From Blepharisma japonicum (taxonomy: Eukaryota > Ciliophora > Heterotrichea > Heterotrichida > Blepharismidae), in the NCBI GenBank assembly GCA_949751835.1, contig CATKHK010000004.1, positions 62,001 to 126,000 of the forward strand: a DNA stretch of 64,000 nucleotides, given 5' to 3'. A program made the translations under genes and the position numbers. The notes beneath the pieces were generated by a model. The model was not told the DNA's origin. It searched no databases and saw only the letters and a list, made by a program, of their open reading frames with translations. Below, piece after piece: positions 1 through 64,000 of this stretch. Positions within the stretch are counted from its first letter, which is position 1. Each line of letters opens with the position of its first letter.

Positions 1-2
1 CA

Positions 3-3000
3 CCTTCTATAGCAACAGTAATGCCAAATACATCATCATCCCAAATGTATGAAGCAATTTCGCCTAAAAAATCTAAAGGAAGGTCTCCGAATATTTCAAT
101 GGCGCTAAGTATGATGATGGAAGACCCATATGCCCAATACAGAGAAACTACTCTTTGGATTAATGGGGTCGGGTGGAGAGATATGAGCTCAAAAGAAAGG
201 CTGAGGAAAAAATCTGATTTGATATTGTATAGGCTTAGTAGAAGACTTTTATGGATACAAGAAAGCTATTCGGAAGCTCAGCTAGCTGAAGCGGAGACTG
301 AGTTATTTATGTTTTTGAGCAGATATTTGAGAATATGCAGGAGCAGGATAAGCTTTTTTCAAACGGTAGACTTGATATTTGAGCAGCTCCTGGTTACAAA
401 GAAAAATTTATTAGAACATGCAGAATGACCAGGATCAAGACCAGGGTCTCCAACCCAAAGTGTAGGACCTTCAAGACAGCTTGGTGGAGCCTTTTTAGAT
501 GTGATTTCTCAGTTGTTGATACAAAGCCAAACAGTTGAAGCTTATAAACTTTTATATGACGTTTTTGTAGGAAATGACAGCTGGAATGAATGCACAAAAA
601 TTTTTACGCTAAGCTTGCTAAGTGATAATGTGAGAAGCGAAGCTAGATCTGCTATAAAATATTACAACGCCATTTCAATATTTTTAAGAAAAATTGTCAA
701 TGAATTGCAGCTGGATAGAAAATCAGCTGAGCTGAACTCATCAGAAAAAAATTGAAAAGAAAATATCCGTAGAGTTTTAGGTGGATTTTCTTGGCTTATT
801 TCGCCAATGAAAGGAATTATTCCAAAATTTTTGTATAAGCACAGCTATGATGCAAGCCCAAATAGTCTGCATCAATTTTCACCTCCACCTAGAAATCTGC
901 ACGTGACGAGGTCTATATTAGAATTATTGGAAAATTTGTATTGGTTTAGTCCGAGATTCACGAACTATAGAAATGAAGAATATGCTTTGCATTATATCAG
1001 AGTTCATTATATATCATTTTTAAAACTTTATACAAATAACCAACCCAAGCAAGTGCAAGAAGAGCCACTTCTAAATGCAACTGTAGGAAACCACATTTCT
1101 ATGTCTTCTGTCCAAGAAAGTGCACAAACCTCAGCATATTTTAAAGCCTGCCAAGAATTATGCAAACTTCATTTAAGATGTCTATTTGCATATGCAAGAA
1201 ACCGCACCCCAGATGTAACAAGAAAATTTTTTCAATATCGAATTCTTGATTTTTTAACAAGAGAAATCAGCTTAGAATACGATATAACACTTAGAAGAGA
1301 AAGATTCATTGAGCTCAGACAAGCCGAGAAAAAAAGAGTGAAGATGAAATTTAGATCAATAGAAGAAAAAAAGGTAGAAGAAAAGAAAGTCGAAGAAAAA
1401 ATTGAAGAAAAAAAAAGTGAAAGCGACTTTGCGCCAATCTCTGCTCCCAAAAAGCCTTTCTCAGCGCTTCTTAAACTTGACTTAAAAAATGTTCCAAAAC
1501 GGACAACTGAAGCTTATAAAACAGAAGCAGAATCCTCTCTTGTGAAGGCGGTAGAAGCTCCAAGCTTAAGGTTAGAAACTCCAAGTTTGAATAAAAAACC
1601 AGAAATTCCATCCTTAAAGCTTGAGCCTGCAAATCCTGAAATCAAAAAATCCCCAGAGCTCCCAGTCATCGAGCCAAAAACCAGTTCTAAGCTTCCTTTC
1701 AAAGTTCCCAGTCTCAACCTTCCTCCCTCCCTTACAAGCTCAAAATCTGAAGAATCCAAAGCCAGCCTTAAAATCCCTAGCTTAAGCCTCGGTCCAGAGC
1801 TCTCCCAAAACCCCCCAGAAGCTCCACTAATAAAAGTCGACTCCCTAGTAGAAAACCTAAAGCCTTCTCCAATAGTTAAAAAACCCTTAATTCCTTCCTT
1901 AAAAATTGGCTCCCTAACTCAAGACCCAGAGAAAAAAGAAATCGAAAAGCAAGAATTTGTCAAGCAATGCCTTGAAGGAGACGGCAAAAAGCATGAAAAT
2001 TATGAGCTGACAAGGATCCAAACGTCACTAGATGGGACACAAAAAATGCAATTGTCTATGTTTGAAAGCAAACAAAAGTCTAGTGAAATTGAAAGCCAGC
2101 TTGATGAGCAGGAGATGTGTAAGGAAAACGAATTTTATGACCAGCAGAGAAAGCAGAGAGAAATATATTCTGATGATGATCTGCAGTCAAGCATTTTGGC
2201 TTTGATTTTTTGTCTATTGTTAACCCCGACAAGAGGTACATTAGAAGAACTCTATTGTGCGCAACATCCTAGTGATGCTGGAAAATCAAATGTATTATTT
2301 TTACTGCATCATCATATTAATCATCCTTTAAATGTCCGCATTCTACCAAAGCTTCAAAAATTAGTCGGCCACATCGTCCCACCTTTAGCTGGACAAAGGC
2401 TACTAAAGCTTCTATCAATTGAGTTTTTTGATTCCTCTATGTATCAAAACTGGAAAAAAATCGGAACTGGTGCATATGGCACAGTCTATGAGTGCTCAAC
2501 CGGGCTAGGTGAACCTATAACAGTAGCAATAAAAAAAATGCCGATCCCAAAAGCAATCCATGACCGTTGCGTATTACACGACATTTTCACAGAAATTGCT
2601 TGCCTTGAAGAATTCAGACTGGAGCGATGTGTCACCGATCTTTATGACTATGGTGTAGACGGCAGCGACTACTACATCGTAATGAAGCGTTACCCAAAGT
2701 CTCTCAAAGACTGAAGAACAGAAGTCCAAGGCTCAATCGAAGAAAATATTCCTAAATTCCTCACTATTTATAGAGAAATATTAAAAGCCGTACAAATTAT
2801 CCATAGACATAATGTCACTCATTATGACTTAAAATGCGATAATGTGCTGCTAGAAGACCCTATTGAGGATTGTCAGGTTACTATTGGGGATTTTGGAGAA
2901 TGCAGAATGTTTGTAAACTCTGATGATGAGAATTGTTTAGCTAATAAAGGGACTGAATATATAAAAAGTCCTGAAATGCTGCTATTGACAGCAGCTGTAA

Positions 3001-4508
3001 AAAAAGAAACTGATAAGTATGATAGAAGACGTAAAGTTGGGACAACAAGAGCGTCTGATATATGATCACTTGGGTGTTTACTCTATGAGCTTCTAACTGG
3101 TGATTTGTTATTTTATAATCCTGACTGGATACAATTTTTTATTAGATGCACTACTTATAACGAAGAATTATTAATTGAGGAAAAACTAGAAAAAATCCAC
3201 AACAACATTTATCTCATTGACTTTTTACGATATATGCTTGTTAGAGATCCCAGACATCGCCCTTCTATTGATAACGTCTTAAAAAGATTCGAACACTTGC
3301 ACGCTTTACTAGTAAGTGCTCCAGCTATCCCTAGAGGCCCTCCATCAAGTCACCAAATCCAAAGTTTTTCTTCTTTTGAGCAAGTCTTAGATAGCTGCGT
3401 CTCAATGATGTCACTCACCTTTTGTGCTGCGGAGTCAAGAAGTAAGATAAGTCCTTCTTTTATGAGGATTACCCATGACGTGTATTTATGCTCTTCAAAA
3501 TTCTTGAAAACTAATACTGTTTGGATGTCAAATTTGGGGATAACCCATATAGTGCATTCAGGATCTGACGAGCAAGCATTAAGGAGATTCCAAAATATCA
3601 TGGTAGGGCCTTCTCCATTGCAGAGCTTGGCTGGTGTTTTAGACTTTTTAAAGGCAGCTCATATAAGTAAAGGAAGAGTAGCATTTGTAGAAAATGAAGA
3701 ATTGAGCATTAGGGTTTGTCTACTGGCGTGCTTAAGTGAGATTTTTGTAACAAGTTTTTATGAGACTTGGAGCTTGATTAATAGCCAGTCTATGTTTTTT
3801 GACCTTCCTCTGGATTGCTTGGCACAGCTTTCGATATGGACTCTTCAGCAAAGTAAAATTCGCCAATATCTGATGAGGTATCCGCGGTATCAATGCTTGT
3901 GTGGAAGCTGTACAATAATTTTAAAGAGACATTTAGCTGACCCGAAGTACCAAACTAATAAAAATTGCAACTGCGCGAGACAGTATAGAAATGTAGACAC
4001 TTCAGATTGTCCAAGTCCTGGCTGCGGAGACTTTTTGAGTGCAATTAAAGATATGCATGGATTATCATGGGATTCTCTACATTGGGGATTTGCTGATAAA
4101 GACGATTTCTTGGTTGGTCCTTTAACTCAGAACAAAAACCAAGAACAAGTGATTTTAAATTCTTTGAATTTAGATGCAAATGCTGAGCTGTTTAAGGTAA
4201 TAGAAAAAAGACCGTGGAGAAGCGGAGCTGATCAGTGGGGACTTTATAAATGTAAAACATGCCATATGTGGATTTTTGCTATTTCTAATGATGAAAGCAG
4301 GGTTGCATACTTAACAAATATCAACGTTACAGGAATTCCTCCTGGAATTATGTCAGGTGGAAGCACTTTAAGCGTCCCTGTGCTCAGCAAGATTAAACTG
4401 CCTCTTTTAGTTGTCCAAAAAGGCTCTGAAATGGTGAAGCCAACAATTTCATATGCAAGTGCTTTTATCCCAACCAAGAAATTAAATTCGTCTCAGATAC
4501 AGACATAA
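3..4508 (+). CDS. Protein kinase fused to a degenerate dual-specificity phosphatase and Cys-rich tail (5' partial)
   Basis: The frame is open from the window edge to TAA at 4506-4508 if in-frame TGA (426, 753, 2712, 3063) is Trp; at least 1502 codons, with the true start probably upstream of the first visible ATG (21). The N-terminal 450 residues are helical and unrecognised. Next come a charged Glu/Lys stretch (nt 1345-1430) and a Pro/Ser/Lys linker carrying repeated PSLxL motifs (nt 1555-1915). The kinase domain spans about nt 2445-3300: glycine loop GTGAYGTV, VAIKK lysine, HYDLKCDN catalytic loop (HRD changed to HYD), DFGE, SPE and SDIWSLGC. Downstream (nt 3460-3830), GITHIVHSG and KGRVAFVENEELSIRV align with a dual-specificity phosphatase fold whose HCxxGxxR signature is lost, so it looks like a pseudophosphatase. 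A Cys-rich segment follows (CLCGSC, CNC, CPSPGC, CKTC; nt 3890-4265). Substrate is unknown. The kinase call is firm; the phosphatase fold is inferred from local similarity. Confidence 0.85.
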
Positions 4509-4524
4509 ATAATAAATATTAAAT

Positions 4525-5265
4525 ATGCAGTCAGAACAGATTAGAGTTCACAGAGGTGAGATTGAGAAATCTGAAGAATTCATCAGATTTGTATGCCTAT
4601 CAGACACCCATAATCAAGTAGGGAAGAAGTTTAATGTTCCTGATGGTGATGTATTGCTCCATGCAGGAGATTTTACTAATTGTGGCAGCACAGATGATGT
4701 CGTTAATTTTAATAACTTTTTAGGGAGATTACCACACAGATATAAAGTTGTTATTGCTGGGAACCATGATTTATCGTTTGATAAAGAAAATTTGCCTACC
4801 CTTATTCGTAATTTTAGCTTGGATCCGACTATAAATTCAGATGCTACCAAAGCTTTGCTAACTAACTGTATTTATTTAGAAGAAACTGGCGTAGAAGTCT
4901 TTGGGTACAAAATTTGGGGAAGTCCATGAACCCCAACATTTTATGACTGGGGTTTTAATGCAGAAAGAGGAAGTGTTATTGCTGAAAAGTGGAGGAAAAT
5001 ACCTGAGGATACAGAAATTTTGATTACTCATGGACCACCATATGCAATCCTTGATGGCTGCGCTGATGGTTTTCATGCAGGATGTGAAGAATTGAAGACT
5101 GTTGTAGAGAGAATTAAGCCAAAAGTCCATATCTTTGGCCATATTCATGAAGCATATGGGGTGTATAGCAACGGCTCCACCCATTTCGTTAATGCATCTA
5201 CCTGTACATTGAGATATAGACCTACAAATCCTCCAATTGTTTTTGATCTGCCTAGGAAATCTTAA
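4525..5265 (+). CDS. Calcineurin-like metallophosphoesterase, MPPED1/2 (239AB/FB) type
   Basis: This 246-aa protein has the metallophosphoesterase metal-binding motifs in order: SDTHNQ near residue 31, GDVLLHAGDFTN, GNHDLSFD, THGPP and GHIHEAYG. The order and spacing match the MPPED1/2 group of class III phosphodiesterases, which bind two metal ions and hydrolyse phosphodiester bonds, in vertebrates cyclic nucleotides at low rate. One in-frame TGA (4927) is Trp in SPWTPTFYDWG, a conserved stretch in this family. The length is close to a catalytic-core-only member. It starts 16 bp after the stop of the upstream kinase gene, leaving almost no room for separate untranslated regions. No signal peptide or membrane segment is seen, so it is probably cytosolic. 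The physiological substrate cannot be read from the sequence. Confidence 0.9.
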
Positions 5266-5539
5266 TATTTATAATGACTTTTTAATTTAGCTTTGTGTGC
5301 TTTATGCTCCTCAAAAAATTGTAGACTTCAAGCCATCACTAAATTTCCTATCTTTGAAGCTGTTATATCTAACTAATTACACAAAAACTGTAACTTTTGG
5401 GCTAAGACTTTTCCATTGTAAATTTTACTATTGTGGATTCAATTTTCTTATGCCCGCGTAGTTATCTTCCTAAAAAATTACCTGGGAATATTATCTGTAA
5501 TGAGTTAAATTTCTTGCATGAATTAGTAAAATTTGCATA

Positions 5540-7230
5540 TCAAAATGACTATATATATAAAATTATCTATTATTGGTGAATACACTTATTTCTATTGCAT
5601 ATATAAACAGTGTAGTGCATCATGTAGAGTCCAGGGCGAATTAATTGTAGCAGATGAAGCTGAACTAATTAAGAATCATCAAAACCATGGTATTCTAGTT
5701 ATTGAATAAAGCTCTTAAAATGCACAATCAGAAAATACAGAGATTCAACTACTTCCTGCTCTGCAAAATATAATTCTAAGGGATCCATACATGAAATATG
5801 AAGAAATCACGACAGCACTTAATCAAGAGTTTCGTAATGCATTTAAAAATCATCAGTTGAATTATATAAAAGACGCAATAAATCAAATAAAACAAGATTG
5901 CGGTGGAGTAATTGAGAGAGTGCAGCTGAACAATTCTCTGATATTAAATCTATTCTTTGGTAAATATATATTTAACAATTCAGAAAATGCAATATATATA
6001 ACACAATAAATTAAAATTCAAATTTAACAATCAGAGAATCTAGGCATAAAATTACTTAGAAATTATGGATGTTTCACAATTGTAACACTTCGTATAGATA
6101 CATTATATGAGCAAGTGATTGGCAGCTTGTGCAGCTCAGGCAAAGTCATCATTGGTATATAGATGCAATTTTTAATGTGTTCCCTGGAAAAGGTTTCGCC
6201 CAACTTTTAATTATTGCTCTATATGAGCAAGCATCTCAGAAGCGACTACCTGCATGTTTTATAGCTATGTCTTGCAAGGAGAAAGTGCTTTATTCATATA
6301 TTTTTGAAATAGTAAAGATTCATGTTCAAGCCTCAGGATATCTAATGCAATTAAAATCAATAACTATTGATTTCGAACAAGGTCTAATGCAAAGCATAAA
6401 AAATATTTACCCAGAAATTCGTATTGTGGTGTGTCTGTATCACTTAAAAAAGAATCTTAGAGAGAAAGCTAAATCTTTAGGTATTTATAAAAAAACAGAT
6501 CCGGCACACCTTAAAGAAAAAACCCAATATATAATTGATACAATAGAAAAGTTGTGCTATAACAAAGATAGCTTGGATGCACAAGTGGCTAAGTTCAAAG
6601 TTGAATTCTCAAAATGTAAAATCATCAACAAATTTATCAAATATTTCGAATTGTTTGGCTAAAATATTTTAAAGATGACACATTTATTTATAGTAATTTG
6701 GAAGAAAACAGATATAGATCTAATTCAATGCTAGAAGGAATTAATTCATTTGTAAAAAAATTTTTTCCGAAAGTCAAAACTAATTATTTCTGGAGTGATT
6801 TCAACATTTCATTACATGAAATTTACATATATTTTTATAATGATGCAACAGAATCACGAAATAGATCTCAGAATTTTTCTACTAAAGCTAAAGATATTTT
6901 AGATAACTTAGAATCTTATGAAGAAATCAGAAAACCTATTGCATCAAAGCCTGTAAAAATATCGATATAAAAGGAAAGAAAATAAATCCTCAAGTTGCCG
7001 AAAAGAAAAGAACTAAGAGAATATTAAAGAATTTAATATAAAATAAGAATCTTGAAATAGAGATTGTTAGCCAGTATAAGCAATTACCAAGATGAGCAAA
7101 GTTTATGAATCGGATGAAAAAAGCTAAAAAAATTATCTCTAAATCGTAGCAGTTAAATGGGAGCAGAGAAAAATTTGCTAAGCAATATCAATGTGAGCTA
7201 GAAAATGATTTTTAGGGTGATTACACGTAA
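5540..7230 (+). mobile_element. Decayed MULE (Mutator-like) DNA transposon with FLYWCH-type finger and transposase remnants
   Basis: A FLYWCH-like zinc finger is at about 5569-5695 (YFYCIYKQCSASCRV, then NHQNH). The MULE transposase core is in another frame at 6129-6662: WYIDAIFNVFPGKG with the first Asp, TIDFEQGL with the second Asp, and CLYHLKKNLREKA with the MULE His. The C-terminal part is in a third frame (6659-6970; RYRSNSMLEGINSF). A Lys-rich tail with further stops runs to about 7215 and includes one TGA read as Trp (RWAKFMNRM). At least two frame changes and several in-frame TAA or TAG codons show it cannot make a full transposase. I found no convincing terminal inverted repeats or target-site duplication, so both ends are estimates. 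The flank 5266-5540 holds no gene. The element lies between two intact genes and disrupts neither. Confidence 0.8.
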
Positions 7231-7259
7231 TTTATTAATATAAATGAGAAAATTTAATA

Positions 7260-8225
7260 TTATTTGCAATCATTTTGTTCAGCTACTGCTTCTATCTTCA
7301 TATACCCTTTAATTTTTCCTCTACATATAGGGCATTTCGGTTTTGTTTCTTTCTGGATTAATAATGCGCACGCCTCACACAGACAGACATGTGCACACGG
7401 CATAACTGCAGTATTTTTAGTTTCTGCCATACAAATAATGCATTCTCTTGAATCTTCATCATTTTCTTTTGAAGACCCAAAAATTTCCATTAATTCATAT
7501 GAAACTCCTGAAACAGTGAATTTTTGCCGTATAGGCTTTAAAGATAAATTTTCTTGAGTCCTGCTGAATATGAAATATGTAGCTTGAGATTGCGGAGGCA
7601 TTAAATTCAAGTCATAAATAGGCAAAATTTCTACAACAATAGGATATATTTGTTTATTTTTGAAAAATAATTCGTCAATTTTGAATTGAGCAGTATTAAT
7701 AAAACATAAATTTTGGAAGATTTGGTTTCCAACTGGAATTTTATAAAATTGGGGAGGTAGATATTTGCTTGTGTCTACATAAAAGTAAGGAATGCCTTTT
7801 ATATCAACCATTTCTTGGGCAAAAAAGTAGATTGTCATATGGGATTCATAAGTGGTAACAATTTCGAATTCAATGCTATAAGAATTAGGTTCATTTAGCT
7901 TTGGAATTAATTTAATTGAATTTTTGTTTATTGACGAATAGCATTTCATTCCAACTGCAGTTTTTATAAGTTGCTCTTGTGGAGGAGGTTGTATAGGTTG
8001 CTGTGGAACTGGTCGTGAGGGCTGCTGTAATAATTGACGACTATTTGAAGCATGGGTTTGATAAAGAGAATTGTAAATGAATGCAGTTTGGGCTGCAGTC
8101 ATTTGGGTCTGTAGCTGAGGTTGTGCTTGAAGCTGCATTTGCTGTTGTTGAGGCTGAGCATTAAAATCTTGATTTAATTGTTGAGATTGTCTGTGTCGAT
8201 TATCTTTTCCTATGCAATTTCCCAT
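7260..8225 (-). CDS. RING-finger E3 ubiquitin ligase, MGRN1/LUL type, with N-myristoylation signal
   Basis: This 321-aa protein begins MGNCIGKD, a good N-myristoylation (and Cys4 palmitoylation) signal, so membrane attachment is expected. A Gln-rich stretch fills residues 14-90. Residues about 95-250 resemble the region before the RING in mahogunin (MGRN1) and plant LUL/LOG2 ligases: a beta-rich domain with CYSSINKNSIKLIP and a SLKPIRQKF-like segment. The C-terminal C3HC4 RING (CIICMAE, PCAHVCLCEAC, CPICRGKI, about residues 265-307) has all eight zinc ligands. Such ligases transfer ubiquitin from an E2 to membrane-associated targets, often in endosomal sorting; the target here is unknown. There is no intron and no in-frame TGA. 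The start is fixed by the Gly2 signal, and the stop is TAA. Confidence 0.9.
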   Translation of the reverse strand: MGNCIGKDNRHRQSQQLNQDFNAQPQQQQMQLQAQPQLQTQMTAAQTAFIYNSLYQTHASNSRQLLQQPSRPVPQQPIQPPPQEQLIKTAVGMKCYSSINKNSIKLIPKLNEPNSYSIEFEIVTTYESHMTIYFFAQEMVDIKGIPYFYVDTSKYLPPQFYKIPVGNQIFQNLCFINTAQFKIDELFFKNKQIYPIVVEILPIYDLNLMPPQSQATYFIFSRTQENLSLKPIRQKFTVSGVSYELMEIFGSSKENDEDSRECIICMAETKNTAVMPCAHVCLCEACALLIQKETKPKCPICRGKIKGYMKIEAVAEQNDCK

Positions 8226-8336
8226 TTTTATATGCTAAACTTATATAGACTCCATTTAACCAAAAATAGCAAATTTCTTAATATTTGCATAATTTTAAAT
8301 TAGCTCTATTATTTATATCAAAATAAATTTCATTAT

Positions 8337-10779
8337 TTAGTCTTCAGAATGCTTGGGCTTTTTCAGTGAATTTTGACTCAGATCAGCAAATAAATTGATA
8401 GCTGATTTCCCCCATTTTAGCATATAAGTCATTGGTGAAATAATGCTGTCATCTAGGAGTTTTACAACTATTGCATGCGTTTCACGGTGCCTCCTACCAA
8501 CATGCTCATGCAACTCTCAATAGACAAGTCTGCAATTCCTATATATAAGCAAGCCGAATTTCGCAATATCAGATTTTTTGGTTATGCGGTACTCAGTGGT
8601 CTTAAGAAGCTCAACAGTTTCTGCTTCTTTGAGATTTTTCTCTTCTACTGGCTGATTATTGACAATAAAGCCAAATGGAAATGGTGACTTATAAAATGCA
8701 TAACTAAGGAAATCTTGAAGAGGAATATTTTTATACAAAATTGAATCACCATTGGCACTAAGCTCTTCAGGATACAAATAAATTGTAGTACCCAAGCCAT
8801 GTGAATAAAGCATGCCAGGATTCAAATGGCTTCTTTTCAGCACATTTGAAAAATTCGGCTGCACAAGCTCTTTAACAGGGAAAATTGGCTGATTACTACT
8901 ATCAAAAATCACAAAAAAACATGGCGTATAATCCTGATTTTTTTGAATTAGCGTCACAGTCAAGAACTCTTCATTTTTGGACACAATAATTGCAATTGGT
9001 GAAAGCTTAAACATCGGACCCAACAGATTTTCTGTACTTGTACCAGCACAAAAATGGCCCACAGCATAGGGTGTTAGCAAGCACTTGGTACATGAAATTT
9101 CCAAAATCATCACTTTTTTTTCTGAATCCCCTCCAAAGGAGTTATGAGAGCTTTGCTTGCTGTCACTTGCATTATCTTCAACATTTTCATGTATGTCGCT
9201 GCTATCTTCTTCTGTTATGATCTTAACACACTCTTTACCTCTCATAGAAACATAGCCAGTTGATCTAATATTTACCTTTTCATTTCCGATAATCTGTGCT
9301 ATCCTTAATATCGCACTATAAGGATCATGAAATTCATTAGCTAAATTTTCAATAACTTGTGATGGAATTTGTGCTTTAGAAAAATAATGAAATCTTGGAT
9401 ATGATAATTCAGGAAATCTTTCAAGAAATAAACATGTGGAAGAAGAATGGCCACAACTGTTACACATTAAGTTGGGAGATGTAGAAGTATAATTGTTTTG
9501 GGTTGCTGTGGCTGGACCTGAGCTAGGTTTCCCAGAAACTGTCAATAATTTTGTGTATTTTCGCTTTGGATTTATCCCACTGACATTGTTCATATCTATT
9601 TTGCCTTCTCCAAAGCTCAGGATAACAAGGTCGCTCTTTGCAAGTTTTTCATTGCCCATGCCGCCAAACACAATAAAGGAATTTTTGAAAGTGCACGCGG
9701 CATGTGTGGATCGGCCTGTAATGCTATTTTTAGGCTGTAGTTCTCTTCATATATTATTATCAATGCTATAAACCCATATATCGCTCATTGCCTGTCCAAA
9801 ACTTTCCCCTCCATATACAATGAGAAAGTCATTATTCAAGTTTGTCATCGAATGTGAAAGCCTTTTCGGTGGGATTTGTGACTCTGCAATCAAGTGTTTT
9901 ATATGAGCTGTGCTTCCTCTGACCTCGATTTCAAACAAATCATTGGTATATTCGTCCTCATCCCTCGTCGGCTCACTCACATTGCCGCCAAACACATATA
10001 ACCGATCCCTCGCAGTACAAAACCCCATACTTTCCCTAGGCCCAGGAATATCTCCTTCTTGTTCCAGCAGTTTCCATTCAAAATTCTTCAAGCTTAACAT
10101 ATACATATCTCCATAAAGCGTGTTTATACCATTTCCACCATATACAATCATATCTGATTTTATGACCCCTGCTGCATGTCCATCCCGAAATTCTGGCTTT
10201 TTGCCCAAAACTGGTGGACAGCGCCAATTTTTGGTTTGGACGTCTAAAAGTCAGACGTCGTCAAAAGGGTCTGTTTTGTCCTCGCCGCCTTCGCAGCCTC
10301 CGAAGACAACGAGATAATGCTTATAAGCGACCATGGAATGGCCTTCTCTGGAGGCTGGGATATTATTTGTTTTGAGGGCGCTGAAATGGTTCGTGGCGAG
10401 GTCTAGCACGTGGCATGAGTTACGTGTACGGGAGTCAGTCCCACGGCCTCCAAACATGTAGAGTTTCCCGTCCAGTGCGGCTGCAGCACATCCCCATCGG
10501 GCTAATTGTCTCCCACTCACTGTATAGAAATCACCTAGAGCGGTGTTGATCTGCCATTTGCATTCCCAGAAGTCTTCGTCTCACGTGTTTTCGGTCTCGT
10601 TTTGCCGCCCGTCGAGCCTTTGCAATTGACCGAGTAAGTTGGGGATTTCGATCCCTTGGAGCTTGCAGGTATTAAGAATATCTCCGAACTGTGATGGGTT
10701 TTACCTTTCCACGTTCAATGTTGGTGAGATTAGAAAAAGATTGTTCAATCAGTCTTAGTTCTGGTCTTCCAGCTGCCAT
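8337..10779 (-). CDS. Kelch-repeat protein fused to a degenerate MORC/GHKL-ATPase-like module
   Basis: The spliced product is 808 aa. A 16-nt intron (10689-10704, GTAAAACCCATCACAG) near the 5' end restores the frame, and TGA codons are Trp, for example DV-TGA-LLDVQTKNW, a normal kelch position. Residues about 80-370 form a kelch propeller with repeated YMFGGRG, VVFGG, IVYGGNG, YVFGGN, IVYGGE and IVFGGMG blades. From about residue 455 the chain resembles a MORC-type GHKL ATPase: IENLANEFHDP at the N-box position, LSPIAIIVSKNEEFLTVTL at the phosphate-loop/transducer border, and LQDFLSYAFYKSPF matching the MORC S5 start. The DxGxG motif is not recognisable, so the ATPase is probably dead. The kelch call is firm; the MORC call rests on pattern only. 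Kelch propellers bind proteins, so a scaffold role is an inference. Confidence 0.85.
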
Positions 10780-13353
10780 GATTATTTAATTATATGGCCC
10801 ATAATTTTACTAATTTAAAGCTTATTATAAGCAAAATCTGATTCAAGCGAAGAACTCATAAACTTCACCATCTTGACAAATTATTTTATTTGTTTTGACT
10901 TGGTGCACGGAAAATAGGAATAATTTAATTTTATTTGAATTGTACAAGGCTTAATTGGCTCAAAAGCATTCAATATTGAAGGGCTGCCTGGCCGATACCC
11001 TAGAATAAAGACTTTTCAAAGAAAATTAAAATGTTACTGATGCGAGGGAAATTTTGTAATTAAGAGGGATTAGACAGGCTTTCTTAAATATAAGCCATTG
11101 ATGTGAGAGCTGCTGAGTTAGGATCAATTTAAGAGAGCCTGGAAGGCAATATAGAGAGAAATTTGTGAGGAATGGCATTTTGGATGTGTGTGATATATAA
11201 TGAAGTAAAGCGCCAGAGAATGTTCTTAATGGTGCTTTAAAATACTGATTTGTATTCAGTTATTATCAAATATCGGATAATTTTTGCTTAGAAGAGTTTT
11301 AAAACAACACTTTTGCATGCCAATTGTAAACCTAAAATAAAGGTACAATATAATCTGAGATCCTGAAGCCATAGGAAAAATATTCAATGGATTTGAATGG
11401 CATTCTTTGCTCGAGAGCTGTAATTATAGAAGACGACCTCTATGCGTTTTATATATGTCAACAATAGTTCTATCCTTTTTTCTTAATATTTATTTGGAAT
11501 CTGCTGGCTGAGTATTTTTTATTGGGACTAATCTGCATTGCAAATTCTTAGTATAAATTCCTTCGAGTAGATTGAATCATTATAAAATTTTAACTGACAG
11601 AAAGAAAAGCATTTATCCAGCTTACCTATCTGTCGAAGTTAAAAAGCTCAGCTAAACTAAATAAGTTTATATTAAATCACCTTATTCATGCTCTAGCGAT
11701 GGTCTCTTTTGCTTGATCTTTCTAGGGATATGCCATACTGATGTATTTGCAAAGATGAAATAACATTTCATATAAAGTTTAACGCAAGTTTCTGAAAAGT
11801 TATTAGGATGGCTTCAGATCTGCTTGGCCATAAATTTTTATTCTCCATAGGTATTTAATAACTTATGACGATTTTGATTAATTATAAATATGAATAATTC
11901 AACTTAATTAATTGAAGCAACACTGGCGAGTGAAAATTTTTCATTGATATATCTTTCAATTATAATGAAAATGGCAATAAGTCACATGGACGGATTTTAA
12001 TTACAAAACTCTGAATAGATTTAGAAATTTTTTAAAGTAATTTCGTATAAGCTAAATTTATATTTTGAATTGAGAGTTTACATCATTAAAATTTTATTTG
12101 AAACCAAAATGCTGCAAATATTTGGAGAAATTATTATAAAAATGCGTTGTAAATTTTTAATTTAAAAAATTATTATTTAATATTAGAATAAATTAAATTG
12201 ATGATCTTAATTTTTCAAATCTATTAAATATGTATACTCTTTAATCGAAAACAGATACAAGGTTAATCTAAAGGTGCTTCAGCTATACAAATTTTTTAAA
12301 ATATGCACTCGACAGAAATAAGCAATTATTTATCTTATGATTATAACCTAATATTTTTAGCAAGTCAGAATATATTTCACAATAAAATTATGTTGTATTC
12401 ATTTTACGACTTTATTCCTCGCATGGTACAATTAATTTGCACTTGGAAATCTTATTTTGGCAAATCTCATATGGTAGCTTGATCTGGTTAAAATAATATA
12501 TATTTCACATACAAATTCTTGTAAATTGAATAACCGCTACAAATCTATAATTAAAATTTCTATATGCAAGCTCATTCAAAAATTAGCCTTTATCATTTAA
12601 GGTTTTGCAAATAGATAATAATAATAAAATAATTAAAATAATTGCTATATCAATAGCTAAAAATTAAAATAAAGCATTTATTAATGCTCTTTCATATTAT
12701 CCTTATGCTAATTTTGATTTGCTTTAATATCATAACCATTTTTACCAAATTTTAAAGTGACTAAATTAAAATGCCCCATGTTTAATAAAGACATTTTTAT
12801 TGTTGGACTTATAAATATACACTATTCATCATTTAAATATTATTAGCATTCTGGATAAATTCAATTTGATAGGAAATGTCCTTTATTAACAAGTTCATAT
12901 CGTCTCTCATATTAGACTCGGTTTTTTAGACCTTAGAGACTTACAACATAACCCAAACAATAAAAAATTTCAATAAAAGCAATAGCATAAACAATTAATG
13001 GCTTTATTCCAATGGAATTTACTGTTACTCATGTTGATTTATCTTATTTTGAATAATGTGCATTTCTATTAAATATATAAAATTGTGTATTTGAAGATGG
13101 CAAATTAAATTTCAACATTCTGAAATATAGGTATTTATTTTGAAAAATTATTTTTTATCTCTTAGTTAACCCTCCATAAAATATCCATAAATTTCCACAT
13201 TCTTCCTTGTAATTCTTATATTCATTTTTGAATTTCTCGCATCCATATCCATTCAAACTCCAACTTCGCCGACAAAAAGCTTCTAATTTTATTCTTACTA
13301 ATAAATTTATGCTTTATTTACGAGATGTTTATAAACTAAGATATTTCACGAAC
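10780..13353. other. Long AT-rich stretch without a recognisable gene (about 2.6 kb)
   Basis: No frame stays open beyond about 50-60 codons even when TGA is read as Trp, and I saw no tRNA, rRNA, tandem repeat or transposase motif. The first 450 bp are less AT-rich than the rest. They hold short readable stretches, for example near 10940-11075 (GLPGRYPRIKTF, then KCYWCEGNF) and 11071-11180 (LNISHWCESCW), interrupted by stops; these could be remains of a decayed gene or chance. The rest (about 11250-13200) is strongly AT-rich. The last part precedes the PERK-like gene and should contain its promoter. The frame of that gene is open upstream to 13228, but the signal peptide argues for a start at 13354. 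Confidence 0.6.
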
Positions 13354-15642
13354 ATGGTGCAAAGATTGCTTTTACTTCAACTGCTGCTTTTTGCTTCTGG
13401 TTTTGTTTCAAGCATGAATTCACCAAGATCATCTCTAGCTGTCTATGACTTTAAAGTATCAAACGAGCTGGTGGGTAGCTTAAAAAGACCTACAATTGAG
13501 GACAGAATTTCTGATGACAAAAAGACTAACAGTGTTGACGACTATGATCCGTTTTTCACTCTCGGGGTTGATTTTGATGGCACTTTATTCTATATGAAAA
13601 AGTCGTCAAACTTGAAAATTTCTCTCCAAAAAACAATTTGAGAGCTTGCTAGGGATACAAAGCCATTTGACCTGAGCGGTTATTCATATGGCTTTTCAAA
13701 TTTATTTATTATTGGGTTTATTCATAAAAATATAATTTATGCTCAAAACATCAAAAGTCCAAATCAAGAAGACCAAATGCTTTTTGAGAGAAACGACTTT
13801 TCCATCGTCAGCTTAGAAAAATCTTCAGGCGAGTATAAATGGAATATCACTTATTCCCAATATACTTCAAAAGAGGAAAACTCATATTGTTTTTATACAA
13901 TAGACAGAAAAAAAATAGCTGATGAATGAAATTTTAAGCTTGATGTAAAAGAAGAAAATTCTCTGAAGCAGCGGCTGTTTGAGTATTTTAAGCACCATTT
14001 GTCAAATTATTACAATTCATCGAAAACTTTCCAAGTTTTTTGCAGTGTCCTTTGTGACTTAATAGAGTTTTGCAACGATAATTTAGGAATTTTGGCTATG
14101 ATTATATTAGCGGCATCTTTAGGATTTTTGCTTGGGAGAAAAAGTCAAATATCATCAAACCCACCTTCAAGATCTTCATCGGAAGATCCAATTGACTTCC
14201 ATAATAAGCATCATGTGCCAAATCTTTCAGAATCATTTACAGATGGCGTTTTGCCAATAATAATACCTGAAAGTGAAAATATTGAGCTAGCCAAGCTAAA
14301 ATCAAGTGTTGAGTCTATATCTCCAATAGCAAAAACTCATGTATCAGCTCCAGAAAAAAAGCATTTTGAATTCAATGAGAAAATAATAACTCCCTTTGAA
14401 ATTAAGAAGGAAGTCCTTATAAGCCCAATTGAGATGGAGGCTAATTATAAGCATAAAGCAATCCTTACATTGAGGGAGCTTGAAAACCTTTCAGACTCAG
14501 ACATGGAAATTTCCCAAGATCCAATTAAAGAAATAAAGAAAAGCTTAATTGAAGACGAAAGTAGCAGCGAAGATGAGCTTGGGGTTAAAGAATACTGGGA
14601 TTCACCCCAGAGAAGCAAAAAAAGAATTTCTGTGACACGGCTTCCTCAAAAAAATGGAGAGTTCAAAGAATTGATTGATGTACTTGACGATGGGAATTAT
14701 GACAGAAAATTCGAATTCCAAAATATTCTTGGCTATGGAGGATTCAGCTCCGTTCATTTAGCCAAGCATAAGCTTGATGGGCAGCTATATGCTATCAAAA
14801 TTGTAAAAATGAAAATTGGGGTAAGCCAGAGTATTACTCGACATCGGCTTTTTGCTGAAGTGAATTTGCTTAAAAAGCTGCATTCTAAATATTTAGTGCA
14901 ATATATTACATGTTGGGCAGAAAGAGAGCTAAATAAAATCCAAGAGGAAGATGAAGGTTCAGATAGTTCGCGATACGCATTAAGCTCTGACATGTCATCA
15001 GAAATTTCATCATTTTTAGATGAAAAATATATGAGCGTGCTTCTTCATATCCAAATGGAATATTGCAGTGGAATGTCTCTACAAGACTTCCTGGAGAACG
15101 ATAAAAGGGTAATAGATCGAAAAGTTAATTACAATATCTTAATCCAAATACTTAAGGGTATTAAGCATATTCATGATAAAGGCATTATTCATCGAGATTT
15201 AAAGCCTGCGAATATTTTCCTAGACGGAGGAAATAACGTAAAAATCGGGGATTTTAATTTGGCTACTTCCCTTGAACAGTCAGATAAATCAAGCCAAAGC
15301 TACCTGGATATGCAGGAGCTTTCTTCAAATATTGGGACTCCTTTGTATTTAGCCCCTGAGCAGGAGCATACTCATAAATACAATCATAAAGCTGATATTT
15401 TTCCTATTGGAATTATTTTATTAGAACTTTATATGAAGTTTGGGACATCACATGAAAAAATTAGTATTTTGAAAAAAATCAGAGAATGTGGAGAAATTCC
15501 AGAGGCATTTAAAAAAGAGTATCCTATAGAAAGCGAGCTGGTAAGGCTTATGACTTCTTTGAATCCAAAGAATAGGCCGAACGCTTGGGAGTTGCTGAAT
15601 TGCCAATTATTGAAATCGTGGAAGTCAGAATTAAAAATTTAA
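13354..15642 (+). CDS. PERK-like transmembrane eIF2-alpha kinase
   Basis: This 762-aa protein starts at the ATG that gives a clear signal peptide (MVQRLLLLQLLLFASGFVSS); the frame is open 42 codons further upstream, but that extension would bury the signal. Residues about 22-235 are a short lumenal domain with an IRE1/PERK-like element (FTLGVDFDGTLFY). One transmembrane helix follows at about 245-263 (LAMIILAASLGFLLGR), then an acidic linker and a kinase domain from about 450. The kinase has GYGGFSSVHLA, YAIKIVK, an acidic insert typical of eIF2alpha kinases, MEYCSGMSL, HRDLKPAN (H613) and GTPLYLAPEQ. The DFG motif reads DFN (D633-N635), which is unusual. TGAs at 13639 and 13927 are Trp. PERK senses unfolded proteins in the ER and phosphorylates eIF2alpha to slow translation; a homologous role is inferred here. 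Confidence 0.88.
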
Positions 15643-15815
15643 TTTAATGTTTTTTTAAAATGTTGCAGTCGCTTTATTTTTCTTGCTCAGTATATCTCGT
15701 TACCGAAAAAATAATTATAGTTAATTAAGCTGATTATATGTTAAATTGTAATATAATTATGCAGCTTATAAATTATATGAATTCGCCATCAAATTTTACT
15801 GGAATGTGTTTTATA

Positions 15816-16331
15816 TTAAAACTTCTCTTCTCTTAATCCGTCTCTAATATAAAGGAAGTGTGGAGCTTCGTTTGCTTCTTCTTTGAAATACGAAAGAATC
15901 ACTCCAGCAGTCTGGTCATAACTTTGTCCGACATAGAACTTAAACTCGTTAAAGTTTGCTAGCACTCTTTTGACGAAAGCAGAAGCTCCTGCCATAAAGG
16001 CTGCAACTCTGTCTGGATTATTCTCTTCTAAGTGTTTTTTAAGCCTTTGCATATATCCTCTGATGTAAACTGTGTATTCCTTTTTGTTGAATGGTACTTC
16101 TTGAAGGCTGAATGCAGAGATGATGTCGTTAACTCTTTCAGCTGTATCTTCCACGGCTTCTTCTTCTGCCCCACCTCCGAATTCATTGCCACGGCCAATA
16201 TCAAATTGTTCGTTTCCTTTAACAATGACTCTTGAGGCTACTTCGAGAACTACGTCGTCATGTTCAGTGGCGATAGGATAGGAGTCTGAAAGGACCTCAT
16301 CATTACTAAACACGTCAAAATAGACCTTCAT
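15816..16331 (-). CDS. TPT1: Translationally controlled tumour protein (TCTP)
   Basis: The 171-aa product has the normal TCTP length and layout. It starts MKVYFDVFSNDEVLSDSYPI, matching the family's N-terminal strand. Next come a Gly/Glu-rich acidic loop (EFGGGAEEEAVED, the flexible TCTP1 region), the helical hairpin with KKEYTVYIRGYMQRLKKHLEENNPD, and a C-terminal FKFYVGQS...AGVILSYF...APHFLYIRDGLREEKF that fits the TCTP2 signature. TCTP is a small abundant cytosolic protein related to Mss4 that binds calcium, tubulin and guanine-nucleotide factors and supports growth and stress survival. There is no intron and no in-frame TGA. It converges with the PERK-like gene; the stops are 173 bp apart. 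Confidence 0.97.
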   Translation of the reverse strand: MKVYFDVFSNDEVLSDSYPIATEHDDVVLEVASRVIVKGNEQFDIGRGNEFGGGAEEEAVEDTAERVNDIISAFSLQEVPFNKKEYTVYIRGYMQRLKKHLEENNPDRVAAFMAGASAFVKRVLANFNEFKFYVGQSYDQTAGVILSYFKEEANEAPHFLYIRDGLREEKF

Positions 16332-17309
16332 TTTATTACAAACTTATTTAGTTTGCCATTAAAATGTCTGATGATAAATTAATACTTAATTGATTTGTTG
16401 GAGATTGAAAGAAAAAGTATAGAAAATGCATAAGGATTATATTTTCAGCTGGAAAATTGTAAAATAATTGTTTATCTCCTCGTATAATTTTTATATGAAA
16501 ATAAGCACTCATATAGTGAGTTGAGAAAGTGTGCTACTGATATTTAATTAAATAAATCATATTAATAATATTAAATTTTTTGAAGTAATTTAATCACTAT
16601 CCCTCAAATTAAATATTCAAAATTTAGATTTTTATGATTTTTAACTATGGTTCGGTTTGGTTTAGTTAATTTATTGAAAAGAACTAAGGCAGGAGATTTT
16701 AGGGAAATAATTTATACTGCTGAATCTAAATAAAGTTTCTGAAAGTACTTTATACCTCTAAACTTATTTTGATGAAAATTTTTAGCATGAAAAAGATTCT
16801 TGATCATGAGAAAAAAGATATATTGTGTGGAAACCAAATTGAAGAAAATAAATATTGAAGAGGAGAAGAGATTAAGCAATATAAGATAAAAAAGGATAAT
16901 ATCGATCTTTAGACTCATAAAGTTTATATATTAATAATTTATATGTCCATATTTGCTTAAAATATTAGCATTTCAATTAAGAAATTTATATTCTGTCTCT
17001 TGAATGGCCACAAATAAAGGTATTAAAAATGAAAAATTTGCATCTGATACCATTTACTTCAGGAATCTATATTGCTTTGTATTTCATTTACACAAAATAC
17101 TTATTATTTAATCTATATTTATATGGTTATACGGTTTTTGGCAAATCTTCAATTATAATACAACCTCCTCAATAATTATTTTTAATATTCTCTCAACTTA
17201 AAATTGCTCATATTTAAAGCCAAATGGATATTAGATTCATATCACTTAAATATCTTAAGATATATGAGTTCAGGAGAAAATATAAATTATAAATAGTTAA
17301 AGATGAATT
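16332..17309. other. Intergenic AT-rich stretch (978 bp), one doubtful short ORF
   Basis: This stretch should include the TCTP promoter at its left end and the 3' side of the NudE-like gene at its right end. The only coding-like feature is a 46-aa plus-strand ORF at 16772-16912 (starting MKIFSMKKILDHEKK, one TGA as Trp, TAG stop). Its composition is charged and protein-like, but it is too short to support as a gene. No repeats or RNA genes were recognised. Confidence 0.5.
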
Positions 17310-18005
17310 TTATATTTTAGCCTCCGTGTTACTTCGGACAAATTTTCCATTTAAATCGCTAAGTAGCATCTCTACCATACCTAATGCACTCTTCCCAACT
17401 ATTGAAGACTTCAAGCTTGGCTGCAAAATTTTATTTTCGATGTTTAAGCCACGATTTCGTATATTTTCAGTTTTCCTTCTCGCATTATCAAGTTCTTGAC
17501 TCAGCTCATTCAATTGATCTTTAAGCCTTTGCGTATTTTCTTTGCTATAATCTTTAAGATTTTCAAATTCTGCACAAGTTATCGCTAAATCTTCAAGAGT
17601 TTGATGATAACTATTTGTTAACTCGTTAATTTCGAAATCTTTTTCTCGCAATTTTCCAATTACAGTGTCTAGTTCTGTTTCTAAATCTTTGTTATTTTTC
17701 ATTAAAGTTTTAATTCGCTCCTGAAGCCTATACAATTCATCCTTCAGTTTATTATTATTTTTTTCTATCTCTTTAATCTTTTCATATTGTTCGGTCTATA
17801 TGAAAATTACTTTGAGTTTATCAAGGGCGTCTTTTAATGCTTCATTTTCTTTTGACAGTTCTGAATTTAATTTAATTTGTATTTCAAGCTCTCGCTCTAT
17901 TTCTTCTTCAAGGGTTTTACTCATCTCTTGATACTCGGAAAAATCGTTTTTTAATTGGAAAAGTTCTTGTTCTTTGGCTTTGAGGAGTTCTAATGTGTCA
18001 GACAT
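17310..18005 (-). CDS. NudE/NDEL1-like dynein regulator coiled-coil protein
   Basis: The spliced product is 226 aa. A 15-nt intron (17796-17810, GTAATTTTCATATAG) carries the only in-frame stop; removing it joins DKLK to TEQYEKIKEI. The protein is coiled coil from about residue 5 to 170. Its pattern matches NDE1/NDEL1 segment by segment: EYQEMSKTLEEEIERELE fits the LIS1-binding FQEGSRELEAELE part, NKDLETELDTVIGKL fits the RNAFLESELDEKE part, and QRLKDQLNELSQELD fits the QRLKDEARDLRQEL part. The C-terminal 55 residues are divergent. NudE proteins bridge cytoplasmic dynein and LIS1 in nuclear positioning and minus-end transport. The coiled-coil call is firm. Family membership rests on aligned motifs and could be confounded by general coiled-coil similarity. 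Confidence 0.75.
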
Positions 18006-18297
18006 ATTTAATTCTCTAGGGATTTATTGATTATTAGAGAATGAATTATATTTAAAATTTAGGAAATGAGAAAGAAATAGCAGAAATATTCATTTGATAA
18101 ATCCAGATTTAAATATACTATGAATATATTTTACAAATTTATGAATAATTGTTTTTAGACTAATATATATTTATATAAAAATAAATTTATAGCTTGATTT
18201 CAACGATTTTTTATTATAATTCAGAGAAAACTCAGTAATTCTTCAATTAAAGGCGAAAATTAATAAAACGTTTTTAATTTATCCAGTATGTAATAAA

Positions 18298-19827
18298 ATG
18301 AGTAACTATGCAATAGACATTACAAACCAAAAAGTTAAGGATGTAATGAATGATTTTGGGATTGACGACAATGAGCTTGTTTTAAAGTAAATTCTATGCA
18401 GAAACATAGAGGATTTTCAAGCTCCTAGATTAAGCCAAGAAATTGTAAAATTGAGATATGATTACTATAATAGGAAAGTTAAAGACACGGTTAGGAGAAT
18501 TCGTGCCGAGTTGAGAAATAGACGCATGAGTGCAATTAATAGTGCAAACTCAATTAATAGTGAATTTCTATCAAAAAATACTTCTCTGCTTTCAAGTTTG
18601 TCCAGCCCAAACATTGAAAGCATTATGAAAATTGAAGAAAATAGGTTGGATAGGCTTAAGAGAAAACATAAACAAATATTAGTTGATACTTTACAAGCAT
18701 TAGAAAAAGCTAAAAAATATGATGAAGATCAATCACAAACTGAAAGAGGAATTGAAAGAGCCTTAAAAGAAAGATCAGAAAAATTTCAAAAAAGACTTCA
18801 AGAACTCAAAGAAATCCAAAAAGAAAAATTCAAAGATTCTCTAAACGAACAAAAAATATATCAGAAGACCTTGGATGAGAATATCAACAAAAGCATGATG
18901 GAGCATATTAAAAGAGAAAAAGAATATGAAGAAATGAAGAGAAATCTCGCTAGAAAAAATGATGAAATGCTTAAAGAAAAGCAGAAAAAAATTAAAAAAT
19001 CAAAAGAAGGCAATGCAAGAGATAATGAAAATTTTATAAAATATCAGTTGTCTTCCATTGAAGAAAAATACAAAAAATCTGAAGCAAAATATCTAAAAGA
19101 AATGAATAAGAAAAAACAAAATATTCAGGCAATGAGAAAGCATTGGAGTACAGTAAATCTTAATCTCGAAAAACATAAAAAAAATAATGAAGTCGACAAA
19201 GTCTTAGAAATAATCGAAAGACAACAAGAAGTAGATGAAAGAAAAGAAAGCATTAAGAGAGCTTTAGAGCAAAAATCTAAATCAAAAAAAGAATTAATGA
19301 GGGAAAGAAAAAGACAAACATATTTAAGACTAAAAAGTGAAGAAAGTGATTATAACAATAGATTGAAATCGATTGAGCAAAAATTAGCTTCATCTCAAAA
19401 AAATATAGAGCAAAAAGAAGAGGACTGAAGAAAAGAACTTACTTTAAGACATGAGCTGCAAAGACTTAGAGACGAAGACAGTACAACAAAAGTCCAACGA
19501 GCCAATAGAAAATTTGTAACATTTACTTAGAATTTTAAAAAATTCCAAATGCTTGAAAAGCAGCTTGAAAGAAGTCATAGAATTGACGAGCTAAAGCAGG
19601 AAAGGGAATTACTAAAAGAAAAAATACGGTAAATTATATATAGAGATGGAGCAATCCAAGCTATGATCGAAAAAGAAAAATTAAAAGAAATGGTTGCTTT
19701 GGTATCAAAATCCCCTGAATCCAAAGCTGCCAAAGAAAAACTTATCCAGCTGAATTTAATCAAACAAAAAAGCAAAACCGACAGTGAATCCGAAGAAGAA
19801 GCCCAATTTCAGCTTTCTATGCCTTAG
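18298..19827 (+). CDS. Long coiled-coil protein of unknown function with three 15-nt introns
   Basis: The spliced CDS is 495 codons (494 aa). Three introns each contain an in-frame stop and restore the frame when removed: 18387-18401 (GTAAATTCTATGCAG), 19516-19530 (GTAACATTTACTTAG) and 19629-19643 (GTAAATTATATATAG). TGA at 19426 is Trp (EDWRKEL). The N-terminus (MNDFGIDDNELVLKNIEDFQ) and the following Arg-rich RYDYYNRKVKDTVRRIR look globular or short-helical. Residues about 70-450 are almost continuous charged heptads rich in Lys, Glu and Arg, trichohyalin-like. The C-terminus is acidic and Ser-rich. No signal peptide or membrane segment is seen. A cytoskeletal or basal-body role is common for such ciliate proteins but is only a guess here. 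It diverges from the NudE-like gene (292 bp) and converges on LMBRD2 with only 9 bp between stop codons. Confidence 0.88.
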
Positions 19828-19836
19828 TTCATTATA

Positions 19837-21607
19837 TTAAAAATATCCATTTTTTAAATTTGGTCTCCTAGGATCTGTTCTGGAAGATTCAATTTTTGTC
19901 ATTTGATAATTCAAAATTCCTTCCCTTGCTTTGATGCTTTGTATCCCCATGCTTCTTTCTCTTTCTGACCTTGCTCTTTGCATTAGTTGGAGTCCTTCTT
20001 TAAGCTTTTCTTCGCAATAAGTTCCAGAAAAGCTTAATTGGTTCATGCCAAGCGCATTTAAAAATTTCCCATAAATATTAAAATAATTCATAGCACAAAA
20101 AACAATTAAAATCAATGGGAAAAAGGTAGAAAACTGTTTTCCAACAACTGGTACAATGTCAATGATTTTCATGAAATTAATAAAAACAGTGTTGTCTATT
20201 TTTAAAAATAACAAAAAATTATAGGAAAGTGGGGCTGTAAGTCTTGCCAAATAAAAAGCACTCCATGCCATACTGCTTGAGTCTGTCTGATTGTGAGGAT
20301 AAAGGCCATACCAGCCAGGCAATTTCAAATTAAATAATCCAAATTTAGTACATAGTAAAATATATAGAAGTGGCAGCAAACAAAGTAATTGTGTTTCAAT
20401 AATTCCATAATCTTCTTCAAACATTATTGGAAAGAGGCCTATTGGGTATTTTAAAAATAATGTTGTCTCACCAAGAATTACTAAAATACTCATAAATGTA
20501 AAAAAAATTCCTAAAATTCTGCATAAAAATGGCTTTACTCGTGTAAGTCATAACCATTCAGATTTTCTGCCTTTTATCGAAAATAGTCCTGATTTCTCTA
20601 AAATAACTGAAGATTTTATTATTTTTTCTTGATTATTATGAGAAGCTATGATATCTTCTAATAATAATGTTTCGTCTACAAGCTGGCTCCATCTACAGTT
20701 TGACCTTTTATATTCGGAAATTGTTTTCTTTAGCTCTTTATGCAGCTCTATTAGTCTTTTTTCATTTAAAGTTCCTAATTGTTCAGTGGAATCCCTTGAT
20801 TCATGGGTTTGCATTGTGCGGTGATGTTCAAGCATCTCAAGCGGGCATATAGATAATAATATATCAAGAGGCCGCTGTAAAGAGGAATTTTCTTGGATTT
20901 TGTATGAAGCTGTATTTACTAAGCGTATAATATCATCAAGTTTATACTTTACTTCAATGATTCCTTCATCTAAAATCGTTGCTTTTACATACAAATATTT
21001 CAAATAATCAGAGCTTTTTCCTGCATACCAAAATGACTTTGGAATTGCAACTAAACCATATCCTAGAAAAACTATGACTAAAAATAAGCCCCAGCAGTTG
21101 CTTAACACAATCAAAAAAATAGGCAAAGAATCACTATATAGATTTTACATAGTAAGTTCATTTTCTACTAAAAGGTAGATCAAGCATATAAGCCCTGCTA
21201 TAGCTTCAAGAAATAAAATTCTAAAATGACGATAAATTGCAGTCCTCAGCCTTGGCATAAATGAAAATTCCCCAGCCATTTCATATTCTTGAATGACAGG
21301 AAGTATCAGTCTAATTTTAAAAATACCAGCACAGCACAAATACAGTTCAATAAACAACGCGCCAAACAATAAATAATACATCTTGTTGTCCTTTTATTTC
21401 TGGAGTTGTTTCAGCTATAGCCTAGCTATTGTTTACAAGGTAAATATCATAAGGGATTAAAGCGACTAATCCAAATGGTAAAACGTATCCCAAATATACA
21501 AAAATGTAAACGTATATTGGTGTACCTTTTGAAGCATAGAAGTATATGATAAATCCAGTGAAAATAAATACAATTGTAAGACTAATCCAAGTAAACCAGT
21601 TTATCAT
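19837..21607 (-). CDS. LMBR1 domain-containing membrane protein, LMBRD2-like
   Basis: The spliced CDS is 575 codons (574 aa) with three introns: 21422-21436 (15 nt), 21311-21326 (16 nt, GTATTTTTAAAATTAG) and 21134-21148 (15 nt). The 16-nt intron splits a TGA tryptophan codon as TG|A, giving VLCWLILPVIQEYEMAGEF, a conserved LMBR1 stretch; RVVYW just before it also matches. About nine hydrophobic segments are seen: two N-terminal, two around the introns, one at VLSNCWGLFLVIVFLGYG, and four in the C-terminal half (RILGIFFTFMSIL, QLLCLLPLLYILL, a segment near FYLARLTAPLSYNFLLF, and FFPLILIVFCAMNYF). A cytosolic helical loop lies between. LMBR1-family proteins are polytopic; human LMBRD2 is linked to GPCR and beta-adrenergic signalling. 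The function in ciliates is unknown. The stop lies 9 bp from the convergent neighbour's stop. Confidence 0.88.
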
Positions 21608-21821
21608 TGTTTGGATTATTGATTATTACCATGTTAGTTTTATTTAAAAATTTTTTGTAAGCATTTTAAATAAGAAAATAATCTGATATCCAAATCCTTA
21701 TTATTATACCTAGATAGCGGCTCATCTAAAGAAATCTTATTAAAAATCATACATGTTGTTATTTTTATTAAGAAAATAAAAGAAATGTGTTATTTTAATA
21801 AATATTGCGGTTAATCATAAC

Positions 21822-24023
21822 TTATAATGGCATTTCTTGGATCGAAAGCAAGGAGTATTCAGTATCTCTTGGCAATGAAAATGGATTTTGAGCAAGCGCT
21901 CGGTATATTCTCTTTTCTTTAATATTTCCAACCAAAAATGGCTGCTGGGATAATGATTGGAGGGTTGCTGGAGCTAAAGAGTCCAAATCTAAAAAATGGT
22001 TCGGACAGTTGAAATTAAACGCAATAAAATGCCCTTCGGGACTTGGAAAGAATAGTGCCATAGAGCCTTCATTGAAACTTGTAAAAGAAATCATTGAAGA
22101 GCTTTTATTTCTTTCTGCCTCTAAGTCCAGTTGTAATTTACCAACAAAATTTTTCAAGGAAGCAGGTGTTTCACAAGAGATTCCAAGTTCTTGTAAAATT
22201 TTTATATAAGGCTCATTGCTTTTTTCTTTAATTTCGGCCTGCAATTTTTGAATATTTTCTTGTAGCTGCTGCTCTACATTTGCTAAGTCTAAAGCTTTTT
22301 TGGTTTGTGCAGCCACTTGCTGCTTCAAAACGGCATTTTCTTTTGTAATCCCTTTTAAGTATTCTTTTAAGTCAAATAACCCCTTATCAGTGTCCCTTAT
22401 TACTTTTTCTTTGGCTTTTAAGTTTGCAGTTAATTTGGCAATAACATCTTTATTATTATCAAGCTCATTTCTAAGGGCTTCTTCTCGTTTTTTATAATTT
22501 TCTATTTCTTGATTAAGGTTATTTAGATCATTTACAGCGTTTTCATATTTTTGAGACAACTTTTCATCAAATGATTCTGACGAATAAAGATGCATATGAG
22601 GAAAGTCATCGATTGAAATATCAATTTCAGGCAGCTGCAGGTCAGGCTCATTCATAAAAGAAACTATTCTTACACATGGAGCTGCACTCAGCTGGGATAC
22701 AAAATCATTCGGCAAAACATGACGATATTTGTTCAAAAAATTCAGTCTTTCTGATATTTCTATGTCGGCTATTTTATTTAGTTGCTGTTGAAGCTCATTA
22801 GCTTTTTTCACAAACAATCTTCGTCTTGAAACTTCTATTAAACTTGCATTGTAAGCTTCTGGTAATAATCGCGGAACTTTTACGAACCCAAGCCTTTTTT
22901 CTGATCTTTTTAATAAAGAAGAAAGCATATTAACCTGACTTTTGACGCTATCTCTAATTTTTATTGACATCGTCGTTACCTGTTTCAAAATTGCCAAAAT
23001 AAGGTCAGCAGCTTGTTTTCTAGCTTGCTTTAAATTATTTAAAAACTGTTCTATCATAAAACTGTTCCTTTCCAACTCGGCTACTTCATTTTCTGCATTT
23101 TTGGCTTTACTTTCTCATTCCTCTTCATGAAGCCTTTCCCCAGCTGACGCGTCTCCATCAGCTATATATTTTGCTGATAAATCTCTATACTCTTTATACA
23201 AATTAATCGCATTTTCTGCAGGAGCTGCATTGATTTCTGGGATATCTGGATGAATAAATGGCTGTATTAAATTTATTTTGAAATTTTCCGCTAATTGATC
23301 CATTCCTCCATTTACCTCTAAAAATTTGGCTTGCAGCCTGATAATTTCAGAGTAAAACTGTTCTTTTCATTTAGTTAGCTGCTGAAGATCTAAAATATCG
23401 CTTAAACATTTACGCTCAGGTTTTTGCAGAGAGGAATGAAGCTCAATTTGTTCTAATTTGTTCACATTTTTGTCGAATAAATTTAATTCCTCTTGGGTAG
23501 CGTTAAAATGATTTTCAAATCTATTGTATAATTGCCGATAAGAAAGGATTTGGGTTTGGATATATTTATTGTGGTAAATTTCGAGAACTCCAGCTGAATT
23601 TTCACAGATATTTATTTCTTTTTCGATCCTATACTTAAATTCATTTGCTGAGGATATTAAATCTGTTAGCTTGATAGCTCTTTCGGCTAGCTTATGAAGT
23701 TTTCTTTCTAATATTAAGACTCCTCTTTCTTCACCTTGGAGACAAGGCCCAATTGTGTTTTTAAGGGGATTTATATCAAGATTTATAGGGAGTTTGTCTT
23801 TTTTAATAGCTTCTTTAGAAAAAGCGTAAATGATAGCATTAGGCTGAAGATTAGACTTTTTGTCTTTTAAGCTGACACCATCTTCTGATAGTAATATTTG
23901 AAATTCAGGTTGGACACCTACTGAAGAATATAAAACTTCTTGAATTTCTTCTATAGCTTTTTCTTCGCTTATGGCCAATTCAAATTCTTGCCCTGTTTCT
24001 GCATACCTGACTATGACTTTCAT
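21822..24023 (-). CDS. ATG11/FIP200 (RB1CC1)-like autophagy scaffold
   Basis: This 733-aa protein is intronless with TGA Trp codons at 23367 and 23115. The start at 24023 (MKVIVRYAETGQEFELAIS) gives an N-terminal ubiquitin-like fold, as in FIP200 and ATG11; a longer open frame reaches 24104 but adds only low-complexity Phe/Gln. Residues 80-430 are helical and compatible with the ATG17-like region. A long coiled coil covers about 440-620. The C-terminus (SMALFFPSPEGHFIAFNFNC, then FLVGNIKEKRIY, NPFSLPRDTEYSLLSIQEM) matches the Claw domain, which binds cargo receptors. The family scaffolds the ATG1/ULK1 kinase complex at forming autophagosomes. The protein is about half the length of human FIP200, with the shortening in the coiled-coil part. 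The Claw is the strongest evidence. Confidence 0.85.
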
Positions 24024-24302
24024 TGAAATAAAATAATATTGCTGATATTGAAAAAATTGGTGAAAATTGCAAAAATTAAAGGGTAACTTAAATTGCTTAA
24101 ACAATGTAAATTTAAACTTTAATACACAGTAGAATCTATCTGGAAAAATAGGGTCTAAATAATCACTTTAATAGCAAATAATTAATTATAAGGAGGGAAT
24201 CATAAAAAAATATCATAAATCTTTTTTAGATGTCTAAGCATACTATGCTCGACAAATAAAAAATAATTTTTCTTTGTATATCCTTTATAGGGTATAATAA
24301 AT

Positions 24303-25778
24303 ATGAAATTCAAAAATATCGTTACTTTTTGTTTTATATTGAATTGTCTCTTGCTGCAATATTTCACAAAAAATCAAGATTCTAATAAACCTTCAACACT
24401 TGAAGATACCATAAATAGCTATAAGTCATCTTCAAGCTGATATAATTTGCAATTCAATTCTTCATATCAAGAAATATCTGAAAATATTATACATGAAAAT
24501 AATTATTGCCTAAGAGTCAAAAATTATCAGTCTATACAAGATATATCTTTAAATAAACAAAGACTGCCAACTGAGGATCACAGGTACATTTTTTCTGATT
24601 ATCCTGATCATTCACTAGTCCATCAAACTTTTAATGTAATTGCAAGACCAATTCTCCACCAAAAGTCATTTAAAACGAAATTAGACCCAAAGATAAATTT
24701 ATTTTTCCAAGTAAATCCTTTATGGCATGAATTTCATAAAATGGAAACCCATTTCCTTTGTGAAGGCCAGAGATATAACCATATCCCTGGGAGTATAAAT
24801 TTAAATTTTAAAGATGAAATTGCAAATTCTTTTAGAAAATATAAAGAATATTATAAAGGAAGGGAAAAATGTTTTGAGCCTTGGAAAGCAACTCCTTATA
24901 CCCTTGATCTAAGTGATAAAGAACAATGCATTGAGTTTGTGGAAAGCATTAAAAATGGGAAAGGAAATGAATGAATGTACAAGAAAGCTAGATACAGCCA
25001 TAATGGGGATTCTGTAGCAATAGTTTCTGATGCTGTCGCAAAGGAATTGATAAATTACTACGAAAAAGAGTCACCGTGTCCTGATAACGAAAAATTTATA
25101 GCCCAAAAATATATTTCAAATCCATTGCTGTTAAATGGGAGAAAATTTGATTTTAGGGTTTTTATGTTTATTATCTCAATGGATCCTCTTATGATTCTTT
25201 ATAGAGATGGAACATTAAGAATTACTTTAGAAAAATATAGAAAAGATTCCACAAATTTTGAAAATTATTTAACAAATTCTCATATAGCTGACTTGTACCT
25301 AGCCTCAGTTAATTTAACCGAAAATGAATATGAAGAAAAAATGAAAGACAGGAATATAAATTTCAGCAAATTTGATGAAATTATGAAAAATGAAAGAAAA
25401 GTATCAGATAATTGGATTAATGACAGCTTTCGATATTCTATTAAAAGAACTATGCTGCATATGGTTCGTATGAATCTTGATAAACTTTTAAGCCATCCAA
25501 GAGTTTTTGAATTTTTTGGTCTGGATTTTATGCTCGATGAAGATTTAAATGCATGGTTTATTGAGCTAAATTTAAGTCCACAAATCGGAACGACTAGTAA
25601 AGAAAAAAATAAAATTTATATGAAAATTCTTCAAGATATTTTAGATATTGAATATGCTATTTTATATAAATCAAATTTAGACGAAGTTATCAATAAAACT
25701 TCATTTCAATGGGTTTATGATGGAAGGAAGACAGGATTAGACAGATATCATGGTCTTTTAACTGAAGAGTGTTTATAA
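24303..25778 (+). CDS. Divergent tubulin-tyrosine-ligase-like (TTLL) protein with N-terminal signal sequence
   Basis: This 491-aa protein has Trp TGA codons at 24438 and 24972. The first ATG gives a hydrophobic N-terminus (MKFKNIVTFCFILNCLLLQY) that looks like a signal peptide or anchor, preceded by a stop. The C-terminal 300 residues carry the TTL ATP-grasp pattern: FIAQKYISNPLLLNGRKFDF followed by RVFMFII, NDSFRYS, and EFFGLDFMLDEDLNAWF followed by IELNLSPQI, with the metal-binding Glu and Asn of the ELN motif. The usual W.xKP...GRGI motif is diverged to WMYKKARYSHNGDS. TTLL enzymes ligate amino acids (Tyr, Glu or Gly) to tubulin or other proteins in the cytosol, so an ER-directed member is odd. 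Activity and substrate are uncertain. It converges with the dynein-like gene, with 13 bp between stops. Confidence 0.85.
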
Positions 25779-25791
25779 ATATTTAAATAAG

Positions 25792-28700
25792 TTATTTAAT
25801 TTTTAAAATTTCATCACCATACAACAATCTGCTCCATATATCAGAATACCTAGCAGCTTCTTCAGCATCCTTTTCTATCACATAAATTCTTGCACATTCC
25901 TGATTCAAGAATCCCCAAGGGATATCTTCATTTCTAAACCCTTGCAAGTCAAAGAAAATTCTAAACTCTTCATTAATTTCATTTTTTTCATTTAATTCTT
26001 TAAGCTGCTGATAAATACCTTTTCAGCTAATAGGAAATTGTTCAGTACTTATTAAGACCCAGTTTCCTTCTTTTGCGCTTGAAAAAATCAGCTCATAAGT
26101 AGCAGGGTCACTATCAATTCTGTTTTCATCATGGGTGAGTTTTCTAATAACTTCTAATCCAACATTATGCTTGTTGGCTAATGAGCAAAGCATATTAATA
26201 ATATTTACACCAGGCAAGGAGTGTATTGCAATTGGGAGCTTCCAATTACAAATTTTTATCAAGTTTTCTAGAGTCATTTTAGTATCATGCAAATCTAAAG
26301 TCAAATTCAGCCTTTCATTGATGAAATCTTTTAGAAGATTTTTTGTTGTGTTATCTGGGGATTTTAAAGATACCAAAATTCTGAATAATGTAGGGATTTC
26401 ACTATAATGGGAGTTAAAAAGCACATTCATCATTTTTGAGACTTCTTCACTATTAGCTTGATTTAATTTTTCTTTTATATTTTTTTCATAATCTAGAGAG
26501 ATTTCATCAGTTTCTTGTGGTTTTTCTTCTTTTTCTGTGGTCTCTAGTTGTAAATTTTCTTTGGTATCTCAGAATTTCTTTTCAAATTCGTCAAGTTCTT
26601 TATCTTTAATTTGTCCTTGGGCTAATCCTAGATAAATTGCATATATGAGTGAAAACAATGAAGAAAATTCTTCTTTTACGCCTGTATAAAAATATAAAAA
26701 TAACTGTGGCATTATGAATTTTTTTAAGCATTTTTCTAGGTTAATAATCAATGGAAATTGCTGCATAAAACTTAAATAGTCTTCTTGAGCCAAATAAAAC
26801 CTTTGGACAGATTCATCACTAGCTTTGATGACATTTAAAAGGTCCATATAATGATCATAGTCTTGCAGCAAATTAATATCGCACAATGTCAGCTCAGTTT
26901 TTTTTCTTTTTTTCTTTTCTTTCATATCAGCTTTTAATATTCTCATATTTTCTTTTCGATCATCTAAATCTTTATAATGCTTAGGCAGCAAATTTTTTAT
27001 GAGAATTTCGCTTATATCATCATATGCCCTTACTAAATTTATATCATGGGGAGATCAATAATTTGATGATAATTTCATCAAATTTTGTGAGTCAGAAACT
27101 GAAAAATTACCAAATTTCACTGCACTTTTTGAAGGTTCTAGATCTATAAACTTTGAATAATATTTAAAAATCTTCAATTGTGAGCTAAATGAGCTATCTT
27201 GCCATCTTTCATCAGCTAGAATTTCTCTAGCTTCTAAGTTCCTAAAAATAGAAACCCATTCTTGCGCTCTTTGAGCAATATTTAAATGTCCGAAATACTC
27301 AGAATTACAAGTAAAAATTAAGCAATCTCCAACCAATTTTTTTTCAATTTCTTCAGCCATATTAAGCTTAGTCCTTACTTTTGTGTTTAATTCAGTCACA
27401 GCTGCTATTAAATTGTCAGTTCTTATATGAGTAACTTCGCTATTTTTTAATTTTTCTTTTCTTTTAGATAATTCACTTGAAAATAGTCTTTCTCTGTCAA
27501 TGCATCTACGGAGCTCTCTTTCTATGTCTAAAATATACTTTTGTGCATATGTAATAGAGACATTGTTATTGGCAATTTCATTTTTCAGTTCATCAGTTCT
27601 TGCTATTTGGGGCTGCAATAGCTGTAAAACTTGATTTCTTTGAAGGATTGAGTCTAAATAGTCATATAAGGACATCAATAATGGATCTCTATAGGTTTTC
27701 TTCTCAATTTTGCTTACAGATTCACTGAGCATATTTAAAACCCTTCGTGATAATTGACCTTCATGCTTATTTCTTAAAGAATCAATAAGTGATGAAGGTT
27801 GCTCAAATATTTCTATTAAATTTCCTTCTTCATCTTTTCCTATTATTGCAACCAAAATATGAAAAAGCCTTACATTTTTTTCATCATTGGCTCTGAAAAA
27901 ATCTTCAATATAACTTGTTTGTTGCAAATAAGGAACTAATGCATTAAAAGTCTGCTCAAGTCTCATATCTTTAGTAGCTACAATTTCTTCGTTTTCTTTC
28001 TGTAAATGCTCTAATTCAGACTGCAAAGCACCATTTATTCTTTCTTTTTCTTCAATCAGTTCTTGCTTCTGTGCTTGTGATTTTCTTAATTTTTCTATTT
28101 GCCCACGGGTAAGGTTGATATTTGAAGAAGTTTTCATTGAATGCTCTTGGAGAAACGACATATTATTGCCTAACTGTTCATGCATAGACTGGAAAATCCT
28201 TGTTTTTTCCAGAACTTTTTCTAGGCTTGATTTATATTTTTTCAGCTTTTCTTGAGCTTGATAATACATATTACAAAAATTATCAATAAAATCCACCAGT
28301 CTTTTAGTACAAATAAAATCATCCAAATCTGGCCTTTCATTGGCATCAACAAATTCATTTCTTTCATATGAGCCTTTTGCGTGCATAAATAGTTCTGTCA
28401 TAACTTCTGCAAGCCCAACATCTTCAATGCCTCTTATTTTTAAATAATTTTCAGCCATATGTGAAAGTTCTCCATAGTCTGGCTGAGAATATTCAATAAT
28501 AATTTCACATTTATCGCTAAGCTTGGGATATCTGAATAAGAAATTTTGGTATTCTTCTGATGAAGAAATCTGAATAATTATATGAAAATATTTTTTTAAA
28601 AATTTTAGCACAATCAAGATTGGATTTTCATCAGAATTTAAAATTTTGGAACGGAATAATTTATCCTGGCTTATATTTGAAAGCTTCTCTAGAAATCCTG

Positions 28701-31700
28701 CTGAGAAAAGGCTAATATCTTGCAAATCTGAAACAATAAACCAATTTAATAGGTCAAGATAAGCTTCATATTTTGATGGAGAAATTTGGAATAAAAATAC
28801 GCATTGAATTTGCTCATTTGGGTTCGAACTTTTCATTTTTTCAAAAATACTTAAAATTGATTCTTCGAATTTTGCTTGATAATCATTAAAGTCTTTGACA
28901 TCGGATATATCAATTTCAATAACTCTGCTTTCTTTTAATATACAAGCGGCTTGGACACATTCATATGCACCGTTACCTGAAGGAATTTGTAGTATTCCAT
29001 GCAGCCCTTCTTCTTGGATTATTCTACAAATTGCCCAGATTCTTTCAATTGCTGATGGATATAAACAATAAGCCACAATTGACAGAAACTTGCTTTGAGT
29101 TATCCCTGGATATTTATTGATTTTTCCTATAATTGTATTTTGGATACTCATGATATCTGCTATTAATTTTCTTGAATAAACAAATGTAGAATTATATTTT
29201 TGATTGTCAGAAATATAATCCCCATATAGCAACCCTGCTTGCATTTTGTTAACCTTTAGCTTATTACTAATATGTTCTGAAATTTTTACGTCAAATTCTT
29301 TTTTGTCTTTAATAGAATCTTTAAATCCTCTTTTTAGTTCATAAGCCAGCATTTCAGCAACTCTATCTTCTTCTTTTAGCTCATTTCCTTCACTTCATTC
29401 ACAATTTTTTGAAAAATATAAAAAACTTTTGAAATTTTTAATTACCCTCATAAAGCTAAAACAATGATTTTCAGAAAAATCATTTTTCATATGACAAATA
29501 ATGCTTATAATAATTTTCAAATATCTATGCACTAGGATTTCTACAGAGTTTTTTCTCTGAAATACACAATTTACTAAAATTTGTTTAAAAATATGCGTAT
29601 TCGGAGATTCAAGGAATATTTTGTGAATATTTGAGTCAAGTGATAAAGATTCTAAATTTTGTGGTTGACAAGTAGTAATAAAATCTGCAGGTTTTAAATG
29701 CACAAAATCCAGGTCTTCTGGCTCAAAAAACCCTTCATGTTTCGCCCAATATTTTAAATCTTCCAAAATATCTTTTTTATAATTTTGGTCTAAATGGACA
29801 TCTTCTATAACTAAAAGCAATTTTCTATCAAAGCCTTTTTTATTTACTTGATTTATAACTGAGCTGTGAAGACGGGTGGCAGACAGAAGCGGGGTAACTG
29901 TTTGGACAATTGTTTTGTAATTTTCAATATTTATATTAGAAATATATTGAGCTAGAGAAGTTTTTCCTGACCCTGATTCTCCTATGATTTGTATATGTTT
30001 TTGGGTATTTAATGAATTTTCTGATAGAATTATGCTGTTTAGTAGAAATGCTGATCTTGTTAATTCCAGAGTCGGAATCATAATATAAAGTGATGGGGAA
30101 AGGGAATTCTGTGCTAAAGGAGATTCACTGAAGTTATGAAAAGAAATATCAGTCCAGTCAATAAACATATTGAAAATATCTGAATTTTCTGGAAATTTGT
30201 ATTTGAAATTCGAATTAGCTAGATGCTTATGGATTATTGTTGAGAATTTGGATCTGTTATCAGAGCTTAGACAGACCCCAAAAGACCAAATTAAAGAATA
30301 AACAATCCCAATCTCTATTCTTGAATAATATTCTATTAATATTGGCTTAGAGGAAGCGTTTTTTATCGCATACTGTTCTAGTTCTATATCTGAAGGAGAA
30401 TACATCCCTTCTTCTTCTCCAACTGCTACAAATGCTTGAGTTATCATAACATCCATTACTATTTGAAATATCCTTACAAATGATAAAGAAAGAAGCCTTG
30501 AATTTCACCCTTCAGCTTCTGAAAAAATTACTTCAATATTTTCTAACATTTTTTTGATTTTTCCTAAAAAAATATCTAATATAAATTTATAGTGTAGTCC
30601 GTATTTTAAATACTTTTGGCATATTGATTTTAAAGAATATACACAAATATCACAAGAGGTCAGGGATTTTTCTTCAATAAAATAAATCCCTACTTTATTA
30701 AGAAATGAAGGAGACATAGAAGATATTTCAGTTGTTTGATAGATGATGGACATATTTTTTGGAAATTGGAGGTTTGCCATGTTTGGTAATGTTAAAATAT
30801 CAGTTTTTGCAGAAAGCAAAGACTTGGAAGATAGCAAAAAATCAGATAATTCTAAAGATTTAAAATCATTTAAATTTGTTAAAGAGTTTTCAAATAAAGG
30901 TAAAAAGCATTCAGCCCATCATGGCTGTAAAAACTTTGAGTCAAGTATTAGCCAATGGAAACTGGAGTCATTTTGCAAGGCTTCTTCGCAAATTTTAGAT
31001 AAAATCCCTTCTTTTGGATTTTGCTGAGGCTCCATTGATCCAAATAGCTGTTTTTCAGTAAAAGTATTTGGGTTTATTTCTATTTGATTAATTTCAGTTT
31101 TAAGAGCTTTCGCAACTAATTCAAGCATAGTAGATTTCCCAGTTGTATTTGGACCTAGAATGATAAATCCACGGTTTATTCTAAGCCCATAATATATATC
31201 TTCACATATTTTAAGCTGCACATCTGATAGGTTTAACCCCATCTTTTCTGCTATTTTTTCTATCAATTTTCTAAGCTCAGGTATCTCAAATCCTGATTTT
31301 TGTCTCCTCCTAAAAACCATTCCTACAGTATCGTCAATATTTTCTAAAACTTCATGTGTCTTTTCTTTAGTTATTTTTCGCCCAATATTATTCGCAGAAA
31401 TTATTTTATTTAAAAAAAATAATTTTGCGGCATTTGCTAAAGCTGAAATTTCTCTGGATTCTATATCAGTTTCATTCTGGTTTATCATTGTTTTGGCGAT
31501 AATTATTATACTTGTAATAGCTTTCACTGATACAGAAATATTCGGATCTATTTTTTCCAAAAGTATTTTTATAAGATTTTTCATTAATGTACTGAGCGTG
31601 TCTATGCTTTTAAACCCTTCTTGAATTAAAAGAATTTGCACTATAAATTTCATGTCCGGCTTTATGATTTCTATGGATCTAAAAGAGAATTGCAAACAGG

Positions 31701-34700
31701 ATAGCAAAGCTTTATCTTGGCGATATTGAAATGGAGAAATAGAGCACATAGCTGCAAATTTATAATTTGCTGAATTATTATTTTTAATCGCATTTGAAGC
31801 CATAAATTGCTGCCTAACCATTTGAATTTCTTTTGTTAAAATTTGTAAATTGTGGAGGCTGAGATTATCCAGATGCTCAAAAAAAATTCATATGCCTGAG
31901 TGAGCTGCGCCGTTAAGCCTTTTTAGAAGCATAATCATAGAAATATTGCTATTGATATGCACTTTTGAGCTTGCAATTCCGCAAAAATTGGAGAACTCCT
32001 CAAAAATATCAAAAGCTGAATCAACACATGGACTTGTTTTAAATAAAACTGATGATAATTCTCTAAGAGTACTGCTTATAAATACAAAATATCTAGTTGT
32101 TATAGGCGTAGAAAGTAGCCTACATGAGCTTCCTAAATATTCATTTTCTTGAAGAATGCTTGTTGCTCCACACTCCAATTCAACTCTTTTTATAGAGGGA
32201 TTCCAATATCCTCTGAAAAATTTTTTCCATTCAAAATCACTTGTTGAGTAAATCTTTTTTAGTAAAAGAGAATTTACTATATCTGCTTGGTAATTTAAAT
32301 AATAAATCGCCGACCTTAAGCACATTATTTGATATGAGTTAATACCTTGATTTGAGTTTAAACTTTTTGCTATCTGACTTATCCAAAACTGTAATCTTGT
32401 ATATAAGCCTTTATAACCTTTAGATTGAAGCTCTTTTTTAAGAGTTTCTTTATCAATAGATTGACTATTTGTAAAAAATGATCTGGTGAAATTTTCGTCA
32501 ATTTCTTCATTGGGGATTTCAATTTCATTATCGCTCGAATCAGAGCCTTTTTGATTTTGATAGTCTTCCATAATTTCAGTAATTTCACTTGTGACCACAA
32601 GCATTAAAGCAGTAAAAACTGATTGCTGCGGAAAATCCAAAATTCATTCATCTAAACTTTGTTTAGAAAAATGAGAAATTGCACCATTTACCATATTTGC
32701 TAAAGTGCTTTTCATTTCTTTTTCAACTTCTAATAACCAAGCTTCTACACTTCCAATAATGCTAACAGATTTTTCAAAAAATAAAATTTCTCCATTAAAT
32801 CCTTCAATACCCATAATTTCATACAAAAATTTTCCTTGATTAACATTTTTCAAGCATTTTTCTTTCAGTTTTTCTTTTGCTATTATAAAATTTCTATTCC
32901 CTTCACTTTGGGTATCATCGCTTTTTAAATCACTTAAAAAATCATCAATTTCGTCTTTATTTTCTAAATCAGAAGAACTAAGCTCAAATTCCAACTCTTC
33001 AGATTTAGCTGCTTCTTCATAATTAAATTTTTTAATTAGAAATTTAGAACCTCCTGGAAATAAAAATGATAAATATTTATCAAATTGCTGCTCTGTATGG
33101 ACATAGGATAAAAATTGCAAAAGTTGTGGATCAGATAAAAAGAAAAATCTTGGAAATGTAAATCTATGACTGTCTAAAAAGCCTTTAATATTTTTTCTCA
33201 AATTTGAAATTCCTTCAAGTATTTTTTCAAAAAGTTTATCCCTGCCAGGTAAAAGCAGATTATAAGTGGCTTTTGTATTTTGCTGAGCTGCCCACACAAG
33301 TCTCTTTAAATTAGTTTGCATTTCCTTAAACGCCTCAATTTCACTAGAAGTTGTATTTCCCATATGTTCTGAATTAAACATAGGTTCAAGCTGCATCCAA
33401 GAGTTCTGACAAGACTCCCATAAATCCAAAACGTGCTTCATTTGGGTAAGTTTTACTTTCCAGTCTTCTATTTCAGCTTGGATATGTGAAGTATTCATAG
33501 CTTGCTCAATATTTTCTATAGTAATAATATGCTCCTCTATCCAATTTTCTATTTCTTTTACATTAGCTAGCACATGCATACTGCTTCCATTTTTAGATTC
33601 TTCAAATAAAAGTTCCATAGAGTCCCAAATGGTTTTTATTGAAATTAAATTGGCTTCGCATTTGGATTCATCATAAGCGTCTTCTAAAATATTTTTTATT
33701 TTAGGGATATATTTCGTCAGGCCTGCTTCTGTGATATCTTGTAATTTAAATGCAAAGTTTAAGAGCTCTGGCTTTTTTATGACTTTTAATATCATTTCTC
33801 AGTGTCTAGGCTTTAACGAATCACTTTTTAAATCTAAAAGTAGGCTTGATATAGAAGTCAAGCTATTGATTTCTTCAGTGACTAATTTTAAAGCTCTTTC
33901 TGCAGCTTTTGGGAATTTTTTGCTTTCAAAGTAGTCATCACCAAGCCTTTTGCTGATTTTTTCAGCTTTTATGCACATCTTTTTGACGTCAAGATTTTCA
34001 AAAGTAGTTAGCATTCATTTTTCTAAATGTTTTCGCCAATAATTAGTAAGTTTTCATAGCTTTACAGTATCACAATGCAGTAAAAATAGTGCATCAAATT
34101 TTTTTCTGCATACAGTTTTCTTTATTGTAAGGTCTTTTGGTTTAAGTTTAATTAAGGCTGAGCTAAAAGTTTCTATCATCTCTACCCTTTGCTTCATATT
34201 TGCTAGGGCTTCTTCTCTTTTTGTTAGCTCTTTTAATGTTAAATCAGGCTGATCAAGTCTATCTATATCCTGCAAATATCTTTGTATATAATTTTGTTCA
34301 AATTTTTTTATTTTTTTGGCTAGTTTTGCAGATCCAGCATTCATTTGATCCTCAAACAGGTTTCCATATTCCTGATAATGCTGCTCTGCTTTTATTATTT
34401 GCACAGGAATAATTTTTATTATTGATTTAATTTCATCAATCGCTACAACTGTATTTGCTGGAATTCTTACTTTTTCTTTTCTACACAAATTTGAACATTC
34501 ATTAATAAACATCAGCCTTTTTTCTCAATTTTGTAGCTTAATTTCTTTAATAGAAGTCGTCGCATTTACTTGTTCAGCAAATTGTGGAAGGGACGATGCT
34601 TTATCTTCAAGGATTTTATGAAAAGAAAAAATTTCAGTTTTTAAGTCTGAGGACTCATGGGAAATTATTTCTAATAATCGCTCTTTAAGAGAAGAAATCA

Positions 34701-36441
34701 CTAGTTTTGGGATTTCTTGGAGATGGGTTTTTATTGTAGCGGTTTCTACTGAAATAATGCCTGAAACTGTGCTTAAAACAGAAATTTCTTCAATTTGTTG
34801 AGAAAAGGTATTAAACTGTTCAAAATTTTCTTTATAAAATGAAACAACGTCAAAATTCTTGTCTTTTAGCTGAACTACCCATTTTTCCCCAACAGTCTTA
34901 ATCTGCTCCAAATGAAGATAATTCCCAATTGTCTTTTGAGAAGCTTTCATATCTTTGTCAATTTCCTTTTCTAGATTTTCATGGCATTTTTTTACCACTC
35001 CTTTATGTTCTAAAATTTCATTAATAAATACATTATAGCTCATTTTAATAGGCTTTTGGAGCTTGAAAGAGTTTAAAATGACTGATTGGGTATGAATAAT
35101 TTGCCTATTAGTAAAAATTGATGCTATAAAATTTTGTATTGAGCCTAAAAGTATTTCTTTTAAAATAGAAAGCTCTGGGTCGACGTTTAAATTTTGCTTT
35201 ATGACCATAATGACTTCGAATCTTGGCTTTCTTGGGCCGCACATTTTGGCAACAAATTGCATGCTTGTTTCTTCTATCATTTCTATGACTGAATTAAAAT
35301 AGGAAAGCCTTATATAATGTAAAAAGCCATCAATAAGTTTGCCTTGGAGCTTTATGTTTTCTTCACGAATATCTTTGCTGTTTTTCTTTTTTGAGGTGAT
35401 TCCGACGAAAGTATCTTTTTTGCCTTCAAGTTTTTCTGTGATTTGGCGGTCTACGAAATCTTCTCTTTCTTTTGCTTGGATTTTGGAGAGCTCTTCCAAG
35501 TTCATTGTGACTATGTCAGAAATCCCTGTGCTTTCCCTGTCAAAAATGCGGCCATTTTCATTAATACAAGCTTGCTGTCTTGAACTGAATTCTATATGCC
35601 TTTTTCCATAGATATTGCCTTCTTTTATTTCAACCCCTACTATTTCAGCGATTTTTGTTAAATGTTCTTTTAAATTTTGATAATTTTTAGCAAAAAATTT
35701 TCTTGATGCCCAAAAATTATTTATTAATTCTTCTCTTTTCCTTGCAAAATTTGCCTTTCTTGTCTCTTTCAGTCATCTTGCTAGATTTTTTCTTTTATTA
35801 AAATTCATAACAAATGGCAGTTTAGAAAAAACGTCCTTAAAATAGCTTTCCATAATAAAATCCTTTTTCGATACATACTTAGATGGTGCGTTTTTTTCTT
35901 TAGGTATTTCAAATAGACCATGATTTGTCACAATTGTTGTTCCTGATGGGTCATCTGGAGGGCTTTCAAAAGGTTTTAAAATTATTTTATTATCTTGAAA
36001 TTGCTTTTCTACAGCAATAGGCATTGAATTTTTTTTCTGAATTTGCATTATAAGTTCTGCTATTTGTTCTCTAGGGTTTGGAATCTCAGCTATAACTTTT
36101 TTATCTCCAAATGAGTTTTTTGAAATTTTTAGTTGTTGAGATCTGGGAGTTGGCTGGATGCTTGACCTTGGGGTAGAAAGATTCGATATTTTAGTGGATT
36201 TTATAAGTTTTGGAGATTTTGATCTGGATTTTCGAAATTCGCTTGAGATTCTCAATTGCCTTGAACTTACTTCATATCTTGATGAGTTGTCTAATTTTTC
36301 AGATGGCGGTTTAGGAATTGATTTATTTGAGGATGGCAAATTTATAGGCAGTTCTTTATCAAGTTTTCCTTCAGAACTTCCATTTGAATTATGGCTGGAA
36401 TGCCTTGTAAGAAAAGGAAGAATTAGTTTTCTATTTTCCAT
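25792..36441 (-). CDS. Divergent dynein heavy-chain-like protein lacking the AAA1 ATP site and C-terminal domain
   Basis: This is a single frame of 3550 codons with no intron and more than ten TGA tryptophans. The N-terminal 200 residues are Ser/Pro/Lys-rich. The tail then has the axonemal pattern NFNKRKNLARWLKETRKANF. The linker is at about residue 1090 (FPRFFFLSDPQLLQFLS). AAA1 is recognisable by FEWKKFFRGYWNP and YLGSSCRLLSTPITTRYF, but the GPAGTGKT loop is absent and the CFDEFNR site reads WIFFEHLDNL. AAA2 has GPNTTGKST (about 1760), ITEKQLFG-like spacing and WLILDS. AAA3 has GESGSGKTS (about 2155). The AAA4 loop is degenerate (QIPSGNGAYE). A stalk coiled coil covers about 2725-3000; AAA5 starts at VGDCLIFTCNSEYFGH and AAA6 has GNWVLISTEQFPISWKG. 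The chain ends after AAA6. A non-motor structural ciliary role is inferred. Confidence 0.9.
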
Positions 36442-36804
36442 AGTGATAAATATATTAAGTGCAGTTTATGCATTTATAATACTTGGAGGCTAAAATTATC
36501 TAGTCTAGAAGCTCAAGATTAAATTTAATTATAAAATATATGATGCTCAGAATAGTATTTTGTCTTAAGGAAAATTTAATTTCAAATATAATAATTAAAA
36601 CATAAAATTAATATAAATTAATTATTACTACCTTAATAATTCTAATGAAAAAGGAATTATTTCTTTCTACAGCCTATCTTCAATAATACTCTTTTATATT
36701 TATTATAAAAATTTCACCTGATAAAATATATAAATCAGTAATTTATCCATTCATTTCTAATTATAAACAACTATCAACGATATATTAGAATAAATCTTAA
36801 AATA
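36442..36804. other. Divergent intergenic region (363 bp)
   Basis: This AT-rich gap separates the divergent starts of the dynein-like gene (minus) and the ABHD-like gene (plus) and must hold both promoters. I see no ORF, repeat or RNA gene and cannot name specific promoter elements. Confidence 0.6.
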
Positions 36805-37794
36805 ATGGTAAAGTGGTCGCGATATTCCCCAGATTTGCTACTGCAATCAGAAAATGAATTAATTAGACTTTCAGGCGTTGAATTAGAAAGAAGAAACGTA
36901 TGTATCGGTAGAGGATTATTCCTTCATTGCTTAACGTGTGGAGATCCTGCAAATCCACCAATGGTTCTCCTGCACGGGTATTGTGGCTCAGGACTTATAT
37001 TTTTTAAAATTCTCAAAAGGTTGGCCGAAAAGTACAGAATTTATATTGTTGATCATTTAGGAATGGGAAGGTCAACTCGTCCAGAATTTATTCCGAATAC
37101 ATTAGAGTCAGCTGAGGAGTTTTTTGTAGAGCCACTGGAGATTTTTAGGCAAATTGAAGGGTTTGATAAATTTATTCTTGTAGGGCATTCATTTGGAGGA
37201 TATATTTCGGGATGCTATGCTTTAAAATATCCTGAGCATGTGTCAAAAGTTTTATATTTATCACCTGTGGGCTTTGGGAAAAAACCGAAAGAGTTTGATT
37301 TTCTAAAAGAGCTAGAAGGCGACTGATGGATAAGATTTGTAAACAAGTTTATGGTGTTCTTTTGACTTAAAAACATCACTCCTGTTTCACTAATTAGAAA
37401 ATGCGGTCCAATTACTGGTCACTTTTTTAAAGCTTATGCGAGAGATAGACTGAATAGTCTAACGAAGGAAGAAAACCATGCAGTTGGAAATTACTTAGAA
37501 CAAATTAATATTATGCCAGGAAGCGGCGAATATGGCTTAGTCTATATACTAGAGCCTGGAACATGAGCAAGAAGCCCATTATGCACCAGATTTGAAAAAT
37601 CAAAAACTCCAATGGCCTTTTTCTTTGGGGACATTGATTGGGTCAAACCAGATGGCGCCAGACAATTAGAAAAATGCTATTCAGGGAAACTGCTTATTTA
37701 TATGATTAGCCATTCAGATCATCACTTATATTGGGATAATCCTCAAGAATTGGCTGAAAAAATGATTGAAGCAATAGAAGTTCTTGATAGTTAA
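36805..37794 (+). CDS. Alpha/beta hydrolase, ABHD4/ABHD5 (CGI-58)-like
   Basis: This 329-aa protein is a standard-length member of the alpha/beta hydrolase family, with Trp TGA codons at 37324, 37372 and 37564. Visible parts are the oxyanion strand MVLLHGYCGSG (residues 53-63), DHLGMGRSTRPEF, the nucleophile elbow VGHSFGGYISG with Ser129, LSPVGFG, the acid strand FFFGDIDWV, and the C-terminal HHLYWDNP with the catalytic His. The last motif fits the HX4D acyltransferase signature of the ABHD4/5 group, and GDIDW resembles the YGxxxW pattern there. Ser129 is present, as in ABHD4; ABHD5 itself has Asn at this position. Hydrolysis of N-acyl or lysophospholipids, or acyl transfer, is therefore plausible. 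No signal or membrane segment is seen. Confidence 0.88.
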
Positions 37795-37942
37795 TCGTAT
37801 TATATTTATTCTATTTTAAGATATTTTACTATAAAAGCTTTCTCTATCTTTTATTGTTTATCAATAAAAGCATATTTTTATTTTATTTGGAATTAAAATC
37901 TAAAATATCTGAATTCAAAATACTAAGTAATTAACATAAAAC

Positions 37943-38779
37943 ATGAATTCAAACATGGAAATACCGGCAGAATTAATTTCATCTCCTAGAAAAGGAGATT
38001 TAATAGCTATGATTGCTGCTAGCAGAAAAGATAGTGAAGAAATTCCATCAATGATCACCAGTGAGCCACCAGAAATCATTTTTTCTGCCCCGAATTTTCA
38101 TGGGCTTGAAGATTCATGTACAAATGATTCTGACACTGAAGAAGAGCTACAAAATAAAGAAATTATTGAAAGGAGCCCATTTTTGAACCGAATAATGCAG
38201 TCTCCTAGATACAACTTGCTGCCTATGAAAACTAGAAAAGCAAAGCGACTTACGCTTGTGCTTGATCTGGACGAAACATTGGTACATAGTGAACTTTGCC
38301 CAATTGAAAATCCTGATACAGTACTTAAAGTATCATTTAATGGAGAAATTTGTAGCGTTTATGTTAGGTTTCGTCCAGGGATGTTTGAGTTTTTAAATAA
38401 TGTTTCAAAGAAATTTGAATTGGTTGTCTTTACCGCTTCTCATGAAGCCTATGCAAGTCAACTTTTAAATGTGATAGACCCTCAAAGGAAAATGATAAAA
38501 TACAGATTTTACCGCTCTTCCTGTGTTGAAATAAAAGGAAATCTGATAAAAGATTTAAGGCTATTCGGTAGAAGTCTCAGTGAAGTTATAATTGTTGACA
38601 ACACCATCTCAGCTTTCTCGTTTCAGTTAGATAACGGGATCCCTATTACAAGCTGGTTTTCTGACCCAAATGATATTGAGCTTTACCAAGTTTCTGATTT
38701 CCTTGATTCTCTATTAGAAGTTCCTGATGTTCGTCCTGTTTTGAAGGCAGCTTTTAACATTTCTGCACAATATATGTAA
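37943..38779 (+). CDS. FCP1/SCP-type HAD phosphatase (CTD small phosphatase-like)
   Basis: This 278-aa protein has a divergent Ser-rich N-terminus of about 100 residues and then a complete NIF/FCP1 homology domain. The HAD catalytic motif is LVLDLDETLVHSEL (nucleophile Asp108 and general acid Asp110), followed by VRFRPGMFEFLNNVSK, VVFTASHEAYASQLLNVIDP, YRFYRSSC, NLIKDLRLFGR, VIIVDNTISAF, and a C-terminal PITSWFSDPNDIEL. The order and spacing match SCP1/CTDSPL2/Dullard phosphatases, which dephosphorylate serine in the RNA polymerase II tail or other proteins such as lipin. Which branch it belongs to is unclear. There is no transmembrane helix as in Dullard, so a nuclear or cytosolic SCP/CTDSPL2-like role is more likely. 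There is no intron, and the stop is TAA. Confidence 0.92.
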   Translation: MNSNMEIPAELISSPRKGDLIAMIAASRKDSEEIPSMITSEPPEIIFSAPNFHGLEDSCTNDSDTEEELQNKEIIERSPFLNRIMQSPRYNLLPMKTRKAKRLTLVLDLDETLVHSELCPIENPDTVLKVSFNGEICSVYVRFRPGMFEFLNNVSKKFELVVFTASHEAYASQLLNVIDPQRKMIKYRFYRSSCVEIKGNLIKDLRLFGRSLSEVIIVDNTISAFSFQLDNGIPITSWFSDPNDIELYQVSDFLDSLLEVPDVRPVLKAAFNISAQYM

Positions 38780-38838
38780 AATCTCTTAAAAAACTAAGCT
38801 AATTTATATGTGATAATATTACTTACATATAATTTCCG

Positions 38839-39828
38839 TTAAGTGCAATTTGCTAAGAATTCGTGCTTAAGCAAGGCTCCTGTGTTAGGTCGAAGCTTTT
38901 TATCATATCTCAAGCATGATGATACAAAGTCTTTAAATGGGTCAGAGCAGTGACCAGGAATTTCAGGAGTTTGCTGCTGAGCTATGGCTAAGCATAAACT
39001 GTGGTAATTTGTGATATTGTTCCATGGATGGCTGCCGTTAGCCATTTCAATCATGACGCATCCAAGAGACCATATGTCAACTTTTCTTCCATACCCTTCA
39101 TTTCTTAAGATTTCAGGAGCCATTCAATATAGTGACCCTCTTATAGACCTACATAGCTCAGAATTGTCTGATACCAGGGGAAGCCCTTGAATATGTTTCG
39201 ATGCCCCAAAATCCGCAAGTTTAACAGTTCCGTCACTTGCAGCCAAAATATTCCCACCTTTGAGATCTCTATGCACAACTCCATGAGAATGCAAATAATG
39301 AAGTCCTAGCAAAATTTGCTTAGTAAACTTCGCTATTACTGACTCAGAAAATGGTCCGTATTCTTTCAAAATTGATGACAAGGAGCCTCCTGGCATATAT
39401 TCCATATAAATTTTTATTTCGCCTTCTTCGCAGTTTTCAGGGAGATTTCTGTCTGAGCCTAAGTATTTGACAATATTAGGATGCTCAAATCTCCTGAGTA
39501 GATCTATTTCTTTTTCAAGGACCTCAAGCTTTTCTCTCCAGTCAGGCCCAGCTAAGCTTAATTTGATCACTTTGACTGCAAGAAATTTGCCATTTTGTTT
39601 ATTGAGCGCTCTGAAGACTTGACCATAAGCGCCTCTTCCTATGCTGCGGTCAATAAAAACATCGATTGAAGATTTTTCTTCTTCAATGGAGCTTTGACGG
39701 CCGTTTTCTGTTAAAGAGTTAAATCTTGTTAATTGAGTTAATTCTTTTTTTGAGTCTTCAGCAGAATCTGCAGATGTGCTGGCTGATGACATTTTTCGGG
39801 TTGAAATTTGAGGAAGTTTGCTTGTCAT
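38839..39828 (-). CDS. MAP3K-like (STE11/NPK1-type) protein kinase
   Basis: This 329-aa protein has a 57-residue Ser-rich N-terminus and a complete kinase domain that fills the rest. Key elements are GRGAYGQVF (residues 64-72), LAVKVIKL with Lys86, YMEYMPGGSLSSIL, VVHRDLKGGN (Asp188), LADFGASKHI (DFG 206-208), SLYWMAPEIL, IWSLGCVMIEM and a final LRPNTGALLKHEFL. TGA at 39124 encodes the Trp before MAPE, which proves the reassigned code. HRDLKGGN, GASKHI and the SLYWMAPE-type activation segment are typical of MEKK/NPK1 MAP kinase kinase kinases. In ciliates upstream inputs and targets are unknown. It is catalytic-domain-only, so regulation probably comes from partners or from the Ser-rich N-terminus. 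Confidence 0.93.
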
Positions 39829-40063
39829 TTTTAATAATGCTAAATTTCTGCTTTTAGCTTTATTAATCTTATTAAATAGTTATAAATGAATAAGTATCAT
39901 TATTTTTGATAAAACTTAATATCATAGATATTTAAAATTATAAGTAAAAAAGTCAATATAAATTATTTAAAAATAAAGTCAATAAATATCTAAAATAAAT
40001 AAGGGTCTTTTTGAACATTTTGCTAATAAAAATTATTTAAAATAATTTCAATTCTCCAAGAAT

Positions 40064-40672
40064 CTACATAAATTTTAATAGATCTCTTTTAAATCCTTTT
40101 ATAGGTTTGTTATACAACTGTGCAGGCTTCACATTGAAATACTTCTGATTGTCGCTTTGGCTATTTTCTTCTCTTTTCGGCGACAATGATTCTATTTTAT
40201 TTTTTTCATTTCTACTTACATTTAAAATCGGTAAATCATTAAATTGGCTGCTCATTTTCCTTGGAGTCAGCGAATTTCCTCTGATTTTATTTAAAAAATC
40301 TTTATCTTTAAAGTCTGAAGCCTGCCTTTTCAATATAAAACTTTTATTTCTTGATAGTAAATTCTTTATTTGTTTTTCTTTTAAACTTTCTTTAGGAATT
40401 GGCTTGGGATATTGCTCATCTGTAAGAGGAGAAGGAGAAAAAAAGCTATGGACGAAGGAAGGCGACGAATTCCGCTTGGGAAAGGCTCCAAATAACGGAG
40501 AAGAATTGGATTCGTTTTCAAGATCAAGAATAATTTTGGACCTGGAAATAAAGTGAATTTTTTGTGGGGAAAGAGAATGTTTCAGGGCATTGTAATTTCT
40601 ATTAGTAGGCATTAAGGAGCGTCTTCGGTGGATGAATAGTCTTTGACGTCGGTTTTGCATATTAGCGTGCAT
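40064..40672 (-). CDS. Small basic Ser-rich protein of unknown function
   Basis: The frame gives about 202 aa from the ATG at 40672 (MHANMQNRRQRLFIHRRRSL). It is open upstream to 40813, but that extension is a run of Phe, Leu and Ile encoded by T-rich DNA, so I prefer the shorter start; a membrane-anchored longer form cannot be excluded. The protein is rich in Lys, Arg, Ser, Asn and Pro with several SP sites (HSLSPQKIH, SLTPRKMSS, ESLSPKREE), suggesting a disordered, phosphorylated protein. I recognise no domain. It diverges from the Sfi1-like gene. The 235 bp to its left hold nothing recognisable. Confidence 0.55.
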   Translation of the reverse strand: MHANMQNRRQRLFIHRRRSLMPTNRNYNALKHSLSPQKIHFISRSKIILDLENESNSSPLFGAFPKRNSSPSFVHSFFSPSPLTDEQYPKPIPKESLKEKQIKNLLSRNKSFILKRQASDFKDKDFLNKIRGNSLTPRKMSSQFNDLPILNVSRNEKNKIESLSPKREENSQSDNQKYFNVKPAQLYNKPIKGFKRDLLKFM

Positions 40673-40921
40673 GGAATTAATGAAATTACATTGCGAAATG
40701 CTGTTTATTTCATTTAAAAATACTACAAATAATAGGGGATATATAAAGAAAAGGATAAAAGTCTTATACAGAAATATCAAAAGCCCAGTATTAATTAAGT
40801 ACATCAGTAGCATTTTAATTGAAAATTTAATGATTTTTTGTCTATTGCTGCATATTATTTGTCATAAATATCTCCATTTCAACCTTATTTAAATTAAATC
40901 GTATAGGCTATTATTTAAATT

Positions 40922-42151
40922 ATGAACTATACTCCAAATTCTTCTTTTCTAGCAGCTACTCCAGAGCCTGGGATGCATAGATCACTACTAAAAGTAATCA
41001 TAACTTAGTTCGGCGGCGGCTTAAAATATACATCCAGTATCGAGCCTAAATACACTACTTCAAGCAGCAAATCATATACAAATTTACAATTTTCTTCCCA
41101 CTCACCTATTATGTTTGAGAAAACTAAAGTGCACATTTCTAATATTTTGCCAAAAATAGATTTAAACAAATATTTTGATGCTTGAAAAGTTTTTGTTATA
41201 AAAAGATTAGAAGCAAAAATTTTATTAGCTGATGATTTTAGGAAATTAAGAAGGAAAATAGTAAATGAAAGAAAATTAAGCAAGAAAACTAGTATAAGGC
41301 AAATCAAGCATAAAATTTTTATAAATTGGAAATCATTGATTATAAGAAATGATAAAGGATCGAAAATTTTATATAGTGCTTTGAAAAAAGTATTCAATTC
41401 TTGAAGAAAATATGTATCGAAAAGTAAAAGTAGGCATTTTATATCTTGAAAAGTCCAAGAACAATTAGCGTTAAAATTGCAATTTCAATTCTGAAGTCAA
41501 TGAAGAATTAAGTTTTTAAGGGCTCAAAAAATTAGGCAGCTTTTTAATTTTGCTGAAGTGGTATCTTTAAATTGAGCATTTCGGACATGAATTGAGGAAT
41601 GCAATATACAAATTAGATTAGACAGAATTCTAAAAAAATCGCTGAGAAAGCTTAGAAGCCTTAAACAGCGGTCAATACTAAGAGCTTGAAAAATTTCTAT
41701 CAAAGAAAGGCGCAGAAGCTCAAAAACAATAAAAAAGTATTTAATAAAAAATTTGTTGAGCTGCAAAATAGAGTGTCTTAGTTTATGAAAGCAAAAGGTA
41801 AAAGCCCAGAAAATCCTTAAAAGATGCTTAATAAAGCGAAAATCAAGGCTGGTGAAGGCTTGTATGCTCGTATGATATAAAAACAGATTTGCAAGTTTTA
41901 CAATAGAAGAAAGCATAAAATTAGCAAAAAGCTACATTGAAGATGAAATTAGGTCAGAATATGAACAAAAGATCAGTGATCTTAGAGCTAAGTTAGAAGA
42001 TCAAAATCAGGAATTTTTAAGAGAAAAACAGCATATGATGGAGAAACAGAAAAAAATGAAAACAATGTTAAGCTCGCATGCTGGTAGATTATATGATGAG
42101 TTGTGTCCAAGGCCTTTAAGTTCGAAAACAGGAGCAAAGAGCATTGTATAG
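40922..42151 (+). CDS. Sfi1-like centrin-binding repeat protein (intact parent copy)
   Basis: The spliced CDS is 405 codons (404 aa). A 15-nt intron (40994-41008, GTAATCATAACTTAG) lies after codon 24, and about ten Trp are written TGA. Residues 80-315 are a series of helical segments each with a central Trp: YFDAWKVFV (Trp83), FINWKSLI, FNSWRKYV, FISWKVQ, FWSQWRIKF, LNWAFRTWIE, LRAWKISIK, LSLWKQKV and MLVWYKNRF (Trp313). The spacing and the W-K/R pattern match Sfi1 repeats, which bind centrin. A C-terminal coiled coil (EDEIRSEYEQKISDLRAKLE) follows. Sfi1-centrin fibres work in basal bodies and, in contractile ciliates, in myonemes. The last two thirds of this gene were copied into the downstream array as pseudogenes. 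Read with the standard code it would appear as non-coding. Confidence 0.82.
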
Positions 42152-42355
42152 ATAATAAACTAAATCTCTATTTTAAGTTCTGAGATATTAATAATCAATA
42201 TTTTAGGTTTCTGCCATTCTAAAAGATCTTAGGATTAATATTGTGATATAGATTCTTTAAATTCTGTGGACAAGAAATATGAACATAACACTTCTATAAA
42301 TCTACTTACAATTAAAAAATCAAATGCACAGAGGATTTTATGCCTATTCAAAAAA

Positions 42356-45097
42356 TTAATTATAGTGAAGTTGTCGCTTCAAAGAATATATCTTGCTGTG
42401 GCATCTTCCAAGTTGATACACTTTTTGATGCTTTGAATATAGACTTTGAAGCATGCATCTAAAACTCTCAAGAGGCAAATTTCAATTTCCGGCTGTATTC
42501 AAAAAGTCCATCTGATTTTCACTGATTCCCGTTAAAAATAAGCAAAAAATTGCTGACTCAAGCTGTGCTCCTCCTTCGTTAGTAGGCTTTAAAATCTTTT
42601 TTTTCTGCTTTCCTGGTATTCCTTTATAGAGCGTATCATGAGTTGGCGTTTTTCTGGAGATGTCATAAAATCCTGGTTCCATTTTCCTTATATGATGTGC
42701 AAGCTCATGCAAAAATATTACTTTTTGTGCACAAATACTTATTTCCTCATTATTATTATATTTTGAGTTAATAAGAATATCCCCTCCAAAAATTGTGACA
42801 CCTGCTAAATTATCTGGTAATGAAGCGAAATAAACTTGTTCATAATAGGGCTTCGTATTGTCGAATTTTAGATTAATTTTACTGAATCCTTCAGCAACTA
42901 CATTTGACTGAATCAAGTCTTTAAAATTATCTATTTGATCGTGATTAGGCTGAGTTATTTGGTTTGAGATTATTCTTATTACAAACGAATTTGTTTCTGC
43001 TATAAAATTTACAGCTTTTTCAGTGCGTCTTAAGCTTAGGCTAAATAAATTTTTGAGTTGTGAAAGTAGCCATTTTTTAACTTGAGGTTGAAATTCATTA
43101 AAAAGCATTTTTAGAATGTATGATTCTCTGAAATCATTTAAAAATCCAATAATCAATTTAGTGTCTATTTTAGATATCAGATTATCCCAAATGTCTAAGT
43201 TTTCAAGACAATTAACTCCAAGTTCCTGTTTTTCTTCTTCATTAGAAGGGGATTGACTGCTTTGGATTGTTAATGAATGCAAGTCGTGCAATGGATTAGT
43301 ATTCTCAAGATTATTTACGGTTTTTGCCTCTTCATTTTCTAACTTTTTCATTTCTTCTTTTTCATTTTCAACTTCCACTATTCATCTTTTCTTCCTGAAA
43401 TCAGTATCTCAGAAAATTTTCATGAGAATTTTAGCACAATATTCAGGATCATTATAGTCTACATTACTTAGACTAAATCCATTAACATGATTTGAAAACA
43501 AATTACCCATCTCAAATAAATCATGTCCTTTGCTTTTATCAAGGTAATTAATTAGAAGATCAATAAATCTTATAAAATATGTTGGTGCTCTTGTGACTAA
43601 ATAATCTATGTGTAGTTCTTGGAGAGCAGATAAAAAAAAAACTTTCGAATCGTATTCTGAAATCTTTTTAAAGTTTATGAAGTCTCTTTTATCAATTTTT
43701 GCATTTGCATTTTCATTTGCTTCAATAAACCCTGAAATCCTTTCTCAAGATTTAGGTAAAAATTGAAAAATTAATGAAAATATTTCCGAAGTTTTAGTAC
43801 CGTCCGCTATTGGGCATGCTCTAGAATTTTCATAGGCATTCTCCAAAAATTTGAAGGCGAACTCCAGTGCTGTAGTCTCAAACTCCTCATTAAGATTCTT
43901 GCTGGCATAATTCAATAGCAAGAGTTCTAAAATAATTTTTTCAGCATTGGAAATATCTTTATACCAACTATCCATTTGCCACACTTTTTTGAAGTATATT
44001 TCTAAAAATTTCTGATCACATGATGTGCTTTGTATTTGATATGTAGCTAGCAAACTAAATGCATCAAAGTTTGCTCTTCATATTTTTTCTGGGAGCATGC
44101 TTAAATACTCCGAAAGCTCTGATTCCGTGATTATAAACCCGATATTTCTTCGTTTATTATTTTTCATGTACCACTTGAGTATATTTATTGCTTCATTAAT
44201 ATATGATGATATAGCTTTGTCATCATCAAATATTTTTTTAGCCTTTTCCATATAAAAAGTTACATAAAATGAAATCCAATATTTGCTCTTAGCAAAAAAC
44301 TCATATTTATCAGACTCTGTTTTGAAGTTATTATTTACTTGCTTTTGAAGGATAAGTTCAAGAAAAGTTTGGGATCTTATTCTTTTAATGTTTTTGATTT
44401 CATCCTTACTTTCTTTTTCTTCTTCGATTTTTGTAGTAAAGTTCATATATCGACTTAAAACAATGAAGATATACTTTCATGTTTCTTCTTTTGTAATAAT
44501 CTTAACCACATCTGTTCAAAATTCTAAGGGAAATTCAAAATTGAGATTTTCAGCAAGTGTAAAACTCAAAAATTGCAAAAACCTCCTTAAGAGCAAATCG
44601 ATATAAAATTCTGAGCTATTTTCAGGATTAAACCTGAAGAAGTTTAATTGGAAAACTGATATAATTGTTGCAAACATATCTGGATTAAAAATTGAATTTT
44701 TTATTTTTGCAGCGAAGCAAGAGAGAGTAAAAATCTTTATTAATGCATCTATAGAGTATTCATCTCTAACGGTTGCTAATTTTATGACGAAATTTACAAG
44801 TTTTTGTGAACACGCTTCTAGCGACTTCAAAAAATCTTCATTTATCATTCTATGATAGTTTAGCATTGATCCCATGTAGTAAAAATCACATTTCCTTTGC
44901 AAATTTTGAGCTTCAGAGGGATTCAGAAGTAGAAAATTTACAAGTTGGTCCGCTTGGGAAATTTCTGATTCACTTAATGCTTGCTCATTTCACACTTCTG
45001 ATGATTTTGGCTTGCTTTTAAGCAATCTTGATATTAAATTTTTCATCATTGAATACAATTGATTAGATTTTCTTGGAGTGCTTTCGGATGTTCCCAT
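42356..45097 (-). CDS. Array peptidase-like gene, copy 1 (HELAHH present)
   Basis: There are 914 codons in one frame with TGA as Trp, start [13 protein letters not shown], stop TAA. Residues 1-520 are helical and rich in Leu, Phe and Asn, like an alpha-solenoid, with no recognised family. Residues 560-620 are a Glu/Lys/Asn-rich linker. The C-terminal 290 residues contain [15 protein letters not shown], then [17 protein letters not shown] with a zinc-binding HExxH (H797, E798, H801) and [12 protein letters not shown] (E841, E847). This resembles gluzincin metallopeptidases, where a downstream Glu is the third zinc ligand. No signal peptide or membrane helix is seen, so it is probably cytosolic. 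Substrate is unknown. The native promoter has been replaced by Sfi1-derived sequence beyond about 24 bp upstream of the ATG. Confidence 0.85.
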
Positions 45098-45126
45098 TAA
45101 AATTATTTATATAAAATAGCCCCATT

Positions 45127-45950
45127 TATTTTAAACAAATATTTTAATGCTTGAAAGCTTTTTGTTGTAAAAAGATTAGAAGCAAAAATTTTATTAGCTA
45201 ATCATTTTAGAAATTAAGAAGGAAAATATATATCGAAAAGTAAAATTAGGCATTTTATATCTTGAAAAGTCCAAGAACAATTTGTGTTAAAATTTAAATT
45301 CAATTTTGAAGCCAATGAAGAATTAAGTTTTTAAGGCCTCAAAAAATTAGGCAGCTTTTTAATTTTGCTGGTATCTTTAAATTGAGCATTTCGGACATGA
45401 ATTGAGGAATGCAACATACAAATTAGATTAGACAGAATTTTAAAAAAAATCGCTGAGAAAGCTTAGAAGCCTTAAACAGCGGTCAATACTTAAAGCTTGA
45501 AAATTTTCTATCAAAGAAAGGTGCGGAAGCTTAAAAACAATAAAAAAGTATTTAATAAAAAATTTATTGAACTGCGAAATAGAGTTTCTTAGTTTATAAA
45601 AGCAAAGGTAAAAGCCCAGAAAATCCTTAAAAGATGCTTAATAAAGCGAAAATCAAGGCTGGTGAAGGCTTGCATGCTAGTATGATATAAAAACAGATTT
45701 GAGGGTTTTACAATAGAAGAAAGCATAAAATTAGCAAAAAGCTGCATTGAAGATGAAATTAGATCAGAATATGAACAAAAATCAGTGATCTTAGAAGATC
45801 AAAATAAGGAATTTTTAAGAGAAAAACAGCATATGATTGAGAAAGAAAAAAAAAATGAAAACAATGTTAAGCTCGCATGCTGGTAGATTATATGATGAGT
45901 TGTGTCCAAGGCCTTTAAGTTCGATAACAGGAGCAAAGAGCATTACATAG
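45127..45950 (+). pseudogene. Truncated Sfi1-like copy 2
   Basis: It aligns with the parent gene from the codons around NKYFDAWK to the 3' end near 42151 but lacks the first exon and about 78 residues. An internal deletion removes the part matching parent 41240-41405. Frame changes in the AT-rich stretches prevent a long product. The 3' flank of the parent (42160-42280) is carried along up to about 46090. Confidence 0.85.
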
Positions 45951-46149
45951 ATAATAAACTAAATCTCTATTTTAAAATCTGAGAGATTAATCAACAATAT
46001 TTTAGGTTTCTGCCATTCTAAAAAATCTTGGGATTAATATTGTGATATAGATTCTTTAAATTCTGTGGGCAAGAAGAATGAATATAACACTTCTTCTGTG
46101 CTTGAGAAATTAAAGATAAGCATTAGGTATTAAAATTTCTATTTTTACA

Positions 46150-46355
46150 TAAATTATATTTTTAATAAAATACGCTGAAATGGTTCATATTTTGCAAGAG
46201 TGATTTTCAAAGGGAAAGTAATTCTTCAAGGGTCTCAATCCAGAGTTCATATACAAATATCTCTCATTATTTATTCCAATTTCATCGAGATGTATATATC
46301 CATTTTGTCCATAGGCTTTGAATTTGGCCAAATAACAACTATTAGCATAAAAAGG
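46150..46355 (-). pseudogene. Gene fragment of unknown origin inside array unit 2
   Basis: On the minus strand a short frame reads PFYANSCYLAKFKAYGQNGY, then IHLDEIGINNERYLYMNSG and LRPLKNYFPFENHSCKIW. The same stretch is in unit 5 (59148-59364), where an in-frame 6-bp difference keeps the frame, so it was coding when the units were formed. It is not in units 1, 3 and 4, which have lost it through deletions with different ends. I do not recognise the family. The surrounding gap (45951-46586) holds nothing else. Confidence 0.5.
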
Positions 46356-46586
46356 TCAATTTTACCAATAATATTAAAACCGTATTTCCCAGTTATATGA
46401 GCAAGAAAAATAGCCTAAAGCTAAATAGCATAATTCTTTATTAATGTAAAATGAAGGTATTAATTAATGAAGATAGGATTAGAGTAATAATAAATCACAA
46501 ATAATTAAAATCTTAAAATATAAAATTATAAATCTACTTGCAATTAAAAATCAAATACACAGAGGATTTTATACCTATTCAAAAAA

Positions 46587-49328
46587 TTAATTATAGTGAA
46601 GTTGTCGCTTCAAAGAATATATATTGCTGTGGCATCTTTCAAGTTCATACACTTTTTGCTTCTTTGAATATAGACTTTGAAGCCTGTTTCTAAAACTCTT
46701 GAGAGGCAAATTTCAATTTCCGGCTAAGTTCAAAAAGTTCATCTGATTTTCACAGATTCCCGTTAAAAATAAGCCAAAAATTGCTGACTCAAGATCTGCT
46801 CCTCCTTCGCTAGAAAACTTTAAACCCTTTTTTTTCTGCTTTCCTGGTATCCCTTTATAGAGTGTATCATGAGTTGGTGTTTTTATGGAGATATCATAAA
46901 ATCCTGGCTCCATTTTCCTTATATATTGTTCAAGCTCATGCAAAAATATTACTTTTTGTGCACAAATGCTTATTTTCTCATTATTATTATATTTTGAGTT
47001 GATAAGAATATCCCCTCCAAAAATTGTGACACCTGGTAAATTATCTGGTAATGAAGCGAAATAAACTTGATTATAATAGGGCTTCGTATTATCGAAATTT
47101 AGATTAATTTTACTGAATCCTTCAGTAACTACATTTGACTGAATCAGGCCTTTAAAATTATCTATTTGACCGTGATTAGGCTGAGTTATTTGGTTTGAAA
47201 TTATTCTTATTACAAACGAATTTGTTTCTGTTATAAAATTTACAGCTTTTACAGTACCTATTAAGCTTAGGCTAAATAAATTTTTGAGCTGTGAAAGTAG
47301 CAATTTTTTAACTTGAGGTTGAAATTCATTAAAAAGCATTTTTAGGATGTATGATTCTCTGAAATCATTTAAAAGTCCAATAATCAATTTAGTGTCTGTT
47401 TTAGATATCAGATTATCCCAAATGCCTAAGTTTTCAAGATAATTAACTCCAAGTTCCTGTTTTTCTTCTTCATTAGAAGGGGATTGACTGCTTTGGATTG
47501 CTAATGAATGTAAGTTGTGCAATGACTTAGTATTTTCAAGATTATTTACGATTTTTGCTTCTTCATTTTCTAACTTTTTCATTTCTTCTTTTTCTTTTTC
47601 AACTTCCACTATTCATCTTTTCTTCCTGAAATCAGTATCTCAAAAAATTTTCATTAGAATTTTAGCACAATATTCAGGATCATTATAGTCTACATTACTT
47701 AGGCTAAATCCATTAACATGATTTGAAAACAAAATGCCCATCTCAAATAAATCATGTCCTTTGCTACTCTGAAGGTAATTAATTAGAAGATCAATAAATC
47801 TTATAAAATATGATGGAGCTCTTTTAACTGAATAATCTACGTGCAATTCTTGGAGAGTAGACAAAAAAAAAGCTTTCATATGGTAGTCTCTAGTCTTTTG
47901 AAAGCTTATTAAGTCTCTTTTATTGATTTGTGCATTTGCATTTTCATTTGCTTCAATAAATTCTGAAATCCTTTCTCAAGATTGAGGTAAAAATTGAAAA
48001 ATTAATGAAAATATTTTTGAAGTTTTAGTACCGTCCGCTATTGGGTATTCTCAAGAATTTTCATAGGCATTCTCCAAAAATTTAAAGACGAAATCCACTG
48101 CTGTAGTCTCAAGCTCCTCATTAAGATTCTTGCTGGCATAATTCAATAGCAAGAGTTCTAAAATAATTTTTCCAGCATAGGAAATATCTTTATACCAGCT
48201 ATCCATTTGTCATACTTTTTTGAAGTATGTTTCTAAAAATTTTCGATCACATGATGTGCTTTGTATTTGATATGTAGCTAGCAAATCAAATGCATCAAGG
48301 TTTGCACTCCATATTTTTTCTGGGAGCATGTTTAAATACTTCGAAAGCTCTGATTCCGTGATTATAAACCCTATATTTCTTTGTTTTTTATTGTTCATGT
48401 GCCAATTGAGTATCATCATTACTTCATTAATATATGATGACATAGCTTCTTCATCATCAACTATTTTTTTAGCCTTTTCCATATAAAAATTTACATAAAA
48501 TGAAATCCAATATTTGCTCTTAGTAAAAAACTCATATTTATCAGACTCTGTTTCGAAGTTATTATTTACTTGCTTTTGAAGTATAAGTTCAAGAAAAATT
48601 TGAGATCTTATTCTTTTAATGCTTTTGATTTCATCCTTACTTTTTTTTTCTTCTTCAATTTTTGTAGTAAAATTCAAATATCGACTTAAAGCAATGAAGA
48701 TATACTTTCATGTTTCTTCTTTTGTAATAATCTCCACCACATCTGTTCAAAATTCTAAGGGAAATTCAAAATTGAGATTTTCAACAAGTGTAAAACTCAA
48801 AAATTGCAAAAACCTCCTTAAGAGCAAATCAATATGAAATTCTGAACCATTTTTAGGATTAAACCTTAAGAAGTTTGATTGAAAAACTGATATTATTGTT
48901 GCAAACATTTCTGGTTCAAAAATTGAATTTTTTATTTTTGCAGCGAAGCAAGAGAGAGTAAGAATCATTATTAATGCATCTATAGAGTATTCATCTCTAA
49001 CGTTTGCTAATTTTAAGATGAAATTTGCAAGTTTTGGTGAACATGCTTCTAACGACTTCAAAAAATCTTCATTTATCATTCTATGATAGTCTAGCATTGA
49101 TCCCATGTAGTAAAAGTCACATTCTATTTGCAAATTTTGAGCTTCAGAGGGATTCATAAGCAGAAAACTTACAAGTTGATCCGCTTGGGAAATTTCTGAT
49201 TCACTTAATGCTTGCTCATTTCACACTTCCGATGATTTTGGATCGCTTTTAAGCAATCTTGATATTAAATTTTTAATCATTGGATACAATTGATTAGATT
49301 CTCTTGGGGTGCTTTCGATCATTCCCAT
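46587..49328 (-). CDS. Array peptidase-like gene, copy 2 (HELEQY, predicted pseudoenzyme)
   Basis: There are 914 codons in one uninterrupted frame with TGA as Trp, the same length as copy 1, start [17 protein letters not shown]. The solenoid-like N-terminal half and Glu/Lys linker match copy 1 closely. The C-terminal domain keeps [15 protein letters not shown] and [20 protein letters not shown], but the zinc motif reads HELEQYIRK: the second His is Gln and the next residue is Tyr. Zinc binding as in HExxH is therefore unlikely. It starts about 20 bp from the Sfi1-like pseudogene to its right and is followed on its 3' side by the unit-2 gene fragment. The frame is kept despite motif loss, which suggests function without catalysis, or a recent change. 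Confidence 0.85.
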
Positions 49329-49356
49329 TAAAATTATTTATATAAAATAGCCCCAT

Positions 49357-50346
49357 TTATTTTAAACAAATATTTTGATGCTTGAAAGCTTTTTGTTTTA
49401 AAAAGATTAGAAGCAAAAATTTTATTAGCTGATCATTTTAGGAAAGTAAGAAGGAAAATAGTATATGAAAGAAAATTAAGCAAGAAAACGAGTATAAATC
49501 GAATCAAGTATAAACAATTTTATCAATTGGAATAATTTGATTATAAGAAATGATAAAGGATTGAAAATTTTTATAGAGTGCTTAAAAAAGTATTCAATTC
49601 TTGAAGAAAATATGTATCGAAAAGTAAAAGTAGACATTTTATATCTTGAAAAGTCCAATAACAATTTGCGTTAAAATTAACATTTCAATTTTGAAGCCAA
49701 TGAAGAACTAAGTTCTTAAGGGCTAAAAAATTAGGCAACTTTTTAATTTTGCTGAAGCAGTATCTTTAAATTGGGCATTTCAGACATGAATTGAGGAATG
49801 TAACATACAAATTAGATTAGACAGAATTTTAAAAAAAACGTTGAGAAAACTCTGAAGCCTAAGCAGTAGTCAATACTTAAAGCTTGAAAAAATTCTACCA
49901 GAGAAAGGCGCAGAAGCTCAAAAACAATAAAAAAGTATTTAATAAAAAATTTATTGAGCAGCAAAATAAAGTGTCCTAGTTTATAAAAGCAAAAGGTAAA
50001 AGCCCAAAAAATCCTTAAAAGATGCTTAATAAAGTGAAAATCAAGGCTGGTGAAGGCTTGTATGCTAGTATGATATAAAAACAGATTTGCAAGTTTTACA
50101 ATAGAAGAAAGCATAAAATTAGCAAAAAGCTACATTGAAGATGAAATTAGGTCAAAATTTGAACAAAATCAGTGATCTTAGAGCTAAGTTAGAAGATCTG
50201 AATCAGGAATTTTTAAGAGAAAAACAGCACATGATGAAGAAACAGAAAAAAAATGAAAACAATGTTAAGTTCGCATGCTGGTAGATCATATGATGAGTTG
50301 TATCCAAGGTCTTTAAGTTCGAAAACATGAGCAAAGAGCATTTATA
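49357..50346 (+). pseudogene. Truncated Sfi1-like copy 3
   Basis: It begins at the shared breakpoint (ILNKYFDAWKLFV) and stays in frame for about 60 codons with KRLEAKILLADHFRKVRRK, then shifts at the AT-rich stretch near 49520. Later parts (EESIKLAKSYIEDEIRS and the Ser-His-Ala-Gly C-terminus) are recognisable. The parent's first exon is missing. Confidence 0.85.
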
Positions 50347-50532
50347 GATAATAAACTAAATCTCTATTTTAAGTTCTGAGATATTAATCAACAATATTTT
50401 AGGTTTCTGTTATTCTAAAAAATCTTAGAATAATAATGAATCACAAATAGTTAAAATCTTAAAATATAAAATTATAAATCTACTTACAATGAAAAATCAA
50501 ATGCACAGAGGATTTCATACCTATTCAAAAAA

Positions 50533-53277
50533 TTAATTATAGTGAAGTTGTCGCTTCAAAGAATATATATTGCTGTGGCATCTTCCAAGTTCATACACTT
50601 TTTGCTTCTTTGAATATAGACTTTGAAGCCTGTTTCTAAATCTCTCAAGAGGCAAATCTCAATTTCCGTCTGTGTTTAAAAAGTCCATCTGATTTTCACA
50701 GATTCCCGTTAAAAATAAGCCAAAAATTGCTGACTCAAGATCTGCTCCTCCTTCGCTAGAAAACTTTAAACCCTTTTTTTTCTGCTTTCCTGGTATCCCT
50801 TTATAGAGTGTATCATGAGTTGGTGTTTTTCTGGAGATGTCATAAAATCCTGGTTCCATTTTCCTTATATGCTCTTCAAGCTCATGCAAAAATATTATTT
50901 TTTGTGAACAAATGCTTATTTCCTCATTATTATTATATTTTGAATTAATAAGAATATCCCCTCCAAAAATTGTGACACCTGGCAAATTACCTGGTAATGA
51001 AGCGAAATAAACTTGATCATAATAGGGCTTCGTATTATCGAATTTTAAATTAATTTTACTGAATCCTTCAGCAACTACATTTGACTGAATCAGGCTTTTA
51101 AAAGTATCTATTTGATCGGGCTTAGGTTGAGTTATTTGGTTTGAAATTATTCTTATTACAAACGAATTTGTCTCTGCTATAAAATTTACAGCTTTTTCAG
51201 TGCGTCTTAAGCTTAAGCTAAATAAATTTTTGAGTTGTGAAAGTAGCAATTTTTTAACTTGAGGTTGAAATTCATTAAAAAGCATTTTTAGAATGTATGA
51301 TTCTCTGAAATCATTTAAAAGTCCAATAATCAATTTAGTGTCTGTTTTAGATATCAGATTATCCCAAATGTCTAAGTTTTCAAGACAATTAACTCCAAGT
51401 TCCTGCTTTTCTTCTTCATTAGAATGGGATTGACTGCTTTGGATTGGTAATGAATGCAAGTTGTGCAATGGATTAGTATTTTCAAGATTATTTATGATTT
51501 TTGCCTCTTCATTTTCTAACTTTTTCATTTCTTCTTTTTCTTTTTCAACTTCCACTATTCATCTTTTCTTCCTGAAATCAGTATCTCAAAAAATTTTCAT
51601 TAGAATTTTAGCACAATATTCAGGATCATTATAGTCTACATTACTTAGACTAAATTCATTAACATGATTTGAAAACAAAATATCCATCTCAAATAAATCA
51701 TGTCCTTTGCTACTCTGAAGGTAATTAATTAGAAGATCAATAAAACTTATAAAATATGCTGGAGCTCTTTTAACTGAATAATCTACGTGCAATTCTTGGA
51801 GAATAGACAAAAAAAACGCTCTCAAATAGTAGTCTCTAGTCTTTTTAATGTTTATTAAGTCTCTTTTATCTATTTTTGCATTTGTATTTTCATTTTCATT
51901 TTTACTTGCTTCTATAAATTCTGAAATCCTTTCTCATGATTGAGGTAAAAATTGAAAAATTAATGAAATTATTTCCGAAGTTTTAGTACCATCGCCTATT
52001 GCGTATTCTCAAGGATTTTCATAGACATTCTCCAAAAATTTACAGGCGAAATTCACTGCTGTAGTCTCAAGCTCCTCATTAAGAGTCTTGCTGGCATAAT
52101 TCAATAGCAAGAGTTCTAAAATAATTTTTCCAGCATAGGAAATATCTTTATACCAGCTATCCATTTGCCACACTTTTTTGAAGTATATTTCTAAAAATTC
52201 TTGATCACATGATGTGCTTTGTATTTGATATGTAGCTAGCAAATCAAATTCATGAAGGTTTGCTCTTCATATTTTTTCTATGTTTAAATACTTCGAAAGC
52301 TCTGATTCCGTGATTATAAACCCTATATTTCTTTGTTTTTTATCGTTCATGTACCAATTGAGTATATTCATTGCTTCATTAATATATGATGACATAGCTT
52401 TTTCATCATCAACTATTTTTTTAGCCTTTTCCATATAAAAATTTACATAAAATGAAATCCAATATTTGCTCTTAGAAAAAAACTCATATTTATCAGACTG
52501 TGTTTCGAAGTTATTATTTACTTGCTTTTGAAGGATAAGTTCAAGAAAAATTTTGGATCTTCTTCTTTTAATGCTTTTGATTTCATCCTTACTTAATTTT
52601 TCTTCTTCAATTTTTGTAGTAAAGTTCAAATATCGACTTAAAACAATGAAGATATACTTTCATGTTTTATTTTTTGTAATAATCTCCACCACTTCTGTTC
52701 AAAATTCTAAGGAAAATTCAAAATTGAGATTTTCAACCAGTGTAAAACTCAAAAATTGCAAAAACCTCCTTAAGAGCAAATCGATATAAAATTCTGAGCT
52801 ATTTTCAGGATTAAACCTGAAGAAATTTGATTGGAAAATGGATATGATTGTTACAAACATTTCTGGTTCAAAAATTGAATTTTTTATTTTTGCAGCAAAG
52901 CAAGACAGAGTAAAAATCTTTATTAATGCATCTATAGAGTATTCATCTCTAACGGTTGCTAATTTTATGATGAAATCTGCAAGTTTTGGTGAACACGCTT
53001 CTAGCGACTTCAAAAAATCTTCATTTATCATGCTATGATAGTTTAGCATTGATCCCATGTAGTAAAAATCGCAATCTCTTTGCAATATATGAGCTTTAGA
53101 GGGATTTAGAAGCAGAAAATTTACAAGTTTGTTCGCTTGGGAAATTTCTGATTCACTTAATGCTTGCTCATTTCACACTTCTGATGATTTTGGATCGCTT
53201 TTAAGCAATCTTGATATTAAATTTTTCATCATTGGATACAATTGATTAGATTCCTGGGTGCTTTCAAGCATTTCCAT
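50533..53277 (-). CDS. Array peptidase-like gene, copy 3 (HELEEH, predicted pseudoenzyme)
   Basis: There are 915 codons (914 aa), open throughout with TGA as Trp, start [16 protein letters not shown]. Compared with copies 1 and 2 it has in-frame changes only: one codon lost near the start, two lost in the NIEKI segment, and a few gained in an Asn/Glu run ([12 protein letters not shown]). The zinc motif reads HELEEHIRK. The first His-Glu pair is kept, the second ligand position is Glu, and a His follows one residue later. [12 protein letters not shown] is kept. In-frame-only indels argue that the coding frame was under selection after duplication. I do not recognise a named family. Confidence 0.85.
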
Positions 53278-53307
53278 TAAAATTATTAATATAAAATAGC
53301 CCCATTT

Positions 53308-53996
53308 ATTTTAAACAAATATTTATGCTTGAAAGCTTTTTGTTGTAAAAAGATTAGAAGCAAAATTTTATTAGCTGATCATTTTAGGAAATTAAGAAGG
53401 AAAATAGTATTTTGAAGCCAATGAAGAACTAAGTTCTTAAGGCTAAAAAATTAGACAGCTGCTGGAAATGGTATCTTTAAATTGGACGTTTCTGGCATAA
53501 ATTGAGGTATGCAACATACAAATTAGATTAGACAGAATTCTATAATAATAACTGAGAAAGCTTAAAAGCCTTAAACGGTGGTCAATACTTAAAGCTTGAA
53601 AAATTTCTATTAAAGAAATGCTCTGAAGCTCAAAAACAATAAAAAAGTAAAGGCCAGAAAACCCTTAAAGGATACTTAATAAAGCGAAAATTATGGCTGG
53701 TGAAAGGTTGCATGTTAGTATTGTATAAAAACAGAATTGCAAGTTTTACATAGAAGAAAGCAAAAAATTAGCAAAAAGCTACATTGAAGATAAAATTAGG
53801 TCGGAATATGAACAAAAAATCAATGATTTTAGAGCTAAATTGGAAGATCAAAATCAGGAATTTTTAAGAGAAAAAAGCATATGATGGGGAAACAGAAAAA
53901 ATGAAAACAATATTAAGCACGCATGCTGGGAGATTATATGATGAGTTGTGTCCAAGGCCATTAAGCTCACAAATTGAGACAAAAAGTGATATAGGG
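53308..53996 (+). pseudogene. Truncated Sfi1-like copy 4 (divergent subtype, shared with copy 7)
   Basis: It starts at the common breakpoint but is shorter, with a large internal deletion after about 53410. It shares many substitutions with copy 7 and with no other copy, for example the 3' part reading EDKIRSEYEQKINDFRAKLE and the ending CPRPLSSQIE. After it the sequence matches the flank that follows copy 7, up to the point where a peptidase fragment begins. Confidence 0.8.
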
Positions 53997-54039
53997 GTAA
54001 TAAATTAAATTTCTATTTTAAACTCTGAGAAATTAATCA

Positions 54040-54163
54040 TTAATGCTTGCTCATTTCACACTTCCGATGATTTTGGATCGCTTTTAAGCAATCTTGATAT
54101 TAAATTTTTAATCATTGGATACAATTGATTAGATTCTCTTGGAGTGCTTTCGATCATTCCCAT
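54040..54163 (-). pseudogene. 5' fragment of a peptidase-like gene (first about 41 codons)
   Basis: It reads [19 protein letters not shown], then [17 protein letters not shown] and ends abruptly at flanking sequence that follows Sfi1-like copy 4. It closely matches the 5' ends of copies 2 and 4. It marks a unit that lost nearly all of its peptidase gene by deletion. Confidence 0.85.
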
Positions 54164-54189
54164 TAAAATTATTTATATAAAATAGCCCC

Positions 54190-55085
54190 ATTTATTTTAA
54201 GCAAATATTTTGATGCTTGAAAGCTTTTTGTTGTAAAAAGATTAGAAGCAAAAATTTTATTAGCTGATCATTTTAGGAAATTAAAGAAGGAAAATAGTAA
54301 ATGAAAGAAAATTAAGCAAGAAAACGAGTATAAATCAAGTATAAAAAATTTTATCAATTGGAATAATTTGATTATAAGAAATGATAAAGGATTGAAAATT
54401 TTTATAAAGTGCTTAAAAAAGTATTCAATTCTTGAAGAAAATATGTATCGAAAAGTAAAAGTAGGCATTTTATATCTTGAAAGTCCAATAACAATTTGCG
54501 TTAAAATTAACATTTCAATTTTGAAGCCAATGAAGAACTAAGTTCTTAAGGGCTAAAAAATTAGGCAACTTTTTAATTTTGCTGAAGCAGTATCTTTAAA
54601 TTGGGCGTTTCAGACATGAATTGAGGAATGCAAACTTCAAATTAGTTTAGACAGAATTCTAAAAACAACGCTGAGAAAACTCAGAAGCCTAAGCAGTGGT
54701 CAATACTTAAAGCTTGAAAATTTTCTATCAGAAGCTCAAAAACAATACAAAAGTTTTTAATAAACATTTATTGAGCAGCAAAATAGAGTGTCTTAGTTTA
54801 TGAAAGTAAAAGGTAAAAGCCCTTAAACCTTAAAAATTTAAAGGTAAAAGCCCAGAAAATCCTTAAAAGATGCTTAATAAAGTGAAAATCAAGGCTGGTG
54901 AAGGCTTGCATGCTAGTATGATATAAAAACAGATTTGCAAGTTTTACAATAGAAGAAAGCATAAAATTAGCAAAAAGCTGCATTGAAGATGAAATTAGAT
55001 CAGAATATGAACAAAAATCAGTGATCTTAGAGCTAAGTTAGAAGATCGAAATCAGGAATTTTTAAGAGAAAAACAGCACATGATG
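54190..55085 (+). pseudogene. Truncated Sfi1-like copy 5
   Basis: It begins at the shared breakpoint and belongs to the same subtype as copies 3 and 6. It has frame changes in the AT-rich stretches, a short local duplication (the KGKSP-coding segment near 54810-54860) and a missing 3' end, where it joins peptidase 3' flank near 55090. Confidence 0.8.
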
Positions 55086-55206
55086 AGAGAGATAATGATT
55101 AGAATAATAATGAATCACAAATAGTTAAAATCTTAAAATATAAAATTATAAATCTACTTACAATGAAAAATCAAATGCACAGAGGATTTTATACCTATTC
55201 AAAAAA

Positions 55207-57942
55207 TTAATTATAGTGAAGTTGTCGCTTCAAAGAATATATATTGCTGTGGCATCTTCCAAGTTCATACACTTTTTGCTTCTTTGAATATAGAATTTGA
55301 AGCATGTGTCTAAATCTCTCGAGAGGCAAATCTCAATTTCCGTCTGTGTTTAAAAAGTCCATCTGATTTTCACAGATTCCCGTTAAAAATAAGCCAAAAA
55401 TTGCTGACTCAAGATCTGCTCCTCCTTCGCTAGAAAACTTTAAACCCTTTTTTTTCTGCTTTCCTGGTATCCCTTTATAGAGTGTATCATGAGTTGGTGT
55501 TTTTCTGGAGATGTCGTAAAATCCGGGTTCCATTTTTCTTATATGCTCTTCAAGCTCATGCAAAAATATTATTTTTTGTGCACAAATGCTTTTTTCCTCA
55601 TTATTATTATATTTTGAATTAATAAGAATATCCCCTCCAAAAATTGTGACACCTGGCAAATTATCTGGTAATGAAGCGAAATAAACTTGATCATAATAGG
55701 GCTTCGTATTATCGAATTTTAGATTAATTTTACTGAATCCTTCAGCAACTACATTTGACTGAATCAGGCCTTTAAAAGTATCTATTTGATCGGGCTTAGG
55801 TTGAGTTATTTGGTTTGAAATTATTCTTATTACTAACGAATTTGTCTCTGCTATAAAATTTACAGCTTTTTCAGTGCATCTTAAGCTTAAGCTAAATAAA
55901 TTTTTGAGTTGTGAAAGTAGCAATTTTTTAACTTGAGGTTGAAATTCATTAAAAAGCATTTTTAAAATGTATGATTCTCTGAAATCATTTAAAAGTCCAA
56001 TAATCAATTTAGTGTCTGTTTTAGATATCAGATTATCCCAAATGTCTAAGTTTTCAAGACAATTAACTCCAAGTTCCTGCTTTTCTTCTTCATTAGAATT
56101 TGATTGACTGCTTTGGATTGGCAATGAATGTAAGTTGTGCAATGAATTAGTATTTTCAAGATTATTTACGGTTTTTGCCTCTTCATTTTCTAACTTTTTC
56201 ATTTCTTCTTTTTCTTTTTCAACTTCCACTATTCATCTTTTCTTCCTGAAATCAGTATCTCAGAAAATTTTCATTAGAATTTTAGCACAATATTCAGGAT
56301 CATTATAGTCTACATTACTTAGACTAAATTCATTAACATAATTTGAAAACAAAATACCCATCTCCAATAAATCGTTTCCTTTGTTACTCTGAAGGTAATT
56401 AATTAGAAGATCAATGAAACTTATAAAATATGCTGGAGCCCTCTTAACTGAATAATCTACGTGCAATTCTTGGAGACTAGACAAAAAAAAAGCTTTCAAA
56501 TAGTAGTCTCTAGTCTTTTCAAAGTTTATTAAGTCTCTTTTATCCATTTTTGCATTTGCATTTTCATTTGCTTCAATAAATTCTGAAATCCTTTCTCAAG
56601 ATTGAGGTAAAAATTGAAAAATTAATGAAAATATTTTTGAAGTTTTAGTACCGTCCGCTATTGGGTATTCTCAAGGATTTTCATAGGCATTCTCCAAAAA
56701 TTTAAAGGCGAAATCCACTGCTGTATTCTCAAGCTCCTCATTAAGAGTCTTGCTGGCATAATTCAATAGCAAGAGTTCTAAAATAATTTTTCCAGCATAG
56801 GAAATATCTTTATGCCAGCTATCCATTTGCCACACTTTTTTGAAGTATATTTCTAAAAATTCTCGATCACATGATGTGCTTTGTATTTGATATGTAGCTA
56901 GCAAATCAAATGCATTAAGGTTTGCTCTTCATATTTTTTCTATGTTTAAATACTTCGAAAGCTCTGATTCCGTGATTATAAACCCTATATTTCTTTTTTT
57001 TTTATTTTTCATGTACAACTTGAGTATATTTATTGCTTCATTAATATATGATGACATAGCTTTGTCATCATCAACTATTTTTTTAGCCTTTTCCATATAA
57101 AAATTTACATAAAATGAAATCCAATATTTGCTCTTAGCAAAAAACTCATATTTATCAGACTGTGTTTCGAATTTATTATTTACTTGCTTTTGAAGGATAA
57201 GTTCAAGAAAAATTTGGAATCTTCTTCTTTTAATGTTTTTGATTTCATCCTTACTTTCTTTTTCTTCTTCAATTTTTGTAGTAAAGTTCAAATATCGACT
57301 TAAAACAATGAAGATATACTTTCATGTTTCTTCTTTTGTAATAATCTCCACCACTTCTGTTCAAAATTCTAAGGAAAATTCAAAATTGAGATTTTCAACA
57401 AGTGTTAAACTCAAAAATTGCAAAAACCTCCTTAAGAGCAAATCGATATAAAATTCTGAGCTATTTGAAGGATTAAACCTGAAGAAGTTTGATTGGAAAA
57501 TGGATATGATTGTTACAAACATTTCTGGTTCAAAAATTGAATTTTTTATTTTTGCAGCGAAGCAAGACAGAGTAAAAATCTTTATTAATGCATCTATAGA
57601 GTATTCATCTCTAACGGTTGCTAATTTTATGATGAAATCTGCAAGTTTTGGTGAACACACTTCTAGTGACTTCAAAAAATCTTCATTTATCATGCTATGA
57701 TAGTCTAGCATTGATCCCATGTAGTAAAAATCGCATTCTCTTTGCAATATTTGAGCTTCAGAGGGATTCATAAGCAGAAACTCTACAAGTTGATCCGCTT
57801 GGGAAATTTCTGATTCACTTAATGCTTGCTCATTTCACAGTTCTGATGATTTTGGATCGCTTTTAAGCAATCTTGATATTAAATTTTTAATCATTGGATA
57901 CAATTGATTAGATTCTCTTGGGGTACTTTCGATCATTCCCAT
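55207..57942 (-). CDS. Array peptidase-like gene, copy 4 (HELEEH, predicted pseudoenzyme)
   Basis: There are 912 codons (911 aa), open throughout with TGA as Trp, start [13 protein letters not shown]. It is closest to copy 3 in the C-terminal domain: [21 protein letters not shown], and the same two-codon loss at NIEKI. It keeps the linker [19 protein letters not shown] and [18 protein letters not shown]. The zinc site is again missing the second His. The spacing to the neighbouring Sfi1-like pseudogene is the same as in the other units, so it too has a replaced upstream region. Function is unknown; if expressed, it may act as a non-catalytic partner or decoy of the copy-1/5 type, which is speculation. 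Confidence 0.85.
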
Positions 57943-57971
57943 TAAAATTATTTATATAAAATAGCCCCATT

Positions 57972-58947
57972 TATTTTAAGCAAATATTTTAATGCTTGAA
58001 AGCTTTTTGTTGTAAAAAGATTAGAAGCAAAATTTTTGTTAGCTGATTATTTTAGGAAATTAAGAAGGAAAATAATATATGAAAGAAAATTAAGCAAGAA
58101 AATGAGTATAAATCAAATCAAGTATAAAAAATTTTATCAATTGGAATAATTTGATTATAAAAAATGATAAAGGATCGAAAAATTTTATGGAATGCTTTAA
58201 AAAAGTATTCAATTCTTGAAGAAAATATGTATCGAAAAATAAAAGTAGGCATTTTCATATCTTAAAAAGCCCAAGAACAATTTGCGTTAAAATTAAAATT
58301 TCAATTTTGAAGCCAATGAAGAACTAAGTTCTTAAGGGCTAAAAAAATAGGCAGCTTTTTAATTTTGCTGAAGTGGTATCTTTAGATTGGGCGTTTCAGA
58401 CATGAATTGAGGAAAATACATACAAATTAGATTAGACAGAATTTTAAAAAAATCACTGAGAAAACTCAGAAGCCGAAGCAGTGGTCAATACTTAAAGCTG
58501 AAAATTTTCTATCAGAGAAAGGCGCAGAAGCTCAAAAACAATACAAAAGTTTTTAATAAAAATTTATTGAGCTGCAAAATAGAGCGTCTTAGTTTATGAA
58601 AGCAAAAGGTAAAAGCCCAGAAAATCCTTAAAATATGCTTAATAAAGAGAAAATCAAGACTGGTGAAGGCTTGCATGCTAGTATGATATAAAAACAGATT
58701 TGCAAGTTTTACAATAGAAGAAAGCATAAAATTAGCAAAAAGCTACATTGAAGATGAAATTAGGTCAAAATTTGATCAAAAATTAGTGATTAGAGCTAAG
58801 TTAGAAGATCAAAACCAGGAATTTTCAAGAGAAAAACAGCATATGATGGAGAAACAGAAAAAAATGAAAACAATGTTAAGCTCGCATGCTGGTAGATTAT
58901 ATGATGAGTTGTGTCTAAGGCCTTTAAGTTCGAAAACAGGAGCAAAG
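57972..58947 (+). pseudogene. Truncated Sfi1-like copy 6
   Basis: It begins at the shared breakpoint and covers the parent to its 3' end, with small indels that break the frame. The parent's 3' flank follows to about 59070, as in copy 2. Its 3' part is very close to the parent (SHAGRLYDELCLRPLSS). Confidence 0.85.
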
Positions 58948-59147
58948 ATAATAAACTAAATCCCTATTTTAAGCTCTGAGATATTAATCAATATTTTAGG
59001 TTTCTGCCATTCTAAAAGATCTCAGGATTAATAGTGTGATATAGATTCTTTAAATTCTGTGGGCAAGAAGAATGAACATAGCACTTCTCCTGTGCTTGAG
59101 AAATTAAAGATAAACACTAGGTATTAAAATTTTTATTACTACATAAA

Positions 59148-59364
59148 TTATATTTCCACATGAAATGCGCTGAAATGGTTACTCTTTGACTCTAAATCTC
59201 ATATTTTACAAGAGTGATTTTCAAAGGGAAAGTAATTCTTCAAGGGTCTCAATCCAGAGTTCATATACAAATATCTCTCATTGTTTATTCCAATTTCATC
59301 TATATATCCATTCTGTCCATAGGCTTTGAATTTGGCCAAATAACAACTATTGGCATACAAAGGA
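59148..59364 (-). pseudogene. Gene fragment of unknown origin inside array unit 5
   Basis: This is a minus-strand frame of about 72 codons ending in TAA: NCPLYANSCYLAKFKAYGQN, GYIDEIGINNERYLYMNSGL, FPFENHSCKIWDLESKSN. It is the counterpart of the fragment in unit 2 and differs from it by a 6-bp in-frame loss. Upstream the frame closes at once. The family is not recognised. The rest of the gap 58948-59525 is AT-rich flank. Confidence 0.5.
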
Positions 59365-59525
59365 CAATTTTTTTACAATAATATTAAAACCACATTTCCC
59401 TGTTATATGAGCAAGAAAAATAGCCTAATAATAATTCACAAATAATTAAAATTTAAAATATAAAATTATAAATCTACTTTAATGAAAAATCAAATACACA
59501 GAGGATTTTATGCCTATTCAAAAAA

Positions 59526-62264
59526 TTAATTATAGTGAAGTTGTCGCTTCAAAGAATATATCTTGTTGTGGCATCTTCCAAGTTGATACACTTTTTGATG
59601 CTTTGAATATAGACTTTGAAGCCTGTTTCTAAATCTCTCGAGAGGCAAATTTCAATTTCCGGCTCTATTCAAAAAGGCCATCTGATTTTGACTGATTCCC
59701 GTTAAAAATAAGCAAAAAATTGCTGACTCAAGCTCTGCTCCTCCTTCATTAGCAATCTTTAAAATCTTTTTTTTCTGCTTTCCTGGTATCCCTTTATAGA
59801 GCGTTTCATGAGTTGGCGTTTTTCTGGAGATGTCATAAAATCCTGGTTCCATTTTCCTTATATGATGTGCAAGCTCATGCAAAAATATTACTTTTTGTGC
59901 ACAAATGCTTATTTGCTCATTATTATTATATTTGGAGTTAATAAGAATATCCCCTCCAAAAATTGTGACACCTGCTAAATTATCTGGTAATGAAGCGAAA
60001 TAAACTTGTTCATAATAGGGCTTCGTATTATCGAATTTTAGATTAATTTTGCTGAATCCTTCAGCAACTACATTTGATTTAATCAGGCCTTTAAAAGTAT
60101 CTATTTGATTGTGATTAGGTTGAGTTATTTGGTTTGAAATTATTCTTATTACAAACGAATTTGTTTCTGCCATAAAATTTACAGCTTTTTCAGTGCGTTT
60201 TAAGCTTAGGTTAAATAAATTTTTGAGTTGTGAAAGTAGCCATTTTTTAACTTGAGGTTGAAATTCATTAAAAAGCATTTTTAGAATATATGATTCTCTG
60301 AAATCATTTAAAAGTTCAATAATCAAGCTATTGTCTATTTTAGGTATCAGATTATCCCAAATGCCTTTTTTATAAAAACAATTAACTCCAAGTTCCTGTT
60401 TTTCTTCTTCATTAGAATGGGATTGACTGCTTTGGATTGTTAATGAATGCAAGTTGTACAATGGGTTAGTATTTTCAAGATTATTTACGGTTTTTGCCTC
60501 TTCATTTTCTAACTTTTTTATTTCATCTTTTTCATTTTCAACTTCCTCTATTCATCTTTTCTTCCTGAAATCAGTATCTCAGAAAATTTTCATGAGAATT
60601 TTAGCACAATATTCAGGATCATTATAGTCTACATTACTTAGACTAAATCCATTAACATGATTTGAAAACAAATTATCCATCTCAAATAAATCATGCCCTT
60701 TGGTTTTATCAAGGTAATTAATTAGAAGATCAATAAATCTTATAAAATATCTTGGAGCTCTTGTGACTAAATAATCTATGTGCAGTTCTTGGAGAGCAGA
60801 TAAAAAAAAAACTTTCGAATGGTATTCTGTAATCTTTTTAAAGTTTATTAAGTCTCTTTTATCCATTTTTGCATTTGCATTTTCATTTGCTTCAATAAAC
60901 CCTGAAATCCTTTCTCAAGATTTAGGTAAAAAGTGAAAAATTAATGAAATTATTTCCGAAGTTTTAGTACCGTCCGCTATTGGGCGTGCTCTAGAATTTT
61001 CATAGGCATTCTCCAAAAATTTGAAGGCGAACTCCAGTGCTGTAGTCTCAAACTCCTCATTAAAGGTCTTGCTGGTATAATTCAATAGCAAGAGTTCTAA
61101 AATAATTTTTTCAGCATAGGAAATATCTTTATACCAGCTATCCATTTGCCACACTTTTGTGAAATATATTTCTAAAAATTTTCGATCACATGATGTGCTT
61201 TGTATTTGATATGTAGCTAGCAAACTAAATTCTTCAAGGTTTGCTCTTCATATTTTTTCTGGGAGTATCTTTAAATAATTCGAAAGCTCTGATTCCGTGA
61301 TTATAAACCCGATATTTCTTCGTTTTTTATTGTTCCAGTACCAATCGAGTATACTCATTGCTTCATTAATATATGATGACATAGCTTCTTCATCATCAAA
61401 TATTTTTTTAGCCTTTTCCATATAAAACTTTACATAAAATGAAATCAAATATTTGCTCTTAGCAAAAAACTCATATTTATCTTCTGTTTCGGAGTTATTA
61501 TTTACTTGCTTTTGAAGGATAAGTTCAAGAAAAATTTGGGATCTTATTCTTTTAATGTTTTTGATTTCATCCTTACTTTCTTTTTCTTCTTCAATTTTTG
61601 TTGTAAAGTTCATATATCGACTTAAAACAATGAAGATATACTTTCATGTTTCTTCTTTTGTAATAATCTTAACCACATCTGTTCAAAATTCTAAGGGAAA
61701 TTCAAAATTGAGATTTTCAACAAGTGTAAAACTCAAAAATTGCAAAAACCTCCTTAAGAGCAAATCGATATAAAATTCTGAGCTATTTGAAGAATTAAAC
61801 CTGAAGAAGTTTGCTTGGAAAACTGATACAATTGTTACAAACATTTCTGGTTCAAAAATTGAATTTTTTATTTTTGCAGCGAAGCAAGACAGAGTAAAAA
61901 TCTTTATTAATGCATCTATAGAGTATTCATCTCTAACGGTTGCTAACTGCATGATGAAATCTGCAAGTTTTGGTGAACACTCTTCTAATGACTTCAAAAA
62001 AACTTTATTTATCATGCTATGATAGTTTAGCATTGATCCCATGTAGTAAAAATCGCATTCTCTTTGCAAATTTTGAGCTTCAGAAGGATTCAGAAGCAGA
62101 AAATTTACAAGTTGGTCCACTTGGGAAATTTCTGATTCACTTAATGTTTGCTCATTTCACACTTCCGATGAATTTGGATCGCTTTCGAGCAATCTTGATA
62201 TTAAATTGTTCATCATTGGATACAATTGATTAGTTTCTCTTGGGGCGCTTTCAAGCATTTCCAT
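59526..62264 (-). CDS. Array peptidase-like gene, copy 5 (HELAHH present)
   Basis: There are 913 codons (912 aa), open throughout with TGA as Trp, start [17 protein letters not shown]. Like copy 1 it keeps the full zinc motif [17 protein letters not shown] and [20 protein letters not shown], and it shares with copy 1 several other residues ([35 protein letters not shown]). Copies 1 and 5 thus form one subtype at the two ends of the array, with copies 2-4 in the middle. The linker lacks one Met found in the others ([19 protein letters not shown]), which is harmless. A cytosolic zinc peptidase is inferred; substrate and inhibitor are unknown. Confidence 0.85.
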
Positions 62265-62295
62265 TAAAATTATTTATATAAAATAGCCCCATTTA

Positions 62296-63185
62296 TTTTA
62301 AGCAAATATTTTGATGCTTGAAAGCTTTTTGTTTTAAAAAGATCAGAAGCAAAATTTTTATTAGGGATCATTTTGGAATATTAAGAAGGAAAATAGTAAA
62401 TGAAAGAAAATTAAGCAAGAAAACGAATATAAATCAAATCAAGTATAAAAATTTAATAATTGGAAATCTTTGATTATAAGAAATGATAAAGGATCAAATA
62501 TTTTTATAGAGTGCTTTGAAAAAAGTATTCAATTCTTGCAGAAAAATATGTATAGAAAAGTAAAATAGGCATTTTATATCTTGAAAAGTCCAAGAGCTAT
62601 TTGCGTTAGAATTAAAAATTTCAATTTTGAAGCCAATGAAGAACTAAGTTCTTAAGGGCTAAAAAATTAGACAGCCGCTGAAGTGGTATCTTTAAATTGG
62701 GTGTTTCGGGCATAAATTGAGAAATGCAACATACAAATTAGATTAGACAGAATTCTAAAATAATCACTAAGAAAGCTTAGAAGCCTTAAACGGTAGTCAA
62801 TACTTAAAGCTTGAAAAATTTCTATCAAAGAAATGCTCAGAAGCTCAAAAACAATAAAAAAGTAAAAGCCCAGAAAATCCTTAATAAAGCGAAAATTTTG
62901 GCTGGTGAAAGCTTGCATGTTAGAATGGTATAAAAACAGAATTGCAAGTTTTACATAGAAGAAAGCAAAAAATTAGCAAAAAGCTACATTGAAGATAAAA
63001 TTCGGTCGGAATATGAACAAAAAATCAATGATTTTAGAGCTAAATTGGAAGATAAAATCAGGAATTTTTAAGCGAAAAAAGCATATGATGGCAAAACAGA
63101 AAAAAAAGAAAACAATGTTAAGCACGCATGCTGGGAGATTATATGATGAGGTGTCCAAGGCCATTAAGCCTAAAAAATTGAGATA
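62296..63185 (+). pseudogene. Truncated Sfi1-like copy 7 (divergent subtype)
   Basis: It begins at the shared breakpoint and shares its distinctive substitutions with copy 4. The frame is broken, but the last 65 codons read through (MKIKFGRNMNKKSM is a shifted frame; AGRLYDEVSKAIK marks the parental C-terminus). It is followed by the same flank as copy 4 and then the decayed sixth peptidase copy. Confidence 0.8.
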
Positions 63186-63245
63186 AAAAGTATTATAGGA
63201 GTAATAAATTAAATTTCTATTTTAAACTCTGAGAAATTAATCATT

Positions 63246-63921
63246 ACATTACTATCTATCATGTTTAATACATATTGACATAGTTTTGTCATCATCAACC
63301 ATTTTTATAGCTTTTTAAATATAAAAATTTACATAAAATGATGTCCAATATTTGCTCTTAAACTAAAGTCAAAATTGAGTTTTTTGGCAAGTGTGAAATT
63401 CAAAAATTGTAAAAACCTCCTTAAGAGAAAATCTATATATAATCCTGGGCTATCTTCTTGAATAAATCTGAAGAAGTTTAATTGGAAAAATGACATGATT
63501 ATTTCAAACACTTCTTGGCCAAAAATTAAATTGCCTATTTTTTCAGCGAAGCATGAGAGGGTAAGAATCTTAATTAATGAATCTATACAGAATTGATCTC
63601 TGATAGCTATTGATTTTATAATCCAGCTTACAAGATCTGGCAAATACGCTTCTAGCGACTTTAAAAAGCCCTCGTTTATTATGCTAGCGTAGTTTAGCAT
63701 TGATCCCATATAATAAAAACATCATTGACCTTCCAAATATTGAGATTTAGGCTTTAGAAGTACAGATTTTACAATTGTATATAAATATCTGATTCACTTA
63801 ATTTTTGCTCATTACATATTTCCGAAGAATTTGGATTACTTTGAGTAATCTTCATACTAATTTCTTATGATTTGATAAAGTTTAGGCTCTGATGTTCCTT
63901 GAGCCTTTCTAATGGTTGCAT
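63246..63921 (-). pseudogene. Decayed sixth peptidase-like copy with native upstream flank
   Basis: Only the 5' part is left. About 126 codons (63329-63709; [20 protein letters not shown], then [20 protein letters not shown]) match residues 75-200 of the other copies at clearly lower identity. They are joined by an internal deletion to a short piece matching the following segment (63265-63355). The start region near 63921 (MQPLERLKEH) is followed by early stops. Beyond it, 63922-64000 continues without any Sfi1-derived sequence, so this copy seems to keep the original upstream region of the ancestral gene. Confidence 0.75.
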
Positions 63922-64000
63922 TCGTATTATTTATGTACCCCCATTTTACTTTAAAATAATTACTAAATTATTTAGTGCTAATAGTTATTATTGATTTAAT

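Follow-up and report, generated by a model that had tools for sequence, protein, structure and literature searches.

A tandem array of putative zincin-like genes in Blepharisma japonicum retains open reading frames in copies with and without the HExxH motif

The gluzincins of families M1 and M13 combine an HExxH motif with a downstream Glu, and passages of PMC11266112 give the spacing between the second His and this Glu as 18 for M1 and 58 for M13. The same passages describe FtsHi1-5 as inactive M41 homologues of chloroplasts, of which FtsHi4 reads REAAV (PMC11266112). For Blepharisma itself, excerpts of PMC9942806 report eight PiggyBac homologues, of which a single one has the full catalytic triad and the rest are apparently under purifying selection, with dN/dS values of 0.0076-0.1351 between incomplete and complete homologues. 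We describe here a gene family of Blepharisma japonicum, five members of which form a tandem array in a window of 64,000 nucleotides (the whole stretch of DNA that was analysed, to which all coordinates refer). The family resembles the gluzincins in having HExxH in a helix (predicted here) and a downstream Glu, at a spacing of 27-44 residues, but differs in that no sequence or significant fold match links the two and in that the further motifs E-x-G-x-x-x-E and T-P are features of the family. With FtsHi1-5 it shares the loss of HExxH, the REAAV of FtsHi4 resembling the RExxH rows of the family, whereas FtsHi1-5, as described in those passages, carry an ATP-binding motif (PMC11266112). The PiggyBac case, as far as the excerpts of PMC9942806 describe it, is alike in that mostly catalytically incomplete homologues are apparently maintained in the same kind of ciliate; these are, however, transposase-derived, and their dN/dS lies far below that of recent copies of the present family, in a comparison of pairs that differ in age.

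The five genes of the array lie on the minus strand: copy 1 (42356..45097, 913 aa), copy 2 (46587..49328, 913 aa), copy 3 (50533..53277, 914 aa), copy 4 (55207..57942, 911 aa) and copy 5 (59526..62264, 912 aa). Open reading frames were called under code 4 (TGA read as Trp). All five genes contain in-frame TGA codons (8-9 per gene) and are open only when TGA encodes Trp; under table 11, or when TAA and/or TAG were reassigned, the frames listed inside the array genes reached 298 aa at most. All five frames were recovered under code 4, so that the five intact tandem paralogues proposed in a first-pass annotation of the sequence are present as proposed. At the protein level copies 2-5 are 86-89% identical to copy 1, and pairwise DNA identity between the copies is 91.9-96.3%. 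HExxH is intact in the outer copies and lost in the inner ones, again as annotated: copy 1 (aa 797-802, 42692..42709) and copy 5 (59862..59879) read HELAHH, copy 2 reads HELEQY (46923..46940), and copies 3 (50869..50886) and 4 (55543..55560) read HELEEH, all on the minus strand. Downstream of the motif, copy 1 reads NEGGAQLE (aa 840-847, 42557..42580, minus strand), which contains a candidate third zinc ligand; as annotated, copies 1 and 5 share NEGGAxLE here, and the inner copies have SEGGADLE. In the domain tree copies 2-4 group together as a single clade (support 100/99), which persists when the motif columns are removed (support 92/98). The possibility that the motif is a substitution hotspot was found to be weak: on an assumed tree codon column 804 requires three parsimony changes, as do 20 other codons, and two codons exceed that number.

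A survey of the 45-Mb ciliate assembly identified at least 24 genes or pieces of the family containing the array, with tandem copies on five contigs (C4, C127, C3, C31 and C43). HExxH is found in 14 of the 24 family rows, including copies 1 and 5, and occurs in both of the groups that part at the deepest fork; the Glu of the motif is present in 24/24. Some family rows read RExxH. Of the 22 rows that extend far enough, 21 have E-x-G downstream of the motif. On a family tree built without the motif columns the HExxH state changes seven times, and four of these changes adjoin an intact tandem paralogue. Motif-intact and motif-lost paralogues coexist in the array and also elsewhere in the genome, in line with the division into enzyme-like and pseudoenzyme-like members that had been suggested.

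The best reading of these data is a fast-evolving zincin-like family, probably intracellular, that repeatedly yields pseudopeptidase paralogues. The intracellular location is probable because no N-terminal signal peptide was seen by eye, which is the sole basis for it. With the motif lost and the frame maintained, copies 2-4 are pseudopeptidases, provided that the family consists of peptidases. We give nearly even chances to a more specific proposal, in which the family members are tripartite zincin-like proteins, intact members cleave, and the site-lost paralogues that are kept are their non-catalytic partners or competitors. Gene amplification would have given two array copies that keep the HExxH...ExG site in full, and three further copies, united in one clade, in which the second zinc histidine is replaced. 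The intact members would be zinc-binding enzymes that cleave proteins. Members that lost the site would still fold, may use the helical region and what remains of the domain to bind the same partners or substrates, and would serve their intact paralogues as non-catalytic partners or compete with them.

The spacers of the tandem units, which are decayed copies of a neighbouring plus-strand gene, were used for comparison with the genes. Spacer 1-2 (45098..46586) holds a frame-broken, 5'-truncated copy of this gene and serves as a yardstick of neutral decay; spacers 2-3 (49329..50532) and 4-5 (57943..59525) are alike, and spacer 3-4 (53278..55206) consists of a 41-codon gene fragment flanked by two spacer stretches. 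Among the spacer indels 186/213 are frame-breaking (15 spacer pairs), against 0/18 in the genes (10 gene pairs), where all 18 are multiples of three, as had been claimed. At the spacer ratio, 22 frame-breaking indels would be expected for pair 1-2, 18 for pair 2-3, 17 for pair 2-4 and 11 for pair 3-4. Since frames are unbroken in the genes but broken in the spacers, selection keeps the inner copies open; all five reading frames of the array are maintained by selection, and the comparison rules out that the inner copies are ordinary pseudogenes. Full-length dN/dS of the three inner pairs is 0.49-0.58 (bootstrap upper bounds 0.71-0.91). The first-pass annotation had named a dN/dS well below 1 for copies 2-4 as a supporting result; the values are below 1 in the bootstrap but only moderately low. 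For the C-terminal part the same pairs give 0.37-0.44, with bootstrap upper bounds of 0.88, 0.88 and 1.40 (pair 3-4), and between motif-intact and motif-lost copies the upper bound exceeds 1 in five of six pairs. Recent pairs in other clusters of the family have dN/dS values of 0.73-1.25, which are also compatible with relaxed constraint.

Such relaxed constraint is central to a first alternative, birth-and-death under weak constraint, in which unequal exchange makes tandem copies, most of them redundant, and loss of the zinc site precedes copy death. Copy turnover is visible in the array itself, as a decayed sixth copy (about 63264..63852, minus strand; in three pieces with 56-61% identity to copy 5) and as the 5' family-gene fragment of 41 codons in spacer 3-4 (about 54041..54163, minus strand; 99% identical to copy 2 DNA), probably a scar left by a deleted copy. 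Broken-looking family pieces on contigs C15, C21, C33 and C41 point in the same direction, as do the dN/dS values of the recent pairs and a copy on contig C95 that keeps the N-terminal region and whose frame ends before the peptidase core; the latter may mean that the N-terminus has a function that needs no catalysis, or that the copy is dying. The frame test, however, is strong for all five array copies, the bootstrap upper bounds of full-length dN/dS of the inner pairs stay below 1, and the site-lost array copies (contig C4) retain the Glu of HExxH as well as that of EGG. We consider this alternative rather unlikely.

A second alternative is that the proteins are not peptidases and that HExxH is a structural helix motif of another fold, its variation being without catalytic meaning. 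The family had been annotated as unrecognised, and in Pfam, NCBIfam and PDB sequence scans (copy 4 entered as C-terminal domain only) no listed Pfam or NCBIfam family matched above the curated cut-off and no credible PDB sequence was found. For other alignment members the best Pfam match was a DDHD domain in one row (E 0.00063), with no peptidase family among the 25 listed of 36 matched families. A 'metallo-protease' profile (phrog_87) matched weakly in 3/17 rows (best E 0.015), the listed row spanning the motif region, while NCBIfam acireductone synthase matched 4/17 rows (best E 0.013) and phrog_3327 (function unknown) 5/17 (best E 0.0048). Because unrelated families score as well, the weak profile support for a peptidase is at chance level. 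Scans of prokaryotes and viruses, each based on a single protein or on no more than two short peptide patterns, which distant relatives would escape, confirmed no relatives in GTDB contigs or viral contigs and gave no match in plasmids, and two phage matches (Microviridae, E 0.4-0.6) were taken as chance. Among the titles and abstract openings listed in literature searches none dealt with the family, and no paper was found for Blepharisma together with metalloprotease.

In the predicted layout the protein is helical from aa 1 to about 564, the linker that follows (about 565-675) is disordered, and a putative zincin-like metallopeptidase domain (about 700-895) lies at the C-terminus. FtsHi proteins are AAA proteases, with a layout unlike this one. 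The N-terminus was modelled as all-helical (pTM 0.41) and the C-terminal domain as alpha/beta, with HExxH (domain aa 151-155) within a long helix (139-160) preceded by a strand (128-131), a block with pLDDT 84-92; domain residues 169-193, between HExxH and the EGG Glu, were modelled at pLDDT <50. In zincins, too, a strand precedes the motif helix. In their secondary structure the models are compatible with the helical-solenoid plus peptidase-like layout of the first-pass annotation, but Foldseek gave no significant match, and the anticipated gluzincin hit was not obtained in PDB or BFVD: for the C-terminal domain, 0/491 PDB and 0/53 BFVD matches reached E <= 0.001. The best 50 of the 491 PDB matches were 49 protein kinases and one KIND domain (TM 0.11-0.16), with no metallopeptidase. 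Among the best 50 of the 53 BFVD matches, nine had peptidase or zincin-type names (seven within the first 12), some of them domains that we take to be zincins, and none of the nine had an E-value better than 0.39. Viral SprT, IrrE and M48-type proteins are weak fold neighbours of this domain, but with E-values of 1.4 and above and no sequence match. For the N-terminus, a candidate helical repeat of ARM/HEAT-like type, the best 50 of 711 matches included exportin and designed repeats (E >= 0.007, TM <= 0.29). The missing matches suit a non-peptidase, as does an invariant Glu beside variable His, which would be odd were catalysis the sole constraint. Against it stand the retention of HExxH and E-x-G in rows 20-33% identical to copy 1, the zincin-like strand ahead of the motif helix and the peptidase or zincin-type names among the first BFVD matches, and we judge it unlikely.

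A role in conflict, be it defence, predator-prey interaction or self/non-self recognition, with the intact copies as the active members, those without the site as decoys or immunity partners, and rapid diversification of both kinds, would suit the tandem copies on five contigs with their turnover, the high dN/dS of recent pairs (within-family pairs only) and the repeated loss of the zinc site, but the proteins contain no recognised conflict domain and we judge such a role unlikely too. It is likewise unlikely that the genes encode a fast-evolving intracellular recognition machinery of heterotrich ciliates, in which arrays of a new zincin family would repeatedly turn some copies into pseudopeptidases without zinc, which would either pair with the intact copies next to them or shield against these. 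If the preferred reading of a zincin-like family that yields pseudopeptidases were confirmed, the metallopeptidase-like family would be new, and a single genome would offer about five to seven natural replicates of how pseudoenzymes arise. Some of these site-state changes fall between copies that differ by just about 0.1 synonymous substitutions, and such young sister copies would make the retention of dead enzymes directly testable by comparison.

The neighbouring gene that gave rise to the spacers is located at 41111..42151 on the plus strand; it encodes a Lys/Trp-rich protein of 346 aa with no match in Pfam and is likely intact. A 303-aa frame on the minus strand (41005-41916), considered as a second gene of each spacer, was rejected: by eye it is rich in Leu and Phe, its counterparts in the other spacers are disrupted, and the 346-aa frame is more likely to be the gene. 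The duplicated stretch begins about 50 bases within this plus-strand gene.

Five tandem minus-strand genes were found at 42356-62264, and the first-pass annotation of this array proved accurate in its gene models and motif states. The genes encode proteins of 913, 913, 914, 911 and 912 amino acids (copies 1 to 5), with 8-9 in-frame TGA codons each. The presumed zinc motif HExxH reads HELAHH in copies 1 and 5, HELEQY in copy 2 and HELEEH in copies 3 and 4, and the Glu of the downstream E-x-G motif (EGG), a candidate third zinc ligand, is present in all five copies. The state of this site changes repeatedly across the family. With copy 1 as tblastn query, the same genome gave 25 places, and other members as queries added more. 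A tree of the C-terminal domain (about residues 700-895) was made from 24 rows, comprising the five array genes and genes on other contigs [C8, C127 (2), C3 (3 and a partial one at 495 kb), C31 (2), C1, C41, C10, C51, C43 (5) and C39 (partial)]; small fragments (C15, C21, C33, C41 at 47 kb, C73, C97, C113 and relics) and the domain-less C95 relative were left out. Of the 24 rows, 14 retain HExxH and 10 have lost it, and its state changes seven times on the tree (C39, C41, the pair C43a/b, C31b, C127b, C8 and the inner three of the array on contig C4). Copies 2, 3 and 4 form a single clade with or without the motif columns. We infer that the direction of change is loss, because each side of the deepest fork includes intact members. 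The C39 row is partial and has a long branch, the N-terminus of C8 lies in a different frame and C43c is broken upstream; plain subtraction of C39 and C8 leaves five changes. An intact tandem paralogue lies nearby in four of the seven cases (C4, C127, C31, C43). The first His is replaced by Arg in four rows (C8, C31b, C41, C39), the Glu of HExxH is kept in all 24, among the 22 rows long enough to cover E-x-G 21 carry it (the exception is C127b), and a Glu occupies the seventh position of the E-x-G motif in 20 rows.

The repeat unit of the array consists of a gene and a spacer. Copy 1 adjoins a likely intact plus-strand gene (41111-42151; 346 aa), which is Lys/Trp-rich with 10 TGA-Trp codons and gave no match in Pfam; judged by eye, the repeated W(K/R) spacing of its frame resembles Sfi1 centrin-binding repeats. 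Most of this neighbour gene was duplicated into the spacers. As the repeated stretch starts about 50 bases within it, the remaining spacers hold 5'-truncated copies, which are frame-broken and were used as a yardstick for unconstrained decay. Three segments did not enter the indel counts: the gene fragment in the 3-4 spacer together with that spacer's first stretch, the sequence before 41161 on the side of copy 1, and what lies after 63250, upstream of copy 5. Among 15 spacer pairs (identity 82-96%) 186 of 213 indels were not multiples of three, whereas none of the 18 indels among 10 gene pairs (identity 92-96%) was frame-breaking, pairs sharing history and not being independent. Relative to the number of substitutions, the spacers taken together lead one to expect 22, 18, 17 and 11 frame-breaking indels in gene pairs 1-2, 2-3, 2-4 and 3-4; with the lowest individual spacer ratio the expectation is 15, 12, 12 and 8. 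All five copies have thus been kept open. The first-pass annotation had looked for dN/dS well below 1 in the inner copies; full-length bootstraps of the inner pairs do stay below 1, yet the constraint is only moderate. Nei-Gojobori dN/dS over the 10 copy pairs was 0.49-0.75 for the whole genes and 0.37-0.81 for their C-terminal part. The full-length bootstrap upper bounds reached 1.05-1.10 for pairs 1-5, 3-5 and 4-5 and 1.00 for pair 2-5, and in the C-terminal part the bootstrap was below 1 in only three of 10 pairs (1-4, 2-3, 2-4). Given the indel counts and these bounds, constraint on the array genes is real yet moderate, with the indels as its firmest basis. Outside the array dN/dS was 0.73-1.25 in recent pairs and 0.36-0.37 in older pairs, and C10-C41 was saturated.

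No match at or above the displayed cut-off was obtained in Pfam with full-length copies 1, 2, 3 and 5, or in Pfam and NCBIfam with the domain rows, and the best hits to PDB sequences (E 0.058, 0.052 and 0.25) were all to unrelated molecules. The family phrog_87 ('metallo-protease') was hit by three of 17 rows (best E 0.015), with families of unknown function scoring equally well or better. The domain model built from 17 rows (mean pLDDT 73.5, pTM 0.74) places HExxH inside a helix (139-160) that follows a strand at 128-131; the Glu of E-x-G (195) comes immediately before helix 196-205, and the intervening residues 169-193 have pLDDT below 50. In the full-length model (pLDDT 65.6, pTM 0.41) everything up to about residue 564 is helical and residues 565-675 are unsure; the same domain follows. 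The domain, proposed at first to be peptidase-like, found no significant counterpart in Foldseek (0 of 491 PDB and 0 of 53 BFVD matches at E ≤ 0.001). The best 50 of 491 PDB matches were 49 protein kinases and one KIND domain (TM 0.11-0.16), with no metallopeptidase among them. Nine of the best 50 of 53 BFVD matches (ranks 1, 2, 3, 8, 10, 11, 12, 17 and 30) carry peptidase or zincin-type names, all at E 0.39 or worse. With the full-length model, 25 of the best 50 of 711 PDB matches were exportin CRM1/XPO1 (E 0.012 and above), and the top row had E 0.0073.

Intact members would bind zinc and may act in proteolysis inside the cell, where site-lost members may serve as non-catalytic partners. The complete proposal, a family with a helical N-terminus, a linker and a zincin-like domain whose frames are kept and whose site-lost copies act as non-catalytic partners or competitors, is tentative, and we place it marginally short of even; the C-terminal bootstrap bounds and the low-scoring hits to unrelated profile families lower it slightly. 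Retained pseudopeptidase-type paralogues are already known as a kind, since a review describes metallo-pseudopeptidases retained for non-catalytic roles (PMC11266112) and a Blepharisma paper describes PiggyBac homologues with incomplete triads, apparently under purifying selection (PMC9942806). Within what was searched, the family itself and the number of separate losses within one genome appear novel.

The window corresponds to bases 62001-126000 of contig C4 in an assembly of 45.2 Mb and 224 contigs. This assembly is taken as a Blepharisma-like macronuclear genome on the basis of its TGA code, its telomere unit and its likeness to B. stoltei. Long frames in the window are open only with TGA read as Trp. 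The telomere-like unit CCCTAACA gave 77 forward and 91 reverse matches in tandem runs (reversed control 0); a run stops 4 bases short of the end of contig C4, and the forward runs among the matches listed are no more than about 425 bases away from contig starts. The same code and telomere unit, in an AT-rich 41-Mb somatic genome, are reported for B. stoltei (PMC9942806). The window also contains a 3549-aa dynein-heavy-chain frame (25792-36441, minus strand; DHC_N2 1.7e-64; 13 TGA-Trp) and a 1495-aa frame bearing a protein kinase domain (21-4508, plus strand).

Codons 2-5 of the five array genes hold the most changes among all three-codon stretches, perhaps from gene conversion. Copies 1, 2 and 4 start with MGxxES and copies 3 and 5 with MEMLES; an MGxxxS start is N-myristoylation-like. 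Contig C43 carries five related genes in two clusters (L047, L048), with an acidic low-complexity insert right before the motif helix and YEIAQL in two adjacent copies. The C95 relative (L051, C95:114300-117500) is a 795-codon open frame (781 from the first Met) that retains the N-terminal region and stops just before the peptidase core.
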